64,000 bases of DNA from Pyropia yezoensis (lineage: Eukaryota > Rhodophyta > Bangiophyceae > Bangiales > Bangiaceae): NCBI GenBank assembly GCA_009829735.1, contig CM020619.1, forward strand, positions 2,052,590-2,116,589. The letters run 5' to 3'. Position 1 is the first letter of the stretch. Each line of letters opens with the position of its first letter. The notes beneath the pieces were generated by a model. The model was not told the DNA's origin and made no database searches. It worked only from the letters and a program-made list of their open reading frames with translations. The translations under genes were made by a program, and so were the position numbers. Of this stretch, positions 1 through 64,000 are shown piece after piece.

Positions 1-2160
1 TCATTTTCTGAGTGTTTTGAGGGGTTGCGTGAGCGTGTGAGGAGGGTTGATAAGGAGGGACAGCAAGGCGGGGAGGGCCCACCTTGGCTGGCCAAGCAAG
101 AAAACACCGTCTGGCTCCGACACATCTTGTTCGTGCCTTGGTGAGTGGACCCGCTCACCACACGCAAGTTCCGTGTTCGGCTGTGTGGAGGTGCTTGCTT
201 CCGGTGTCCCAAGTTGGGATATCGGCAATACTCCTCTTCCTTCCCTGACTCGGGGTTGGTGCTTGGGAGTACTGCTACAACCAGGTCCATTTGGCTCAGA
301 GGTGGGCTGAGGTAGTTGCGGCATCGGCCCCACGGCTGGAGCCAAGCGTTGATGGCCTCGGTGCCGGGCGACGTCACACGGCTGTTGAACCGGCGCAGCT
401 GCGTGTTCTCGGCTGTGGCGAATCGGTCGACCTGCAGCGGGCCCCACGCGTTGTTCAGCACCTGGAAAATGTCGGGCCGCAGGCGCCAGTCGGACGAGTC
501 GGTGTCGCGCGACAACTTGTCGGCGTGGCTGTTGGCCACTGACGAGAGCCACGTTGCTTCCGCGCGGAGGCCCCGCCCCGACAGTTTGTGCGCGATCCGG
601 TCTAGAACCGCCTTGAGCTCGGGCGAGCGTGTGGTCATATTGTTGACCACCGACACGTTGACCGAGCTGTCGAGCCGCAGGCGGAGCACACCCGGCCCCC
701 GAAGGTTGGGCCAACAGTCGAGTGCCTTGTCCAGCGCTATCAACTCCTGCACGTTGATGTGGTCCGCCTGCTCTGCCAACGAGAAGAACCCGCGCGCCGG
801 AACGCGTCGGTTGAGGACCGCCCCCCAGCCGTACCCGCACGCATCCGTTGTCAGCTCGGCGACAACAGGCTGCTGCCATAGGGCCCGGCCCACTTCTGAT
901 GACGAATCCAGACGGGCCCACCAGGTCAGCTCCGTCATCGCCGCGGTGGATAGCTGGAGTTGCGATCGTCGTTGAGTGGGCATGCAACGATACAGGGCGT
1001 GAAGGCGGAAGCGCGCCATCGGCACGGCCGCCGAGCAGGAGACGGCCAGGCCGCAGAACCGCTGCAGTGCGCGTAAGCGCGCCCAGCGCCGGTGCGAGGA
1101 AGCTGCGCGGTGGAGGGAAATCGCCGCGCCGACGACGGTGTCCAGGCGCTTGGGTGGGAGCAACAGCAGGCGGCGGACCGTGTCGACCCGGAAGCCGAGG
1201 ATGTCGAGGGAGGTTGTCCCTTCCACCGCGCCTTTGGACGGGTGGATCTGGAGTCCGAGGCGTCGAAAAACGGCGACTGCCCGGCGACGCGCCGCTGTAG
1301 CGCGTGCCTTGGAGCCTGGCCTCGCCCCGGTCGCCACCGAGGCGAAGTCGTCCATGTACCCCAACATAGGGAAGCCCTTGGAGCGGAGGTAGGCAAGGAC
1401 GGGCCGCAGTACCTTGGTGAGCGCCCACGGCGCGAGCTTGAGGCCGAACGGCAGGGAGAGAGGGTAGTACAACGTGCCGCCGACCACAAACGCCAGGTAC
1501 TGTTGGTCGCTCTCCTTCAATGGGATGTGATGGAAGGCGTCGCTTATGTCCCACGACACCATGTGGTCGCCGGGTCGGAGGTGGGCTACGAATGACGCCA
1601 GCGACTCGTAGCGAAAGGGGCGGTCCTCCAGGTAGTCGTTCACCGTGGATAGATCGACGACCAGGCGCGGCTTGCGTGCGACGTCGGTCACAAAGGTCGC
1701 GGCCACCCACGGCGCCTTCCGGGCCTCGGAAGCTTTGGCCTTGCGCACGAAGCCGCGCGTGAGCCAGCGGTCGATCTCGCAGGCGGCCCACCGTTGGACG
1801 TCTGGGTCTTGGCAGATCGTCCGGGCCTTGTACGGTGGGGGGGTGGTACTCCATGGGAGACAGAGGCCTTGCCAAAGGGTCTGCAGGACCCACGGAGAAG
1901 CCGCGATTGCCCGCCACGCCCGTAGTGCGCGGCGGACACCCACGTACGGCGGAGGCAGGCCGGGTTCGGCCGACTTGTTGTGGACGAGGTGGCGTGGTGG
2001 CGCAGGCGCGACAAAGTTCTCGGTGGCCGAGCCGGTTTTGCCGACGGCAGGGACGCCGCCGACAGGCAACACAGAGGGTGCTGCTCCTCCCCCCAGTGGA
2101 GCAGGCGGCACCCGGGGGCCTGGGGGGGCGCCCCTCGGGTGAAAACCCGCCTCGTCAGGC
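1..2160 (-). CDS. DIRS-like retroelement pol (RT-RNase H), partial at left edge
   Basis: Minus-strand reading frame whose codons have lowest coordinates divisible by 3; I read it without a stop from inside the gag end to the window edge. Visible in order: PRLVVDLSTVNDYL (about 1640), WDISDAFHHIPL (about 1540), LPFGLKLAPWALTK (about 1440), the catalytic GYMDD at 1347-1361, RNase H blocks TTDACGYGWGAVL and HINVQEL (about 750-870), then SHADKLSRDTDSSDW, VDRFAT and FNSR (about 390-520). RT with 'LPFGLxxAPW.FTK' followed by a DKLSR/VDRFAT/FNSR tail is the DIRS (tyrosine-recombinase) retroelement pattern, not gypsy or copia. The recombinase itself would lie beyond position 1 and is not seen. The frame is +1 relative to gag, which it overlaps. 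Family is inferred from motifs. A 638-aa frame on the same strand (1-1917) is a shadow of this one. Confidence 0.72.
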
Positions 2161-3492
2161 GGTTGGCGGCGGCCCACCCGGCGTCTCTTCGCGGGGGCCG
2201 CCGCGTCTGCGCTTGAGATGACCCCGTCCGCGGCCACGACCGCGGCCGCGGTCGGGGAGGACGATGCCGCGGCCACCGCCGCGGCGCCAATCGTGGCCGC
2301 GCCCGCGGCCAGCGTCGGCGGCAAGGTTGGCGGCAGGGCCGCCAGGCGGGACGCGGGCGAGTATCCTGCCCTGGTCGCGGGCCACGTGTGTAGCTTGGTC
2401 GCGGGCGGCAAGCTCGTGGAAGCCGAGGGTCGCAGCGTTGGTGAAGTGCGACCCCGCGTCGTCGAGGATGGCGGAGTGCATGGCGGCGGCGTAGGAGGCG
2501 TCGGATCGCCAGCGCAGGAGCACTCCGTAGCGGGTAGCGAGCATGTTGTACACCTGGTAGACGTGGGTGCGGGCGGTAGCGTGCATGTCGAGGGAGGAGG
2601 ACAGGGTGGGAGGGTGGCTAACCGCCGCCGTTTCCCAGGCGGCGAGGGTGTTGTTGAGGGACTGCAGCCACGCGCACGACATGTAGAGGATCTCAGCTTC
2701 GATCGCGTTGCGGCCGCCGCCGCCAAACTCCTCGGAAAAGCGAGTGTCTCCAGTGGGGCGGAAGGGGACGGGGGGGACGCCAGGGTCGGCAAGGCGGGCG
2801 GGGAGCACAAAACCCTCGATGCGGGGGCCGCCGTAGTACACCGCGTCCACGGCGGCACTTGAAAAGGCAGACCGGACGCCGCGTGCCGCACCGGTTCCGC
2901 CGGCGCTGCTGCCGGCTGCGCCGTGCGGCGTCGTGCCGCCGCTCGCACCGCGGTACGCCGGCTGCGGCGTCTCTGGTGCCCACGCGTCATCGTCGCCCAG
3001 ATCAATGTCGTCGGCGGGCGGAGGGCGTGGCGGGGGCGTGGATGGCACCACTGGGGCCGCCGGGGGCACGGTCGGGGCTGGCTGGGAGGCCGCGAAGGCA
3101 CGCGCCAGCGTGGCAAGAGCCTCGGGCGTAAGCCCGCTCAACGGTGATGCGACCGGCGGCGGCAGCGGATGGGCAGGAACCGGGAGGCTCTGTCGTCGCC
3201 GACGAGTTGGACGTCCACTCGCCGCCAGCAGGTCAGCCGTTGGGGTGGTGGATGCGGCTGGCGTCGACGCCCGTAAAGGGGAGGCGGCCGCCGAGCCCGA
3301 GTCCAACACGGGGGCCGACGAAGAAGATGGAGAGGAGGACGCCGAGGAGGCGTCGGCCGACGCCGCTGCAGCAGCGACAGCCGCGGCGACAACCGCCGAC
3401 CCGTCCGGAGAGCCTCTTGGCGCCGCGGCAGCCGATCCGCCTGAGGCGGCGGCGCCGCTGGCGGCAGAGGCCTTCGAACGCGTGGACGGCAT
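2155..3492 (-). CDS. gag-like protein of the DIRS-like element
   Basis: 445 codons from the ATG at 3492; upstream in-frame GTG at 3609 would extend it. The N-terminal ~200 residues are Ala/Ser/Pro-rich and disordered-looking with an acidic patch (DDIDLGDDDAW). A central, more complex block (EEFGGGGRNAIEAEILYMSC through YNMLATRYGVLLRWRSD to FHELAARDQ) looks folded, as a capsid domain would. The last ~60 residues are an Arg/Gly-rich tail (RGRGHDWRRGGGRG and a run of GR repeats), a common nucleic-acid-binding substitute for a zinc knuckle. It lies directly upstream of, and overlaps, the RT frame, which is why I call it gag. No sequence family recognised; role is inferred from position and the RG tail. 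Confidence 0.55.
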   Translation of the reverse strand: MPSTRSKASAASGAAASGGSAAAAPRGSPDGSAVVAAAVAAAAASADASSASSSPSSSSAPVLDSGSAAASPLRASTPAASTTPTADLLAASGRPTRRRRQSLPVPAHPLPPPVASPLSGLTPEALATLARAFAASQPAPTVPPAAPVVPSTPPPRPPPADDIDLGDDDAWAPETPQPAYRGASGGTTPHGAAGSSAGGTGAARGVRSAFSSAAVDAVYYGGPRIEGFVLPARLADPGVPPVPFRPTGDTRFSEEFGGGGRNAIEAEILYMSCAWLQSLNNTLAAWETAAVSHPPTLSSSLDMHATARTHVYQVYNMLATRYGVLLRWRSDASYAAAMHSAILDDAGSHFTNAATLGFHELAARDQATHVARDQGRILARVPPGGPAANLAADAGRGRGHDWRRGGGRGIVLPDRGRGRGRGRGHLKRRRGGPREETPGGPPPTA

Positions 3493-4761
3493 CGCTCCCA
3501 CCCGACGGGGGGGGGGGGGATGCCCCAAAGAAACACCGGCAGCCGGTGCACAGAAGTGTGTGTCAAACAGCCTTGGGAAAGGCGAGCCGAAGGCCCGAGC
3601 GCGGGCCACCCCACGGACAGGCGACTGCGTCGACTGTCCACCGGTGTGGGGCGACGAACGCGCGAGGGCAAACGAACGTGCCGGCCGACGGCGGCCGGCG
3701 GTTCCCCGCTCGCGCCACCCCTCATATCTCCCTCGGGGTGAGAGACAGGTGGCCTCGGGGGGCCGGTTAGAAATCTACCGGCCCCCGCCCCTCCCCCCAG
3801 GAAGTCCAATCCCCAGCAATACAATGGGGGAGAGGCAAGTCACCCGCTGGCCGGCGGTCCGTAACCCCTTACACAAACAAAACAAGCGATAATGTACGTG
3901 CGCACGTTTTCAAAAAATGCAAACAATAGAGCTCCGGCGCGCGTGCAAGCACAAGTGGAGTCCACGGGTTGCGCGAAATTTCGAGAGGAACGAGTGTCGG
4001 ATCGCAGTGCCTGAAACGAACTGGACAGTGCGCTGCAGGCCGAATTGCGCGACCCTGCAAGCCGGCGCATTTCTCGTATCAAGGGCCCTGCAACAGCCTG
4101 CAAAAAAGAGGCGATCTCGGCCGCTGCAGAACGAATAAGACCGTTCTTTACATGAGAAGGAAGGCCTTGTCGTCCTTATGACGGTTGTCGACGAGAAGAA
4201 AAAAAACGGGTAGGAAGCACGGTCATAATGCCGCCGTGTGTGCTCTTGTACGCGGAAATCGAGCTTTACGGGGCCCCTGTGCGCCCCCATACAATCCCGT
4301 GCACACCTGTTCGGGCCCGATGCACGGAAAGTAAGACACACGGACTTCGATCCGCTGCGCAGTGTCAGGGGGGGGAGGACGACCTGGAGTATGTTTTTTT
4401 TGCCTCGTTTCCTCAGTGCAGCCCTCCTCCTAAAGGTCCATTCCATATAGCTAGTCACTTGGAAAATGATTTCTCTCTCAGCCGCATCTTATGGGCTACA
4501 GCTCAAACTTGGTCAGAATGATCCCCACCGCACTCCGGGCCAGAGATAAAAAAAGCAGGACCCAAGACCATGTTTTTTCGCCTGTGTGCACGCCCGAAGC
4601 GCAACGCGGGGTTCTCTGGGCCCTCCGGTGCGATCCGGACGCGCGGTCGGGTCCGAATGCCGATTCACATCATATTGGCTGACATTCGCTTTTGGCCGAA
4701 CGGGGGTTACATGATGACCGATTCCACATCCAATCAGGAGTTGGAGCACTGACTACCGTAT
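3493..4761. other. intergenic, no gene recognised
   Basis: Moderate GC compared with its surroundings. Only short frames without recognisable motifs on either strand. If the DIRS-like element has terminal repeats, its 5' one should lie here, but I could not find its partner in the window. Confidence 0.5.
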
Positions 4762-4950
4762 CTACTCCATATTCCCGCCGCGCATGGCCACCGGGTTAGC
4801 GATGGATTTGGCGTAGCCCGCGGCGCGCTCCCCCTGAAAGAACCGACGGACGTTTTCCAGGAGGGTGGGCGTCTCCTTAGTCAAACGATAGAAGGCGCGG
4901 CGCCGACGTGACGGGCCACCACCAGCGGCAATCCATCCCGCAGACGACAT
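4762..4950 (-). CDS. small hypothetical protein, 62 aa
   Basis: From the ATG at 4950 the frame encodes 62 residues with normal amino-acid diversity: basic stretch PSRRRRAFYRLTKE, then LLENVRRFF and a C-terminus ending NPVAMRGGNME. Its non-repetitive composition stands out from the Ala/Pro/Gly-rich spurious frames nearby. A longer in-frame start at 5082 adds a proline-rich leader that I think is not translated. No transmembrane segment and no family recognised. It could be the last exon of a larger gene. Confidence 0.35.
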   Translation of the reverse strand: MSSAGWIAAGGGPSRRRRAFYRLTKETPTLLENVRRFFQGERAAGYAKSIANPVAMRGGNME

Positions 4951-7900
4951 GGTGGGGGGCGCAGCTTGCGGGGGCAGAGGGATTAGGGGGGGGGGAGGTG
5001 GTAGCGTACAATTCGCGGTGCAACCGCCGTGCAAGAGCGCCAGTCGACGATGGGTGAAGCGCAGAAGCGTGTCTGCAGACACGACAGCGCTTCACAACAA
5101 TATTTCACAGTCCACAAGCTTTTTTCGTGTCATTGTACTTTTAGATAGCCCCCGTAGCCGATTTTCTGTCGGATCTGGCGGAGAAGAAGAACAAGCCGTG
5201 TGTTATTCTCTGTCTCAGAGGAGCAAGATAACGTGGCACGATAAAAGAACCTACTCTGCCGTGACCCGTAGGCGACTAACGCACGGCGAGCCGTACAAGT
5301 GCAGCTAAAAAGTCGGAAAAACGGACGAGTTGCCGATATATGCGACTGGTATGCGCGGCGGTCCTGCCTACGAACGGAGTGTTTTATTTTTGAGCGTACG
5401 GAACCATGACCAAAAAGACAGATAAATAGTGCTAAATGATGCCTATGAGCACCGTAATCGAGGAAAAAAGGAACCTGGCGGCTCCCGTGATGCACTGTGT
5501 TATGAGGAGGGGTATGAAGCTGGGTCTCAGGTGACTAGCGATATGGAATGGATCTTTAGTGTCTATTCTACTGCACATTCGCCTCCAATGAGGCGGCCTC
5601 GAGCCTCAAATGAGGCTCCCCCCGGATCACTGGAAGTCGCCGATTTCGACATGTCTGACAAAGAAGAGGCGTCGGTACCCTCCCCAGACAGCTTCCGCTC
5701 GGCCTGCAGCCCCCCCTGACCACCTCCCCCCGCTTCTCCCCCACTGTACACCTTCCCCACCCTGTCCCCTTCCCTTTGTGCGGCGAGGGCGGGCCGCAGC
5801 GGCGGCGGCGGCGGTGGGGGCGGCGGCGGAGGCGGTGGCGACGACGGGTCCAGAACGCCACCTGTCGACACCGCACGGGATGTTGCGACACATGCCCCCC
5901 TCCCCCAGCTCTTGTACCACAGTGGGCGCTCCCCAGCCCGCTTCTCTGAGTGTGGCCCGACCACCCCTTAGGTGCCGCAAGGGTGCCGTATGTCTCCGAG
6001 AACAATACACTCAATAGCAGAGAAAAAAGCACAGCAAAAAGAGAGTTGACGCTCAGGTCTTGATGCATGACAAGAAAAATAACAAAGTCTATGTGTATCC
6101 ATTGGTGGAAGGCCTGATGCCCAGGCCATGTGTGCTTCTCTTGTTCTCGACTTGGAAGTAGCAGGCAAAAAGAAAAGAAAATACTTCGGTCACGAGTCTG
6201 CCTCCTGGGGGCCTCCAGGAGACCCTTGTGTGGTCAACATTTTGGACAGTGGTCGACATTACAAACAGACTAAAGTTAGCTAGCCCCTGTAAAAGAAGTA
6301 CCTATGGTTTTTCTGAGAAAAGCACCTGTGGCAGAAGGGTGCAGGAGCGGATGCATCCGACCGTCATGAATACAACCAGTGAATAACGCACGAGGTCAGT
6401 GCAGCTGGACCCTCCGTAGAATCGAAACGCGTTGCTGCAGGCACCGGGCGGCAGCGTCGGCCGTTTGTCCCCGAGACGCTCCTTAAGGTGTTTCTGTTAG
6501 GACAGCAGGCAGGCGCGCCTTGACGCCGTCTGCCGTTAGGCGGCGGCGCCCGTTCCCGCCCCTGAAAACGACCGCGACATCAGCGGCGTGGCGGCGTCGA
6601 GTGAATGTGCCGGCGGCGCCCACCCGCGGGAGCGTCAAGGGGAAGCACTTGCGCCTAGCCACATCGGCGGAGGGGGCTACAGGTCGCGTCCGCGAAGTCG
6701 GCGGTAACAGAGGCCACGGCAGCGGTGGCCATCCGGGAGCAGCACCGACGGAAGGACCCCATGGTGCAGTCGGTTTCATGGAGGGGAGTGGCAGGAGGAG
6801 CTGAGGGAAGGAGGTGGGGTGGGTGGCAAGCTGCCTCCAGCGACAACGCGATGTGGTCGGGGTGCCCGCCCGTCCACGGCCAATCCATCAGGCATGCTCT
6901 TAACGCACCATGGAGATGGGGGTACCCTGCTTGATACGGGCGTACCGGCGGGGCGCAGCAGGAGCGGAACCGCTGGTGGCCAACGCTGCCCGACGTGGGC
7001 TACGCGTGTGACGCCTACCAGGCCCTTTCCCCACCGGGGGGGTGCAAAGATACGCCGCTTCCCCCCCTCCCCCCCAAACCAATCCTCGCGCCTGCCGACA
7101 GATACAGCCGGGCGCATGGGATGATTGGCCGGGGTCAAGTGTCCTGAGAGGTGTTCGGGCCAGTCGACGGCCAGTTGCTGCCGGCCGGCCGCCGTGGTGC
7201 GGAGGAGAAGGAGAGAAGGGGTGCCGTGCGGGGTAGCGGTGACTCGGCCGACCGTGATGACGGCCACCAAGTCCGTGTCCCTCCACGACGGTGGTGGCAC
7301 GCGGGTGGCGACGCGCGTGGGGGACGCGGCGGGACGCGGCAGTGTCGACGCGGCGCCACCCAAACGAGCGGGGCGGCGTGCACTGGGCGGCGTTTCCACC
7401 CAGTCAGTCTGTGCAGCCCGCTGCACACCCCTCCCCCCAGGTAGACTAGCGTTCGACGCTTCAGACGACGGTGCACCGCTCCCCGCGGCGGCCGCGGAGG
7501 CGGCAATGGCACGCGCCAGTGTCAGGGGCGGGCACGCTGCCAGGCCGCGGCGCACGGCCTAGCAGTCCAGACCGCCACTGGGTTGCCGCCGCCGCGTGTG
7601 CGCCCGACGCGGCGGCCAGGTGTCGCGGCGCATCACTGGGTCGGGCGGGCGCGCAGCGAGACGATGCGCTGACCATGCCGCGCCCCAAGCGGTTGGGACA
7701 TTGACTGGCTGAAGGCTGGCTGTTGACTGGCTGTGCAGTGTGTGGGCAGCCGCCACCCTGACGTGACGAGGTGGGGCGCGGCACCACGACGGCGCTTCGT
7801 GGGACGTGAGGCCGGCCACAGTACAGTACTGTATGTACTTTGCCTCGTGAGGTCAACTGCGGACCTGACGTGAGCTGCCGAACTCATGCACACGGCAAGA

Positions 7901-9523
7901 GTTGGACGGGAATTCGGATGGCTTACTAATTGAGCGGCCTCATGGATTGGATTCCCGTCCCACTCGCTCAGATGCCAAGCTCCTGAGGGACGTGTCCGGC
8001 CGGCGCACATACAGCGCGACACGTCACCAGACAGCGTCCAGGAACACGTCCACATTTCTTGAGCACTACACGTCATCATGCCTCATGCAAGTATCAGGGA
8101 ATCGAATCCATGCTCATGGAACCGCGCGAAAAGCTAGTTTCCGACTTCTGTCCTGAGCTTTGGACGCGGACCCTCTCGCTCCAGCTCTGGGCCAATCAGG
8201 AGCGCTTCCTGGACCGACTCCCTGGCCAATGTCCCATCCAGAGGCTCGGAGAATCGGCCTGGCTTGTTCCTCTGCCTGGAAGGAGAAAAGCGGTCACGTA
8301 TGAAACCTCGTGCACGAGCTTTTGACAGTTGCGGTCCGCGGCGTTTCTGTTGTATGATTGGTTTCTACCGAAGCTGACAGTATTTTTGTCCAATGGAATG
8401 GCTGTGCATTGAATCCTCGGAGGTTCGGTCCTCGGGCACAAATTCAATATATTAATTTCACTCAGAAAGAGTTGCAAAAAATGTCTCGCCGAGAGCTCTC
8501 TTCCCTCGCCGACGTCGATCGGTGAACACCGCCCGAACGCATGCCGCAGCAGGGGGTGGTCGTTCTGCCTCATCGGAATGTCTCCGTGCCTGGTCCACGC
8601 GTCCGCCACCCCCCAGCTGGGCAGTGCTGTCGAGGTGCTGTCACCCCCCTTCTCCAGCACTGCATACGCCCCCATGCAAATGCCGGCGGCACCGTTTGAC
8701 CGCGGTTCTGCCCCACCCGCGCTGTTCCACGTCGCCCACGCCTCATGATTTGGGAGGGTGTCTGCTGTTACCCCCCTGGTGGACGTGCTGGGCGGGGGGC
8801 ACGACGGCGGCGGCCTGGCGCCCCCCCCGCCGCTTGCTCCGCCAAGCGCCCGTGGCCGACGCCGCCTGGGTGAGGAGCGGCTGCCGTGGCGGCCAGCGGG
8901 CGTCGACCGCAAGGCGGCGTTTTGGGCGGCTCGGCGGCGGCCGCGACGCGACACGAGCCACGGCTGGCTGGGATGGGAGAGGGGGGGGGGCGGTGGGTGG
9001 CGTGGGAGTTGCACGCCACTGCCAACCCCCGCGTCAACACGCCGCCTGTGTGGTTGCCTTTGGCTGGGCAACCGCCCCCGCCCGACACTGGCTCGTGTCT
9101 GCACCGCTGGCGCGGCGGGGCATTGGGCGCCACGTCCCGACGGCGCCCCCCCCCCTCCCCCTGACCTGCCGCAGAGCCCACCTGTCGCCCGCTGGCCACC
9201 GTGCGTGGGCGGGTCGGATCTTGGCGCCAGCCTTGCCGGCTGAAGGCAGCTTCGGCGCGACAGGCCCTTTATCTTGCCCGCCGAACCAGTGCCCACCGCC
9301 GCATACTGTTCCATCCCCCCCATCCACTCACCGCCGTCGTCCCACCTGGCTCACCGTCGCTCCCCTCTCCCTCGGCGACGCCGCTGGAGCCATACCGCAC
9401 CGCTTTCGGACGCCGCCGCCCACCCCCCCCCCCCCCTCTTCCCCTCCTGCTTTGCCGTCTTGGCCACGCCGTTCCCTCCTGGCCACGCGTCCCCCCCCCT
9501 CTTGGCCACTCGCCACGGCGGCC
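4951..9523. other. long stretch without a supported gene
   Basis: AT-richer islands (about 5100-5560, 6000-6480 and 8300-8480) alternate with GC-rich low-complexity blocks that are open in several frames at once on both strands (5560-5960, 6480-7860, 8520-9520). None of these frames carries a motif or composition that I can defend as a protein. Short palindromes such as cagtacagtactg near 7815 are present. Upstream exons of the 9.5-10.7 kb gene could be here. Confidence 0.4.
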
Positions 9524-10666
9524 ATGACGCCCCTTACCCCTCGCCGCTGCGCGTCGGTGCCCTGCCTGACGACCCTGCACGTGGACCCTGGCGGCGGCGG
9601 GGGTGGCCTCCCCAGCGACAGCCCGACGGCAGCAGGCGGTGGTGGTGGCAGCGGCAGTGGCGGCTCGCCCCGTGCCGCGCTGTTCCCGCGGTCGGCGTTT
9701 GCGCCGGCGGCGGCGACAGGCGAGCGGGCTGCGCGGGTGGCGGGGGTGCCCCACCGGTCGGCCAGCGCCGTGTGCCTGACCTCCCTGGCCGGGCCACCCC
9801 CGCCGCCGCGGTCGGGCCACCGGCGGCAGCGGAGCCATCTGCGCGGGCTGGCCGGCCTGACGCCGGCCGACCTGGGCTGGGCGGCCGCCGCCCGGCGGGT
9901 CGGGCGCACGATGGCCGCCCCCGCGGTGACGCCGGTCGTGGCGTCCAGGGAGGGCGCCGCCCTGCAGCCGCTTGTGCTCTTTCACGGGGGGCCCATCGGC
10001 GAGCCTGACGAAGCGGTCCGTGCAGCGTCCGGCGGTGGCGGCAGCGGCAGCGACGACAACGGAGCCGCTTCCTCCCGTCATGAACCAGAGATGTCCGCGC
10101 CGCTGCTGTTTGGGGGCAACCCCCCGGGCGCGCCCACGGGGGCGACCAACTCGGTGGTGTCTGCGACGGGGGTGCTCGCGCCGCGCGGGGGTGCGACGGC
10201 CACCGCGTCGACGGACGGCGGCGCCCCCGCCGCCGGTGCAGGGGACGGCGCTGCCGTCACTGGTGGGGACGGCGGCGGGCGCGCGAGCAACGCGCCGGTA
10301 CCCGCCGGCGCGGCCGCTGGGGACGAGCGCGGCGGGGAGCGGGCGGTGGCAAAAAAGGGGGAGGACGGGCGTGACCGGCGCTCCTTGCTGGCGGCTGTCA
10401 CCATGGCGGTCTCCCTGCTGGGCCTTCCCGGCCGTGCGGCGGGGATGACGGAGCTGCTCGCGTCCATCAGCCTGCGGGGCCCGCTGGCCGCCCGCCACCC
10501 TTTGTTTGCAGGCCTGAGCCTGGCGGGGGACGTGGCCAGCGAGGCGCTTGGTAACATTTCGTGCCCGCCCGACGGCGCGAGCGGGCTCTTCCACGACTGT
10601 GCCCCCCACTCTGCGGCGATGCTCATCCATCTTGTCGTTGATGTACTGAACCTGTCTCCGTATTGA
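9524..10666 (+). CDS. hypothetical low-complexity protein, 380 aa
   Basis: The frame is open from 8522, but the upstream part is Pro/Arg-rich and unlike a protein, so I choose the ATG at 9524 (MTPLTPRRCAS). Residues 1-130 contain Gly/Ser runs and two Ser-rich blocks with 'RSASAVCLTSL' and 'CASVPCLTTLH' resemblance. The middle (about 150-270) is Ala/Gly-rich. The last ~110 residues are more complex: a hydrophobic segment RRSLLAAVTMAVSLLGLPG, then ISCPPDGASGLFHDCAPHSAAMLIHL ending LNLSPY. The pair of Cys and the ordered C-terminus suggest a real protein. The minus-strand frame across the same DNA is Arg/Gly salad and I discard it. Function unknown. Confidence 0.42.
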   Translation: MTPLTPRRCASVPCLTTLHVDPGGGGGGLPSDSPTAAGGGGGSGSGGSPRAALFPRSAFAPAAATGERAARVAGVPHRSASAVCLTSLAGPPPPPRSGHRRQRSHLRGLAGLTPADLGWAAAARRVGRTMAAPAVTPVVASREGAALQPLVLFHGGPIGEPDEAVRAASGGGGSGSDDNGAASSRHEPEMSAPLLFGGNPPGAPTGATNSVVSATGVLAPRGGATATASTDGGAPAAGAGDGAAVTGGDGGGRASNAPVPAGAAAGDERGGERAVAKKGEDGRDRRSLLAAVTMAVSLLGLPGRAAGMTELLASISLRGPLAARHPLFAGLSLAGDVASEALGNISCPPDGASGLFHDCAPHSAAMLIHLVVDVLNLSPY

Positions 10667-11514
10667 GGAGCACGGTTTAATTGGCGTCGGTCGGTCATTG
10701 GGCCGGGGGTGATGTGGGCCGCTTGAGCGACCCGTGTTTCGATCCCAGCCGTCTTCTGGTGACCCCGCTCACCGTCCCGTTTCTGCCGCGGTGCCGCAGT
10801 GGAGCTGTACCATCTTAGGGCGATCGCGGCGGTCGCGGTAGGTATTCTTTCTTCTTTTTCTCTGCCGTGTGGAGCACAGACGCTGCGCCGGCTGGACGCG
10901 CTGCCACGTGTGCGCCGGCCTGCTCTGGTCTGCTGCTCTGTCTGCGTGAGCGCGCGGTGCGTCTCGGCTTGGCCGTCCCCGCCCGCCGCGGAGTGTATAT
11001 TATCTTTTTCCGTATGTGCGACGCCGTCGCCCCGTGTTGTACCATAGCCTTGTACCATAGCGTTGTACCATAGCCGCCTTTTTTACTTGAACTTGTGTGT
11101 GCGTTTGTGGGTGGGTGGATGGGCTGCTCGTCCTCGTTTGGCTGCGTCCCCCTACCTTTGTTGCCGCGTGTCTGCCAGGAGGGGGAGCGCTGCCTGTTCT
11201 TGCGTTGCTCGCAAAATAAAAAAAGACAAAAAAGGGACACACCACGGTCACGGTCACGTCCCGGCGTCGGCGAAGCGCGGTCACCGAGGTTGCCTCTTGG
11301 CCGGCAGGGCCGCTAGTCGTCCACAGACCGCGGCTCACGTCGCCGTGGCATGTGGTAAAATTGCCAGACGCTGCACCTCACCCACACGCTTTGCCCACCT
11401 GAGGCTCGAGCCCGCCCGTTGATAGGCGCTCATGAGCGCCTTGCCAGCCTGGACGAGTGCACTGCAACTGGAATGGCTCCCCTCCTCCTCTCTCTGGCTA
11501 TGGGGGCGTTGAGT
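10667..11514. other. probable 3' flank with poly(A)-like signal
   Basis: No supported gene. Contains a 13-bp tandem repeat (11037-11074) and an A-rich AATAAA-containing stretch near 11213-11233 on the plus strand that could serve 3' end formation of the preceding gene. The latter is only suggestive. Confidence 0.3.
11037..11074. repeat. three tandem copies of ttgtaccatagc
   Basis: The 12-mer ttgtaccatagc occurs three times with one-base spacers (c, then g), a 13-bp period. Confidence 0.85.
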
Positions 11515-11577
11515 GGACACAGCCCATCATTGGATGATCCAACCCCGCCTGCAGGCGGGGTTGGATGGCCTGTGTCC
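11515..11577. repeat. long hairpin with 30-bp perfect palindrome
   Basis: Positions 11537-11566 form a perfect palindrome with 15-bp arms (ATCCAACCCCGCCTG and its complement). Outer arms ggacacag (11515-11522) and ctgtgtcc (11570-11577) extend the foldback. It could be a terminator-like or foldback element; no coding role. Confidence 0.85.
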
Positions 11578-14092
11578 AACTGGACACCCGCGCGGGGGAC
11601 ACGCGTTTGTTGATCACCCGCAGGCAACTGACCGGCGGTGCAGCAGCCCGGGGCCTATCCACCCACACCCACACCGTCTGCGGGGTGCCTGCCTGCCGGG
11701 CACCCAACCCCCCTCAGCAGCAGCCCATCGCATAGAGAGCTCGCCTCGGCGCCTCTGGCCATCCCCCCCTTCAGCCTTTCCCCTGGTGCCCCGCCCCCCC
11801 ACGCGTACGCCACAGGCGTCGTGTTCCCCCCCCCCCCCCAGAGAGGTGTGTGGTGCGCAAAGACCATTACCGTCGCTGCCGCTGCCGCCACCCATTGCCG
11901 CACGGCACAGACCGCACGGCGTCGGCAGCCCCCCCCCCCCCCCTCCTACCCCCCGACGCCTCCACGCGCGCCACCCGGACGGTACGACAGCGGGCGGGGC
12001 TCCCCCATCGCGCCGTGCGGGTGGCGCCCTTCCCCCCATTGACGCGGCTCCTTGCCGCCCCTGCGGCCGCCGCTATCATCGCCCGGCGCCACCGGGAGGG
12101 GGACCAGCGAGGGGGTGAAGGCATGCGGGAGAGCGCCGCCGAGTCCCCGCGCAGGTACTCTGCCGGCGCCACCGTAGCTGTGGGCCACGACCGTCGCCGA
12201 GACGCCATTGTGTATCTACTGGACGGGGGGGGGGTGTATGCACGGTACGGTAGTTGCGGGGAAGAGAAAGCAGGGCGGGGGGGGGGAGGGGTTATTGCTG
12301 TGGGGATTGGGGGCTGCCCGGTCAGCCGCGGGACGCGGGGCGGCGCCCCACCCCCCGGGGCCGCCACGTGAGACAGAGAGGGAGCCTTTCCAAATGGCGA
12401 CGCGGCCACCGCTGGCGGCGGCCGCCGCCGCGGTGCTCCGTAGCAACAGCAGCCGCAAGCGGGAGGGGGCGGCAAGGGCAGATGTATGCAAAAAGAATAA
12501 TAAAGAAAGTGCAGCGACCGCCATGGACATTGTGCGCCCATGCGCCCGCCAGAGTGTGAGCAGTGTCACGGGCGGGCGGGGGCGGGGGGGCAGCGCCAAA
12601 GGCGGCGGCCGCCGCCGCGGCAGAGAGCGGCGGCAGTGGCGGCGACGGCAGCGGCGGCAGCGGCGGCGGCGGTGGCACTCCCCACACACCCCCGACCGCC
12701 CGCCCATGCGCGGGGGCGTCTCGATTCACGAGGCGCGCGCCGCCGCCTTGGATACGCGCGCCCCCCCGGGGGGTGCGCGTACCCGGCCAGCCCCCCCTCC
12801 CTTCACCGACCCCGCCGCCTCTCAACGGCCCGCTGCACAGCTTGTCGAGATTCTTTACGTCTCGCGCGCCGCGGCACGCAGCAGCCAGCCTGGCTGGGCC
12901 GCCAGGGGGCGGCAGGGGCGTGGCGGGGGGGAGGGGGCCTCAGGGGGGTCGATGGCAGCTCCGCGTAGGGTGGGGGGGGGGGGCAAGCGAGGGGAGGGGC
13001 TTTCCAGGCGGGGGATCAACAGAGAGGCAGGACCATGAAGCTGTCGGCTGGTGATGCCGCGAGGGGGGTGGCGTCCTGGATGGGATCGGGGGAAGGAGGG
13101 GGGGGTGGGTGGGTGGGTGGGTGGGGAATGGGGCATGGGCGTTGGACGGGGGAGGATCCCTGGGGGCGATGCCCAAAAGCAGCAGGCACGTGCTGTATTG
13201 AGGCGGCGGCGTTGCCCCACAGGCCATGCTGCTTTTGACCCGCGGGAGAGGAGATGTGCGCTACGGTGGGGCGGGGAGGGGCATGGTGTGGGGTTGGGCG
13301 GGGCAGCGGGTTATGGTGGGGCGGGGGGGGGGGGGGAGGGTAGGGGAGGGTGGGGGAGGGTGGGCGTGAGGGGGTCTACCTGCGTTCCGCGGCGCCGCTA
13401 TCACACCGGGGCAGCCCCACAGCGGCGACGGCGGCAGCCCAGCGTCGCGGGGAGAGGGCGGGAGGGGGACTGGCGCGGAGGGCGAGAGGGGGACTGGTGC
13501 GGCCAGCCGGTGGGTGGCGGCTGCACTTTTGCCTTGACCCCCGCGAGCCGCCCCCCCCCCCCCCTCCCCTCGCTCACCACCGCTCTCCCCCACAGCCCCC
13601 CCTCCTTTCGCCGCCGTGATGCGCGCGCCCACGCCAGTCCGCTGCAAGCCGCGCTTCCGCCCGTCCGCCTTTCCCTTCCCCTCGCGTGGTTCCTCGCGCG
13701 GCGTTGCGGCAGCGTCGCGGCGGCGTCGCGGCGGCGTCTTGCGGGGTGCGGCGACGGCGATCCCCCCCCCTACATAAAGAGGGGTGGGGGCAGCGGGGGG
13801 GGGGGGCGCCTATGGCGAGCGCATCTCTCTTTGCGGTCTGTGTTGGAGCGCAGGCGGCTTGCGGAGTCTCTCTTGCTGCGCGCGCCCGCTCGGTGGCGTT
13901 GCCAAGGACTGCGCGGTGGCGGCGGCAGGCACACGGCGGCGGGCCTGACCAACCAACCTTCTTTCCCCCCCCCCCCTTCTTGCCCTGCGGCGGGACACGC
14001 TTCTCCCCTTCCCAGGTCGGGCGCTCTGGCAGTAGCGTTGTCAAGCTGCCGCGGCCGTTCCCCCCCCGTTGCCCCTCCCCCTCCAATCCGGG
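11578..14092. other. GC-rich low-complexity region, no gene assigned
   Basis: Every frame is open for long distances because of the G/C-rich composition; the predicted peptides are Pro, Arg, Gly or Ala runs. Homopolymers of 10-17 C or G are frequent. An aataataaag stretch near 12497 could be a poly(A) signal. I see no motif that decides a gene or a strand. Confidence 0.4.
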
Positions 14093-15429
14093 ATGGCCCC
14101 CCCCGCGGGACGGCGCGGCGCCTGCCGCCGGGCCCCAATGGTCGCCATGGCAGCGTCGGTGGGGACCGCTGCCACGGCGGTGGCGATGGTCGTCGTCGCG
14201 GCGTCGGCGGCGGCGACGGCGGCAGCGGCAGCAGCAACGGTGGGGGCGGCGCCCCACCCCGCGGGGCTGCCCTTTCCCCTCGCGGCCGTCGGCGGCACGT
14301 ACCGCCTCTCCTCCCCCACCGGCGGCCGGCGGGGGTGCGCGGCGACGGTCACCACCGCCACCGCCGGCGGGGTGGTCACCCACCCGAGCCCGGCGGTGTG
14401 GGTGGTGCCCCACGGGGTCATCACGGCGGGGGGGGTGCCGTGCTCCTCCCCCTCCTCCCTCGTGGTGGTGGACCTCACCGCCCCCGCCGGGGAGCTCCAC
14501 GCCGAGGGGCGGCTCCCGCGGCGGCGGCGGCGGCGGCAGCCGCAGGGCGCGCCCCGCAACGACGGCAACCGTCGCTTGGCGGCCCTGCTGGCGGGCGCCC
14601 CGGCCGGCGGGCGGCGGGCGGTGGCGGCGCTACTGGACGCGGCCGTGCCGGTGGTGGTGGGCATTGACGCCGCGCCGCGGGTGTGTGGGGGGTGGACCCT
14701 CCCGGCGGGGTCGCTGGTGGTGTGGGTGGGCGGCAGGTCGTCTGCGGGGGGGGCGGTCCACCTGGGGGGGGGGCTGCCGCCGTTGCCGGCAAACTCCATG
14801 CTGATGTGGGGGGGGGGGGGTGGCGGGTTGACGTGCGTGTACACCCGCGCGGAGAAGGGGTCTGCGACAGCTGGGGAGATGCCGCCGACGGGTGCGGCAG
14901 GAGAGGGGGACACATCGGAGGGGGTTGCGACGGAGGTGTTGGGGATGGACGGGGCGCCTGTGGGGGGGATGCCCAAGGAGGAACAGAAGGGAGACGAGGC
15001 GGAAGATGAGGGTGAGGACGAAGGGGAAGACAAGGAGGAGGATGTCAGAGAGGACGAGGGGGACGACGAGGGGGGGCGCGCCCCCACTGCCATGCCTGCA
15101 ACGCCGGTTTTCATGCCCGCCACGGCACCCAATGACGGCAGTGACAATGAGACGGCAGCCGCCGCTGCGGCGACGGAGGCGGCGGTGGCGGCGGCGGCGG
15201 CGGTGGCGGCGGCGGCGGCGGCGGCGGAAGGCGCGGGAGCTTCGGGTGACCGGGCGCCCGCCACTGGAGTTGCAGCGACAGGGGATGCGGCGGGGGCGGC
15301 CGACGCTCAGGAGGATGCCGATGCGGCCGTCGCCGCAGCACCTGCAGCGCCGGTCTTCATGCCCGCCACGACACCCACTGACGGCAGTGACAATGAGGCG
15401 GCAGCCGCCGCCGCGGCGGCGGAGGCGGC

Positions 15430-15485
<56 letters not shown>

Positions 15486-17071
15486 AAGGCGCGGTCGCGT
15501 CGGGTGACCGGGCGCCCGCTACTGGAGTTGCAACGACAGGGGTTGCGGCAGAGGCAGCCGACGCTCAGGAGAACGCCGATGCGGCCGCCGCGGCCGCAGC
15601 GGTGGCTGCCGCCCTCGCGGCGGTCTTGGCTGGCGCCCCGAACATGACCGCCACCCCGTCCCCCCCGGCAATGGTGGTCGAAGTTCCGGGCAGCACCACC
15701 CCGTCTACAGCGACGGCGACGCCAGTGGCCATGGCCGCTCCGGCACCCACTCCGACGCCGTCGCCATCGTCGTCACCGTTGCCGACGCGTTCCCCGTCGC
15801 CGTCGCCAAGTGCCACCCCCCCCACCGATGAGGACGACGACTCGGCGTGCTTCCCCGCCACCGCAACGGTGACGCTCGCGTCCGGGGCGGTCATCCCGCT
15901 GGGCGACCTGGCCATTGGCGACGAGGTGCGGGTGGCGCCCGCGGCGGCGCGGGGGCGACCCGCCGGCGCGTCGTCGTCGCGCGTCATCTTCTTTTCCCAC
16001 CGCCTCCCCGGCGGCGCCTACCCGGCGGTGCGGCTCACCACCGCCGGGGCGGGGTCACTCACCGCCTCGGCGGGGCACCTGCTGCGGCGGGCCGACGGGA
16101 GCGCCGTTGCCGCGGGGGCCGTCGCCGTCGGGGACACCCTCCTCTCCCTCCCCGTCGCGGTGGCGGCAGCGAATGGCAGCCGCGAGGACGGCGGCGGCGG
16201 CGACGGCGGCGGCGGCGGCGGCAACGCTGCCGGCTCGACAGCGGCAGCAGCAGCAGCAGCAGCAGCAGCGGCGGCGGCACGGGCGGCGGCGGTGGTGACG
16301 CGCGTCGAGGCGGTCACGGCGGCCGGGCGGATCCACCCGCACACGCTCGACGGCGGCGGCCTGATTGTCGACGGCTTCCTCGTGACCGAGTACACCACCG
16401 CCGTGCCGCCGGCGGTGGCCGCCGCCCTGACCGCCCCGCTGCGGGCGGCGGCGGCGGCCGTGGGGGGGGGGGCGCGGGGGGCAGTGGACGTTACGGCGGG
16501 GGCGCTCGAGGGGGATGGCACCGCCCGCCGCGTGGCGGTGCGGCTGCTCGCGTGGGCAGCTGCCGTAGGGGGGGGAAGGCCGACCCGTGAGAGGGCAGAG
16601 CGGGGGGGCGGAAGGCGGGTGCCCGCAGCGTGGGCGGTGGCAGCGGCGACAAGCCCCACTGTGTGGGCGCCACTTGCACGACCACCGGGGGACACTGTCC
16701 CCTGCAGGCGGATGCACGAGGAGGCGAGGAGGGGGAGGGGGGAGGATGGGGAGGGGCAAGTCGCCATGCATCCTGCCGTCGGTGGCCAGGGGACACTGTC
16801 CCCTGCAGGTGGATGCACGAGGAGGCGAGGAGGGGGAGGGGGAAGGATGGGGAGGGGCAAGTCGCCATGCATCCGCGTGCGACGTTGTGAGGCATGCGGA
16901 CGAACAGGACGGGTGAGGGAGGAGGCTACAAGTACCTACGGGGGGGGCGGGGCGTCGGCCGAGAACAGGCTCCGGTCCTCGTGCAATACATGGCGTTCGG
17001 AAGAGAAAAATAGAGTCGCTCGGGGTGGCCAGATCGCAGCTCACGGCCCTGTAGAGTGGTCGCCTGTTTAG
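14093..17071 (+). CDS. Hedgehog/intein-type Hint-domain protein, ~992 aa
   Basis: Starts at the first ATG of the open frame; a hydrophobic Ala/Val run around residues 18-55 could act as a signal or transit segment. Residues ~60-270 form a Gly/Val-rich domain that I do not recognise; next come an acidic stretch (~300-330, EDEGEDEGEDKEED), two 82-residue Ala-rich repeats (~340-500) and a Pro/Ser/Thr linker. The Hint domain starts at Cys586 (ACFPATATVTLASG), then LGDLAIGDEVRV, the block-B motif SAGH with His662 (Ser659 where Thr is usual), and a Hedgehog-like end HTLDGGGLIVDGFLVTEYT (~760-780). Known Hint domains self-process by an N-S acyl shift at this Cys, releasing the N-terminal part. Cys and His are present, so activity is plausible. 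The ~180 residues after the Hint domain run through DNA repeats and may not be real protein. Confidence 0.75.
15110..15600 (+). repeat. two tandem 246-bp units inside the Hint gene
   Basis: Units begin at 15110 and 15356 (both ttcatgcccgccac...), each encoding ~82 residues: MPAT.P.DGSDNE, a poly-Ala run, then SGDRAPATGVA and DAQE(D/N)ADAA. The second unit has a longer poly-Ala tract. In-frame duplication of a linker segment. Confidence 0.85.
16688..16875 (+). repeat. two tandem ~101-bp units
   Basis: Each unit starts with the 15-nt inverted repeat ggggacactgtcccc, then tgcag, a g/a-rich stretch and caagtcgccatgcatcc. The second copy begins at 16789. The units lie in the 3' end of the Hint frame, which raises doubt about where that protein really stops. 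Confidence 0.85.
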
Positions 17072-17126
17072 AGAATGGTCGACCAAAGGTACAGACGGGC
17101 TACTACCGCCTGCCTGCCGCGCGCCT

Positions 17127-17228
17127 GCGGGGCGCGGTATTGGGCAGGGCAGCGCGCTCCCCTGCCCAATGGGAGCGCCCGCGGGGCGCGGTATTGGGCA
17201 GGGCAGCGCGCTCCCCTGCCCACTGGGC
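17127..17228. repeat. two tandem 54-bp units each with a perfect hairpin
   Basis: Units start at 17127 and 17181 with gcggggcgcggtattgggca. The first contains ATTGGGCAGGG (17139-17149) and its exact reverse complement (17160-17170). The second repeats it with one change at the outer end. Confidence 0.85.
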
Positions 17229-17624
17229 GCCGCCGCCGATGGTGGTGGCGTCTGCACCCCCGCCGCGGCGTCGAGGCACCCGACGGCGGTGGTGGAGAAG
17301 TGCGGGTAGCTGTTTCGTTTTTTTTTTTTTTTTGTTCTCTTTTCGGGGACCGACGTGCCCGCCGCGAGGACGGTCAGGCCCAGCACCCTTGGCATTGAGG
17401 ATGTCTGCAGCGGCATGTCGCGAAGGTCCAGCACCCCCCCCCCTGCCTCTCCCCCTCCCCGTCCACGGGGTGGCAGCCGCACCCAAGAGCCAACCGGGCA
17501 GACCCCCATCACAGCCTGCCGACGCCGCCTGCCCCGCCCGGCCAGCGACAACGAGAACGCAGCGCAGGACAGTGCCCGCCGGGCCACCGCGTCAACGCGG
17601 CCGTGGCAAACCCCGTGGAGGGTA

Positions 17625-17743
17625 TAGTGCGTCCCGTAAAAAGTGGACGTGCACATGTCGTGATCATGTCAAATATCGGCCACTGGACCAATCAAACCCA
17701 CACTGCACGACCTGTGCACGTCCACTTTTTACGGGACGCACAA
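17625..17743. mobile_element. Tc1/mariner-like MITE, 119 bp
   Basis: Arms 17627-17655 and 17713-17741 are perfect 29-bp inverted repeats (beginning GTGCGTCCCGTAAAAAG); with one mismatch they extend a few bases inward. One further outer pair (TA.. / ..AA, one mismatch) is bounded by TA on both sides (17623-17624 and 17744-17745), the target duplication of Tc1/mariner elements. There is no coding capacity in the ~57-bp centre. The superfamily is inferred from the TA flank and the TIR start. Confidence 0.65.
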
Positions 17744-18242
17744 TAGGACGGCAGACGCCGGCGCAGGCTGCGTCATGGTGGTCTGGGGCCAACCGACGCA
17801 CCTCGGCTCTCTTCCCGCGCACTGGTCACCACAAGTTGGCGTCACAAGGGTCCCCTGTCTTTTTGAGAGGTAGACGATCGACCGTCTTGGCGTAATCTGT
17901 GTCTCTCTCGGACCAAAGCGGGCCGATCGTCAATTGTCTGCGGACGGCAGACAGTGCGGGCGGCAGATGCGGCGTGCGCTTCACGAGTGCGGGGCCTCTC
18001 GGGGTCAGTCTGTCGATCACGCCGCTGCTCCTACATATCTACCTTTCCTCTCGATCTGTGCAGAGAGAGGCATGACGCCACAGCGGTGGCGATCCCACCA
18101 AGGCCACGGCTCGTGTCCGTGCCGTCGGCTCGCCGTCCTCTCTCTGTCGCAACCCCCCCGCGGCAGGCTCCCCCTCCCCCCCGCCCCTCGTCGTCTGCAC
18201 GGCAGCCCACCGGTCGCGCGCCTCCTTCCTGGCGGCGCAGCC

Positions 18243-20152
18243 ATGGTGGCGCCTCTGCCTGTGGACGCCATCCTCGCCGTCCTCCGTACCATCCCGTCGA
18301 TCGCGGTGGTGCCGGCGGGGATCCCCTTCGAGCTGCCCCCCCCCCCCCTGCCGCAGGCGCTCTACCCCTACTTTGCCGCCCCCGGCGCCTTGCCCCGCAC
18401 GTCCGCCCGCCTGCGGGCGTCCCACTCCCTCACCGCCGCCGGCTACATTGAGCGCTTCGGCGACCTGCTCAACGCCTCACTCGACGAGGCCGCCGCCGCG
18501 GTTGCCGCCACCCCGCCGTCGGCGGCCCAGGCGGTGCGGCTGCACCGGGCGGGCGTCGCGGCGCTGCTCATTCGCACCGCCACCGCCGAGTGCTGATGCC
18601 CCTCCACCCCCGAGCGCGTGCTCCGCGTCACCGCCGCGATTGCCGACCGCTGGTACAAGGCACCGCCGCGGGCGGGCGCGCCGGGGCGTCTGGACGCGGC
18701 GGTCGCGGCATACCCCCTCCTGCACCTGCTGTGGGCAACCACAGAGGCGGCGGTGGTGGCCTCCGACGCCGCCGCCCGGCGGGCGCAGCGGCCCGACGGG
18801 GGGGCGGCCGACGCGGGCGCGACGGCCGGCGGCGGGCCCGCCGGCGCGTGCGCGCCGGCCGAGGCGGCCGTCGCGGTGGACGTGCTGTCGGCGGTGTCCG
18901 CCGACCCGCTGCTGCTGCAGGGGGTCTTTTCGGTGGACTGCCCAGACGCCGAAGCCGCGGCCGCGACGGTCTCGGCGTTTGACCACCTGGGCATCCACCT
19001 CGACCGCACCGCCCACCTGGCGTCGTGCTGTCTCCCAGACCTCACCGCCGGCCTCGCCGCCGCCGTGACCGCCTGGGCGCCTACGGCGCCGCGGGCGCTT
19101 GCTGCCGGCACGCCGCCGGGGGCGATTGTGGAGCGCCTCCACGGGTGGCTTAATCTGCTAACGACCGTCGCAGCGGCCTACCCGCCCGGCGTGCGGTCGT
19201 CAGCGGCGGCCGCCGAGGCGGCCATTGCCGCCTATGACGCGGCCGGCCCGGTTGGCGGCGGTCGTTGAGGAGGCGACCGTCGACGCGGCAGGACCGGTAC
19301 GGGCCGTCATGGCGACGGGGGCGGCGGCGGAGCCTGGCTGGGAGCCGCTGGCTGCCTCCAAGGCGGTCATTGCGTGGCTGGTCTCTGACATCCGGCGGGT
19401 CGTGCAGGCGCGCCCGCCGTCGGATGTGGACTCCAAACTCCGCCCCTTTACCCTTTACCAGCTACTCGTGACGCGGGTGCTGGGGGCGGCGGCGCCGAAC
19501 AGGTTGCCGCCGGGCTCCGCGGCCGCGGCGTCGGTGCGTTCTCGGCCGGCGGAGCGGGTGTGGACGGCCATGTTCCATGCCGGCCGGGGGGGCATGACGC
19601 CCAGGGCGGGGCACAAGCGGGTCGACTACATCCAAGGCGCCCGCCTGATGCTCCTCCTCCCCTCTGCGGAGAGCGTAGAGGTTACCGACGGTCCGGTGGA
19701 GGGCGCGACGCGGGTCGGCGCCTCGGGCGGGCGCATGTTAGTGACGCGCGGTGGCCGCACGGCGGCGCCAGTTTTTGGCAGCTGAAAGGTTTTCATTGCG
19801 TCGGCGGCAGACGTGGCGGCGCTTGCCACGCTCGCGCCCATCACGTACGGCTGCGTGCGGTGCGGCTCGTTGTGGGCGACGCGCCTGCCGTTGCCGTGGC
19901 CGCAGGCGCCAGACGGCCAGCCGGCAGTCGCGCGACAGCCGCTGCGCTCGTGTTCTGGCTGTGGGGCCACCTGCTACTGCTCCCGGGAGTGCCAAAAGGC
20001 CGACTGGCGGGAGGGTGGTGGTGTCGGCGGCAGCGGCGGGGGCGGCCACAAGCGGGTGTGCCCCAAGTGGGCGGCGCTGAAGGCGGTGGGCACCTACGTG
20101 CCCGGCGTGCCCAACAGCGTTGACGCGCAGAAGGCGCACATAGCCGACTGGG
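18243..20152 (+). pseudogene. MYND zinc-finger host gene, 5' part, broken
   Basis: From the ATG at 18243 the frame runs to an in-frame TGA at 18594, continues in the same frame to about 19260, shifts by one base somewhere in 19200-19268, passes a second in-frame TGA at 19783, and ends in the MYND finger just before the LTR at 20153. The finger is plain: two CxxC-type pairs (CVRCGS..., CSGCGATCYC), SRECQKADW and HKRVC at 19850-20070. MYND domains bind proline-rich partners, usually in regulators or methyltransferases; upstream there is only a helical, Ala-rich region. The 3' end lies at 44876 beyond the retrotransposon nest. Without intact copies I cannot separate real decay from sequencing errors for the single-base changes; the insertion is unambiguous. 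Confidence 0.72.
20148..20152 (+). repeat. target-site duplication of element A (left)
   Basis: CTGGG, repeated at 44871-44875 directly after the 3' LTR. Confidence 0.9.
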
Positions 20153-20515
20153 TGTAGCAATATGGTTGGCCGTATTGTGACCCTAATATTAGGGGGGCTA
20201 CCTCTAACCCTTAACTTTCAATTCGGGAGTCCGTACTGGTCACGGTATCTATAAGTTACGTATGACCAGAGGGACTTGCATCTTGGGGTGGAGGGTAGTT
20301 AGTAGTGTCTCCGAGGGTTTATAACGAGGGGGCCGGCGGCGAATCCACCGCCGGCCATGGTAGAACAACAAACCCCTCCCATTTGGGCTCCCATCTTGGT
20401 CCCGTGGCTTGCGCTCCAAGGACAGCAACCTTGGCCTCCCGGTGACGTTGGTGCCGATCCCCCCTGGTGAGTGTTCCCTGAGAGTGGACGTGCAGCGGAT
20501 ACCTATTGTGCTACA
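20153..20515 (+). repeat. 5' LTR of element A
   Basis: 363 bp, TGTAGCA...TGCTACA. TATA-like gtttataacg near 20319 could be the promoter. Differs from the 3' copy at three sites by my reading, all near the 5' end. Confidence 0.95.
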
Positions 20516-20516
20516 T

Positions 20517-20535
20517 TGGTGGAGCAGCAGGGGAC
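20517..20535 (+). promoter_or_regulatory. primer binding site of element A
   Basis: TGGTGGAGCAGCAGGGGAC begins one base after the LTR and starts with TGG, the complement of a tRNA CCA end. The identical 19-mer follows the 5' LTR of element B. I cannot name the tRNA. Confidence 0.75.
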
Positions 20536-20740
20536 GGGTTTCCGTCACCCTTGTGGTGACGCCGTCTTCGGCCCTGGCACACGGATAGGGATCCAGTCCT
20601 TTTCTTGTACTCGTGGTGCTGCGATCTGTTTGATTGTTTTGAGTGGTTGCGTTTGACTGCGATCTACGGTTACTCTCCCCCAACTACCCCCTCGCTCTCT
20701 TATTCGTGGTGACTGTTACGTCGGTTGACTGATTGTGACT

Positions 20741-22838
20741 ATGTCTACCCAAGAAACGGGGAACGTTCAAGATGATGGATCGGCGTCGACACCGACCCCG
20801 GAGCTGAACCCGGGAACCTGGATCGGTAACCCGATCGACAACATTGAGACGCCGATGCTCTCCGGTGCCGGATCGACGATTGGTACGGCACGGACGGCCG
20901 GGGGCGGCGGACCGCCGCCGCTGTCCTCTGCCGACCTCACGCCGCCGCCACCTTCACCAGGGGACTCCCTGATGGCATCATTGGCCCGCATCGAGGCCCG
21001 GTTCACCGGGCTCGACGCCCGTCAAGAGCGTACGGAGGACGCAATGGCTGTGCTGATGTCAGCACGCCATACGACGGTACCCCGTCGGGTTCCTCCCACA
21101 CCGGTACGGTTTGAACCGGCCGGACTACTTTCGGAGTCCACCAGGGTCAACCCCGGTGTTGCTACTCCTGGACAACCCCCGGACACGGCGGGTTGTGGAT
21201 TCGACTCGTCGGCTGAGTTGGAACGTAGCCATGCGGAGCGCTACGCTCGGAGCACCCAGAGCGGGCTCCGCGGATATGATCCGGCGGATACTTACGCCGG
21301 AACAGAGTCGGCGATGGGGGGAGGCGGTACCGTCTCGCAGTATCCCATCGACGAAGGGAGCCAGGCAACTCGGGTACCCGAGGCGCCGACGGCGGAAGTC
21401 CCAGCGTCACTGGTGCAAGCGATGACAGCGCAGGTTACTGCGAGCTTACTGAAGCGGATGGAGTCCGATGAGTTTACTCATCAACTAGCCAAGCGACTGG
21501 ATATCCAGGACGCGGACACGGAGGTTGTCAACGAAGTCTTCAGGTCGGTGCTGACTCCTGAACGTTATTGTTTGGAGGACCGATCAACTACCGTATCGGA
21601 ATCGATGCGTACGACCTCGCACCGAGCGATCCGCTCTATGCAGACCCTTATGAAGGGAGTCCCTATGTTCGGGGGCCCTAACGGACGCCCGTTGGCAGTC
21701 ATTGGCTTCGTGACTAGCTATAAGGTAGCCGCGGACAAGGCACTCGTCAACGAGGGGCTGGCACTGGAGATCCCGTTCTTTGTGGATGAACGGGTCCGAG
21801 GCATCCTCCGCCAGGCATCCCCGATGCCGGGAATGAGGGTCGCAGCCACCCCCATGGATTACCGTGGTATACTGAAGGAGCTGCTTAGCAGCTACCTCAG
21901 TGAGGACAAGTGCGAAGACCACTATCGGGCCCTTCGCACCGCCACCGCCCAGTCCTGGGAGGATGAGGAGATGTTTGGACGCCGGATCAAAGAGCTCAAC
22001 TACGAGCTGGGGAAGCTCCTCGGCGAAGGGGAGCTACGGGCCATCCTGTTCGCAGGAGTACCCAACTATGTGCGGATATCCGCACGGGGAGCCAATACGG
22101 CTCAGACGAACTTCAGTCGACTGATGCATATGTGGAAGTCCCCAGGGGACGCCTACCGGGTGCTACACCCGGAATGCGCCTTGGCCCCGAAGCCCAAGGG
22201 TGAGGGAGGCAAGCCCAGTCTTACCCCGGTATCGAGGCAAGAGAAGGGGGAACGTAAGGCCGCACCAGTACTGGTGGCGACCGAACATACCCCTACCGGT
22301 GATGATAAACCTCTAGTCGACCAACAGGGCCACCTGTTGCTACCGGCGACGCCGGTGATCGATGAGCATGGTACGGTAGCGTACATCGCCCCGGCTGGGA
22401 CCCAGTTCCAGGTTATCGAGGGAGCGGGACGGCGCGTCCCGTATGTGCGGACTACGGGGTATGCCCCGGTTACGGGTAACCCCCACCAGCCCCTGCCGAC
22501 ATGGGCAGTGCGTACGGAGGCACCTCCGCACATCGCTGGTAGAACCAACCGGTTGGGGGAGTCCATGTTCCGGTTGGCACCGGGACCCAAGGCCTACCAA
22601 GGGGCAGGCACTCGGGCGCCCGAGGCAGGCAACCGGACATATGGAGCCAACCCGACGCGGACGCCCGGGACGGCCGGGACGTCCGGATGTATGTTGTGCG
22701 GAGACCCCCAATACTGGGTGTCCTCATGCCCGCTCATCCCGGAGGAGTCTCGACGGGCAGCGGCGCAACGCAAGGCATCCATTGGGGGGTATCCCGCCAG
22801 AGGCCCGGCACCGGGTAGGCAGCAAGCTCCAGGAGGAG
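20741..22838 (+). CDS. gag of element A, part 1 (split by element B)
   Basis: Starts at the ATG at 20741 (an upstream GTG is in frame). Ala/Pro/Gly-rich N-terminus, then a capsid-like helical region (~residues 220-480, including YLSEDKCEDHYRALRTATAQ and NYELGKLLGEGELR), a linker, and a degenerate zinc knuckle near 22690 (CMLCGDPQYWVSSC) in which Tyr replaces the His of CCHC. The reading frame is cut at 22838 by element B and resumes at 36859; with B and one AGGAG copy removed the frame continues without a stop to 37022, for ~753 residues. Gag forms the particle and packages RNA. The His-to-Tyr change probably weakens the knuckle. Confidence 0.85.
22834..22838 (+). repeat. target-site duplication of element B (left)
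   Basis: AGGAG, repeated at 36854-36858 after the 3' LTR of B. Confidence 0.9.
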
Positions 22839-23306
22839 TGTGGCAGTATTGACCCCCAGGTAGGGGGCAACACGTGCCATGCAAGGGGCGGCAGGCCACT
22901 AGCCTGATCCGTTCCTCCCCCTGCATTTGGGTCCATATTCCCTAAGTTCGGGATAGTTAGCTTAGTAGTAAATCCAACTTGGATTTGAGGGTTTTCTGCA
23001 TTTATCGTCTTGAATTTTCGTGTGGCCCGGTGGGCAGGTGCTGGGGTGGGAGATTCTGAGTGGCGAGATTCTGAGTGGACCCTGGGGGGATAAGGGGAGG
23101 GACAGCGGGGCTTGGCCCTGCGTCCCCGTCCCGACCAAGAAACTGTTGGACCACACACCATCTTCTTGTTTGTCCGTGGGGGGATTGCCCCACAACAGGG
23201 ATAGAGTGTGTGCGACTTGCACTTCTTCCGGTTCCCCCGACACGGGAGGCAGCCCTCGCACACCGCCCCAACTTGGGTACTGTGTGTGCGAGTGGTTTTT
23301 GCCACA
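22839..23306 (+). repeat. 5' LTR of element B
   Basis: 468 bp, TGTGGCA...TGCCACA. Contains a direct repeat of gagattctgagtgg near 23048-23077. Same sequence at 36386-36853. Confidence 0.95.
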
Positions 23307-23308
23307 TT

Positions 23309-23327
23309 TGGTGGAGCAGCAGGGGAC
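23309..23327 (+). promoter_or_regulatory. primer binding site of element B
   Basis: TGGTGGAGCAGCAGGGGAC, two bases after the LTR; identical to the PBS of element A. Confidence 0.75.
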
Positions 23328-23425
23328 AGAGGTAAACTTTACCTCCGGGTGCACCCGGGTGTAGGGGGCCCTCTGTCTCAGAGGAACGGTGGACTTGGAC
23401 CGTGTCATACGGATCGTTAGCCAAC

Positions 23426-25372
23426 ATGGCTAGCTCGGACCCCCCGTCGTCCGGGGAGTACACGGGTGACGCACGTACTTCAGTGCCTTTGAATACTGGT
23501 GAGACACAGGTGGGTTTACCTGGGGTCGCAGAGGGACTAGAGGTCCCTCAAGCCAGCAGGACTGGAAGTGCGGGCGGGCAACAGGCCACCCCGACTCAGT
23601 CGGGAGTTCACTCGGGTGACACTTCTGACGTGGGTGGGCCGAAGTCTGGCCACCGCGTGGTATACTCAACGGGAACGTCCCAAGGGGTGAGGACTGTCCC
23701 CGCGAGTTCCACTCGGGTTGGAGCCAACTTTGGCATGGAGCCATCGCCAACTAGGCTTTCGGAGGACGGCGGACCTCCGTTGGTCGGCGATGGGCTCGCG
23801 CCCATGCCCCCGGTTGAGACCCCTGAGGAACGTGGTTACCCCTCAGGTGGACTCCCGGAGGTGGACCGAGACTCAACTGGAGTCGTCAATCCACTCCTCG
23901 CGGAAACTGTCCGTCGGGAGGCGACCACTGTGTTGCGGCAGACTTTGCCGGACCTGGTGGTCACGATGACGAATACTATTCTGAATCAGATTGTGGCGAG
24001 TTTGCCAGATGGCCTTAATGTCCAGACCGGATTGGGGCCTTCGAGCCCGCAGGCGCAGGGGGTGCCCCCCCTGACACCTATCTCGGGTCGCCCTGAACAG
24101 GGGGCGACCCCTGTGACTCCCAACGAGGGAGCCACACCATACTCGGTGGGGCGTACGCCCTTCATGGGGGAGTTCCCCCCGACAACACCGGCGGCTACAC
24201 CAAGCGCGCCGCGCCGGACTACAGGCACTGTGGGTGAACTTACCCCAGTGCCACAGCGGCTGTTCCCTCAACGTGAGGTGCCGCCCAAGATCCAGGTAGC
24301 CAACCCGGTCTACCAGAGGATCTTTGACTGTGAGACCTACGCCCTCCACAACAAGTCGGTGGCGTATGGTCCTGACCAGGCCCGAGCCATGGGCCGTGCC
24401 AAGAAGAATGCACTTCACTCTTTTGGGCACAAAGCGGAGTGGGATGGAACTCCCCCCCTCCGTGTCTTTGAGTTCCTACGTCGTTTCACAAAAGCCTGTG
24501 ACGACAATGCCATAAGTGAAGGCATGGCTTTTTACATGCTACAGGAGTTTACGAAGGGAGACCTGCGGACAGAACTTATGTCCGTCATGCCCAGCTCCTC
24601 AAGTGGAGGCGCTGGGAAGGTGACGTCCTATTTGGAGCTCGTCAACTGGTTGTTGAGGGCCATGGTTGATGAAGCGGCGTTGGCTTCTCAAGTCGAGGAG
24701 TTTACGCAAGCCCATCAGGAAGAGGCGGAGGACGAGTTGTCCTTTGCGGAGCGAGTCCGTAAGCTCAACAATCTTTGTGGGTTTCTTCATCCACAAGCTG
24801 TGGTGAAGAGTCGGTTTGTGGAAGGACTCCACTGGTCAGTCCGGATGGAGACCCGGGAGCATAACACTGCCCGGGCGACCCTGGCCGAGTTGGCTAGGTT
24901 CGCCTACCGCAGAGGCGAGGCCTACCGCAAGTTGCGGGAAGAACAACGCCAGGAGCGTCAGGCCGAGTTGGCCAAGGAACGGGAAGAGGCGCGCCAGGCC
25001 AGAGAGTTGCGAGAGGCACGCCGAATCCGCAAGGAGAGGGTGGTAGCTGCCGTGGGAACTTCCCAAGGTACCTCGTCGTCTTCCCCAGTTGGGAAGACCC
25101 CTCCGGGAACTGATCATCGGTGTTGGAACTGCAACTCCGATGGTCACTGGGCATATGATTGCCCCAAGTTGAGTAAACGCATCCAACAGCTTGTTAGGAA
25201 TGCGAGTAAGAAGTCGGCTACGAACGAAGTGCGTTCACGCCGCGAGGGTGGGTCTCGACCAGTGGTGGCGGTCGCCACACCCTCGACGGAGGGGGCGGAC
25301 ACGTCGTCCTCGGACTCGTCGTCGTCCCCTTCGCCCTCAGATTCGGACGCCAAGTCGGCGGGAAACGAATGA
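23426..25372 (+). CDS. gag of element B
   Basis: 648 residues from the ATG at 23426. Order: ~290 residues rich in Thr, Pro and Gly; a capsid region (~residues 300-500) with FDCETYALHNKSVAYGP, MAFYMLQEFTKGDL and LSFAERVRKLNNLC; a charged Arg/Glu coiled-coil-like stretch (~500-545); one intact CCHC knuckle (C566, C569, H574, C579: CWNCNSDGHWAYDC); and a Ser/Asp-rich acidic tail. It ends at a TGA (25370) that overlaps the pol ATG. Pol is in the -1 frame and a slippery heptamer lies just before the stop, so Gag-Pol is probably made by frameshifting. It acts as the structural protein of the particle. Confidence 0.9.
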   Translation: MASSDPPSSGEYTGDARTSVPLNTGETQVGLPGVAEGLEVPQASRTGSAGGQQATPTQSGVHSGDTSDVGGPKSGHRVVYSTGTSQGVRTVPASSTRVGANFGMEPSPTRLSEDGGPPLVGDGLAPMPPVETPEERGYPSGGLPEVDRDSTGVVNPLLAETVRREATTVLRQTLPDLVVTMTNTILNQIVASLPDGLNVQTGLGPSSPQAQGVPPLTPISGRPEQGATPVTPNEGATPYSVGRTPFMGEFPPTTPAATPSAPRRTTGTVGELTPVPQRLFPQREVPPKIQVANPVYQRIFDCETYALHNKSVAYGPDQARAMGRAKKNALHSFGHKAEWDGTPPLRVFEFLRRFTKACDDNAISEGMAFYMLQEFTKGDLRTELMSVMPSSSSGGAGKVTSYLELVNWLLRAMVDEAALASQVEEFTQAHQEEAEDELSFAERVRKLNNLCGFLHPQAVVKSRFVEGLHWSVRMETREHNTARATLAELARFAYRRGEAYRKLREEQRQERQAELAKEREEARQARELREARRIRKERVVAAVGTSQGTSSSSPVGKTPPGTDHRCWNCNSDGHWAYDCPKLSKRIQQLVRNASKKSATNEVRSRREGGSRPVVAVATPSTEGADTSSSDSSSSPSPSDSDAKSAGNE

Positions 25373-25405
25373 CCGTTGGAGCTGGTCGTCCGAAGCTCAC
25401 AACGG
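25360..25405 (+). promoter_or_regulatory. -1 ribosomal frameshift signal of element B
   Basis: G GGA AAC at 25360-25366 sits in gag phase. A 6-nt spacer (gaatga, containing the gag stop) is followed by an 11-bp stem: 25373-25383 (CCGTTGGAGCT) pairs with 25394-25405 (AGCTCACAACGG) with a single bulged A, and a 10-nt loop. Loop bases ccga could pair with tcgg at 25411-25414 as a weak pseudoknot. Slip, spacer and stem match the known -1 frameshift architecture, and pol is open in the -1 frame. Not experimentally known here. Confidence 0.75.
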
Positions 25406-28400
25406 CAGCCTCGGCCAAGTGGGCCAAGAGGACGAATCAACCGTGTCGGATACTGCGGCGACCTAAGGGAGTCCGCCCACCTCGGGTGGGACTTCCCAAG
25501 AACGTAAACCCACGTCGGGTCATCGCGGTGCTGACGGGTGAGAATTTCCAGGTGGCTGGACGGGTGCAACTTGCCCCCGGCCGCGCCTGTTGTGTCCGTA
25601 TCGTACTTGATACCGGGTCAGGAGCCTCCTTGATACGCAAGTCGCTATTACCAAAGGGGATGAGGCTCCAACGCTGGAAGTCTAAAGCTGACCATCTGAT
25701 CGATATCAATGGTGGGGTACTTCCCATCGTTGGTGCCGTGACCCTACCAACTCGGTTGGGGACCCATGAGGTCGACGTGACCTATGGAGTAGTTGAGAAT
25801 ATATCGGTACCCCTGCTTCTGGGTACCCCTTATGTCGTAACACAAGTGCCTTTGATTTGTGGCCCTGAGTACTGGGTCAAGTTGATGAATGGGGAGACTA
25901 TCCCCATCCTGGGTAAGGGAAAGTCTGTGGCTCCTGTGACAGTTTCACAGTCGAAGCCTGTTTGTTCTGTGAGGGAAGGGTTTACTGCTACTCTGCGTTT
26001 AGCCCGTAAAGTCATGTTGCCCCCCAACTCGGTGGCGCACGTGGATGTTGTAACTGATTATGCGGGGAACGGGTTGGTGCACCCTAACCCCCGTCTTGCT
26101 CGCAAGCACCAAGTGCATGTTGCCCTTGGCACGATGGACTCCAAAGCCGGAGTCCCGTGGAGGATCCAGGTGATGAACCTGAGCTCGTCGCCCAAGTTCT
26201 TCAAGTCGGGGGCCAAGTTCGGCTATATCGACCAACACGAGGGACCGGTAGTAGCGGTCACCCTCAGCGCGGGCGCAAGTAGCGACCCGAAGTCCGGAAA
26301 GGAGAAGCATCAAGCCAAGTCGGCCGCCTCTCCTCGGCCCCAGGTAAACATGGAGGGTGTTCCACCCAGGTTGAGGGCTCAAGTTGAACGCCTCTTGGAC
26401 CAATATCACAAGTTGTGGGATGGTCAATTGGGACTCATGAGAGCTACCCAACACCGGATCGAGTTGAAACCCGGTGCGCCCCCTATACGCCAACAACCGT
26501 ATAGGGGGGGACCCCGTTCAAGGGCCCTCGTTAAGGAGCAAGTTGCTCGCATGGAGGCCCTCGATGTGATCGAGGCCAGCAACGCCGAGTGGGCGAGTCC
26601 GGTGGTGATCGTCCCCAAAGTTGATGGGACCCCCCGGTTCTGTATCGACTACCGTAAGCTCAACGAGAGCACGGTGAAGGATAGTTATCCCCTACCTCGG
26701 ATGGATGACTGTCTGGACTCTCTGGGGGAGGCAAACGTGTTCTCTACCCTGGACTGTAACGCGGGGTACTGGCAAATTCCCATTGCCCCGGAGGACAGGC
26801 ATAAAACTACCTTTACCTGTCACTGTGGTACCTACCAGTGCAAGCGTCTACCGTTTGGCCTGTGTAACGCGCCGGCAACTTTCCAGCGCGCTATGGACAT
26901 GATTCTGGCCGGAGTACGGTGGCAGATCTGTCTCGTGTACCTAGACGATATCATTGTGTTCTCCCGAAGTCCGGAGGAACACATTGGCCATCTTGGCCAG
27001 GTGTTCAAGCTACTTGCTGACGCCGGAGTGTCACTGAAGGCGAGTAAGTGCCACCTCTTCACTCAAGAGGTGGAGTACTTGGGACATGTTGTCCGTCCGG
27101 GGCGTCTCAGTGTCAACGAGAAAAACTTGAGGGCCATCCGCGAGGCTCAGTACCCCCGGACCCAGACCCAGATGAGGAGCTTCCTCGGGATGTGTAACGT
27201 GTACCGACGTTTCACTAAGGGCTTCGCCAAAGTGGCGAAGCCGTTGAATGAGTTAGTGAGCTCAACGCTACCGAAGAACCTGCCTCCCCCAAGTCGGGTG
27301 GAGCAGGAATCCTTTGAGACTCTTCGGGACCTTCTGCTGAAGCCCCCTATCCTGGCTATTCCCAGGTTGGGAGGCCACTACATCCTGGATGTGGACGCTA
27401 GCTACGACCAACTTGGTTGTGTGTTGCTTCAGCAACAGCCGGACAAGGAGTACTTGCCGGTGGGATACTTCAGCAAGGGGCTAAACTCGGCCGAGAAGAA
27501 CTACGGAGTCACCGAGTTGGAAGGACTCGCAGTGGTATGGGCGGTGACGTCACTTCGTCACTACCTAGAGGGTGAGAAGTTCCTCATCCGCTTTGACCAC
27601 CGCGCGTTGCAGTTCATCTTCAAGACGGACTGTACGAACACTCGTCTCAACCGGTGGAGGGTGCGACTTGCACCCTTCAACTTTGATATTGAGTACCGAC
27701 CTGGCAGGCAACATGCCCTTGCCGACGGCCTCTCTCGGGTACCTACCGAGGGACTGGACACCACCCCAGTCGATGAGGACATCCCCATCGTGGGGGTAGT
27801 CACGCGCTCGGGTCAGGCGTTGAATCCCGAGGCGCCAGGGAACAAGAAGTACTTGCCCCTGTCCCTGGACGAAGTAGTGAAGGCCCAGGCCGAGGATCCC
27901 TTCTGCAAGTCGCAGAGGGATACCCTGGATACAGTGGCGGAGACGCGGTTCTTCCTGGGAGACGATGGCCTCCTCATGAGGAGGGGGGTATTCCAGGGGA
28001 CCGAACAACTTGTCGTCCCCGCATCCCTCAAGGACAGTATCCTTGAGAGGGAGCATAACGCTCCCACGGGTGGACACCTGGGGTCTAGTAAACTGTACCA
28101 GACCCTGAGGACCAGGTACTACTGGCCGTCCATGGTGGTGGACATCTACAGTTGGGTGGCTGCCTGCACAAGTTGTGCACAGAACCGTCTGATGGAACGG
28201 CGGCCTACTACGGCTATGCTATTGTTCCCGGCCAAGGAGCCCTTCGCCGCGTTGGCGATGGACATCCTTGGGCCACTGCCAGTGACCGAGGAGGGCAACC
28301 AGTACCTCCTGGTCATCTGTGACCGCTTCACGAAACTTACGCGAGCGATCCCACTGGCAGAGATCACGGCCATGTCGGTCGTGTCAGCCTTCCTAGATCA

Positions 28401-29350
28401 CTGGGTTGCCGCGTATGGCATTCCGGATAGTACACTATCGGACAATGGACCGCAATTTGCGTCTGTACTGTTTCAAGGAGTGCTGGATATGTTGGGGGTT
28501 AAGGCAAACTATGCCACCCCCTACCACCCACAAACTAATGGGCAGGTGGAGCGCTTCAACAAAACTATTGTTAGGCAGCTGCGCCATTATGTGAGTGAGC
28601 ACGTGAAGACGTGGGACCAATACATTTCTATTCTGACCACTGCCTACAATTCGCAGGTTCACTCATCTACCGGGGAAGTACCCCTCGCTTTTGTGACCCC
28701 CCGTCGCGTGCGGTCTATTGCCGTGCGGCGGCCGCTCCCAACTAGGGAGGATGGTGGCAGTACGCCCACTCCTACTGAGAGTAAGGCGGAGTTCGCTGCT
28801 AGGCTTGAAAACCTCATCCCTAAAGTCAGGGCTGAGATGGACAAAGCACAAAAGCGCTACAAGCGTACCTTTGACAAAAAGGTGCGCAACGCCAAGCATG
28901 TCCCGAGCAGGGTGACTGGGTATTGGTCCACTCACACACCCCAACTGGGGTAAGTTGGTGTTCCAGACGAAGGGGCCGTACCAGGTCCTTCGTACTGATG
29001 GGCGGCGCTTCACCATCGAAAGTGACGATGGGGTCCGCACAGTGAACGGACAGGACGTGGTCAAAGTTGCACCACCGCCTGCAGGCGACCCAGCTTGGGC
29101 GCGTGCTTTGAAAACGTGGCGCCTGCCCTCGCTGCCTGCAGCCAAACAGGGCCCGCAGGAGTACGTGTTCGACAAGTTCATCGACCACGGCTGGGATGAG
29201 GATACTGACCGCCTCATGTTGAGGGTGCGTTGGTTTGGCTACAAAGCCAAGGATGATACGTGGGAGTATGTGGAGGACCTTCCTGCTGAGAAGGTCCGGG
29301 CGTACTGTGCCCGGAACGAGATAGACCCTAACAGCCCTCCCTCAACGTGA
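25369..29350 (+). CDS. pol of element B, left assembly copy
   Basis: Reads from the slippery site (or ATG 25369) through a retropepsin (DTGSGAS, residues 81-87), RT (FCIDYRKLN, YLDD at 524-527), RNase H (DVDASYDQLG, ~675), zinc-binding HH-CC and integrase core (MDILGPLP, LSDNGPQF, NGQVERFN), and a chromodomain after 29160 (VRWFGYKAKDDTWEYVED). Two single-base losses near 28904 and 28950 break the frame before the chromodomain; the right-hand copy has the extra bases there and reads through, so these are probably assembly errors. The corrected protein is about 1,327 aa from the ATG. RT copies the RNA, integrase inserts the DNA, and chromodomains direct integration to modified chromatin. Confidence 0.88.
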
Positions 29351-29929
29351 GGGAAGGCCGAGCAACAGTGCCAAGAGAGTGCTTCAAGTCGAAGTGGTAC
29401 GCAGAGTGGCTTTAAACTACAGCCCTAACCCTCACACTCTCACAACAAAGGCAGCTGCCAACTAGGCACGCATGCTAGACTCTCCCACTCCACGGCCCTC
29501 GCCCTCACGTGGAGGCGAGCGGCGAGACCCACGCCGATAACGGTCTCCACTCGTTGGAAGGGGCGGCGGCTCCAAGTCGGAACCGTCGCGCCCCTCACGG
29601 TCGCGGCAAGTGGCGCCGACCGTGGCTACTCTTCTGCCTGGTCTTGCGCGCAAGTTTGCGACGCAGACGCTGGACAGACTCCGTCTCCGATGGGGTAGAG
29701 GACTCCGAGACGGAGTAGGACAACTCGTCTTCCGACACGGAGGGAGAGCGCCGCGAGTGACGGCGACGACGGCGAGGAGGCGAGTATGCCCGGCTCGCAC
29801 GACGCTTGCCACGCCCAAATGGGGTTGGCTGGGGCATAATAGCCCCAATGCGAGCCAACTCGGCCGTCATAAACTCCGCCACCGACTCGCAACTCGCGGT
29901 CGCCACTGCAGTACGAACGCGCTCCTCAA
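25798..29929 (+). repeat. left member of a 4.13-kb assembly duplication
   Basis: Matches 30430-34563 base for base except four single-base indels that I could find (near 25850, 28904, 28950 and 29607 in this copy). It ends abruptly at the N gap. Confidence 0.9.
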
Positions 29930-30429
29930 NNNNNNNNNNNNNNNNNNNNNNNNNNNNNNNNNNNNNNNNNNNNNNNNNNNNNNNNNNNNNNNNNNNNNNN
30001 NNNNNNNNNNNNNNNNNNNNNNNNNNNNNNNNNNNNNNNNNNNNNNNNNNNNNNNNNNNNNNNNNNNNNNNNNNNNNNNNNNNNNNNNNNNNNNNNNNNN
30101 NNNNNNNNNNNNNNNNNNNNNNNNNNNNNNNNNNNNNNNNNNNNNNNNNNNNNNNNNNNNNNNNNNNNNNNNNNNNNNNNNNNNNNNNNNNNNNNNNNNN
30201 NNNNNNNNNNNNNNNNNNNNNNNNNNNNNNNNNNNNNNNNNNNNNNNNNNNNNNNNNNNNNNNNNNNNNNNNNNNNNNNNNNNNNNNNNNNNNNNNNNNN
30301 NNNNNNNNNNNNNNNNNNNNNNNNNNNNNNNNNNNNNNNNNNNNNNNNNNNNNNNNNNNNNNNNNNNNNNNNNNNNNNNNNNNNNNNNNNNNNNNNNNNN
30401 NNNNNNNNNNNNNNNNNNNNNNNNNNNNN
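29930..30429. other. assembly gap, exactly 500 N
   Basis: A round-number placeholder. Frames that appear to cross it have no meaning. Confidence 1.
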
Positions 30430-33400
30430 AATATATCGGTACCCCTGCTTCTGGGTACCCCTTATGTCGTAACACAAGTGCCCTTTGATTTGTGGCCCTG
30501 AGTACTGGGTCAAGTTGATGAATGGGGAGACTATCCCCATCCTGGGTAAGGGAAAGTCTGTGGCTCCTGTGACAGTTTCACAGTCGAAGCCTGTTTGTTC
30601 TGTGAGGGAAGGGTTTACTGCTACTCTGCGTTTAGCCCGTAAAGTCATGTTGCCCCCCAACTCGGTGGCGCACGTGGATGTTGTAACTGATTATGCGGGG
30701 AACGGGTTGGTGCACCCTAACCCCCGTCTTGCTCGCAAGCACCAAGTGCATGTTGCCCTTGGCACGATGGACTCCAAAGCCGGAGTCCCGTGGAGGATCC
30801 AGGTGATGAACCTGAGCTCGTCGCCCAAGTTCTTCAAGTCGGGGGCCAAGTTCGGCTATATCGACCAACACGAGGGACCGGTAGTAGCGGTCACCCTCAG
30901 CGCGGGCGCAAGTAGCGACCCGAAGTCCGGAAAGGAGAAGCATCAAGCCAAGTCGGCCGCCTCTCCTCGGCCCCAGGTAAACATGGAGGGTGTTCCACCC
31001 AGGTTGAGGGCTCAAGTTGAACGCCTCTTGGACCAATATCACAAGTTGTGGGATGGTCAATTGGGACTCATGAGAGCTACCCAACACCGGATCGAGTTGA
31101 AACCCGGTGCGCCCCCTATACGCCAACAACCGTATAGGGGGGGACCCCGTTCAAGGGCCCTCGTTAAGGAGCAAGTTGCTCGCATGGAGGCCCTCGATGT
31201 GATCGAGGCCAGCAACGCCGAGTGGGCGAGTCCGGTGGTGATCGTCCCCAAAGTTGATGGGACCCCCCGGTTCTGTATCGACTACCGTAAGCTCAACGAG
31301 AGCACGGTGAAGGATAGTTATCCCCTACCTCGGATGGATGACTGTCTGGACTCTCTGGGGGAGGCAAACGTGTTCTCTACCCTGGACTGTAACGCGGGGT
31401 ACTGGCAAATTCCCATTGCCCCGGAGGACAGGCATAAAACTACCTTTACCTGTCACTGTGGTACCTACCAGTGCAAGCGTCTACCGTTTGGCCTGTGTAA
31501 CGCGCCGGCAACTTTCCAGCGCGCTATGGACATGATTCTGGCCGGAGTACGGTGGCAGATCTGTCTCGTGTACCTAGACGATATCATTGTGTTCTCCCGA
31601 AGTCCGGAGGAACACATTGGCCATCTTGGCCAGGTGTTCAAGCTACTTGCTGACGCCGGAGTGTCACTGAAGGCGAGTAAGTGCCACCTCTTCACTCAAG
31701 AGGTGGAGTACTTGGGACATGTTGTCCGTCCGGGGCGTCTCAGTGTCAACGAGAAAAACTTGAGGGCCATCCGCGAGGCTCAGTACCCCCGGACCCAGAC
31801 CCAGATGAGGAGCTTCCTCGGGATGTGTAACGTGTACCGACGTTTCACTAAGGGCTTCGCCAAAGTGGCGAAGCCGTTGAATGAGTTAGTGAGCTCAACG
31901 CTACCGAAGAACCTGCCTCCCCCAAGTCGGGTGGAGCAGGAATCCTTTGAGACTCTTCGGGACCTTCTGCTGAAGCCCCCTATCCTGGCTATTCCCAGGT
32001 TGGGAGGCCACTACATCCTGGATGTGGACGCTAGCTACGACCAACTTGGTTGTGTGTTGCTTCAGCAACAGCCGGACAAGGAGTACTTGCCGGTGGGATA
32101 CTTCAGCAAGGGGCTAAACTCGGCCGAGAAGAACTACGGAGTCACCGAGTTGGAAGGACTCGCAGTGGTATGGGCGGTGACGTCACTTCGTCACTACCTA
32201 GAGGGTGAGAAGTTCCTCATCCGCTTTGACCACCGCGCGTTGCAGTTCATCTTCAAGACGGACTGTACGAACACTCGTCTCAACCGGTGGAGGGTGCGAC
32301 TTGCACCCTTCAACTTTGATATTGAGTACCGACCTGGCAGGCAACATGCCCTTGCCGACGGCCTCTCTCGGGTACCTACCGAGGGACTGGACACCACCCC
32401 AGTCGATGAGGACATCCCCATCGTGGGGGTAGTCACGCGCTCGGGTCAGGCGTTGAATCCCGAGGCGCCAGGGAACAAGAAGTACTTGCCCCTGTCCCTG
32501 GACGAAGTAGTGAAGGCCCAGGCCGAGGATCCCTTCTGCAAGTCGCAGAGGGATACCCTGGATACAGTGGCGGAGACGCGGTTCTTCCTGGGAGACGATG
32601 GCCTCCTCATGAGGAGGGGGGTATTCCAGGGGACCGAACAACTTGTCGTCCCCGCATCCCTCAAGGACAGTATCCTTGAGAGGGAGCATAACGCTCCCAC
32701 GGGTGGACACCTGGGGTCTAGTAAACTGTACCAGACCCTGAGGACCAGGTACTACTGGCCGTCCATGGTGGTGGACATCTACAGTTGGGTGGCTGCCTGC
32801 ACAAGTTGTGCACAGAACCGTCTGATGGAACGGCGGCCTACTACGGCTATGCTATTGTTCCCGGCCAAGGAGCCCTTCGCCGCGTTGGCGATGGACATCC
32901 TTGGGCCACTGCCAGTGACCGAGGAGGGCAACCAGTACCTCCTGGTCATCTGTGACCGCTTCACGAAACTTACGCGAGCGATCCCACTGGCAGAGATCAC
33001 GGCCATGTCGGTCGTGTCAGCCTTCCTAGATCACTGGGTTGCCGCGTATGGCATTCCGGATAGTACACTATCGGACAATGGACCGCAATTTGCGTCTGTA
33101 CTGTTTCAAGGAGTGCTGGATATGTTGGGGGTTAAGGCAAACTATGCCACCCCCTACCACCCACAAACTAATGGGCAGGTGGAGCGCTTCAACAAAACTA
33201 TTGTTAGGCAGCTGCGCCATTATGTGAGTGAGCACGTGAAGACGTGGGACCAATACATTTCTATTCTGACCACTGCCTACAATTCGCAGGTTCACTCATC
33301 TACCGGGGAAGTACCCCTCGCTTTTGTGACCCCCCGTCGCGTGCGGTCTATTGCCGTGCGGCGGCCGCTCCCAACTAGGGAGGATGGTGGCAGTACGCCC

Positions 33401-33985
33401 ACTCCTACTGAGAGTAAGGCGGAGTTCGCTGCTAGGCTTGAAAACCTCATCCCTAAAGTCAGGGCTGAGATGGACAAAGCACAAAAGCGCTACAAGCGTA
33501 CCTTTGACAAAAAGGTGCGCAACGCCAAGCATGTCCCCGAGCAGGGTGACTGGGTATTGGTCCACTCACACACCCCAACTGGGGGTAAGTTGGTGTTCCA
33601 GACGAAGGGGCCGTACCAGGTCCTTCGTACTGATGGGCGGCGCTTCACCATCGAAAGTGACGATGGGGTCCGCACAGTGAACGGACAGGACGTGGTCAAA
33701 GTTGCACCACCGCCTGCAGGCGACCCAGCTTGGGCGCGTGCTTTGAAAACGTGGCGCCTGCCCTCGCTGCCTGCAGCCAAACAGGGCCCGCAGGAGTACG
33801 TGTTCGACAAGTTCATCGACCACGGCTGGGATGAGGATACTGACCGCCTCATGTTGAGGGTGCGTTGGTTTGGCTACAAAGCCAAGGATGATACGTGGGA
33901 GTATGTGGAGGACCTTCCTGCTGAGAAGGTCCGGGCGTACTGTGCCCGGAACGAGATAGACCCTAACAGCCCTCCCTCAACGTGA
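30430..33985 (+). CDS. pol of element B, right assembly copy (5' truncated)
   Basis: Starts at the gap inside the protease region. One extra C near 30482 shifts the first codons, so the continuous frame begins at 30485; from there RT, RNase H, integrase and chromodomain read through to the stop at 33983-33985 without a break. The protein is the same as the left copy apart from the indels. It supplies the correct join between integrase and chromodomain that the left copy lacks. Confidence 0.88.
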
Positions 33986-34563
33986 GGGAAGGCCGAGCAA
34001 CAGTGCCAAGAGAGTGCTTCAAGTCGAAGTGGTACGCAGAGTGGCTTTAAACTACAGCCCTAACCCTCACACTCTCACAACAAAGGCAGCTGCCAACTAG
34101 GCACGCATGCTAGACTCTCCCACTCCACGGCCCTCGCCCTCACGTGGAGGCGAGCGGCGAGACCCACGCCGATAACGGTCTCCACTCGTTGGAAGGGGCG
34201 GCGGCTCCAAGTCGGAACCGTCGCGCCCCTCACGGTCGCGCAAGTGGCGCCGACCGTGGCTACTCTTCTGCCTGGTCTTGCGCGCAAGTTTGCGACGCAG
34301 ACGCTGGACAGACTCCGTCTCCGATGGGGTAGAGGACTCCGAGACGGAGTAGGACAACTCGTCTTCCGACACGGAGGGAGAGCGCCGCGAGTGACGGCGA
34401 CGACGGCGAGGAGGCGAGTATGCCCGGCTCGCACGACGCTTGCCACGCCCAAATGGGGTTGGCTGGGGCATAATAGCCCCAATGCGAGCCAACTCGGCCG
34501 TCATAAACTCCGCCACCGACTCGCAACTCGCGGTCGCCACTGCAGTACGAACGCGCTCCTCAA
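30430..34563 (+). repeat. right member of the assembly duplication
   Basis: Same sequence as 25798-29929. Beyond 34563 the element continues uniquely to its 3' LTR. Confidence 0.9.
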
Positions 34564-36040
34564 GTTGAGGAGTCTCGGAACTTTGGAGGGTTGCGGTCGA
34601 CGCGGCCAACCAGGAAATGGTGCGCACCAACGTGGTGATCATCATCTCTGAGGTTAGAGGCGTGGGCGGTAACACCAACTTGGGGTATACCGTCAGGAGG
34701 GTGGCCCCCAAGTTGGGAGACACCGGTGTGGATGACTCCACGGCCACGCTGATCGGGATGTTCCCGTGAGGCTGGAAAGGAACAGGAGGAAGCGGAGGGG
34801 CACGCCGAGGTGGCGGTACCCGGGTGTAACTGCGACCCCGACTTGGGGCCCCCGCAGTAGGTTGAGTCATATGGTCATCATATGAGGGCACAGCCATAAC
34901 TATGGGCTTGTCCGGGGGTGGCGCAGTGTGACGATCCACCCCCGGGGCATACGGGTAGTCCCCGATGCCCAACCCCTCTCGTAGGACCACACGGCCGTCG
35001 TGAAGTTCACGAGCGACCCACACGAACTGGCGAAGTGCGCCATCGTCCTTGGGCCCTCGAGTGGGGCGGCGCAACTTGTGCTCAATGCTCTCCCACTCGA
35101 TAAACTTGTGGAGGCGGAGCATCTCCTCAAGTAGAGTGAGTTGTCCTCACGAGCACCCCTCAGCAACTAGCTGAGGGGTGAGCTGTTCCAAACCCTGGAT
35201 GAGCCGGAGGGGGAGATGCCAGAGCATCCCCCGCCGCTGAACACATGACACCCAGGTCGACATGACCTCGAGGAGCCACTGGGTGGCCAACATGGCCCAC
35301 ACCAGATGATCAGGGCCAGCCGTCAACATGACGGAGCCGAAGTGGTCAAGCAACCGTGGCAACAATGCCGGGAACCCGTAGAGGACCTCAACTTGAGGCC
35401 ACCACTCGGGCTTCTTCGGGTAGTATTGCTCCTTACTGGCAGCAGACTGCTGAGGAAACTCAAGTTGAGCCGAGGTCACCAAGTAGGGACCTCGCCGGAA
35501 GTCCTTCTCCATCCGCACATCAAAGTGATGAGTGTGCGGATCGGCCTCGTGAAGGTACGGGGGGCGAGTTGCCACCGCGTCCCAAGTGAAGGTCGGCAAG
35601 TCGCCGGGACCCGGGATAGTTCCCCCGCGGTCCACCATGGCCTTGGCCCGCTGCACGTCCTCGACCTCCTCGTCGTCCAGGAAGGCAAACTGGTCCGTCC
35701 TGAAGCCGGCAGGGAACCCGACCCTACGGGGATACTTCTCCCGTAGGCGGTCCCATACCCGACCCATCGCTGCGCCGAGTCGGCCACAGCGAAGAACAGT
35801 CAACCCCTCCTCATACAGAGGCCAAGCGGGGTAAAACCACCGCCCCAAGGCCTCACGCGGGACAACTTGTCCCACCTCCGGGGGAGATCCTGCCGTCAAC
35901 CCAAAGCCGGGTGACGCGGGAGTCCCACCCCCCGGAGCGATCGCGGAGCCCCCGCCGGAAGTCCCGGCAGGCGCTGCACCGTAGGAGGTGTCCTCCATAC
36001 GCTCATCGAGAGAGTCCGTCTCTACTCCCGGAGTCGCCAT
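34097..36040 (-). CDS. antisense ORF of element B, interrupted by one TGA
   Basis: From the ATG at 36040, opposite to gag-pol, the frame runs to a TGA at 35149-35147 and then on in the same frame to 34097, 647 codon positions in all. N-terminal ~60 residues are Gly/Ala/Pro-rich. A folded-looking middle follows (WYPAW-like FYPAWPLYEEG, HFGSVMLTAGPDH, VQRRGMLWHLPLRL, and after the TGA LLEEMLRLHKFIEW). The C-terminus is Arg/Ser-rich (RRRRRHSRRSPS...), nucleic-acid-binding or nuclear in character. The segment aligns distantly with the antisense ORF of element A. The TGA is one C-to-T change from CGA. No family recognised. Transcription could start in the 3' LTR, 346 bp upstream. A partial duplicate of its C-terminal part lies at 29464-29929. 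Confidence 0.6.
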
Positions 36041-36372
36041 GGCTCTCCCCAAGTGGGGGAGAGACGTCCTGGCTATCGCGGCACGAGACCCGCCTCGAGT
36101 TGAGGGGGACTCGGATCGTGGGTAAACGGGTGGCCTCCCCAGCGTGGGGTGGCCCCGTGTAAGGTGAAGGAGAAGTGGTGGTGGTGGTGAGGTGTGAACC
36201 GAGGAGAGCAAGCTGCCAAGTGGGCAAGCTTGAGGAGAGGGGCGGCCAACGTGACCGCCTCCACATCCGCGTTACGTACTCAAGGGGGGACAGCAAGTCG
36301 CGTCCCCCCCCCCCAACGCCGAGACGTGCGTTTACGCACCCCCTCACAGGGCCGACCGGGTCGGTCGGAACT

Positions 36373-36385
36373 GAGGAGAGGGGAG
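36373..36385 (+). promoter_or_regulatory. polypurine tract of element B
   Basis: gaggagaggggag directly before the 3' LTR; expected plus-strand primer. Confidence 0.7.
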
Positions 36386-36853
36386 TGTGGCAGTATTGAC
36401 CCCCAGGTAGGGGGCAACACGTGCCATGCAAGGGGCGGCAGGCCACTAGCCTGATCCGTTCCTCCCCCTGCATTTGGGTCCATATTCCCTAAGTTCGGGA
36501 TAGTTAGCTTAGTAGTAAATCCAACTTGGATTTGAGGGTTTTCTGCATTTATCGTCTTGAATTTTCGTGTGGCCCGGTGGGCAGGTGCTGGGGTGGGAGA
36601 TTCTGAGTGGCGAGATTCTGAGTGGACCCTGGGGGGATAAGGGGAGGGACAGCGGGGCTTGGCCCTGCGTCCCCGTCCCGACCAAGAAACTGTTGGACCA
36701 CACACCATCTTCTTGTTTGTCCGTGGGGGGATTGCCCCACAACAGGGATAGAGTGTGTGCGACTTGCACTTCTTCCGGTTCCCCCGACACGGGAGGCAGC
36801 CCTCGCACACCGCCCCAACTTGGGTACTGTGTGTGCGAGTGGTTTTTGCCACA
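36386..36853 (+). repeat. 3' LTR of element B
   Basis: 468 bp, no difference seen from the 5' LTR. Confidence 0.95.
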
Positions 36854-36858
36854 AGGAG

Positions 36859-37022
36859 TACTGGCCGTCGAGGAGGCAAATCCTCTCCCGGATATCCCGG
36901 AAGATAATACCCGGCCGAGCACGGGAAACGAGAAAGAGGAAGGACGACACGGGGTCGCTGGGGTAACCCTAGCAAGCCACCCCGGAGTACCGCGGGGAAA
37001 GCCCCACGGAGAGCGCGGTTGA
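36859..37022 (+). CDS. gag of element A, part 2
   Basis: Continuation of gag after the element B insertion; the codon split at 22838/36859 restores the frame (PGVLAVEEANPLP). It ends at the TGA 37020-37022. The pol frame (-1) is open from 36908, so gag and pol overlap by ~115 nt. Confidence 0.85.
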
Positions 37023-40000
37023 GCCGACGCCGCATCAACCCCCGGGTACACCTTCCGGCCCCGACGACACGGCGTCAGGGGATTGATGACCAACCACCAA
37101 GGTTGGGAGGGGAGGACGGGAAGCCCCGTCACATGGAACCAGACAAGGGACCTGTCCAGGATGACCGAGCTACACCGGATATCGGTGTAGGCCACGTAAT
37201 GTTCACCTTGGACAACTTCAAGGTAGCAGCCACACTGGGGGTTGACCCACAGTCGACCCGATCGTATTACCCTGTACTGGATACAGGGGCTGGACCTAAC
37301 CTGATCCGGAAGGATACCCTCCCGGACAAGTGGCTCCCGCGAGTCAGAGTTGCTCGGGGGCCCACGATCAAGGATGCGAATGGTCGTCTCATTCGTACGA
37401 CCGCAGCGATGTCGCTGCGGGTCACCATCAGGGAGCTCACTGCGGAAGTTGACCTTCTCGTGTGTGAGACTCTATCTGTGCCCTGCATACTGGGGTGCAC
37501 CTTCATCAACGTTCACGTTGATGCAATCCGGCCGGGCCGGAGGACCGTCGAGCTGCAAGAGGCCGAAGGGACGAAGAGAGGACAGACAGCTATCGTCAGG
37601 GACCTGACGCTACAAGGGAGCCACGATAACGTGGCTGAGGTATACGCCAGCGTAGAACCGAAGACTCTCCGGCTGGCCAAGCGGACTCGCTTTGATCCGT
37701 TATCGGAGACCGTCCTCCCGGTTAACTGTGACCTCGCAGGCATCTGTAGAGTCCAGTCCAACCTACGAACCTACAAGCGCCATGGGTTGACCATGGCCAA
37801 CGGTATCGTAGACCTCCCAGCGGGGGGGTCATGACTGCTTGTGATGGCGAACTATCGCCGTAAGGCAGTCACCCTTCCGAAAGGAACTATACTCGGGATT
37901 GCCCAGCTCTACGAAGGAGACATCTTTACCCCTGACAAGGAAGGTCAAGTGGAACCACTTGAGGTACTGGCGGTCGCCGAGACCACCGAGCGGCAGCAAC
38001 CCGATGACGGGAAGCCTAACCCGTCGACAGCTCCGGCGGACATTCCGCCAAAGGACCAAGAAGCCTTGAAGGCACTGGCCGAGGCTGACCTCGACCTCCT
38101 TCCCCCTTCGGTGGCGGAAGGGGTACGACGGATGCTAAGAAAGCATGATGTCATGTGGACCGGCGGGGCGCTGGGTACCATTGGGGCAACCCAACACCGT
38201 ATAGACCTGGTACCAGGTGCTCGACCAGCGCGGTCGCAACCGCATCGCGCGGGGCCCATGCAACGAGAGATCGTTGATGGAGAAGTGAAGAGGATGAGCG
38301 AAGCTAAATTGATCTGACCTTCGATGTCGGAGTGGGGCGCCCCAGTCGTTATCGTACCGAAGAAGGATCAAACCCCTCGGTTCTGCATCGATTACCGACG
38401 CCTCAACTTGGTTACCAAGAAAGACTCCTACCCTTTACCAAGGATGGACGAGTGCATCGACTGGCTGGGGGAAGCCACAGTGTTTACCACTATCGACTGC
38501 AATGCCGGGTACTGGCAGATCCCAGTTGCAGAAGAGGATATCCCCAAGACGGCGTTCGTCTGTCACAATGGCGTGTACGAGTTCCTAAGGATGCCCTTCG
38601 GATTGTCCAACGCCCCCGCCACATTCCAGCGGGCCATCGACATTAAACTGTCGGGAGTCAAGTGGCGTAACTGCCTGCTGTACTTGGACGACGTCATCGT
38701 CTTCTCGCGTAACATGGATGACCATGTGCAACATGTCGACGAGGTACTCACCCTCTTGCGGAACGCCGGGGTAACCCTGCGCCTCAAGAAGTGCGCCTTC
38801 TTTCAGCAGACCGTCGAGTATCTGGGTCACCAGATCACACCAGGTAGACTGGGAGTGCTTGAAGCCAATAACCGGGCACTCCGGGATGCGCGATACCCGA
38901 CCACCCAGACACAGCTGAAAAGCTTCCTGGGGATGTGCAACGTATACCAACGGTTCGTCAAGGACTTCGCTCGTATAGCCAAACCGTTAACGGTTCTGAC
39001 GAGCAGCGCCTTGCCAAAGGTACTCCAACCTCCCTCGCTCAGCGAGGGAGGGGCATTCGAGCTGCTCAAGCAAGCTCTGCTAGCCCCACCCGTGCTTGCG
39101 TTGCCGCATAGACGCGGGACCTTCGTCATCGACGTCGATGCCTACGGTACCCACGTGGGATGCACCCTGTTACAGAGAGAGACAATCCATAATGCTATCC
39201 CGGACCTACATCCGGTAGGGTACTTCAGCCGGACACTCAACCCGGCTGAGCGCAACTATAGTGCCACCGAGCGCGAGTGCCTCAGAGTCATATGGGCAGT
39301 GCAACCGCTCCGGCCATACCCGGAAGGATCCAGGTTCATCGTGAGGTCCGACCAAGAACCTTTAAGATGTCTCCTCAACCTTGGTGACAAGGATTCCGAC
39401 AGCCATTGACGGCTAGCCCGGTGGAGGCTTAAGATGGCCGAGCACGACTACCGGACCATATATAAGGCCGGCGCTACCCATCATCTGGGAGACGCGCTGT
39501 CGCGACTCGATACACCGAGCGGGGATACCCGACAAGAGGACGAGGACATCCCGGTGGTACCGGTTTGCATGGTGGGTAACGCCACCTAAGGTATGGTTGA
39601 CCATACCATGGCACACCTGGCGTGCCCATGGACCCTCGCGGACTCCCGCGAGGCACAGGCCAATGAGGATTACTGTAAACGCCATCACCCTAACCTCCTG
39701 GCCGGCACGGCCGGCATCTTCTCCGAGAATGACGACGGACTCATATACCGAGCACCCGCCGATGGACGACATCAAGTCGTGGTTCTCGTGTCCTTTCGAG
39801 GAGCCGTCATGGAACGAGAACACGAGATCCCCATTGCCGGACACCCGGGGGGTTCGCGCATGTTCGCAGCAATGCGAAGGTTCTTCTACTGGCGAGCAAT
39901 GGTCGTCGATGTAATCGACCACGTGCGGGGATGCCACCAGTGTGCACGGAATCGTATGAGTCTTCATAGGCGGGCATCCGCTATGAAACTGTTCCCCCCG

Positions 40001-41098
40001 GATGGGCCCGACGAGCAAGTCGCTATCGACATACTCGGGCCGCTTCCGGTAACGGAAGAAGGGAACAGGTATATCCTGGTCATGTCGGATCGCTTCACTA
40101 AGCTGTCACGGGCAGTGGAAATCCCGAACGATACGGCCTACACGATCATGAACGCAGTGGCTGACCACTGGATCAGTGCTTACGGAGTAATGAAGCAACT
40201 CCTCTCCGATAACGGAGCAAACTTTACGTCAGCATTCTGCACTAAGGTCCTGGGCATGTTCGGTATCGAACCCCGTCGGGCATCCGACTACCACACGCAA
40301 TCCAACGGGCAGGTGGAGCGGTTCAACCGCACCATCGTCAAGATGCTCCAATGCTATGTGGCGGAGCACACGAAGACGTGGGACAGGCTTCTGTCCGTCT
40401 TGACCCTGGCATACAATGCCAGGCCCCACCGGAGTACCAGCATTGCCCCACTGGAATGGGTCATGCCGATGGGCGTCGGTAACCTGACGCTGCCACCGGG
40501 CAGATGAACTCGGTATGACATACCGAAGGGCCGACCGGCCAAACGGATCCACTTAGCTTGGTTGGCCAAGCTATCGTGGATGATACCGAAGCTCAAGGGT
40601 GCCCTTGACCGTACACAACTTCGATGCAAGAAGAACTTTGACGCCCGGCTACGGGTACGCAACGCAACCCTGGTAAAAGGTGACTGGGTCTATATCAGAC
40701 ACCAGAAGTTCGGAGGGAACAAGTTTATGCAACCGGTCAAGGGACCGTACCAGATCTTACACAGAGATGATCACTCTGTCATCCTGCACTCCGATACGGA
40801 GATACAACGCATCAATCTCAATGATGTGACACCTGCTCCAAAGCCGGAACAGCCTCAGCCGGTACCGGCTGGGTTGCTACGCGAAGCTCTTACAACCCAC
40901 CGGTCAGATGACCCGGTGGGGCCGGATGGGATTCCATACCAAGTAGAGAGCGTGGTCGGACACACCGACCCGGACCTACCAGGACCCTGGTACGTCAAGA
41001 TGATGTGGGTCGGATACGACTCACCCACCTGGGAACAGGCGGCGAATATACCCCGCCAACTTCTCATGCCTTACATGAGGCGACGACGCCTACTGTAA
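36908..41098 (+). pseudogene. pol of element A, five in-frame stops
   Basis: A single uninterrupted phase, without frameshifts, broken by TGA 37832, TGA 38315, TAA 39587, TGA 39407 and TGA 40505. Visible domains: retropepsin DTGAGPNLI (~37280), RT with FCIDYRRLN and YLDDVIVFS (~38380-38710), RNase H DVDAYGTHVG (~39130) and GDALSRLD, integrase HH-CC (~39820-39950) with DILGPLP, LSDNGANF and NGQVERFN, and a C-terminal chromodomain (VKMMWVGYDSPTWEQ, ~41000-41040). All catalytic residues seen are kept. Four stops are TGA where CGA (Arg) suits the context, and TAA fits CAA (Gln), so each is one C-to-T change. The copy cannot make full-length Pol. Confidence 0.9.
36923..36929 (+). promoter_or_regulatory. 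slippery heptamer of element A
   Basis: G GGA AAC in gag phase, 90 nt before the gag stop; pol is open in the -1 frame from here. Downstream, CGGGGT (36950-36955) can pair with ACCCCG (36979-36984) around an inner hairpin GCTGGGG/CCCTAGC (36957-36973). The spacer, about 20 nt, is longer than usual. Confidence 0.65.
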
Positions 41099-41579
41099 AA
41101 ACCCAACCGACACCGACTTCGGCTGTTGGGGGGTGAGGCTTATACCTCCTAAGTAGGGTGTCACATGGATTCGGCAAGACTTAGGTTCACTAAGTTGAAG
41201 CGGACTTAGGCGAACTAAGTAAGCTACTGACTTTTACAAGTTTACTTGAAGGAGATGACTAACTCCGATACATTCAAAGTGACCTGAGGCTTACACCAAT
41301 GTAAACCTTCATCCATGGGGCAAGTGACGGACCAAGGAAGGTTGACCTTCAGGAGTATTAACCAACCAGGATGGGTTGGGGGGCGCGAGAAAGAACCGAG
41401 GCACGCCACGGCTAAGTCAGACGGGGTACTCCCCAAAGGCAGGCATTGGTATCATGCAAACGCCCCAGCGGGGGATGAGTTTATACTCACTACTACCCGG
41501 CCACCATAAGGGTCGCCAGGTCCCTCTCCCTCACAAACAATAGCACTCCTCAGTGGGTAGACCCACTGCCCGAGGGAGG
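41099..41579 (+). other. element A spacer between pol and antisense ORF
   Basis: No ORF. Contains aactaagt-type direct repeats (about 41180-41225). Confidence 0.5.
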
Positions 41580-43919
41580 CTACTCACGCGTAAGCGCGTA
41601 CACCTCCAAGCTCCACCGGTCGGCAATCTCACGACGGTCAATCGCCCGAGTTACCTCGGTGCATAGCTGGACGAGGATGCTGCGGCCAGCCTCCACGTCC
41701 TCCAGAGCGGACTGGAGGCGGTCCAGCACGCCACCGAAGCAACGCGCGGACCCAACCAGCGCAGCACCTGGGGGGATATCCCCCCAGCTAACAGAGAGAC
41801 CCTCCCGCATCTCGCGGGCGATGAGGGCGTCAACGCCCTCATACCATAGACGGGGACCCCCGTCACGCATGACAGGGGCGGAAGGTGACACTGGCGCAGC
41901 CAGAGGAGCCACAGGAGCCGACACGGCTACCACCGGAGCCGGTGGCGCCTGATACGAGGCCCGGTAGGACCCTACTGAAGGAGCTCCACCGTAACCCCGG
42001 CGGGGCTCCGCCCGACGACGGGACACCTCACGCTCCCCACCCGCAGAGCCCCACTCTCGGGGACGACGGCCAACCACCATCGGTATCGGATTACCGAACC
42101 ACGGGGCGAGGATCTGAAGAGGGTCATGGATAACCATGGGAATACCCAGGTCAGGAACAGCCTCGGTGGACGCCCACCCACGGCAATTGGGCTCACCCGG
42201 CTGAGTACGCCGGATACGCAACGAGTGACGAGGCAAGGGGGCAGCCCCAGCCTGCGGGTCCCGGTACGAGGGAAGGGCCAACACCCCAGCCCAGTTCACG
42301 GCATTGTGAACAGCCAGCAGGGCCTCGAACTCTCGGGCCAACCCGGTCTTGGCAGCTATCATGTCCACGCCCAGCTGCCCGATGTGCCGACGGACACCCG
42401 TCGGAATATGAAACAGGCGCCCCTGCCGGCGGACGGACAGCAAGAAGGAGGAAGCCTGCCCGAGGGTAACCTCAAGGGTGAAGGTACCCTGCAACGGGTA
42501 CACCGGCCGGGAGGCCAACACACTCCCGAAGTATCGGAGACAGGAGCCGGTGTCAAACCGGAAAGCAGGGGCGGGTTCCCACACCTCCTTCCACAGAGGC
42601 GGGCGCACGGCAGTGTACACCGGCGCACGACCGTAACCGGTCTGCAACGCACACGTTATATCGGTGGGGAACGCATCCGCCATGACACCATGGTTGCGTC
42701 GCCAACTCGACGCCGACTTCAACCCCGCCATGGGTGGGTACGGAGCCGTCAACGTCAGGTACGGGGATACCCCCGGGAAGTACTCAAACCCGGGATACCG
42801 GCCGGTATCACCCACCGTCTCCCCAAACGCCACCGGATCCGCCGCCGCCGCAACCCCCCGAGCACTAGCCGGGTCGTCAACCTCCCGCGGCATTGCGGGG
42901 GCAATCAAGTCGCATATACCGAAGGCGGAGTCGAGGTAGACTTCACCCCGCTCCATCCGGGTGCGCCAGAGCTGCGCATGCCGGTCGTCCGGCTGACTCA
43001 GGATCCAATGATGTTCCACCCGGACCGCGTTCGGCTGGTTGATCAGCCGCACCAACTCCCGCTCCCAACTCGGGTCCACCTTGACGCGCCGGGAGGACTC
43101 TCCAGGGTGACGCGTCTGGTGGAAGTCCACCCGCATCCGCCCAGCGGAGTCCATCGACTCCTGCACAGTCATGCCTCGAACCCGAGCCACCAAGTCGGAC
43201 ATCGTCATGGCGGGTTGACCTGCAGCCAAGGCGTCGCCGCCACCCAACGGGGCAACCCGGGCAGGACCAGGAAGAATCGGGGGCCCCGGGGGGTGCCCCA
43301 CCGGCAGATGGGCCGGCACCGGAGGCGCACAGGGCCGAGGAGGAAGAAGAAGGGCGGGAGTCCGTCCGGAGTAGCCCCCGGAGTCCACCGCCATCGGAGT
43401 AGACACTTCTTGACCACCAAGCGCCCGCGGCACCGCGGGCAGAGCATCGCCGCCACCCGGGCCCGACGTCGGCACCCCGGAGGTAGCAGGGGTAGACCCG
43501 TTACCCGCCGCCACGGACACACCAACCGGGCGGGCACTCGCGCCGTCTTGACCCGCCGTCCCGGCCGGGGTGCCGCCACGACCGTCCGACACACCGGCGA
43601 CGGCGTCTTGAGGTAGAGCCGCGCCGGCACCGGCGACAGGAGCCATCCGGGCCGCTGGAGGAGTAGGGGTAGAGGCAGCTGCTACACGCGGTTGCCCGCC
43701 ACCCGACGGAGCCGTCGTGCCGCTGCACACGGACGACAATCCGCCCGGCGCGCCTTCCGGGGCCACACGAACGGTCACCCGGTCGCCTTCGTCCTCCGAC
43801 GAGCTCTCCAAGAAGCACTCGGCGGCGGTGGCAGAGACGGGAACGTCGTCCACCATCACCTCCTCCTCCTCCTCAAGCAGGAGGTCGTCCTCGCCCCCGG
43901 GTACCTGGGGGTCCGACAT
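41580..43919 (-). CDS. antisense ORF of element A, 779 aa, intact
   Basis: First ATG at 43919 (MSDPQVPGGEDD); an in-frame GTG extends to 44114. Order: acidic N-terminus (LLLEEEEEVMVDD), ~230 residues rich in Gly, Ala and Pro, then ~400 residues of ordered composition (VKVDPSWERELVRLINQPN, YPGFEYFPGVSPYL, FRFDTGSCLRYFGSVL, VRRQGRLFHIPTGV, EFEALLAVHNAVNW, DLGIPMVIHDP) and a tail with another helical stretch. No stop in 2.3 kb, although sense pol of the same copy has five. Distantly similar to the antisense ORF of element B. No known family; envelope-like features such as signal peptide or membrane span are absent. The 3' LTR, ~590 bp upstream, could supply an antisense promoter. Confidence 0.65.
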   Translation of the reverse strand: MSDPQVPGGEDDLLLEEEEEVMVDDVPVSATAAECFLESSSEDEGDRVTVRVAPEGAPGGLSSVCSGTTAPSGGGQPRVAAASTPTPPAARMAPVAGAGAALPQDAVAGVSDGRGGTPAGTAGQDGASARPVGVSVAAGNGSTPATSGVPTSGPGGGDALPAVPRALGGQEVSTPMAVDSGGYSGRTPALLLPPRPCAPPVPAHLPVGHPPGPPILPGPARVAPLGGGDALAAGQPAMTMSDLVARVRGMTVQESMDSAGRMRVDFHQTRHPGESSRRVKVDPSWERELVRLINQPNAVRVEHHWILSQPDDRHAQLWRTRMERGEVYLDSAFGICDLIAPAMPREVDDPASARGVAAAADPVAFGETVGDTGRYPGFEYFPGVSPYLTLTAPYPPMAGLKSASSWRRNHGVMADAFPTDITCALQTGYGRAPVYTAVRPPLWKEVWEPAPAFRFDTGSCLRYFGSVLASRPVYPLQGTFTLEVTLGQASSFLLSVRRQGRLFHIPTGVRRHIGQLGVDMIAAKTGLAREFEALLAVHNAVNWAGVLALPSYRDPQAGAAPLPRHSLRIRRTQPGEPNCRGWASTEAVPDLGIPMVIHDPLQILAPWFGNPIPMVVGRRPREWGSAGGEREVSRRRAEPRRGYGGAPSVGSYRASYQAPPAPVVAVSAPVAPLAAPVSPSAPVMRDGGPRLWYEGVDALIAREMREGLSVSWGDIPPGAALVGSARCFGGVLDRLQSALEDVEAGRSILVQLCTEVTRAIDRREIADRWSLEVYALTRE

Positions 43920-44495
43920 GGTGGAGCCGGGGTAGCAGGGACGCCCCGTGCCAAAGAAGCCGCAGCCGGCTCGACCCGGTACAAGGAACGCTCGCGCGAA
44001 CGAGCCAGGGAAGCGCGGGCCCCCGCGCTCATAACCACACAGCTCAGCACGAGCGATACGGCAGCGCGGGACGACCCGCGCCAGCCGAGCTACGAGGGCG
44101 CTCCACCCAGGCACCTAGATCGGGGCCACGCCCCCCCCACACGGGGTAACCAAGGGGGGTCACCCCCAACCGCCCCCACGCAACGCGGGCAGCCCCCGCC
44201 ATCCACTCAATCGTCCCGCGAGAGGGGCCCCCTACCACCAGACGCCTGGTGGCGGATCCGCTTGCACCACCCCTCGGAAAGGGGGGTCGTGAACAGAAAC
44301 CCGCATCGGGAATTCAACGGTCCGGAAAACGGATCGTGTGTGTACCACACGAAGGGGGGCACCCCCCTCAGACACCCTCAAAAAGGGGTGTCTGTCGCGA
44401 CAGGGCGCAAAGCCCCACCCGACTGGTAAACCGTCACGCGACCCACTTACATTCGGTAACCCGAATGCAACTCGACCCGAGGACGGGCCGAATCT
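43920..44495 (+). other. element A 3' untranslated region
   Basis: Between the antisense ORF start and the polypurine tract; leader of any antisense transcript. Contains a hairpin-prone ccccctc/gaggggg stretch near 44360-44400. Confidence 0.45.
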
Positions 44496-44505
44496 AAGGG
44501 GGGGA
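44496..44505 (+). promoter_or_regulatory. polypurine tract of element A
   Basis: aaggggggga just before the 3' LTR (two bases, ta, intervene). Confidence 0.7.
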
Positions 44506-44507
44506 TA

Positions 44508-44870
44508 TGTAGCAATATGGTTGGCCGTATTGTGACCCTAATATTAGAGGGGCTACTTCTAACCCTTAACTTTCAATTTGGGAGTCCGTACTGGTCACGG
44601 TATCTATAAGTTACGTATGACCAGAGGGACTTGCATCTTGGGGTGGAGGGTAGTTAGTAGTGTCTCCGAGGGTTTATAACGAGGGGGCCGGCGGCGAATC
44701 CACCGCCGGCCATGGTAGAACAACAAACCCCTCCCATTTGGGCTCCCATCTTGGTCCCGTGGCTTGCGCTCCAAGGACAGCAACCTTGGCCTCCCGGTGA
44801 CGTTGGTGCCGATCCCCCCTGGTGAGTGTTCCCTGAGAGTGGACGTGCAGCGGATACCTATTGTGCTACA
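44508..44870 (+). repeat. 3' LTR of element A
   Basis: 363 bp. Three transitions relative to the 5' copy, in the first ~85 bp. Confidence 0.95.
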
Positions 44871-44875
44871 CTGGG

Positions 44876-45152
44876 TCCGCACGTGGCCTGCAGAGATGGC
44901 CAAGCGGTCGAGGCGGCCGGGCTGGCGCTGGACGACGCCGTAGTGCTGAAAGACGAGGCGGCGGGGACGGCCACCCTCCTGCCCGCCGTGTCGTTCATGC
45001 ACTCGCGGTTCTCCCTGGGCGAGGTCGGGCTGGCCATGCCGCCGGGGCCCGACGGGCGGCGGCAGCTCCGCTTCATTACCGTCACGCCTCCGGTGCTGTC
45101 GGGGGCGTTTGGCGCGGGGTTGCTCGGCCTCGAGCCACTCGACGGCGAGTAG
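44876..45152 (+). pseudogene. MYND host gene, 3' part
   Basis: Sequence directly after the CTGGG duplication continues the MYND gene: joined to 20152 it reads WVRTWPAEMAK, then a one-base loss near 44900 shifts to the frame AVEAAGLALDDAVVLKDEA...FMHSRFSLGEVGLAMPPG...RQLRFITVTPPVLSGAF...GLEPLDGE, stop 45150. The ordered C-terminal ~85 residues look like a folded domain after the finger. Together with the 5' part the gene would encode a protein of ~700 residues. Confidence 0.65.
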
Positions 45153-45712
45153 CCGCTGTACCTTTCTAGTCGGCCAGGGTGAGCGGGGGGGGCAAGGTAC
45201 GAGCTACGCACGTGGCTCGACGGGGTGGGCGTCGCCGCGTGCGCGTGGCGCTTCTCAGCGCCCCGTGGCGGCGGCAAGCGGTACCATCTGACCACCGCCA
45301 GCGGGCCCCGCGCTACTCTGCGGCGCCGACGCCGGCGACGGCTGCAGCCAATGCCATGCACCCTACCGACACGAAGGGCGTGGTGCCCGTGGCGGAGAAC
45401 GCAACGGTGGTCATCTCTCGCCACGGTGGAAATTGTGGCTGTTGGTGCCAGGTGCCGGCGGGGTAGGAACCCCCCCGACCCAGTAGCGGCGCCACGCCGC
45501 GTGGCACGGCATCGGGGGTATGGCACGACCGTGGGGAGGACCAGGGGGACGGCGCGTGGACTTTCCCATCGTTTTTCGCGGCACCCCCCCGGTGGTGGAG
45601 AGTCCTCCTTCACCCTCCAGGCGCCGCTGATAGCTTGTTGAGTTTTCTGTACGGAAAGTGGGTCTGGGGTGGTCGCGCGGCACCCCAACGCCAACGCCAG
45701 GGTATGTCTGAG
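45153..45712. other. host DNA between MYND gene and hAT element
   Basis: GC-rich, open in several frames, nothing recognisable. Confidence 0.4.
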
Positions 45713-45855
45713 CAGGGTTGAGAGGTAATAATTATCTTGTCAAAATTATTGAGTAAATTATCATGAAAAGAAACGATCACGAGGCTGCGTGTTCATAATT
45801 ATCAAACGGTCGACTACGTGTCCCTGGATCCGTGTGAGCCCTCCGTTGAGCCATC

Positions 45856-46124
45856 GTGCTCGACGGGAAAGACGCGATAGCCATGAACGTGACCACCGTG
45901 GCGGCGACAGTCACCCGTGACAGTCCTGTCCCCCACTCGAAGGCACTTCGCAGCGAAGGCGAGGAGGTGCCTCTCAGCTACATGGTCTCCACCGATGTTG
46001 GCGTCCTTTCCACCGCCGACGTTGTCCCGCGCATCGACGGCCACATCGGCGAACTAGCTGCACTCCGCGCGAGGGCGGCGAGGCCCGACGCTGTGCGCGT
46101 GGCAACCTCCCGGCAGGCGATGCG
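45856..46124 (+). other. ORF fragment inside the hAT element
   Basis: Frame from a GTG at 45856 (ATG at 45883) to the copia insertion, with protein-like composition (IAMNVTTVAATVTRDSP, GEEVPLSYMVSTDVGVLST, DGHIGELAALRARAAR). It may be a captured host exon or the remains of a transposon gene. After the copia element the frame could resume at 52882 and run Ser/Gly-rich to 53080. Confidence 0.3.
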
Positions 46125-46576
46125 TGTGAATTCCGCTCCGCTGGGCTACACCTTCGTGTCGGGACCGAACTTGGCTCACCGGCGTCAGAGGAGATCGCCT
46201 GGATATTTCAGTCGGTTCGGACCGATATCGGGGAGCCCGCGCCCCGACCGATCGCTTCTCATGCATTTCGTTGATTGCTTCCTTTGATTGATTGCTTTGC
46301 GCGCGGCGTCCCCCGCGCCGCGTCCGTTGTGCTTTAAGAGGGTGGCGTCGCAGCGCCTGCTCTCGGCGAGGGGGGAGCGGGGGAGGCGCTCTCGCGCGAC
46401 ATAAGAGCCGACGGTGCCACCCGTACCGGCGGTCTCGAGGGGAGAGCAGAGTGGAACACAGCATCGTGGAGTCGGGGCTCTTGGCCGGACGTCGGCTTGC
46501 CCGTTCTCTGCGCCCGGCCGGACGTCGGCTGGGGTCCACTCCATACACACCTACTTTTTCTGCCACTCTGACCACA
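46125..46576 (+). repeat. 5' LTR of the copia element
   Basis: 452 bp. No TGG-starting primer site directly follows (ttcgcgaattcc...), so priming may use an internal tRNA fragment as in Drosophila copia; that is a guess. Confidence 0.9.
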
Positions 46577-46802
46577 TTCGCGAATTCCTTCAGGCGGCGA
46601 CGCGCGTGAGCAAGACGCGCGCGCGGCCGAGTCGGGCCCGGTTCTGACGTGCGCACGCAAGACGCGCTCTTGCTGCGACGCACACCCCCCCCCCGCCAAC
46701 ACTACGTGAGACCAAGCCGGACCGGCCTGCGACGGTGAGAGGTCAAAATTGAGCGACTGGTGGCGGTGCCCAAGACTTTTTCACGATCCTTCAGCGGAAG
46801 CT

Positions 46803-48355
46803 ATGGCCGATTCGACAGCGCCCCCTGGTGACCAAGCGGTGGCCGCCCCCCCGGCCAGCCAATTTCTACCCACCATGGAATTGACGGTCCTGACAGAGGA
46901 GCAGCGGGGCGCGGCGATTTCCGTCCGTATGTTGGAAGCAGAGGTGCTCCGTCGAGGCGACGTGTCACCTGAAGAAGTCAAAGCGAGCGTGGCTGACTTG
47001 CTGCCACCGGTGACCATGTTGGGGACGGCCCTCTTGACTCTTCCATACTTTCATCGGAAGCTGCGAAACGTGATCACGGTAATGGGGGCGCCATTGACCA
47101 TGCACTCCTCGTGGCGCATAATGATGACGCTGGCGACGAAGATCAACGCGGAAGCTGAAGACCGCAGCGCCGCGGTGGACCTCTTGAAGGCCGTTGAGGC
47201 GGAGGGTCGTCGCCGGCCTCAACCCGACGGTAGTCGCGCTGCCGGTGGCATCGCGGCGGCCGACTCAAGTGTGTCGGCGGGCAAGGAATCTGACCGATAC
47301 GCGCACAACGTGGCCATGCGCTTCCGGGACGCTGCCGCCAAGTTCTCTGGTGGTCTGGGCGAGAGCTGGAGTGAATACATGGCCGAGTACCAGCAGGTGG
47401 CACGTGACCACGGGTTGACGTCGACGCAGAAGCTGAACTTCCTGCACAACCTGCTGCGAGGCGATACGAAGCGCTTCTACCTGGACCGCATGGCGCACGT
47501 GGGCTCGTTCGCCCAAGCCGTTGAGCAAGTCAGCCTTGAGTACAACTCGTTCATTCGGCAAAACCGGGTAAAGGCCTACCTTAGCGGCCTGCGCATGGCG
47601 ACCTTCACTGCGAAGGGGCATGACGTGATGACCGCTCTAGAGCGGACCTACCATGAGATCACCCGACTATCCCCTCAAGTCCCCCAGTCTCACCACGGAG
47701 ATGCGCACAAGGTAGACTTCCTCCGAATGCTGTGGTAGGCCACGCGTGGGCGACGGAGCCCCTCAGTCGCATTGCCACGCACCGCCTGTCGTTCCAGCAG
47801 CTGTATGGGGAGCTGGAAGCGGCGCTCCATCTACCTAAGGAGGCCCAGCTGGCCGTCATCCACGACGGAGGTGGCCCTAAGTCGGAGCTCGGCGCGCCGG
47901 ACACGCCCGGGATTCTCTTTGAGGTTCAAGGCCGATACGTGCGGCGCAACGTAGACCTTGGCCGCCGCCTGGCCTCTTCCGGTTCGAAGTCCGGATCTGG
48001 CTTTGACCCTCTCTCCCTCATGGGTTGCTTTAACTATAACGACCCTGGCCATCGGATGAGTGAGTGCCCCCGCCGTGTCGACATGTTCAAGGTCTCAAAG
48101 AAGAAGATGGAAACCTTTGCGAAGAAGAGGGTCGCCCGGCCTGCTGCCGCTGTCCTCAACGTCCTGTGCGCGGAGCTGAACGAAGCAGCGTCGTCTGACG
48201 CCGCGAACGCCGGCCTCGCACCTGAAGAAAGCGCCGCAACTGAGGAGGTGCTGGTCTTTGACGCCCTCGTTGAAGCCGCCATGCCACCGGCGCCCGCGAA
48301 TTGCAGTGCTGACGGTGGCGAGGAGACCGCTCCGGATTTTGCGCCGAGGGATTGA
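46803..48355 (+). pseudogene. gag of the copia element, frameshifted
   Basis: ATG at 46803 opens a gag with helical capsid-like text (MELTVLTEEQRGAAISVRML, LPYFHRKLRNVITVMG, KLNFLHNLLRGDTKRFYLDR). The frame breaks near 47720 and resumes one base away (VVGHAWATEPLSRIATHRLS, FQQLYGELEAALHLPKEAQ). A zinc knuckle at about 48024-48066 reads CFNYNDPGHRMSEC: the second Cys is Tyr, a TGT-to-TAT change. It ends at the TGA 48353 overlapping the pol frame, which is again -1. Confidence 0.8.
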
Positions 48356-51300
48356 GTCGTCGCCCTTCCCTCACGTTCAGACGACGTGGCCGGCCTCCTA
48401 CCATTGAGACCAGCCACGATGTACTCGCCCTCTTCCTCGCTGCCCTTGGCTCGCGGGAGGACTTCCAGGGGGCCTGCGTCGACACCGGAGCGGAGCGTAC
48501 CGTCATTGGCAAGCCTCAAGCAGAGGCGTACTGTCGCTGGCTGGGGAAGGAGGTGAAGCTGGCTTCAACCTGCGCCCACCAAGTCTACCGTTTTGGGGGT
48601 GGGCTACATCCCAGCGTCGGTGAGGTGCACGTGCGCATACCGTTTGGTACCAACTTTGTCAGGGCGCTGGACGTTGACGTGATCGACCTCAACGTCCCTC
48701 TACTGCTGGGGATGAGCCCGATGGACGAGCACGGGATGTACGCCAACACAGTCGTGAACCGGATGGTGTGCGTGCCCGCTGGAGTCACTGCGCCTCCTGT
48801 GCGCAAGTTCGGTCACGTCTATCTCGCGTGGACGGATACGGTGCTGTACACAACTGCGGAGCTGAGCAAGCTGCACAGGAACTTCTTCCATCCGCAACCC
48901 GAGCGACTCTTTGCCCTCCTGAAGCAGGCTGGCGACTCTGCAGCCGTGCAGACGACCATGAAGCAGCTTGAGGACTTGTCGGCCTCGTGTGACATCTGTC
49001 AAAGACTGGCACGCGCTCCCCGACCGATTCCGGGTATCGTTCCCGGCGGAGAAGATTGTGTTCAACCGCCTTATCTTGTTGGACCTGATGTACCTGGATG
49101 GACTTCCGGTGCTTCATGTCGTAGACAACTACACCCTCTTCAGCGCTGCCACGTTCCTGACCGAGGAGGAGACGTCCGAGGCCATATGGCGGGCTTATCT
49201 GCAGTGCTGGGTGACCCCCTACGTTGGGCATCCGGACTTGATGCACACGGATCAAGGGCCGCAGCTCATCTCTGGGCAGTGGCGAGCCCTCTTGGCTCCC
49301 AACGGGATGAAGCACCTAGAATCCGGCGTGGAATCCCACAACTCCCTTGGCGCAGGAGAACGGTACCACGCTTTCATGAGACAGCTGCTTCTGCGTGTAC
49401 GCGCCGCCCACCCGACGGTGGACCGTGAGCACGCCCTCTCTCTGGCCGATTGGACAATGAACCAGACCGCTGGCACTCACGGGCTGGTGCCCTCCCTACT
49501 GGTGTTTGGCGAGTTGCCGCGCCTCCCCGTGGCGCCATCTGCCCTCCCTTCGCAGCAAGAGCGTATGATGGCCGTTCATACGGCTCGGGCGACTCTCCTG
49601 CAACACCTGGTACGTACTCGAGTGCTTCGAGCGCTGCGCAGTCGAGTCCCTGCGGCAGCTGACGCAGATATGCGGGCAGGGGCAGCCGTTCTTGTGTACC
49701 GGGAGCGGCCAGTGGACAAGTGGGAAGGCCCGTATCCTGCGGTTGCCACAAACGGCAAGCAGGTGTGGCTATTGGTGAGCGGACGGCCCAAGCAGTTCTC
49801 CATTGACAAGGTCAATCTGTACGTTGCTGAGTCTGCACCGGCCCTTCCATTGCCGCGACCCGACGCGACCAGCCAGGCGAGGAAACCTGATGCCGCAACA
49901 ATGGCGGGGGAGCAGAGTAGTACTGTCGCTGAGCCATGTCCCGCACGTCAAGAGCGAGATATGGGGGACCTCCTGGACAATGTTATTGCTGGGGACCAGT
50001 TTTTGACTTTCACTCGGCGTGGCCTTGTTCTCTGGGGTGCCTACATCGAGCGCGCCGCACCATCGGTGGTCGACGCCGCGGTTACCGAGGTCCTGGAGCC
50101 TGGGGATCCTTGGGCCAACACCCCGGGGTTTCGTGCGGCTCGTAAGGAAGAAGGGGATGGACTCCGACTCCGTCGAACGTGGGATGTCGTCGCACGTGCT
50201 GACCTTCCGCCCGGAGCAAACATCATTAAGGGGCGGTTTGTGAACGCGCTGAACCACGTTGGCACGGCAAAGGAGAAGGCAAAGGGACGCTTCGTAGCTC
50301 AATGCCACAAAAACAAGGACCAACCTGTCGTGGTCCACAACAACCCTACCCTGCGCCAGCGACCGACCAAGGTTATCGTCTCTGCCAGCGCCGTGCTCAA
50401 CTTCCGCGTTTTCTCGCACGACGTGAGCAAGTCTTACCTGCAGAGCAAGGACCATCTCTCGCGCGGGATCTACCTCCAACCTCGCCTTGCGGACATGGAC
50501 CTGTTTGGAATTAAGGAAGGCGAGTGTCTCCACTTGCTCAAGCCCCTGTACGGGATCTGCAATTCGGGTGACTACTGGGGCATCACCGTAGCCTCCCACA
50601 TCAAAGATGACTTGAAGATGGCGCCTCTCACAGCTGATCCCTCCCTCTACGACAAGATGGGACCCGACACTGTCGACGGTCTTCTCGGCACTTACGTGGA
50701 CGACTCCTTCTTGGGCGGCAACGAGGAGTTTCAGGAACACACGAAGAAGACGCTGCAGAGATTTGACTCCAAGCCTCGCGTGTGGGACAACCTGGAGTTC
50801 CTGGGAGTGTCTTTGCGCACGATCCCCGGCGGCGTGCGCAGCTTCTCCCTTGACCAGAAGGACTACATCTCGCTGCTGCATGCCCTGCCGCGGAAGGCCC
50901 CCTTTGATTCCTTCGTGCGGGCGCGGGCCTGCCTTGCGTGGCTGACACACTCTCGGCCAAACTTGTGCTGTGCAATCAACCGTGCTGCGCAGGTGACTGA
51001 GCGGTCGTACAACGACCGCCACGTGAGTGAGCTGAACAAGGCCATGCGTTATGCGTCGGAAACGGCGAACCTAGTCCTGTCCTATGGCCGGCTCGACTAC
51101 ATTGTGCTTCTTGCAGATGCTTCTAACCGGTGTCCCGTCTTGTCGTACGCCAGCAAGAAGTCGCGCCGCGTGGTTCGGTCCATCATGGCGGGGGAGATCT
51201 ATGCCTTTGCTGACGCCTTTGACGAGGCGTTCATCATCAAGTACGACCTTGAACGCATCCACCGACAATACCTTCCCCTCGTCATGCTGACGGACTCCAA

Positions 51301-51592
51301 GCAGATGTTCGATGTCATCACCAGGGCTTCTCACACTACGGAGAAGCGGTTAATGATCGACGTGGCGGCCGCGCGTGAGGCGTGCAACCGGGGCGAGATC
51401 TCCAATGTCGGGCTGGTGCAGTCGGAACACAATGCCGCCGACGGCCTCACCAAGCCGGGCTTGTGCGCCGCCGTGGACCGCGTGCTCAGGCTCGTTCGCA
51501 GACCGCGTTCGCAGGAGGTGCACCCCGCAAATCGACGTTCCTATTGGCTGGCGGCTCGCGGCGGGGCCCCGCGGTGCGGCGCAGCACCTTAA
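48352..51592 (+). pseudogene. copia pol (protease-integrase-RT-RNase H), frameshifted
   Basis: Frame one (48352-~49030): retropepsin DTGAERT at about 48481, then the GAG-pre-integrase zinc motif (LHRNFFHP, CDICQRL). A frameshift near 49015-49035 moves to frame two, open to 51592: integrase core (LLDLMYLDG, HTDQGPQLIS and the Glu of ESHNSLGAGERYHAF), RT (GRFVNALNHVG, FSHDVSKSYLQ, TYVDDSFLG at about 50690), RNase H (ADASNRC, GEIYAFADAFD, EHNAADGLTKPG). The integrase Glu block lacks the usual NGVAER-type text, suggesting an unusual copia lineage. Not functional as assembled. Confidence 0.87.
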
Positions 51593-51782
51593 CATACGCG
51601 GCGATGCCGCGTACGTCGACGGGATGCGCCGCGCTGCGTCGCATGAGAGTTGGAACGAGTGAGCAATATTTGCCCTGTTGAAATTCTTGCAGCGTCACTC
51701 AATTAGTTCTCGATCAGTCGTCATTTTTTTTTTTCTCGCATCGCGCGACATGGTGGTCAGCTCTTTCCAGTCCAACAAGCAC

Positions 51783-52115
51783 TCAGCGGCTCCTGCCAAT
51801 AGCCACATCCGTTCCTTCGCCTGTGCCCAGCCACATCCTTCCATCTTCCGACCACCATGGCGTGCGACACAGCGGTGATAGTCCCCGGCGCGGGAGTCGA
51901 GGACGCAAAACAGCAACCAAGTTCTGGACGGCGTCTGCAGGCATCCGCATCGCGCGGGCGAAGTTGGCACCGTACCGGGCCTGCACATCCTCGACAGTAA
52001 CAGGGATGTTTACTTGTGCGGAAGGAGAAGCAAGCACCCCACGTCTATCGTACATGGTGGCAGCTGCAGAGATGACATGTGCCGCAGCGGCAGTCTGACA
52101 GACAGGGGGGTACAT
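51783..52115 (-). pseudogene. possible DNA-transposase fragment (PIF/Harbinger-like?)
   Basis: Antisense frame between copia pol and its 3' LTR: VEDVQARYGANFARAMRMP, then ADAVQNLVAVLRPRLPRRG. The 'F..xMRM....xxLVxxLxPxL' pattern resembles the N-terminus of Harbinger-type transposases, but the catalytic part is absent and resemblance is weak. Position and orientation also parallel the antisense ORFs of elements A and B, to which I see no similarity. Confidence 0.3.
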
Positions 52116-52415
52116 GACGGCTTGTCTGCCGCGAAGCAGACGAGCAGCCTTCGTCGTAGAACGGCAGTGCTTCTAAGTGACACCCTATTTCGACGCTAAG
52201 TATTCCAACATCAGTATATACTTGTATCTTTGGCGTCATAACTGCTTCTCGTGCGCCGCTGCGCGCGCCTTGTGCTTTCGTAGCTTCAGGCCCCGGGGAT
52301 GCACTGTTCGGCTTCTGCGAAGCGCTTCTGCGAACGGGCCTCAGGACGGGGATGGACCCGGACCCCGTGGCGCAAAGGATTATCCGGTCGCCAACCAACC
52401 CCGACACCTCGGATC

Positions 52416-52430
52416 GGGGGAGGGTGGGAG
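52416..52430 (+). promoter_or_regulatory. polypurine tract of the copia element
   Basis: gggggagggtgggag directly before the 3' LTR. Confidence 0.7.
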
Positions 52431-52876
52431 TGTGACTTCCGCTCCGCTGGGCGACAGCCTCGTGTCGGGACCTAAGTTGGCTCACCGGCGTCAGAGGAGA
52501 TCACCTGGATATTTCAGTCTGTTCGGACCGAGATCGGGGAGCCCGCGCCCCGACCAATCGCTTATCTTGCATTTCGTTGATTGCTTGCTTTGATTGATTG
52601 CTTTGCGCGCGGCGTGCCCCGCGCCGCGTCCGTTGTGCTTTGAGGGGGTGGGGTCGCAGCGCTCGGCGAGGGGGGAGCGGGGGAGGCGCTCTCGCGCGAC
52701 ATAAGAGCCGACGGTGCCACCCGTACCGGCGGTCTCGAGGGGAGAGCAGAGTGGAACACAGCATCGTGGAGTCGGGGCTCTTGGCCGGACGTCGGCTTGC
52801 CCGTTCTCTGCGCCCGGCCGGACGTCGGCTGGGGTCCACTGCATACACACCTACTTTTTCTGCCATTCTGACCACA
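52431..52876 (+). repeat. 3' LTR of the copia element
   Basis: 446 bp; lacks 6 bp present in the 5' LTR (near 52660) and shows scattered substitutions. Confidence 0.9.
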
Positions 52877-53324
52877 ATGCGCCCGTCATCGGCTGGGAAA
52901 AAGGGCGGTATGTTGGTGCGACTGTCGGGAGGGCGGTCGCAGTCGCCATCAGGCGGGGCTCATCCTCGTCACCACGGACAAGGTCAGCCATCTCCAGTCG
53001 GCCTGTGCTTCAACTTTGGAACACGTGTCAAGGAACGTGGCGATAATTATCATTTGATAATTTTGATCATTATCGCATAATGTTACTAACGATCGATGGT
53101 TTCTTGAAATGTAACAACCCTGTGTCTGAGAAACAGCAGAGCCGACGCACACGAGTATATGCAAGGATAGTGCAACGCCCGCTGCCCTTCACACCCCAAA
53201 GCGGCTTCCCTTGCGGCGCCGCTCCCCGCGCCGCTCGCCACCCCGCCACGCACCGCCGCCAGGCGCGGCGGCGGCACCTCTTTTCCCCCCACCCCCCCCC
53301 CCCCCCCCCCCCCCCCGCCCTCCC

Positions 53325-54081
53325 TCACACAACCCCCGGGATGACGCCCGTGGTGAACGCCCAGCCGAGGAAAAGAAACGGGGTGAGAATGAAGAGGAGC
53401 CCCACGATAAACCAGACGTCCACCACCACCCCCCCATTCTTGGCCGCCCACGCGTCTTGGAAGGACAGGTTCTGCTGCGCAGACGCCGCCTTGGAGAACT
53501 TTTTGGGGCCAGGCACCCGCCGCGTCAGCGGGTCCTCGCGCAACGTCGTCACCTGCAACAACGACGAGAGGGGGGGGGGGGGGGGGGGGGGGAAGGAGCG
53601 GGGGGAGAGAGCGGCGGGGGAGGGGGGACGGAGGGGGGCACAAAGAAACGGCGGCGGCCTCCCGCATATCCGTATCGTCCCATCCAAGCAGGTGGCCACA
53701 CACCAGCACACGGCAGGTCAGTTACGGGACGTCGGCACAGGTCAGCCGGGCGGCCCGACGCGGCCAACACGCCCGCCAGGGACAAATTGGGGAGCAGCGG
53801 TGCCCGCCCGCGGTGGACACGTATGTACGTACCTTGAAGCGGGCGCGGCGGGCCTCCACGCTCTCCCCCCCGCCATCGTCCCCGCCCATGCGGGGCCCCG
53901 CGTCGGAGGGGCAGCAGCGGCGGCGGCTGCGGCGGCGGCGGCCAACGGCCAGGCCCACCGCCCCCTCCGCCACCGCCTGGCGGGCGGGGGGGGCGGGCGC
54001 GCACAGGCCGGCGCCGCCGGCGCCGCCGGGGCGCAGGAGCCCGCGGCGGGGGGGGGGGGCGACAGCAAAGGCGGGCGCCAT
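53325..54081 (-). CDS. two-exon membrane protein, probably plastid-targeted, 158 aa
   Basis: Exon 1 is 54081-53833 (ATG at 54081, 83 codons). The donor AAG|GTACGT at 53832 and acceptor TTGTTGCAG| at 53553 bound a 280-bp phase-0 intron containing a long G run. Exon 2 is 53552-53325 (75 codons plus TGA). The N-terminus MAPAFAVAPPPRRG with ~60 Ala/Arg/Pro residues and Phe at position 5 looks like a red-algal plastid transit peptide. The mature part (from about MGGDDGGG) is basic (LREDPLTRRVPGPKKFSK), then DAWAAKNGGVVVD and one transmembrane helix (VWFIVGLLFILTPFLFLGWAF) near the C-terminus. I do not recognise the family; thylakoid or envelope location is inference. Splice sites and phase fit well, and both exons have normal composition. 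Confidence 0.65.
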
Positions 54082-54159
54082 GGCCGCCACTTTCCGCCAG
54101 CGGGGGGGGGGGGGGGGGGGTTGGGGCGGCCGCAGGACAGTGGGGGGCGGGCCTTTGGC

Positions 54160-54190
<31 letters not shown>

Positions 54191-56306
54191 CGGGGTGCCA
54201 ACAGCGATGCTGCCGCGGGGCGTGTGCAACAGGGGGAAGGCGTGAGGGGGGTAGCGTGGAGCGGGGCGAGATGGAGGAGGAGGGCGGCGGGGTAGGAGCG
54301 GGGGGGGGGGGGGTGCCTTGGCCAGTGGTAGGGGCAGCCGCACGTCGTCGCGTGCGAGTGCGGGGCCAGAGGGTGTGCGGAGCGACGCAGCTGCCTTGCC
54401 CTATGTGCAGGGGGTGTGGGAGAGAGCTGCGGGAGACCCGGGAGACCACCGTGTAACGGCAGGGGAAGGGGGGGTCTGAGACGCGCCAAGCAGCGTGGCG
54501 CACCACACTCTGATTGGCTGTGAAGGGTGCATAGGGAGCGCGTGCGTAAGGTTGGCAAGTCGGTCGATAAACGCAGTCGGTAAACTTCGTTATCTCGATC
54601 GATAAACAGTAAGATTCGTATCCTCCCAGGTCAGTATCATGAGGTACGATAATGAATTCGGTACATAAAAATATAGAGAGCAAAGACCTCGCTGCGGCCT
54701 GAGCAGTTCGCTGGGGCACATACGTTCCGCAACGCACAGGGGATGCTAGTCTAGCATACCACCCCACACGAAAGGTATTTCTCATGCTATTAGGCGCGTG
54801 ATATTGTTGCTGTGCAGCTACGACAGGTTCTCGGATGGGCCTGAGACTTGGCACACGGCGTCCGTATGACCCTCCCGTGGTGGCAGTATAAAAAACTCGA
54901 GCGAAAGTGATGCCGAGCTCGCTGTACAGGGTCGAATGGCTGGCCGGTAAAGCGCACATACTGGAGCCCTTGCAATCGTACGCCCAAATTTTGAGTTGAA
55001 ATATTTATTTTATGCGGATCAACGATCTGTCAGCACTGAGGGACGCCCTCAGTGCGGCCTGAGCAGGACATATACTCAAAGGTGGCCCCCTTCAATGCAA
55101 TTAAATGCAATCTTGCTCGTATCGGATGACGCAACGGACGGCGCTTCAGCATGCGGGGACGTCCGTTGAGACCCCGTCTGGAGGGCAGCGCCCGAAAGTG
55201 TCTCAGACACAAAGCACAGGCTGGGAGCCGTCCCATTGGTCGGAACCACAAGCGTGCCGAAAGCACATCCCGGAAGCACGTTGTGGGGCACAACAAAATT
55301 ACTCGGACACAAACGAATCAAATATAGTTGCAGACACACTCAGACATGCCTGGAGAGTGGTCGGAAAAGCACTGTGTTTTTCCGCCAACTCTGAAGCACG
55401 CCTTGAGCACCCGACCTCCGACCAAGAGAGCAGATGAGTGGCTCACAGCTTCCAGCGAATATGTCACCAAATATATCCAGCCAACGGACGGCGTGCCCTT
55501 GCATCGGATGTAGCCTACAATGGGTGGTATATTTTTCCTGGCGCCCACCAGGCACGAACACGTGAGTGTGCTTTGTGCCTGGCCGTCGAGACTGCCCCCG
55601 TGCTCGGAGACGAAAACACGGAGTTAACCCTGTGTCTCGGCAGACACGTGCACTTTTCTGGCCGCCGTCAAGACGGGGCCTGAAGGACATACGAGCTGCT
55701 TTTTCATCCGGTCACGGGTTCCAGCCTTTGTGCATGTCTATTGCGCCTCTTTCACAACCTCGCCACGTTGCAAGTCTGATACTCAGAAGCCCGGTAGCGA
55801 CGAACGCACAGAAAACGCGTGAAGAACGCGCCAGTCGATGTCTTGATGTCGCCCTCCTGGACGGAGAACACATGATAATAATAATAATAAAAAAGGCAGT
55901 GCGCCAGCTGTGATGTCCTTGAGCTTCTCTTTCTTTGGGTGTGACGGACAACACTCGCCGATGGGATCTTCATACACTTCTGCTGGCGCAATGACTGGTG
56001 TCGCTCATCGGCCTTATTGCATGAGAGACACCTTTAGCTGGCCCACTGGCCACGCCCGGCACAGTCACTGGCCAGCGGCTGCGACAGGTCCAACAAGGGA
56101 GGCGGCGGTTACATAGGGGAGGCTCTGCCGGATAGCTCCTCATGGAGGCCGGCGTTTCTGCGCTCAGAGAGACTGTGCGCTCCGTGCAGTGCCTCACTTC
56201 CTGCCCGTATGTACCGGGCAGCACCGCCTCCTTCTTTCTGCACAAGATCACGTGCCCTCCTCTCTCCACCGAGGCGCTCAAATAAAACCCATCTGCCCTC
56301 CCCACC
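54082..56306. other. mixed intergenic region, no gene recognised
   Basis: To ~54500 GC-rich; then a moderate-GC stretch with gataaac and tcggt repeats (54555-54620), a TATA-like tataaaa at 54889, and two copies of tgcggcctgagcag (about 54694 and 55053). ataataataataataaaaaa occurs near 55874. Frames are short and without motifs. Confidence 0.4.
55033..55055. repeat. perfect hairpin, 10-bp arms
   Basis: GCACTGAGGG, acg loop, CCCTCAGTGC. Confidence 0.85.
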
Positions 56307-56669
56307 ATGCAGACCACGACGATGTCTATTGGGAAGGCGTTTCGGCGGACTAACGTGCGGTATGTGCTCAGCGATGGTCGGGTTTCCAACTACTGGGTAG
56401 CGTACTGCATGACCTGTGAGACTGCGCGCCACCGGTACGAAGAAGCCGTGGCGGCCTGCGCTGGCGACAGTGAGGCCGTGGTTACGATCGACGTCGTACA
56501 CGCTGAGGAGCCTCTCTCTGGTCGGGCGGATAGAATGCGACTTCACCTACATAAAGAGTTGCAAGTTTACCACATCTTCCATCTCTGGCTGCTGAGCTGG
56601 ATGGAACGCCGTGCGAAAAAAAAGTATTCTAAAGTTTACCGTACCGACATACCGATACGGTATCGGTAA
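56307..56669 (+). CDS. hypothetical 120-aa protein, possible transposon zinc-finger remnant
   Basis: From ATG 56307: MSIGKAFRRTNVRYVLSDGR, then YWVAYCMTCETARHRYEEAV and VTIDVVHAEEPLSGRADRM. The single CxxC with upstream aromatic residues is reminiscent of BED-type fingers at the start of hAT transposases, but there is no HxxxH partner that I can see. The frame ends in a run of accga/tcggt repeats, which may be a transposon end. Function unknown. Confidence 0.3.
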   Translation: MQTTTMSIGKAFRRTNVRYVLSDGRVSNYWVAYCMTCETARHRYEEAVAACAGDSEAVVTIDVVHAEEPLSGRADRMRLHLHKELQVYHIFHLWLLSWMERRAKKKYSKVYRTDIPIRYR

Positions 56670-56730
56670 ATCGGTATACAGTTCGATAATCGGTAACGAA
56701 AAGTCGTACCGATCGGTATATGCCAACCTA
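56646..56730. repeat. cluster of tcggta/taccga inverted repeats
   Basis: TACCGATAC-G-GTATCGGTA (56650-56668) is a 9-bp-arm palindrome, followed by four further tcggta or taccga copies. Possible transposon terminus. Confidence 0.7.
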
Positions 56731-57277
56731 AGCGTGCGTGGGGACGGGCCCTCCCGCCCACGCTCCCCCGGCCCCGCGGGGAAGCACCGTCTTTGGGTTG
56801 GGAGCGGCCCCACCGCGTTGGTCGCCTCCGCGACGAGCAGAGCGTGGCGCGAAAGAGATAGACAGGCAAGCATCTGCAGCCAGACTGGCAGCGGAAAGGC
56901 AGCCATACAGGTACAGTCGTACCATTCATAGCGAGCGTTCAGAGCCACTCACCTGATGCACTGTGTTTCTATTTTTGGTGTTCCTTCCCATCAGTCGTGC
57001 TTTGCGTCTCGGCACGGCGTAGCGAGCGTACGAGCACCACAGGGAGGCGCCTCCCCGCCTCCCATACTTTCCTCCTGCCCCCCCTTTCCCCTCTGCCTCG
57101 TGGCTGTCTTCTCCACTGCCCCCCCCGCCCCTCCCCCGTCCCTCCCTCTCCGCGCCGCCTCCCATGCGCCACACCTCGCCCATCGTCCTCTGCAGCTGGT
57201 GCGTCGGCGTGCAAGCCGCCTCTGCCAGCTTGGCGACCGGCCGCATCGCAGCCGGCGTCCGCGTCGCGTGCCGCCGC

Positions 57278-57309
<32 letters not shown>

Positions 57310-59544
57310 TGCCGCCGCGTCGCCGAACGCCATCCAACAAAGCGTGTGGCCTGGCCAGGCCGCCAGGGAGACCGCGCATCACGGCCGGCTGAGCCTGGGG
57401 CGGCCGCCCCCGGCGTGTCCGCAGCTTGCACGGGCAGGGTCTGTCGCGGCCGTCGCCCGCGCCAGCCGCGGCGGCCGGCACGGCGACCGCCGGGGCTGGC
57501 GCGCGGTGGGGGATGGCCCGCAGCCAACCCCCTGCCGCCTCCCCTCTGCGGCGGCTGCCGTTGAAGCGTCACAAACGTCAATCGGGGGCGGTGGGCGACG
57601 GACGAGGGGCGTCGAGGCGCGTCTGCTCCGCGTCGACAGTGGCCAACGGTTTTTTTTTGAGCCGGGCGGTGCCGGCCCCGCCGCCGCCCGCTCCGCCGCC
57701 AGCCCTGCCGGCGGCGGCGGCGGCGGCCAACCCGCTGGCCGCACCCTATCCCGCCAGCGCCGGAAGTACCCCCCCGTTGGCCGCCCCACGGCCGGCGTCC
57801 GTGCCGGCACCGTCGGGCGTGCCGGCTAGCCGTGGCCTTGGACACTGCCAGGCAGACCCGCCGCGACCACCGGCAGCGGTAGCGTCCGCGGCTGTGTACG
57901 CCACGGTGGTCGCGCCACCGACGTGGCGGCGTTGTGAACCCGGGACACCCCCCCCTGCCCGGCCATCCGCGCCCCCGCGCCACCCGGCCCACACGATGGG
58001 CGTCGACGCGCAGCCATTGTTAGTGGCGCCCCCTCCCCCATCCCACTCTTTGTGCAGCACTGTCTGTCCCGCCTCCTCGTTGCATCCAAGGACAACCCTT
58101 CTTCCTGCGACTTGTATCGTAGATGCCGATGGCTGCCGCGGGTGCGATGGGTTGACATCTTTGAATGGGACGCCTGGCGGGTGTGTGCCGGGGTCTGTGT
58201 GCTGTGGGGGAGGCGGGAAGAGGGTGCGGTGCGAGCACCCACGTCCCGGCAGGGGGCGGATGTTAGGTTTCGGCGGGGCCCCACCAGCATGGGTTCAGCG
58301 ACGGAGTGGTCGACAGTTGTCCTCTGTCACTTCACTACAGGCCATGTAGGGCTGACCTGTGGTTGACGCGGTTGAGCTTCCCAGCGTTTCCTGGCGCTTA
58401 GAAGCTGCCCCACCCCTCTGCCTCTTGCCCCACTCCCGCCTGCGACTGCCCCTCCGCAGGCCGACATTGACGTGGCGCTGGTGCGTACGCGTCGCAACCG
58501 AGTGGCTACTCTGCGCAAGACATGCGTCCGAGACATCACTGTTGAGACAGCGCGCAGGGACACGATCTTGCCCGTCTTAAAGGCTAACACCCCCTCTTTC
58601 CGCCGAACGCGGACTCCCTCGTTCCTCCTCCACTGCTCCCTTTGCTCTCGTCCCCTCGCCCGAACACCTCCCCCTTCGAGTCGCTCCCAACCTCTCCACC
58701 CGCGCGATGCCCACCCCCCATTTGTGATTAGGCGCCAGCAAAAGCTGCGGCCTGGACACCGCCCAGCTTGTGCGTCGGCCCCCTCGGTGCTACACACTTG
58801 CACCGTGCACTGGAGCGACCAAGCCACCCGTTGGGTATCAGCATACGCCGGGTGACCACTCAAACCAAGGAGGTGTCGACTGGTCGGGGCCGATTGGTTC
58901 TCGCTTTGGTTGGACTTTTGTTGCCAAAGCCCGGATCAAACGCACCAAGTGTCACCAAGGCCGGTTGGACTGTCGAAAAGGACATGCAGGCAGGGGATCT
59001 TCAAAAAAGTGCTGTCTGCTCGATGAAAGTGGCACCTCCAGGGCCCCCTTGTAAAAGGCGTTGGAAGGGCCACTTCTGCATTGGTGGACAACCGTTGACC
59101 TCCGCCGGCGTCGGCGCGCATCCGCCGGGGGCTCTCGCCGCCCCAAAATGGGGCGCTCGCCTCCCCAAATGAGAATGCTCGTGGCGCCGTCGATATTTGG
59201 GCCGCGACGGACGGCGCACGGCGGCGCGCAGCCAGGCCGGCTGGCCAGCACACCCGGCCACTGCCGTCTGGAGACGTCCCATGCAGTCGCGTGGTCGTCG
59301 GTCGCCGGCGGGGAGAACCAACCGCCGCCCGCGGCCGACGGGTATAGTGGTGGGCAGCTAACTACCGGCGGCGTCGGTGGCGGCGGCGGTCCGTGGTAGC
59401 TCCCCCTCGGTGCCGCGCCTTTACTGCGTCGTGGATCCCCTTGTCTCGTCCGCGGCCGCCGTCCCCATTGCGCCTCCCCCGCCTCCACCTCCGCCGCCCC
59501 CCCCCGCTGCATGGTCCACGAGCAGTGCGTCGTGGCTGCCCGCC
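56731..59544. other. GC-rich region, no gene assigned
   Basis: Includes an (Ala)n-coding GCC repeat at 57277-57325 and blocks open in all frames. A minus-strand frame from 57333 (RPVAKLAEAACTPTHQLQRTMGEVWRM) has some protein-like text but no further support. Confidence 0.35.
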
Positions 59545-61293
59545 ATGGGTCTCCTCGGCGCCGTGGCGGTTCCGGCTGACCCCTGTGGGGGGCTGCTGCC
59601 TCCGACCGGCCTGGCGGCCGGCCGGCCGCCAACGGCCGCCTCCGTTGCGTCGACGGCGACGGCGGTGGCGGCCGCCGTCGCGTCGGCCGACTGCCAGCAC
59701 AGCAGCGGCCGGTGTTCCCCCGAACCCGAGTTTGAGGCGGTCTCGGAGCCGGGCGCGGCGGGCGATCGGTCGGCCTCTCCCCCACCGCTGCCCTCTCCCC
59801 CCGTGGCTAAGACGGCGGTGCCAGTCTCAGCAGTGGTGGTGGCCCGCTTCCGTGCCGCTCTTGACGCGCTGCCTGTGGCAGTGTGCCGGCCAGCAGCGGC
59901 TCTGACGATGACGCCCGCCCACTTTCTCCGCTCCCGGCTGCTGCCCCGCGTGGATGCTATTAGGGACGACGAAGAGGAAGAGGATGATGGCATGGCGGCG
60001 GCAGATGCGATGACGTTGGCATCGGCGGTGGCGGCCGCTGCTGATGAGAGCGACTCGGAGGAGGAGGGTGCTTTTTATGGAGTCGACCTTGGGGCGGTCG
60101 CGTCCCGCCTGTGGGAATTCCACGCCGCCCTTCCGCGCGTGCGGCCTCACTTTGCAGTCAAGTGCAACCCTGACCCGGTCGTGGTCTCCCTACTTGCTGC
60201 GCTCGGCGCCTCGTTTGACTGCGCGTCTGAACCGGAAATCGCCATGGTAGCCGCCACCCTCGGTGGCGACCCGGCTGCCGTCCGCGACCGGGTCGTCTAC
60301 GCCAACCCATGCAAGGCAGCATCGCACGTGGCGTTTGCACGGTCGGTGGGGGTTGCGCTGACCACCTTTGACAATGCCGACGAGCTGGTCAAGATGGCCG
60401 CCGTCGCCCCCGAAGCGCGGCTACTCCTTCGCATCGCCACGGAGGACGCGGCGGCGCTGTGTCCGTTGAGCTCCAAGTTTGGCGCTGCCCTGGCGGACGT
60501 TCCAGGGTTGCTTCGCTTCGGCGCCCGCCTCGGCCTGTCGATCGTGGGGGTGGCCTTTCATGTGGGGTCTGGCTGCACCTCCTTGGCCAGCTATGCAACC
60601 GCGCTGGATGCGTCGCGGGCGGTGTTTGACACGGCTGCTGCGCTCGGCCTGCCCCCAATGACCGTGCTGGATATTGGAGGGGGGTTCCCGGGCTTTGACG
60701 GCGACTCTTCGATCACGTTTGACGAGATTGTGGCGGTGGTGCGACCGCGGATCGACGAGCTCTTCGCTCCAGAAGTGGACGTGATTGCGGAGCCGGGGCG
60801 TTACCTCGTCACGTCGGCCTACTCGCTCGCTACGCAGGTGTTGTCGCGTCGCTTAGGAAGACCGGCAGACTGGGGCGATGGGTGTGGGCGAGGGGAAGCT
60901 GCCGCGCCGCATGCTGCCGCGACGGTGCAATACCATCTGGGTGACGGCGTGTACGGCTCCTTCAAAGACGCGGTGATCTTAGGCGTGCATTTTCCGCCTC
61001 GCGTCTTGGCCACGGGCACGTCCTTTGCCGGCGCCGGCCGGGCGCGGCAGTCGCTGCACCAAGGAGGAGAGGGTGCGACGCTTGGCGGCGACGACGGGCC
61101 GCTCGTGTTGCCATCAACGCTCTGCGGCCCCACGAACGATCCACTGGACGTTGTGGCCCGAGGCGTGCCCCTGCCCCTCCTGTCTGTCGGCGACTGGCTA
61201 TATTTTGATAATATGGGGGCGTACACCACGAGCCTGTGTACGGGTACTGATGAGACGGCAAGGCCGCCGTTGTACTACTATAGCTCGGTGTGA
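59545..61293 (+). CDS. ornithine decarboxylase-like PLP enzyme, 582 aa
   Basis: First ATG of a single-exon frame. Residues 1-170 are a low-complexity Ala/Ser/acidic extension not found in animal or yeast enzymes. The rest is a fold-III decarboxylase: PLP-lysine K206 in FAVKCNPDP, HVGSGC (His339), DIGGGFPG (376-383), EPGRY (416-420), LGDGVYGSFKD and FDNMGAYT. ODC turns ornithine into putrescine, the entry to polyamines, as a dimer with shared active sites. The motif normally written GPTCD, holding the catalytic Cys (Cys360 of mouse/trypanosome ODC), reads GPTND here (Asn531), with a Cys four residues earlier (LCGPTND) where Trp is usual. Activity or specificity may therefore differ. Related arginine, lysine or diaminopimelate enzymes are possible but less likely. 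Confidence 0.85.
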   Translation: MGLLGAVAVPADPCGGLLPPTGLAAGRPPTAASVASTATAVAAAVASADCQHSSGRCSPEPEFEAVSEPGAAGDRSASPPPLPSPPVAKTAVPVSAVVVARFRAALDALPVAVCRPAAALTMTPAHFLRSRLLPRVDAIRDDEEEEDDGMAAADAMTLASAVAAAADESDSEEEGAFYGVDLGAVASRLWEFHAALPRVRPHFAVKCNPDPVVVSLLAALGASFDCASEPEIAMVAATLGGDPAAVRDRVVYANPCKAASHVAFARSVGVALTTFDNADELVKMAAVAPEARLLLRIATEDAAALCPLSSKFGAALADVPGLLRFGARLGLSIVGVAFHVGSGCTSLASYATALDASRAVFDTAAALGLPPMTVLDIGGGFPGFDGDSSITFDEIVAVVRPRIDELFAPEVDVIAEPGRYLVTSAYSLATQVLSRRLGRPADWGDGCGRGEAAAPHAAATVQYHLGDGVYGSFKDAVILGVHFPPRVLATGTSFAGAGRARQSLHQGGEGATLGGDDGPLVLPSTLCGPTNDPLDVVARGVPLPLLSVGDWLYFDNMGAYTTSLCTGTDETARPPLYYYSSV

Positions 61294-62097
61294 GTGGCGG
61301 CCAGGACAGGGAGATGCTGGCGTGCTTGCCCGTTCTCATCCCTTATTTTTTTGTGTGTGTCGCAACTAGAGCGATATTTCCGACGACCGAGAAGTGTTCC
61401 CTATTTGCAGCGGGTCGAGGAGAAGACCATTGATGTCCTTGTATGTATGGTCGGCACCGCCTCTCTCTGAGCCTCACGGCCCCCTCTCTTGTTCGGCCTC
61501 TGTTCTTCCAGGATCTGACGTGCGAGCACGCACGTGTTCATCCCTCGCGAGAGGTCACAACCCTATCGGCGACCGTACTGCCACTCTAATAATAAAAAAT
61601 GGACAGCGTTTTCGTCGAGCTCGCTCCTCGACTACACTTGTAACTACTGATTCTGGTTGCTCATTCCAGGGCATTCACGGGCCGCACGCGACACAGTCGC
61701 ACATATGTGCGTGCCGCCATTCGCTCCCACCCGTCTCTTTATTGTCACCCACCCGCCTCTTTGTCCCACCCGCCTCTTCATTGCGGGGGCTGTGTGCCCC
61801 AGCTGTCATCCCCAGCTTCCTCCCTTCATCACACCGGCCTGTGGTGACTCCGGCGTCGTTGGGACTGGAACCGGCAGCGGGATTTCTCGCTGCCCCCCCC
61901 GCCTCCCTTCTTTCCGGCGCCGTGCCGTCCCCCCTCCTCCCACGCCGGTGTTGCGTGGTGCCGCTTGCGCTCCCGCTGCACGACTCCCGCTGTGCGTGGC
62001 TATCCTGGCGATACCCCATCCAAGTATCCTCCTCATCTTTCCCGCCTCTTACCCCCCCCCCCCCCCCTTGCCCTGCTTCCCTCCGGGCTCTGCAGCG
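61294..62097. other. ODC 3' flank and upstream region of the next gene
   Basis: aataataaaaaa near 61589 is a candidate poly(A) signal. A (c)ccacccgcctctt-type short repeat occurs at 61720-61780. No gene seen. Confidence 0.4.
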
Positions 62098-62409
62098 ATG
62101 AGCGCCCGCACCCGCATCCGCCTGGGCCTCGTCGCCCACTGGGCCCAGTACCTGGTCCTCCCTGTCGTGGCGACGTCGGCCTATGTGATTATCACACGCG
62201 ACAAGCGGGCGGCGGCCGAGGCCGGTGGCGGCGGCGTCTCTGCCCCCGCAGCCGCTGGTGGGGGCGGTGGTGGTGGCGGTGGCGCGGGCGACCCGGCTCT
62301 TCCCGGAGGACGCGCTGGCGCCTCTGGGGCGGAGGACGCGTTTGTGGGCGACCGGGCGGTGGTGGGTTTGGGGGTGGCCGCCGGTGACAAGCCGCCGTCG
62401 GCGGTCTAG
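62098..62409 (+). CDS. small single-TM protein, 103 aa
   Basis: ATG at 62098, three bases after a c-rich tract ending ctctgcag, which could also be a splice acceptor. MSARTRIRLGLVAHWAQ leads into one hydrophobic segment (YLVLPVVATSAYVIIT), then charged DKRAAAEAG and a Gly/Ala-rich tail ending DKPPSAV. The basic start plus a single helix resembles small mitochondrial or ER membrane proteins, but I recognise no family. The frame upstream of the ATG is open but Pro/Cys-rich and unconvincing. Confidence 0.45.
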   Translation: MSARTRIRLGLVAHWAQYLVLPVVATSAYVIITRDKRAAAEAGGGGVSAPAAAGGGGGGGGGAGDPALPGGRAGASGAEDAFVGDRAVVGLGVAAGDKPPSAV

Positions 62410-62799
62410 GGCGGCCGGCTGTAGGGAAGGGTGGTGGTCTTTGCATGGTGGCGATTGTGGTGGGGCCAGCTATGAAGCGCGATTCTTCTCAGAAGAGGGT
62501 TCCCAACGTGGTGACCGGCGTCGTCGTGCGAGGCGGCGTCACCGAGACCTTTTGCTCGAGCGCGTGTCCCTTGGCTCGGTTCGACTATGGAGACCCGCTA
62601 CCGACCGAAGAGTGTCTACTGTTTACCGAAATCCGCAATGTGCATCGTGTAGAACTGCATCTAGATATACCCTTGCTTTGATAGACTTGGGATACATACC
62701 CTTGGTTAAAGTTTAGTTACATACTGTATACCCTTGAACAGCCCTGGTCTACATCGTATCTACCCACCGACTGCCTTGCGGTGCGCCGCGGCAGGTCCC

Positions 62800-62870
62800 G
62801 GCTCCGACGGAGCGCTCCGACGGAGCCGGGACCTGCCGCCGCCCCGTCAGAGCCGGGACCTGCCGCGGCG
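62800..62870. repeat. inverted and direct copies of a cggagccgggacctgccg motif
   Basis: ggtcccggctccgacggagc (about 62795-62814) faces gctccgacggagccgggacc (62812-62831), a foldback; a third agccgggacctgccg follows at about 62851. Confidence 0.75.
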
Positions 62871-62939
62871 CACCCCCCCCCCCCAACGGGGGCAGTGCCC
62901 GCCGTGGCCTCCGCGGCGGCGGCGCGCGGGCCCGCCGCC

Positions 62940-62943
62940 GCAG

Positions 62944-62996
<53 letters not shown>

Positions 62997-63449
62997 CGGC
63001 CGTTGCCGCGGCGGCGGCGGCAGTGGCCCCTGCCGGCGGCGCCGTCGGCCGGGACGGCGGCGGTGGCGGTGGGGCGGTGCTGCCGCCGTCGCACGCCGGC
63101 GGCAGCGGCGGCAGTGGCAACGGTGGCGGCAGTGGCAGCGGCGGTGGCAGTGGCAGTGGCAACGGCGGCGGCGGCGGCGGCGGCGGCGGCTGTGGTGGCG
63201 ACGGCGGCGGCAGTGGCAGCGGTGGCGGCAGTGGCAGCGGCGGTGGCAGTGGCAGCGGCGGTGGCAGTGGCAGCGGCGGTGGCAGTGGCAGTGGCAACGG
63301 CGGCGGCGGCGGCGGCGGCGGCGGCTGTGGTGGCGGCGGCGGCGGCAGTGGCAGCGGTGGCGGCAGTGGCAGCGGCGGTGGCAGTGGCAGCGGCGGTGGC
63401 AGTGGCAGCGGCGGTGGCAGTGGCAGCGGCGGTGGCAGTGGCAGTGGCA

Positions 63450-63485
<36 letters not shown>

Positions 63486-63515
63486 GTGGCGGCTGCGGCG
63501 GCGGCGGCGGCGGCG
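62940..63515. repeat. GGC/GGT-AGT minisatellite with higher-order units
   Basis: Starts with (GCC)n, then units of ggcagtggcagcggcggt. Larger blocks starting ggcaacggcggcggc repeat at about 63158, 63294 and 63446. One frame would encode Gly-Ser repeats, another Ala-Val, and the complement Pro-Leu; I assign no protein. Confidence 0.85.
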
Positions 63516-64000
63516 GCGCGTTGGGGGCGACGGCGCCGTTGTGGGGAGCGTGTCTCCCCTCGCGGACGGGACGCGCCCTCCTCTGGTTCCCCCGTCGAGC
63601 GGGCCCCCCCTCCCCGGCGGCGGCCGCGGCGGTGGCGGGGGGCGGGCAGCTAAAAAAGTCGGTGGCGGCAGTGGGGGCGGTGGGGCGGCTGCAGCCGCGT
63701 CCTAGCTGCCGTTACCCCTGGCAGAGATGGGGAGGCGTGGTCGGGGCCGCCCTGCGCGTCGCCGCCGACGGCGTGCGCAACGGCTGTCAGCGCCGCGACG
63801 TCGGCGGGGTTGTCTACTTTAGGCGGGGCGGCGGCGGCACCCCCGGGGTCGTGGAGAGCCCCCTCCCCCCCCCCCTCCCCCGGGAAGAGCGCCGGCAGGC
63901 CATAGCCGCCACCGAGGCGCCGACCATCCACCACCACCCTCCCCCGCCCCGTCGGGGCGTCCAGCAGCAGCGCACCCTTCCTCGCCATCATCTGGCTGGT
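63516..64000. other. right edge, unresolved
   Basis: A minus-strand frame (63991-63650) begins MMARKGALLLDAPTGRGRVVVDGRRLGGGYGLPALFPGEGG, protein-like at first and then Pro/His salad; it may be an exon of a gene continuing to the right. A plus-strand frame through YPWQRWGGVVGAALRVAADG is an alternative. I cannot choose. Confidence 0.25.

Follow-up and report, generated by a model that had tools for sequence, protein, structure and literature searches.

Ty3/gypsy elements of the red alga Pyropia yezoensis carry, on the strand opposite to gag-pol, a long open reading frame (ORF) whose pattern of change is that of a protein-coding gene preserved by purifying selection. The preliminary description of this locus proposed a conserved family of distantly homologous antisense proteins from two elements, A and B; our analysis supports that proposal and widens it to five gypsy families of this genome, with relatives in Pyropia vietnamensis.

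Both elements lie in a single window, the 64,000-nucleotide stretch of DNA analysed here, in which element B is nested within element A. The 5′ LTR of A (20153–20515, + strand) has the termini TGTAGC...GCTACA, which together with a 5-base duplication, CTGGG, fix its end. Its 3′ LTR (44508–44870, +), placed by the LTR pair and the termini, is preceded by a purine-rich stretch read from the letters (44496–44507, +), and the pair is 98.9% identical as aligned (20153–20519 and 44508–44874). The gag ORF of A (20735–22834, +) is interrupted by the insertion of B, which is flanked by the target duplication AGGAG (22834–22838 and 36854–36858). The 5′ LTR of B (22839–23306, +; TGTGGC...GCCACA) lies inside this gag, and its 3′ LTR (36386–36853, +), likewise placed by pairing and termini, follows a polypurine tract read from the letters (36373–36385, +); the two LTRs are 100% identical as aligned (472 bases). 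The gag of B (23402–25372, +) encodes a CCHC knuckle (Pfam zf-CCHC, E = 2.2e-5), and the assembly contains two copies of B pol, the first (25369–28953, +) with RVT_1, RNase H and integrase and the second (30485–33985, +) with RVT_1 (E = 5.3e-36) and a weak chromodomain match at its end. That match (E = 8.3e-4, 19.7 bits) falls below the Pfam cut-off of 25.1, and the label ‘chromovirus’, which corresponds to it, is a weak one; in the last open segment of A pol, Pfam detected no chromodomain. The gag proteins of A and B are related (hhalign E = 7.2e-9), and the RT–RNase H–integrase order is present in both elements.

The antisense ORFs of A and B are 1.9–2.3 kb long and lie between pol and the 3′ LTR, and the coordinates first reported for them were confirmed. 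The ORF of A (41580–43919, −) encodes 779 aa counted from the ATG and is free of stops, whereas pol in the same copy (37019–41098, +), a single frame, contains exactly five (37832, 38315, 39407, 39587 and 40505), in agreement with the initial counts. A sense ORF of 496 aa overlaps the antisense ORF of A. The ORF of B (34097–36040, −; 647 codons) has one in-frame stop in the window copy, at codon 298 (35147–35149), because of which it was listed as two pieces. Other copies are open across codon 298, and the open frame is 724 aa long in most of at least 118 matches in the genome; with the C-terminal 341 aa as query, 117 of the 118 B matches listed were free of stops.

Comparison of the two proteins revealed that the shared block first seen by eye is colinear, with YFGSV in A and HFGSV in B followed by RRQGRLFHIP and QRRGMLWHLP and then by H..VNW and H..IEW. 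BLASTP aligned them at 24% identity over 240 columns (E = 4e-9). The profile alignment that had been proposed as a check was significant, with an hhalign score of 54.7 (E = 3.3e-6 as a single comparison); controls with shuffled columns reached at most 24.9 in 60 trials, and the reversed profile scored 24.2. On this sequence evidence, the A and B antisense proteins are homologous. Their identity is 24–26%, compared with 64% for the RTs. The core of the A protein (residues 430–560; 42240–42632, −) lies inside the stretch aligned to B and is predicted, with low confidence, to be helical.

Antisense ORFs were also present in three further gypsy families of the P. yezoensis genome, D, E and F, all of them linked to B. 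These ORFs lie beyond, and on the opposite strand to, a pol tail homologous to that of B, from which their antisense position was judged; the position relative to the 3′ LTR comes from A and B. D matched B both by hhalign (E = 4.6e-5) and by BLASTP (E = 7.9e-6), and the B–D profile score of 46.0 compares with a maximum of 23.5 in 30 shuffles. E matched F by hhalign (E = 1.3e-10) and B by BLASTP (E = 1.7e-6), and B scored 50.2 with an E+F profile, against a maximum of 22.0 in 30 shuffles. A combined profile of families B to G matched A at E = 4.2e-7 in a comparison made without a shuffle control. Direct comparisons gave no signal for A with E+F (20.9, below the shuffle maximum of 23.4), for A with E and its sister subfamily E2 plus F (17.7), for D with E+F (19.9) or for A, B and D each with G (15.6–17.2), and the cohesion of the family runs through B. 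The C-terminal part of G, a family included here for its protein sequence, looks coiled-coil-like by eye.

In an RT tree, A, B, D, E and F fall in one clade, with RT identities of 58–78%, and the antisense ORF was present in all five clade I families in which the 3′ region was examined. In the six stretches examined from a second gypsy clade, neither the A nor the B protein had a relative. Matches in the genome, whole and partial, numbered at least 118 for B, 58 for A, 63 for D and 71 for E, many of them stop-free (31 of 58 for A and 61 of 63 for D among the matches listed). Relatives of the A domain in P. vietnamensis are 52–58% identical to it; the antisense orientation is an observation from the five P. 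yezoensis families.

Selection on the antisense frame, another check proposed in the preliminary description, was evident from dN/dS values well below 1. Among 30 of the 58 scored A copies, the antisense frame had a dN/dS of 0.368, compared with 0.456–1.358 in the five other frames. Changes private to one copy showed a nonsynonymous to synonymous count of 329:167 and were spread across codon positions (177/154/176), whereas changes common to at least six copies showed 28:60 and fell mostly on third positions (13/13/62; Fisher p = 2.3e-9 for private versus shared changes). The ratio was lowest in the centre of the protein (0.257) and the C-terminal part (0.305) and higher in the N-terminal part (0.435) and the linker (0.672). 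In the same eight A copies, the antisense frame gave 0.331 and pol 0.144, indicating weaker constraint on the antisense ORF; this comparison leaves out one further copy (L039), which has no homologous pol past 208 bases. Comparison of E with E2 (L074) gave dN = 0.188 and dS = 0.986, a ratio of 0.19, against 0.36–2.28 in the other frames, which contain 5–33 stops. Close copies of E gave no signal (0.865, with 0.83–1.05 in the other frames) in a set of six rows, one of them partly non-homologous; among the eight stretches considered, L070 was unmatched, L075 matched over 53 residues only, L073 was partial and L074 matched at the protein level only.

No known family was recognised at the outset, and searches with Pfam (nothing at E ≤ 1 for the proteins of A, B, D, E and F), PHROGs, NCBIfam and the PDB by sequence (best E values 0.26 and 0.77, neither significant) bear this out. 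Two alignments used as queries against viral contigs returned 29 and 97 pattern matches and no relatives. The reading that we favour, with a probability of roughly 0.55, is that of a clade-wide accessory gene, from which a minus-strand transcript probably gives rise to a soluble regulator. One red-algal Ty3/gypsy lineage would thus carry a third gene, antisense between pol and the 3′ LTR, that most simply predates the split of the lineage's families. The promoter for minus-strand transcription would lie within the 3′ LTR or immediately internal to it, and the product would be a soluble, largely helical protein with a net negative N-terminus and, in some families, a basic tail. The five proteins have no transmembrane window, and basic clusters are many in B and F and single in A and E; against this reading, D has no basic cluster and a net charge of just −2 in its first fifth. 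The product may be a nuclear protein that acts in trans on the DNA, RNA or chromatin of its own element, in transcriptional control or counter-silencing; a role of this kind is supposed for Grande gene23, and HTLV HBZ provides a parallel by analogy only. The same promoter would also yield antisense RNA able to pair with the sense transcript, and protein and antisense RNA may jointly set element activity. The term regulator rests on analogy because the structure models are poor (pLDDT 32.8 for A residues 246–779 and 55.6 for a second model) and a Foldseek search with the latter, which we take as uninformative, returned 27 rows with none at E ≤ 0.001 (best E = 3.8).

A further-reaching proposition, which we consider less likely than not, is that the proteins form an undescribed antisense-encoded superfamily characteristic of the entire red-algal gypsy clade and separate in origin from the antisense genes of plants. 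It would diverge far faster than RT while remaining constrained, and would serve the element in its contest with the host, as a transcription factor or by counteracting silencing. It is rather unlikely that the antisense message instead encodes a structural or accessory component of the virus-like particle, packed into it as another Gag-like protein or one associated with the capsid. The length of the protein, the helical core of the low-confidence model and the basic tails of B and F would suit such a component. However, the antisense proteins have no CCHC knuckle, and hhalign detected no similarity to the gag of A or of B, although it related the two gags to each other, which also rules against an origin by gag duplication. 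The best BLASTP row between an antisense protein and a gag (E against the gag of B, E = 0.012) is taken as chance.

We consider it improbable that the antisense transcript alone matters, as dsRNA or in silencing control of copy number. Non-coding antisense RNAs of other retroelements are described in a review (PMC7264820), and translation is a prediction from sequence here, but the codon-position pattern and dN/dS reveal conservation at the amino-acid level. A host gene captured and carried without use to the element is hardly more attractive: transduction can create additional ORFs, according to the same review (PMC7264820), but the ORF is present in each of five families as diverged as their RTs indicate, purifying selection acts in two of them (A and E), and protein searches returned A- or B-like sequences only. 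Pit connections occur in red algae, and env genes sit where this ORF does, between pol and the 3′ LTR; both would fit an envelope-like or cell-to-cell movement protein. This role, movement having been suggested earlier, is disfavoured because none of the five proteins (A, B, D, E and F) has a 19-residue hydropathy window above 1.6, the maximum being 1.54 in D, and the antisense orientation and the absence of a Pfam family also make it very unlikely. A chance ORF, for which the 65% GC of the genome (PMC7423979) and the overlapping sense ORF might speak, is refuted by the A–B homology and by selection in A and between E and E2, and the other frames over the A ORF contain 5–21 stops.

Antisense ORFs between pol and the 3′ LTR are already known in plants and fungi, as the review PMC7264820 sets out, and the plant genes are stated there to have no known function. 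The claim that such a family would be new in an algal chromovirus agrees, as regards algal gypsy elements, with our searches, but does not extend to the arrangement itself. Features that characterise an antisense accessory ORF at this position (aORF-3R) were found here, namely the location between pol and the 3′ LTR in antisense orientation (A and B in the window; D, E and F by the pol tail), many copies per family (A, B and D) and protein conservation (selection in A and E). Grande gene23 and the ORFs of RIRE2, Wallabi and Gran3, all from grass Ty3/gypsy elements, are likewise long, antisense, placed between pol and the 3′ LTR and without known similarity; gene23 is reported to have its own promoter and a nuclear product (PMC7264820). 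These last two features belong to gene23, whose host is a flowering plant rather than a red alga and which is likened to the algal genes by description, not by sequence. Retand TRP28 (PF04195), a proposed DNA-binding regulator according to PMC11963269, is also antisense between pol and the 3′ LTR and marks an entire gypsy lineage. However, none of the five proteins (A, B, D, E and F) matched PF04195 at E ≤ 1, and Retand is a non-chromovirus lineage, whereas B has the weak chromodomain match. A genome search with PF04195 returned 0 matches, but its controls gave no signal either, and we give it no weight. We regard the algal family as analogous to gene23 and TRP28, with no kinship implied. The HTLV genes HBZ and APH-2, which run antisense in the 3′ part of their retroelement and have nuclear products according to PMC11963269 and PMC7264820, offer an analogy only, as the algal proteins have neither a bZIP nor any other Pfam domain (E ≤ 1). 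PvRetro13 ORF2, an antisense accessory ORF, encodes an SMC-like domain, with which the appearance of G may be compared. Env-like ORFs of the Athila/Bagy2 type share the position but, according to PMC7264820, have sense orientation and transmembrane segments, neither of which occurs in the algal ORFs.

Antisense genes at this position were already on record from grass elements, Retand, PvRetro13, fungal Boty and HTLV-like viruses; a red-algal case now joins them. It provides a protein family deep enough for selection to be measured and represented in this one genome by some hundreds of matches. If such genes arose repeatedly, gypsy elements would have a common requirement beyond what gag-pol supplies, and the red-algal family would be a way to find it.

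Element A is bounded by LTRs that start at 20153 and 44508 and are 98.9% identical over 367 bases, and its gag is interrupted by element B, which has identical 472-base LTRs (100%) and is flanked by a 5-base target duplication, AGGAG. B encodes a gag with a CCHC knuckle and a pol with RT, RNase H and integrase in a family search, in which the chromodomain match was weak, and a polypurine tract precedes its 3' LTR. The letters TGGAGCAGCAGGGGAC, located directly after the 5' LTR in both A (20520-20543) and B (23307-23330), are likely a common primer binding site. The internal part of B at 25798-29929 is present again at 30430-34563 (99.9%), adjoining a 500-N gap, and the two copies differ only by four single-base indels. 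This doubled segment (25798-34563), in which pol and a portion of the antisense ORF occur twice, most probably arose as an artefact of scaffolding or gap filling. A third element, C (46124-52876; LTRs starting at 46124 and 52430, 94.5% identical), looks copia-like, with integrase before RT in its ORF as judged by eye.

The antisense ORF of A (41580-43919, minus strand) remains open over 779 codons although pol of the same copy carries five stops, as the preliminary description had stated, and the five remaining frames across the same DNA contain 5 to 21 stops each. The antisense ORF of B (34097-36040, minus strand) has one stop, at codon 298. The homology between the two proteins, previously proposed by eye, was borne out by BLASTP (E 4e-9) and by comparison of a profile of 8 A-type proteins with one of 2 B-type proteins (score 54.7, E 3.3e-6; A 335-546 aligned with B 95-319). 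The maximum score was 24.9 in 60 shuffles and 24.2 with a reversed profile.

Selection tests covered the A and E families. For A, the 30 of 58 scored copies that were given as loci yielded a mean dN/dS of 0.368 in the antisense frame, well below 1, so that purifying selection is upheld; the other five frames gave 0.456, 1.217, 1.227, 1.339 and 1.358. The third positions of the 0.456 frame coincide with those of the antisense ORF, and this frame has 18 stops in the window copy. A sense ORF of 496 aa (42126-43616) overlies the antisense ORF; dN/dS in its frame is 1.227, and it therefore shows no sign of separate constraint. Changes private to one copy were spread evenly across codon positions (177/154/176; N:S 329:167), as expected of neutral decay after insertion, whereas changes common to at least six copies favoured third positions (13/13/62; N:S 28:60; Fisher p 2.3e-9). 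Such a pattern is expected where selection operates while the lineage replicates and dead copies afterwards drift. By region, dN/dS was 0.257 in the centre, 0.305 in the C-terminal part, 0.435 in the N-terminal part and 0.672 in the linker. In one common set of eight copies (L009, L012, L013, L016, L020, L023, L025 and L027, with L040-L046), dN/dS was 0.144 for pol and 0.331 for the antisense ORF, so the constraint on the latter is real but looser than that on pol. In these copies dN was about equal (0.036 and 0.038), while dS was 0.248 in pol and 0.114 in the antisense ORF; the lower value may reflect either subfamily recombination or nucleotide-level constraint on the 3' part.

The searched genome comprised 107,475,971 bases in 11 contigs, the three large ones measuring 43,592,136, 34,331,705 and 29,385,039 bases; the scaffolds published for Pyropia yezoensis are given as 43.6, 34.3 and 29.4 Mb, with repeats of 48.0%, mostly LTR elements, and a GC content of 65% (PMC7423979). 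The antisense protein of A had at least 58 genomic matches (the best 58 of 25,844 candidates); with the query locus excluded, their identity was 88-92%, and 31 of these 58 were free of stops. The C-terminal 341 residues of B had at least 118 (the best 118 of 1,860 first-look candidates); identity was 99-100% in every case, and 117 were stop-free. Both counts are lower bounds, because only the best candidates were scored.

With the Pfam RVT_1 profile, 150 RT places were listed out of 3,927 candidates. Nine stretches downstream of selected RTs were examined, and three contained long antisense ORFs, measured stop-to-stop: D (L054; 847 codons), E (L050; 880) and F (L049; 995). Each lies on the strand opposite to a pol tail homologous to that of B (E 1.5e-40, 2.0e-11 and 4.9e-10, respectively). 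The element that carries the D ORF happens to lie near a clade-II RT. The D protein had at least 63 genomic matches (the best 63 of 23,182 candidates), 61 of them without a stop; E had at least 71, in identity grades of about 97-100, 83-86, 71-73, 54-64 and 41%; and F had at least 66, six at 87-100% and the remainder, many of them E copies, at 25-35%. BLASTP connected E with F (1.7e-17), E with B (1.7e-6), D with B (7.9e-6) and F with B (0.007). In profile comparisons, B scored 50.2 against E+F and 46.0 against D, with shuffle maxima of 22.0 and 23.5 (30 shuffles each). A scored 20.9 against E+F, below the shuffle maximum of 23.4, and 17.7 against E+E2+F, and D scored 19.9 against E+F; these pairs therefore have no direct link. 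Against a combined B-to-G profile, unshuffled and with B as its first row, A scored 63.7 (E 4.2e-7) across the core. G (L078, G000:C1:30710200-30712200), found among the F matches, resembles the E/E2/F profile (E 3.9e-12), and profile comparison revealed no relation of G to A, B or D. To the eye, its C-terminal end is a long coiled-coil-like stretch, reminiscent of the SMC domain that has been reported in PvRetro13.

Sixteen RTs fell into two clades, with A, B, D, E (three copies) and F in clade I (58-78% identical between families) and the nine RTs L059-L067 in clade II (at least 90% identical mutually, 37-41% to clade I). The sister pairs by RT, B-D (71%) and E-F (77-78%), are also mutual best BLASTP partners by antisense protein. 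Between A and B, identity is 24-26% for the antisense proteins, 64% for the RTs and 26% for the pol tail, which makes the antisense protein fast-evolving by comparison with RT but not with pol as a whole. Queries with A and B found no matches to their protein family in six of the nine stretches (L047, L048, L051, L052, L053 and L055). An absence of the gene from clade II is only suggested, because A and B were the only queries, other nested elements fill several of these stretches, and the clade-II stretch L048 (G000:C1:23121200-23125700) contains an antisense frame of 406 codons, stop-to-stop, that matches neither protein. Among the listed RTs, several clade-II pairs lie about 5-7 kb apart.

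The cleanest single selection test is that of E against its sister subfamily E2 (L074), in a family absent from the preliminary description. Over 611 codons the proteins are 73% identical, with identities of 0.815, 0.848 and 0.540 at codon positions 1, 2 and 3, and dN/dS is 0.19 (dN 0.188, dS 0.986), falling to 0.14 for residues 60-420. The five other frames gave 0.36 to 2.28 and contain 5 to 33 stops. Comparison among close E copies showed no selection signal. We consider it very nearly certain (about 95%) that the antisense ORFs are a selected protein-coding gene common to the families of clade I.

Relatives were sought among 5.8 billion proteins, of which the 8,000 candidates sharing the most words were scored per search, so that distant relatives may be missed. 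Within this scope, the A domain matched two sequences closely (87 and 89%) and, at 52-58%, four proteins of Pyropia vietnamensis labelled 'hypothetical proteins'; a profile search added a fifth P. vietnamensis protein (45%), and B matched one close sequence (97%). No report of red-algal LTR elements with antisense accessory ORFs was found among the open-access literature searched. An accessory gene opposite to the transposase is described in a brown-algal Sola1 DNA transposon, and accessory genes are mentioned for red-algal EnSpm elements (PMC12477816); both are other kinds of element than the gypsy families analysed here.

Family database searches returned no match to the antisense proteins, the best E value in a PDB sequence search was 0.26, and no relation to gag was found. 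The core is predicted, with low confidence, to be helical, and a fold search with the predicted core structure gave no significant match. The N-terminal fifth is net negative in all five proteins (A, B, D, E and F), ranging between -2 (D) and -15 (A). The net charge of the C-terminal fifth differs among them: +32 (F), +19 (B), +4 (E), 0 (A) and -2 (D). F contains 28 arginine-serine pairs and E 14; each of the other three proteins has 4-7. The antisense proteins are not TRP28 proteins: A, B, D, E and F gave no match to the TRP28 family PF04195 at E <= 1. Judged from sequence alone, they appear to fit the descriptive class of antisense accessory ORFs between pol and the 3' LTR. Among possible roles, a particle protein ranks second and all remaining roles rank behind it. 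Given a gene, the likeliest role, at somewhat better than even odds, would be that of a regulator that works in the nucleus on the element, judging by position, orientation, the lack of transmembrane windows in the five proteins, and the analogous cases of Grande gene23 and Retand TRP28.
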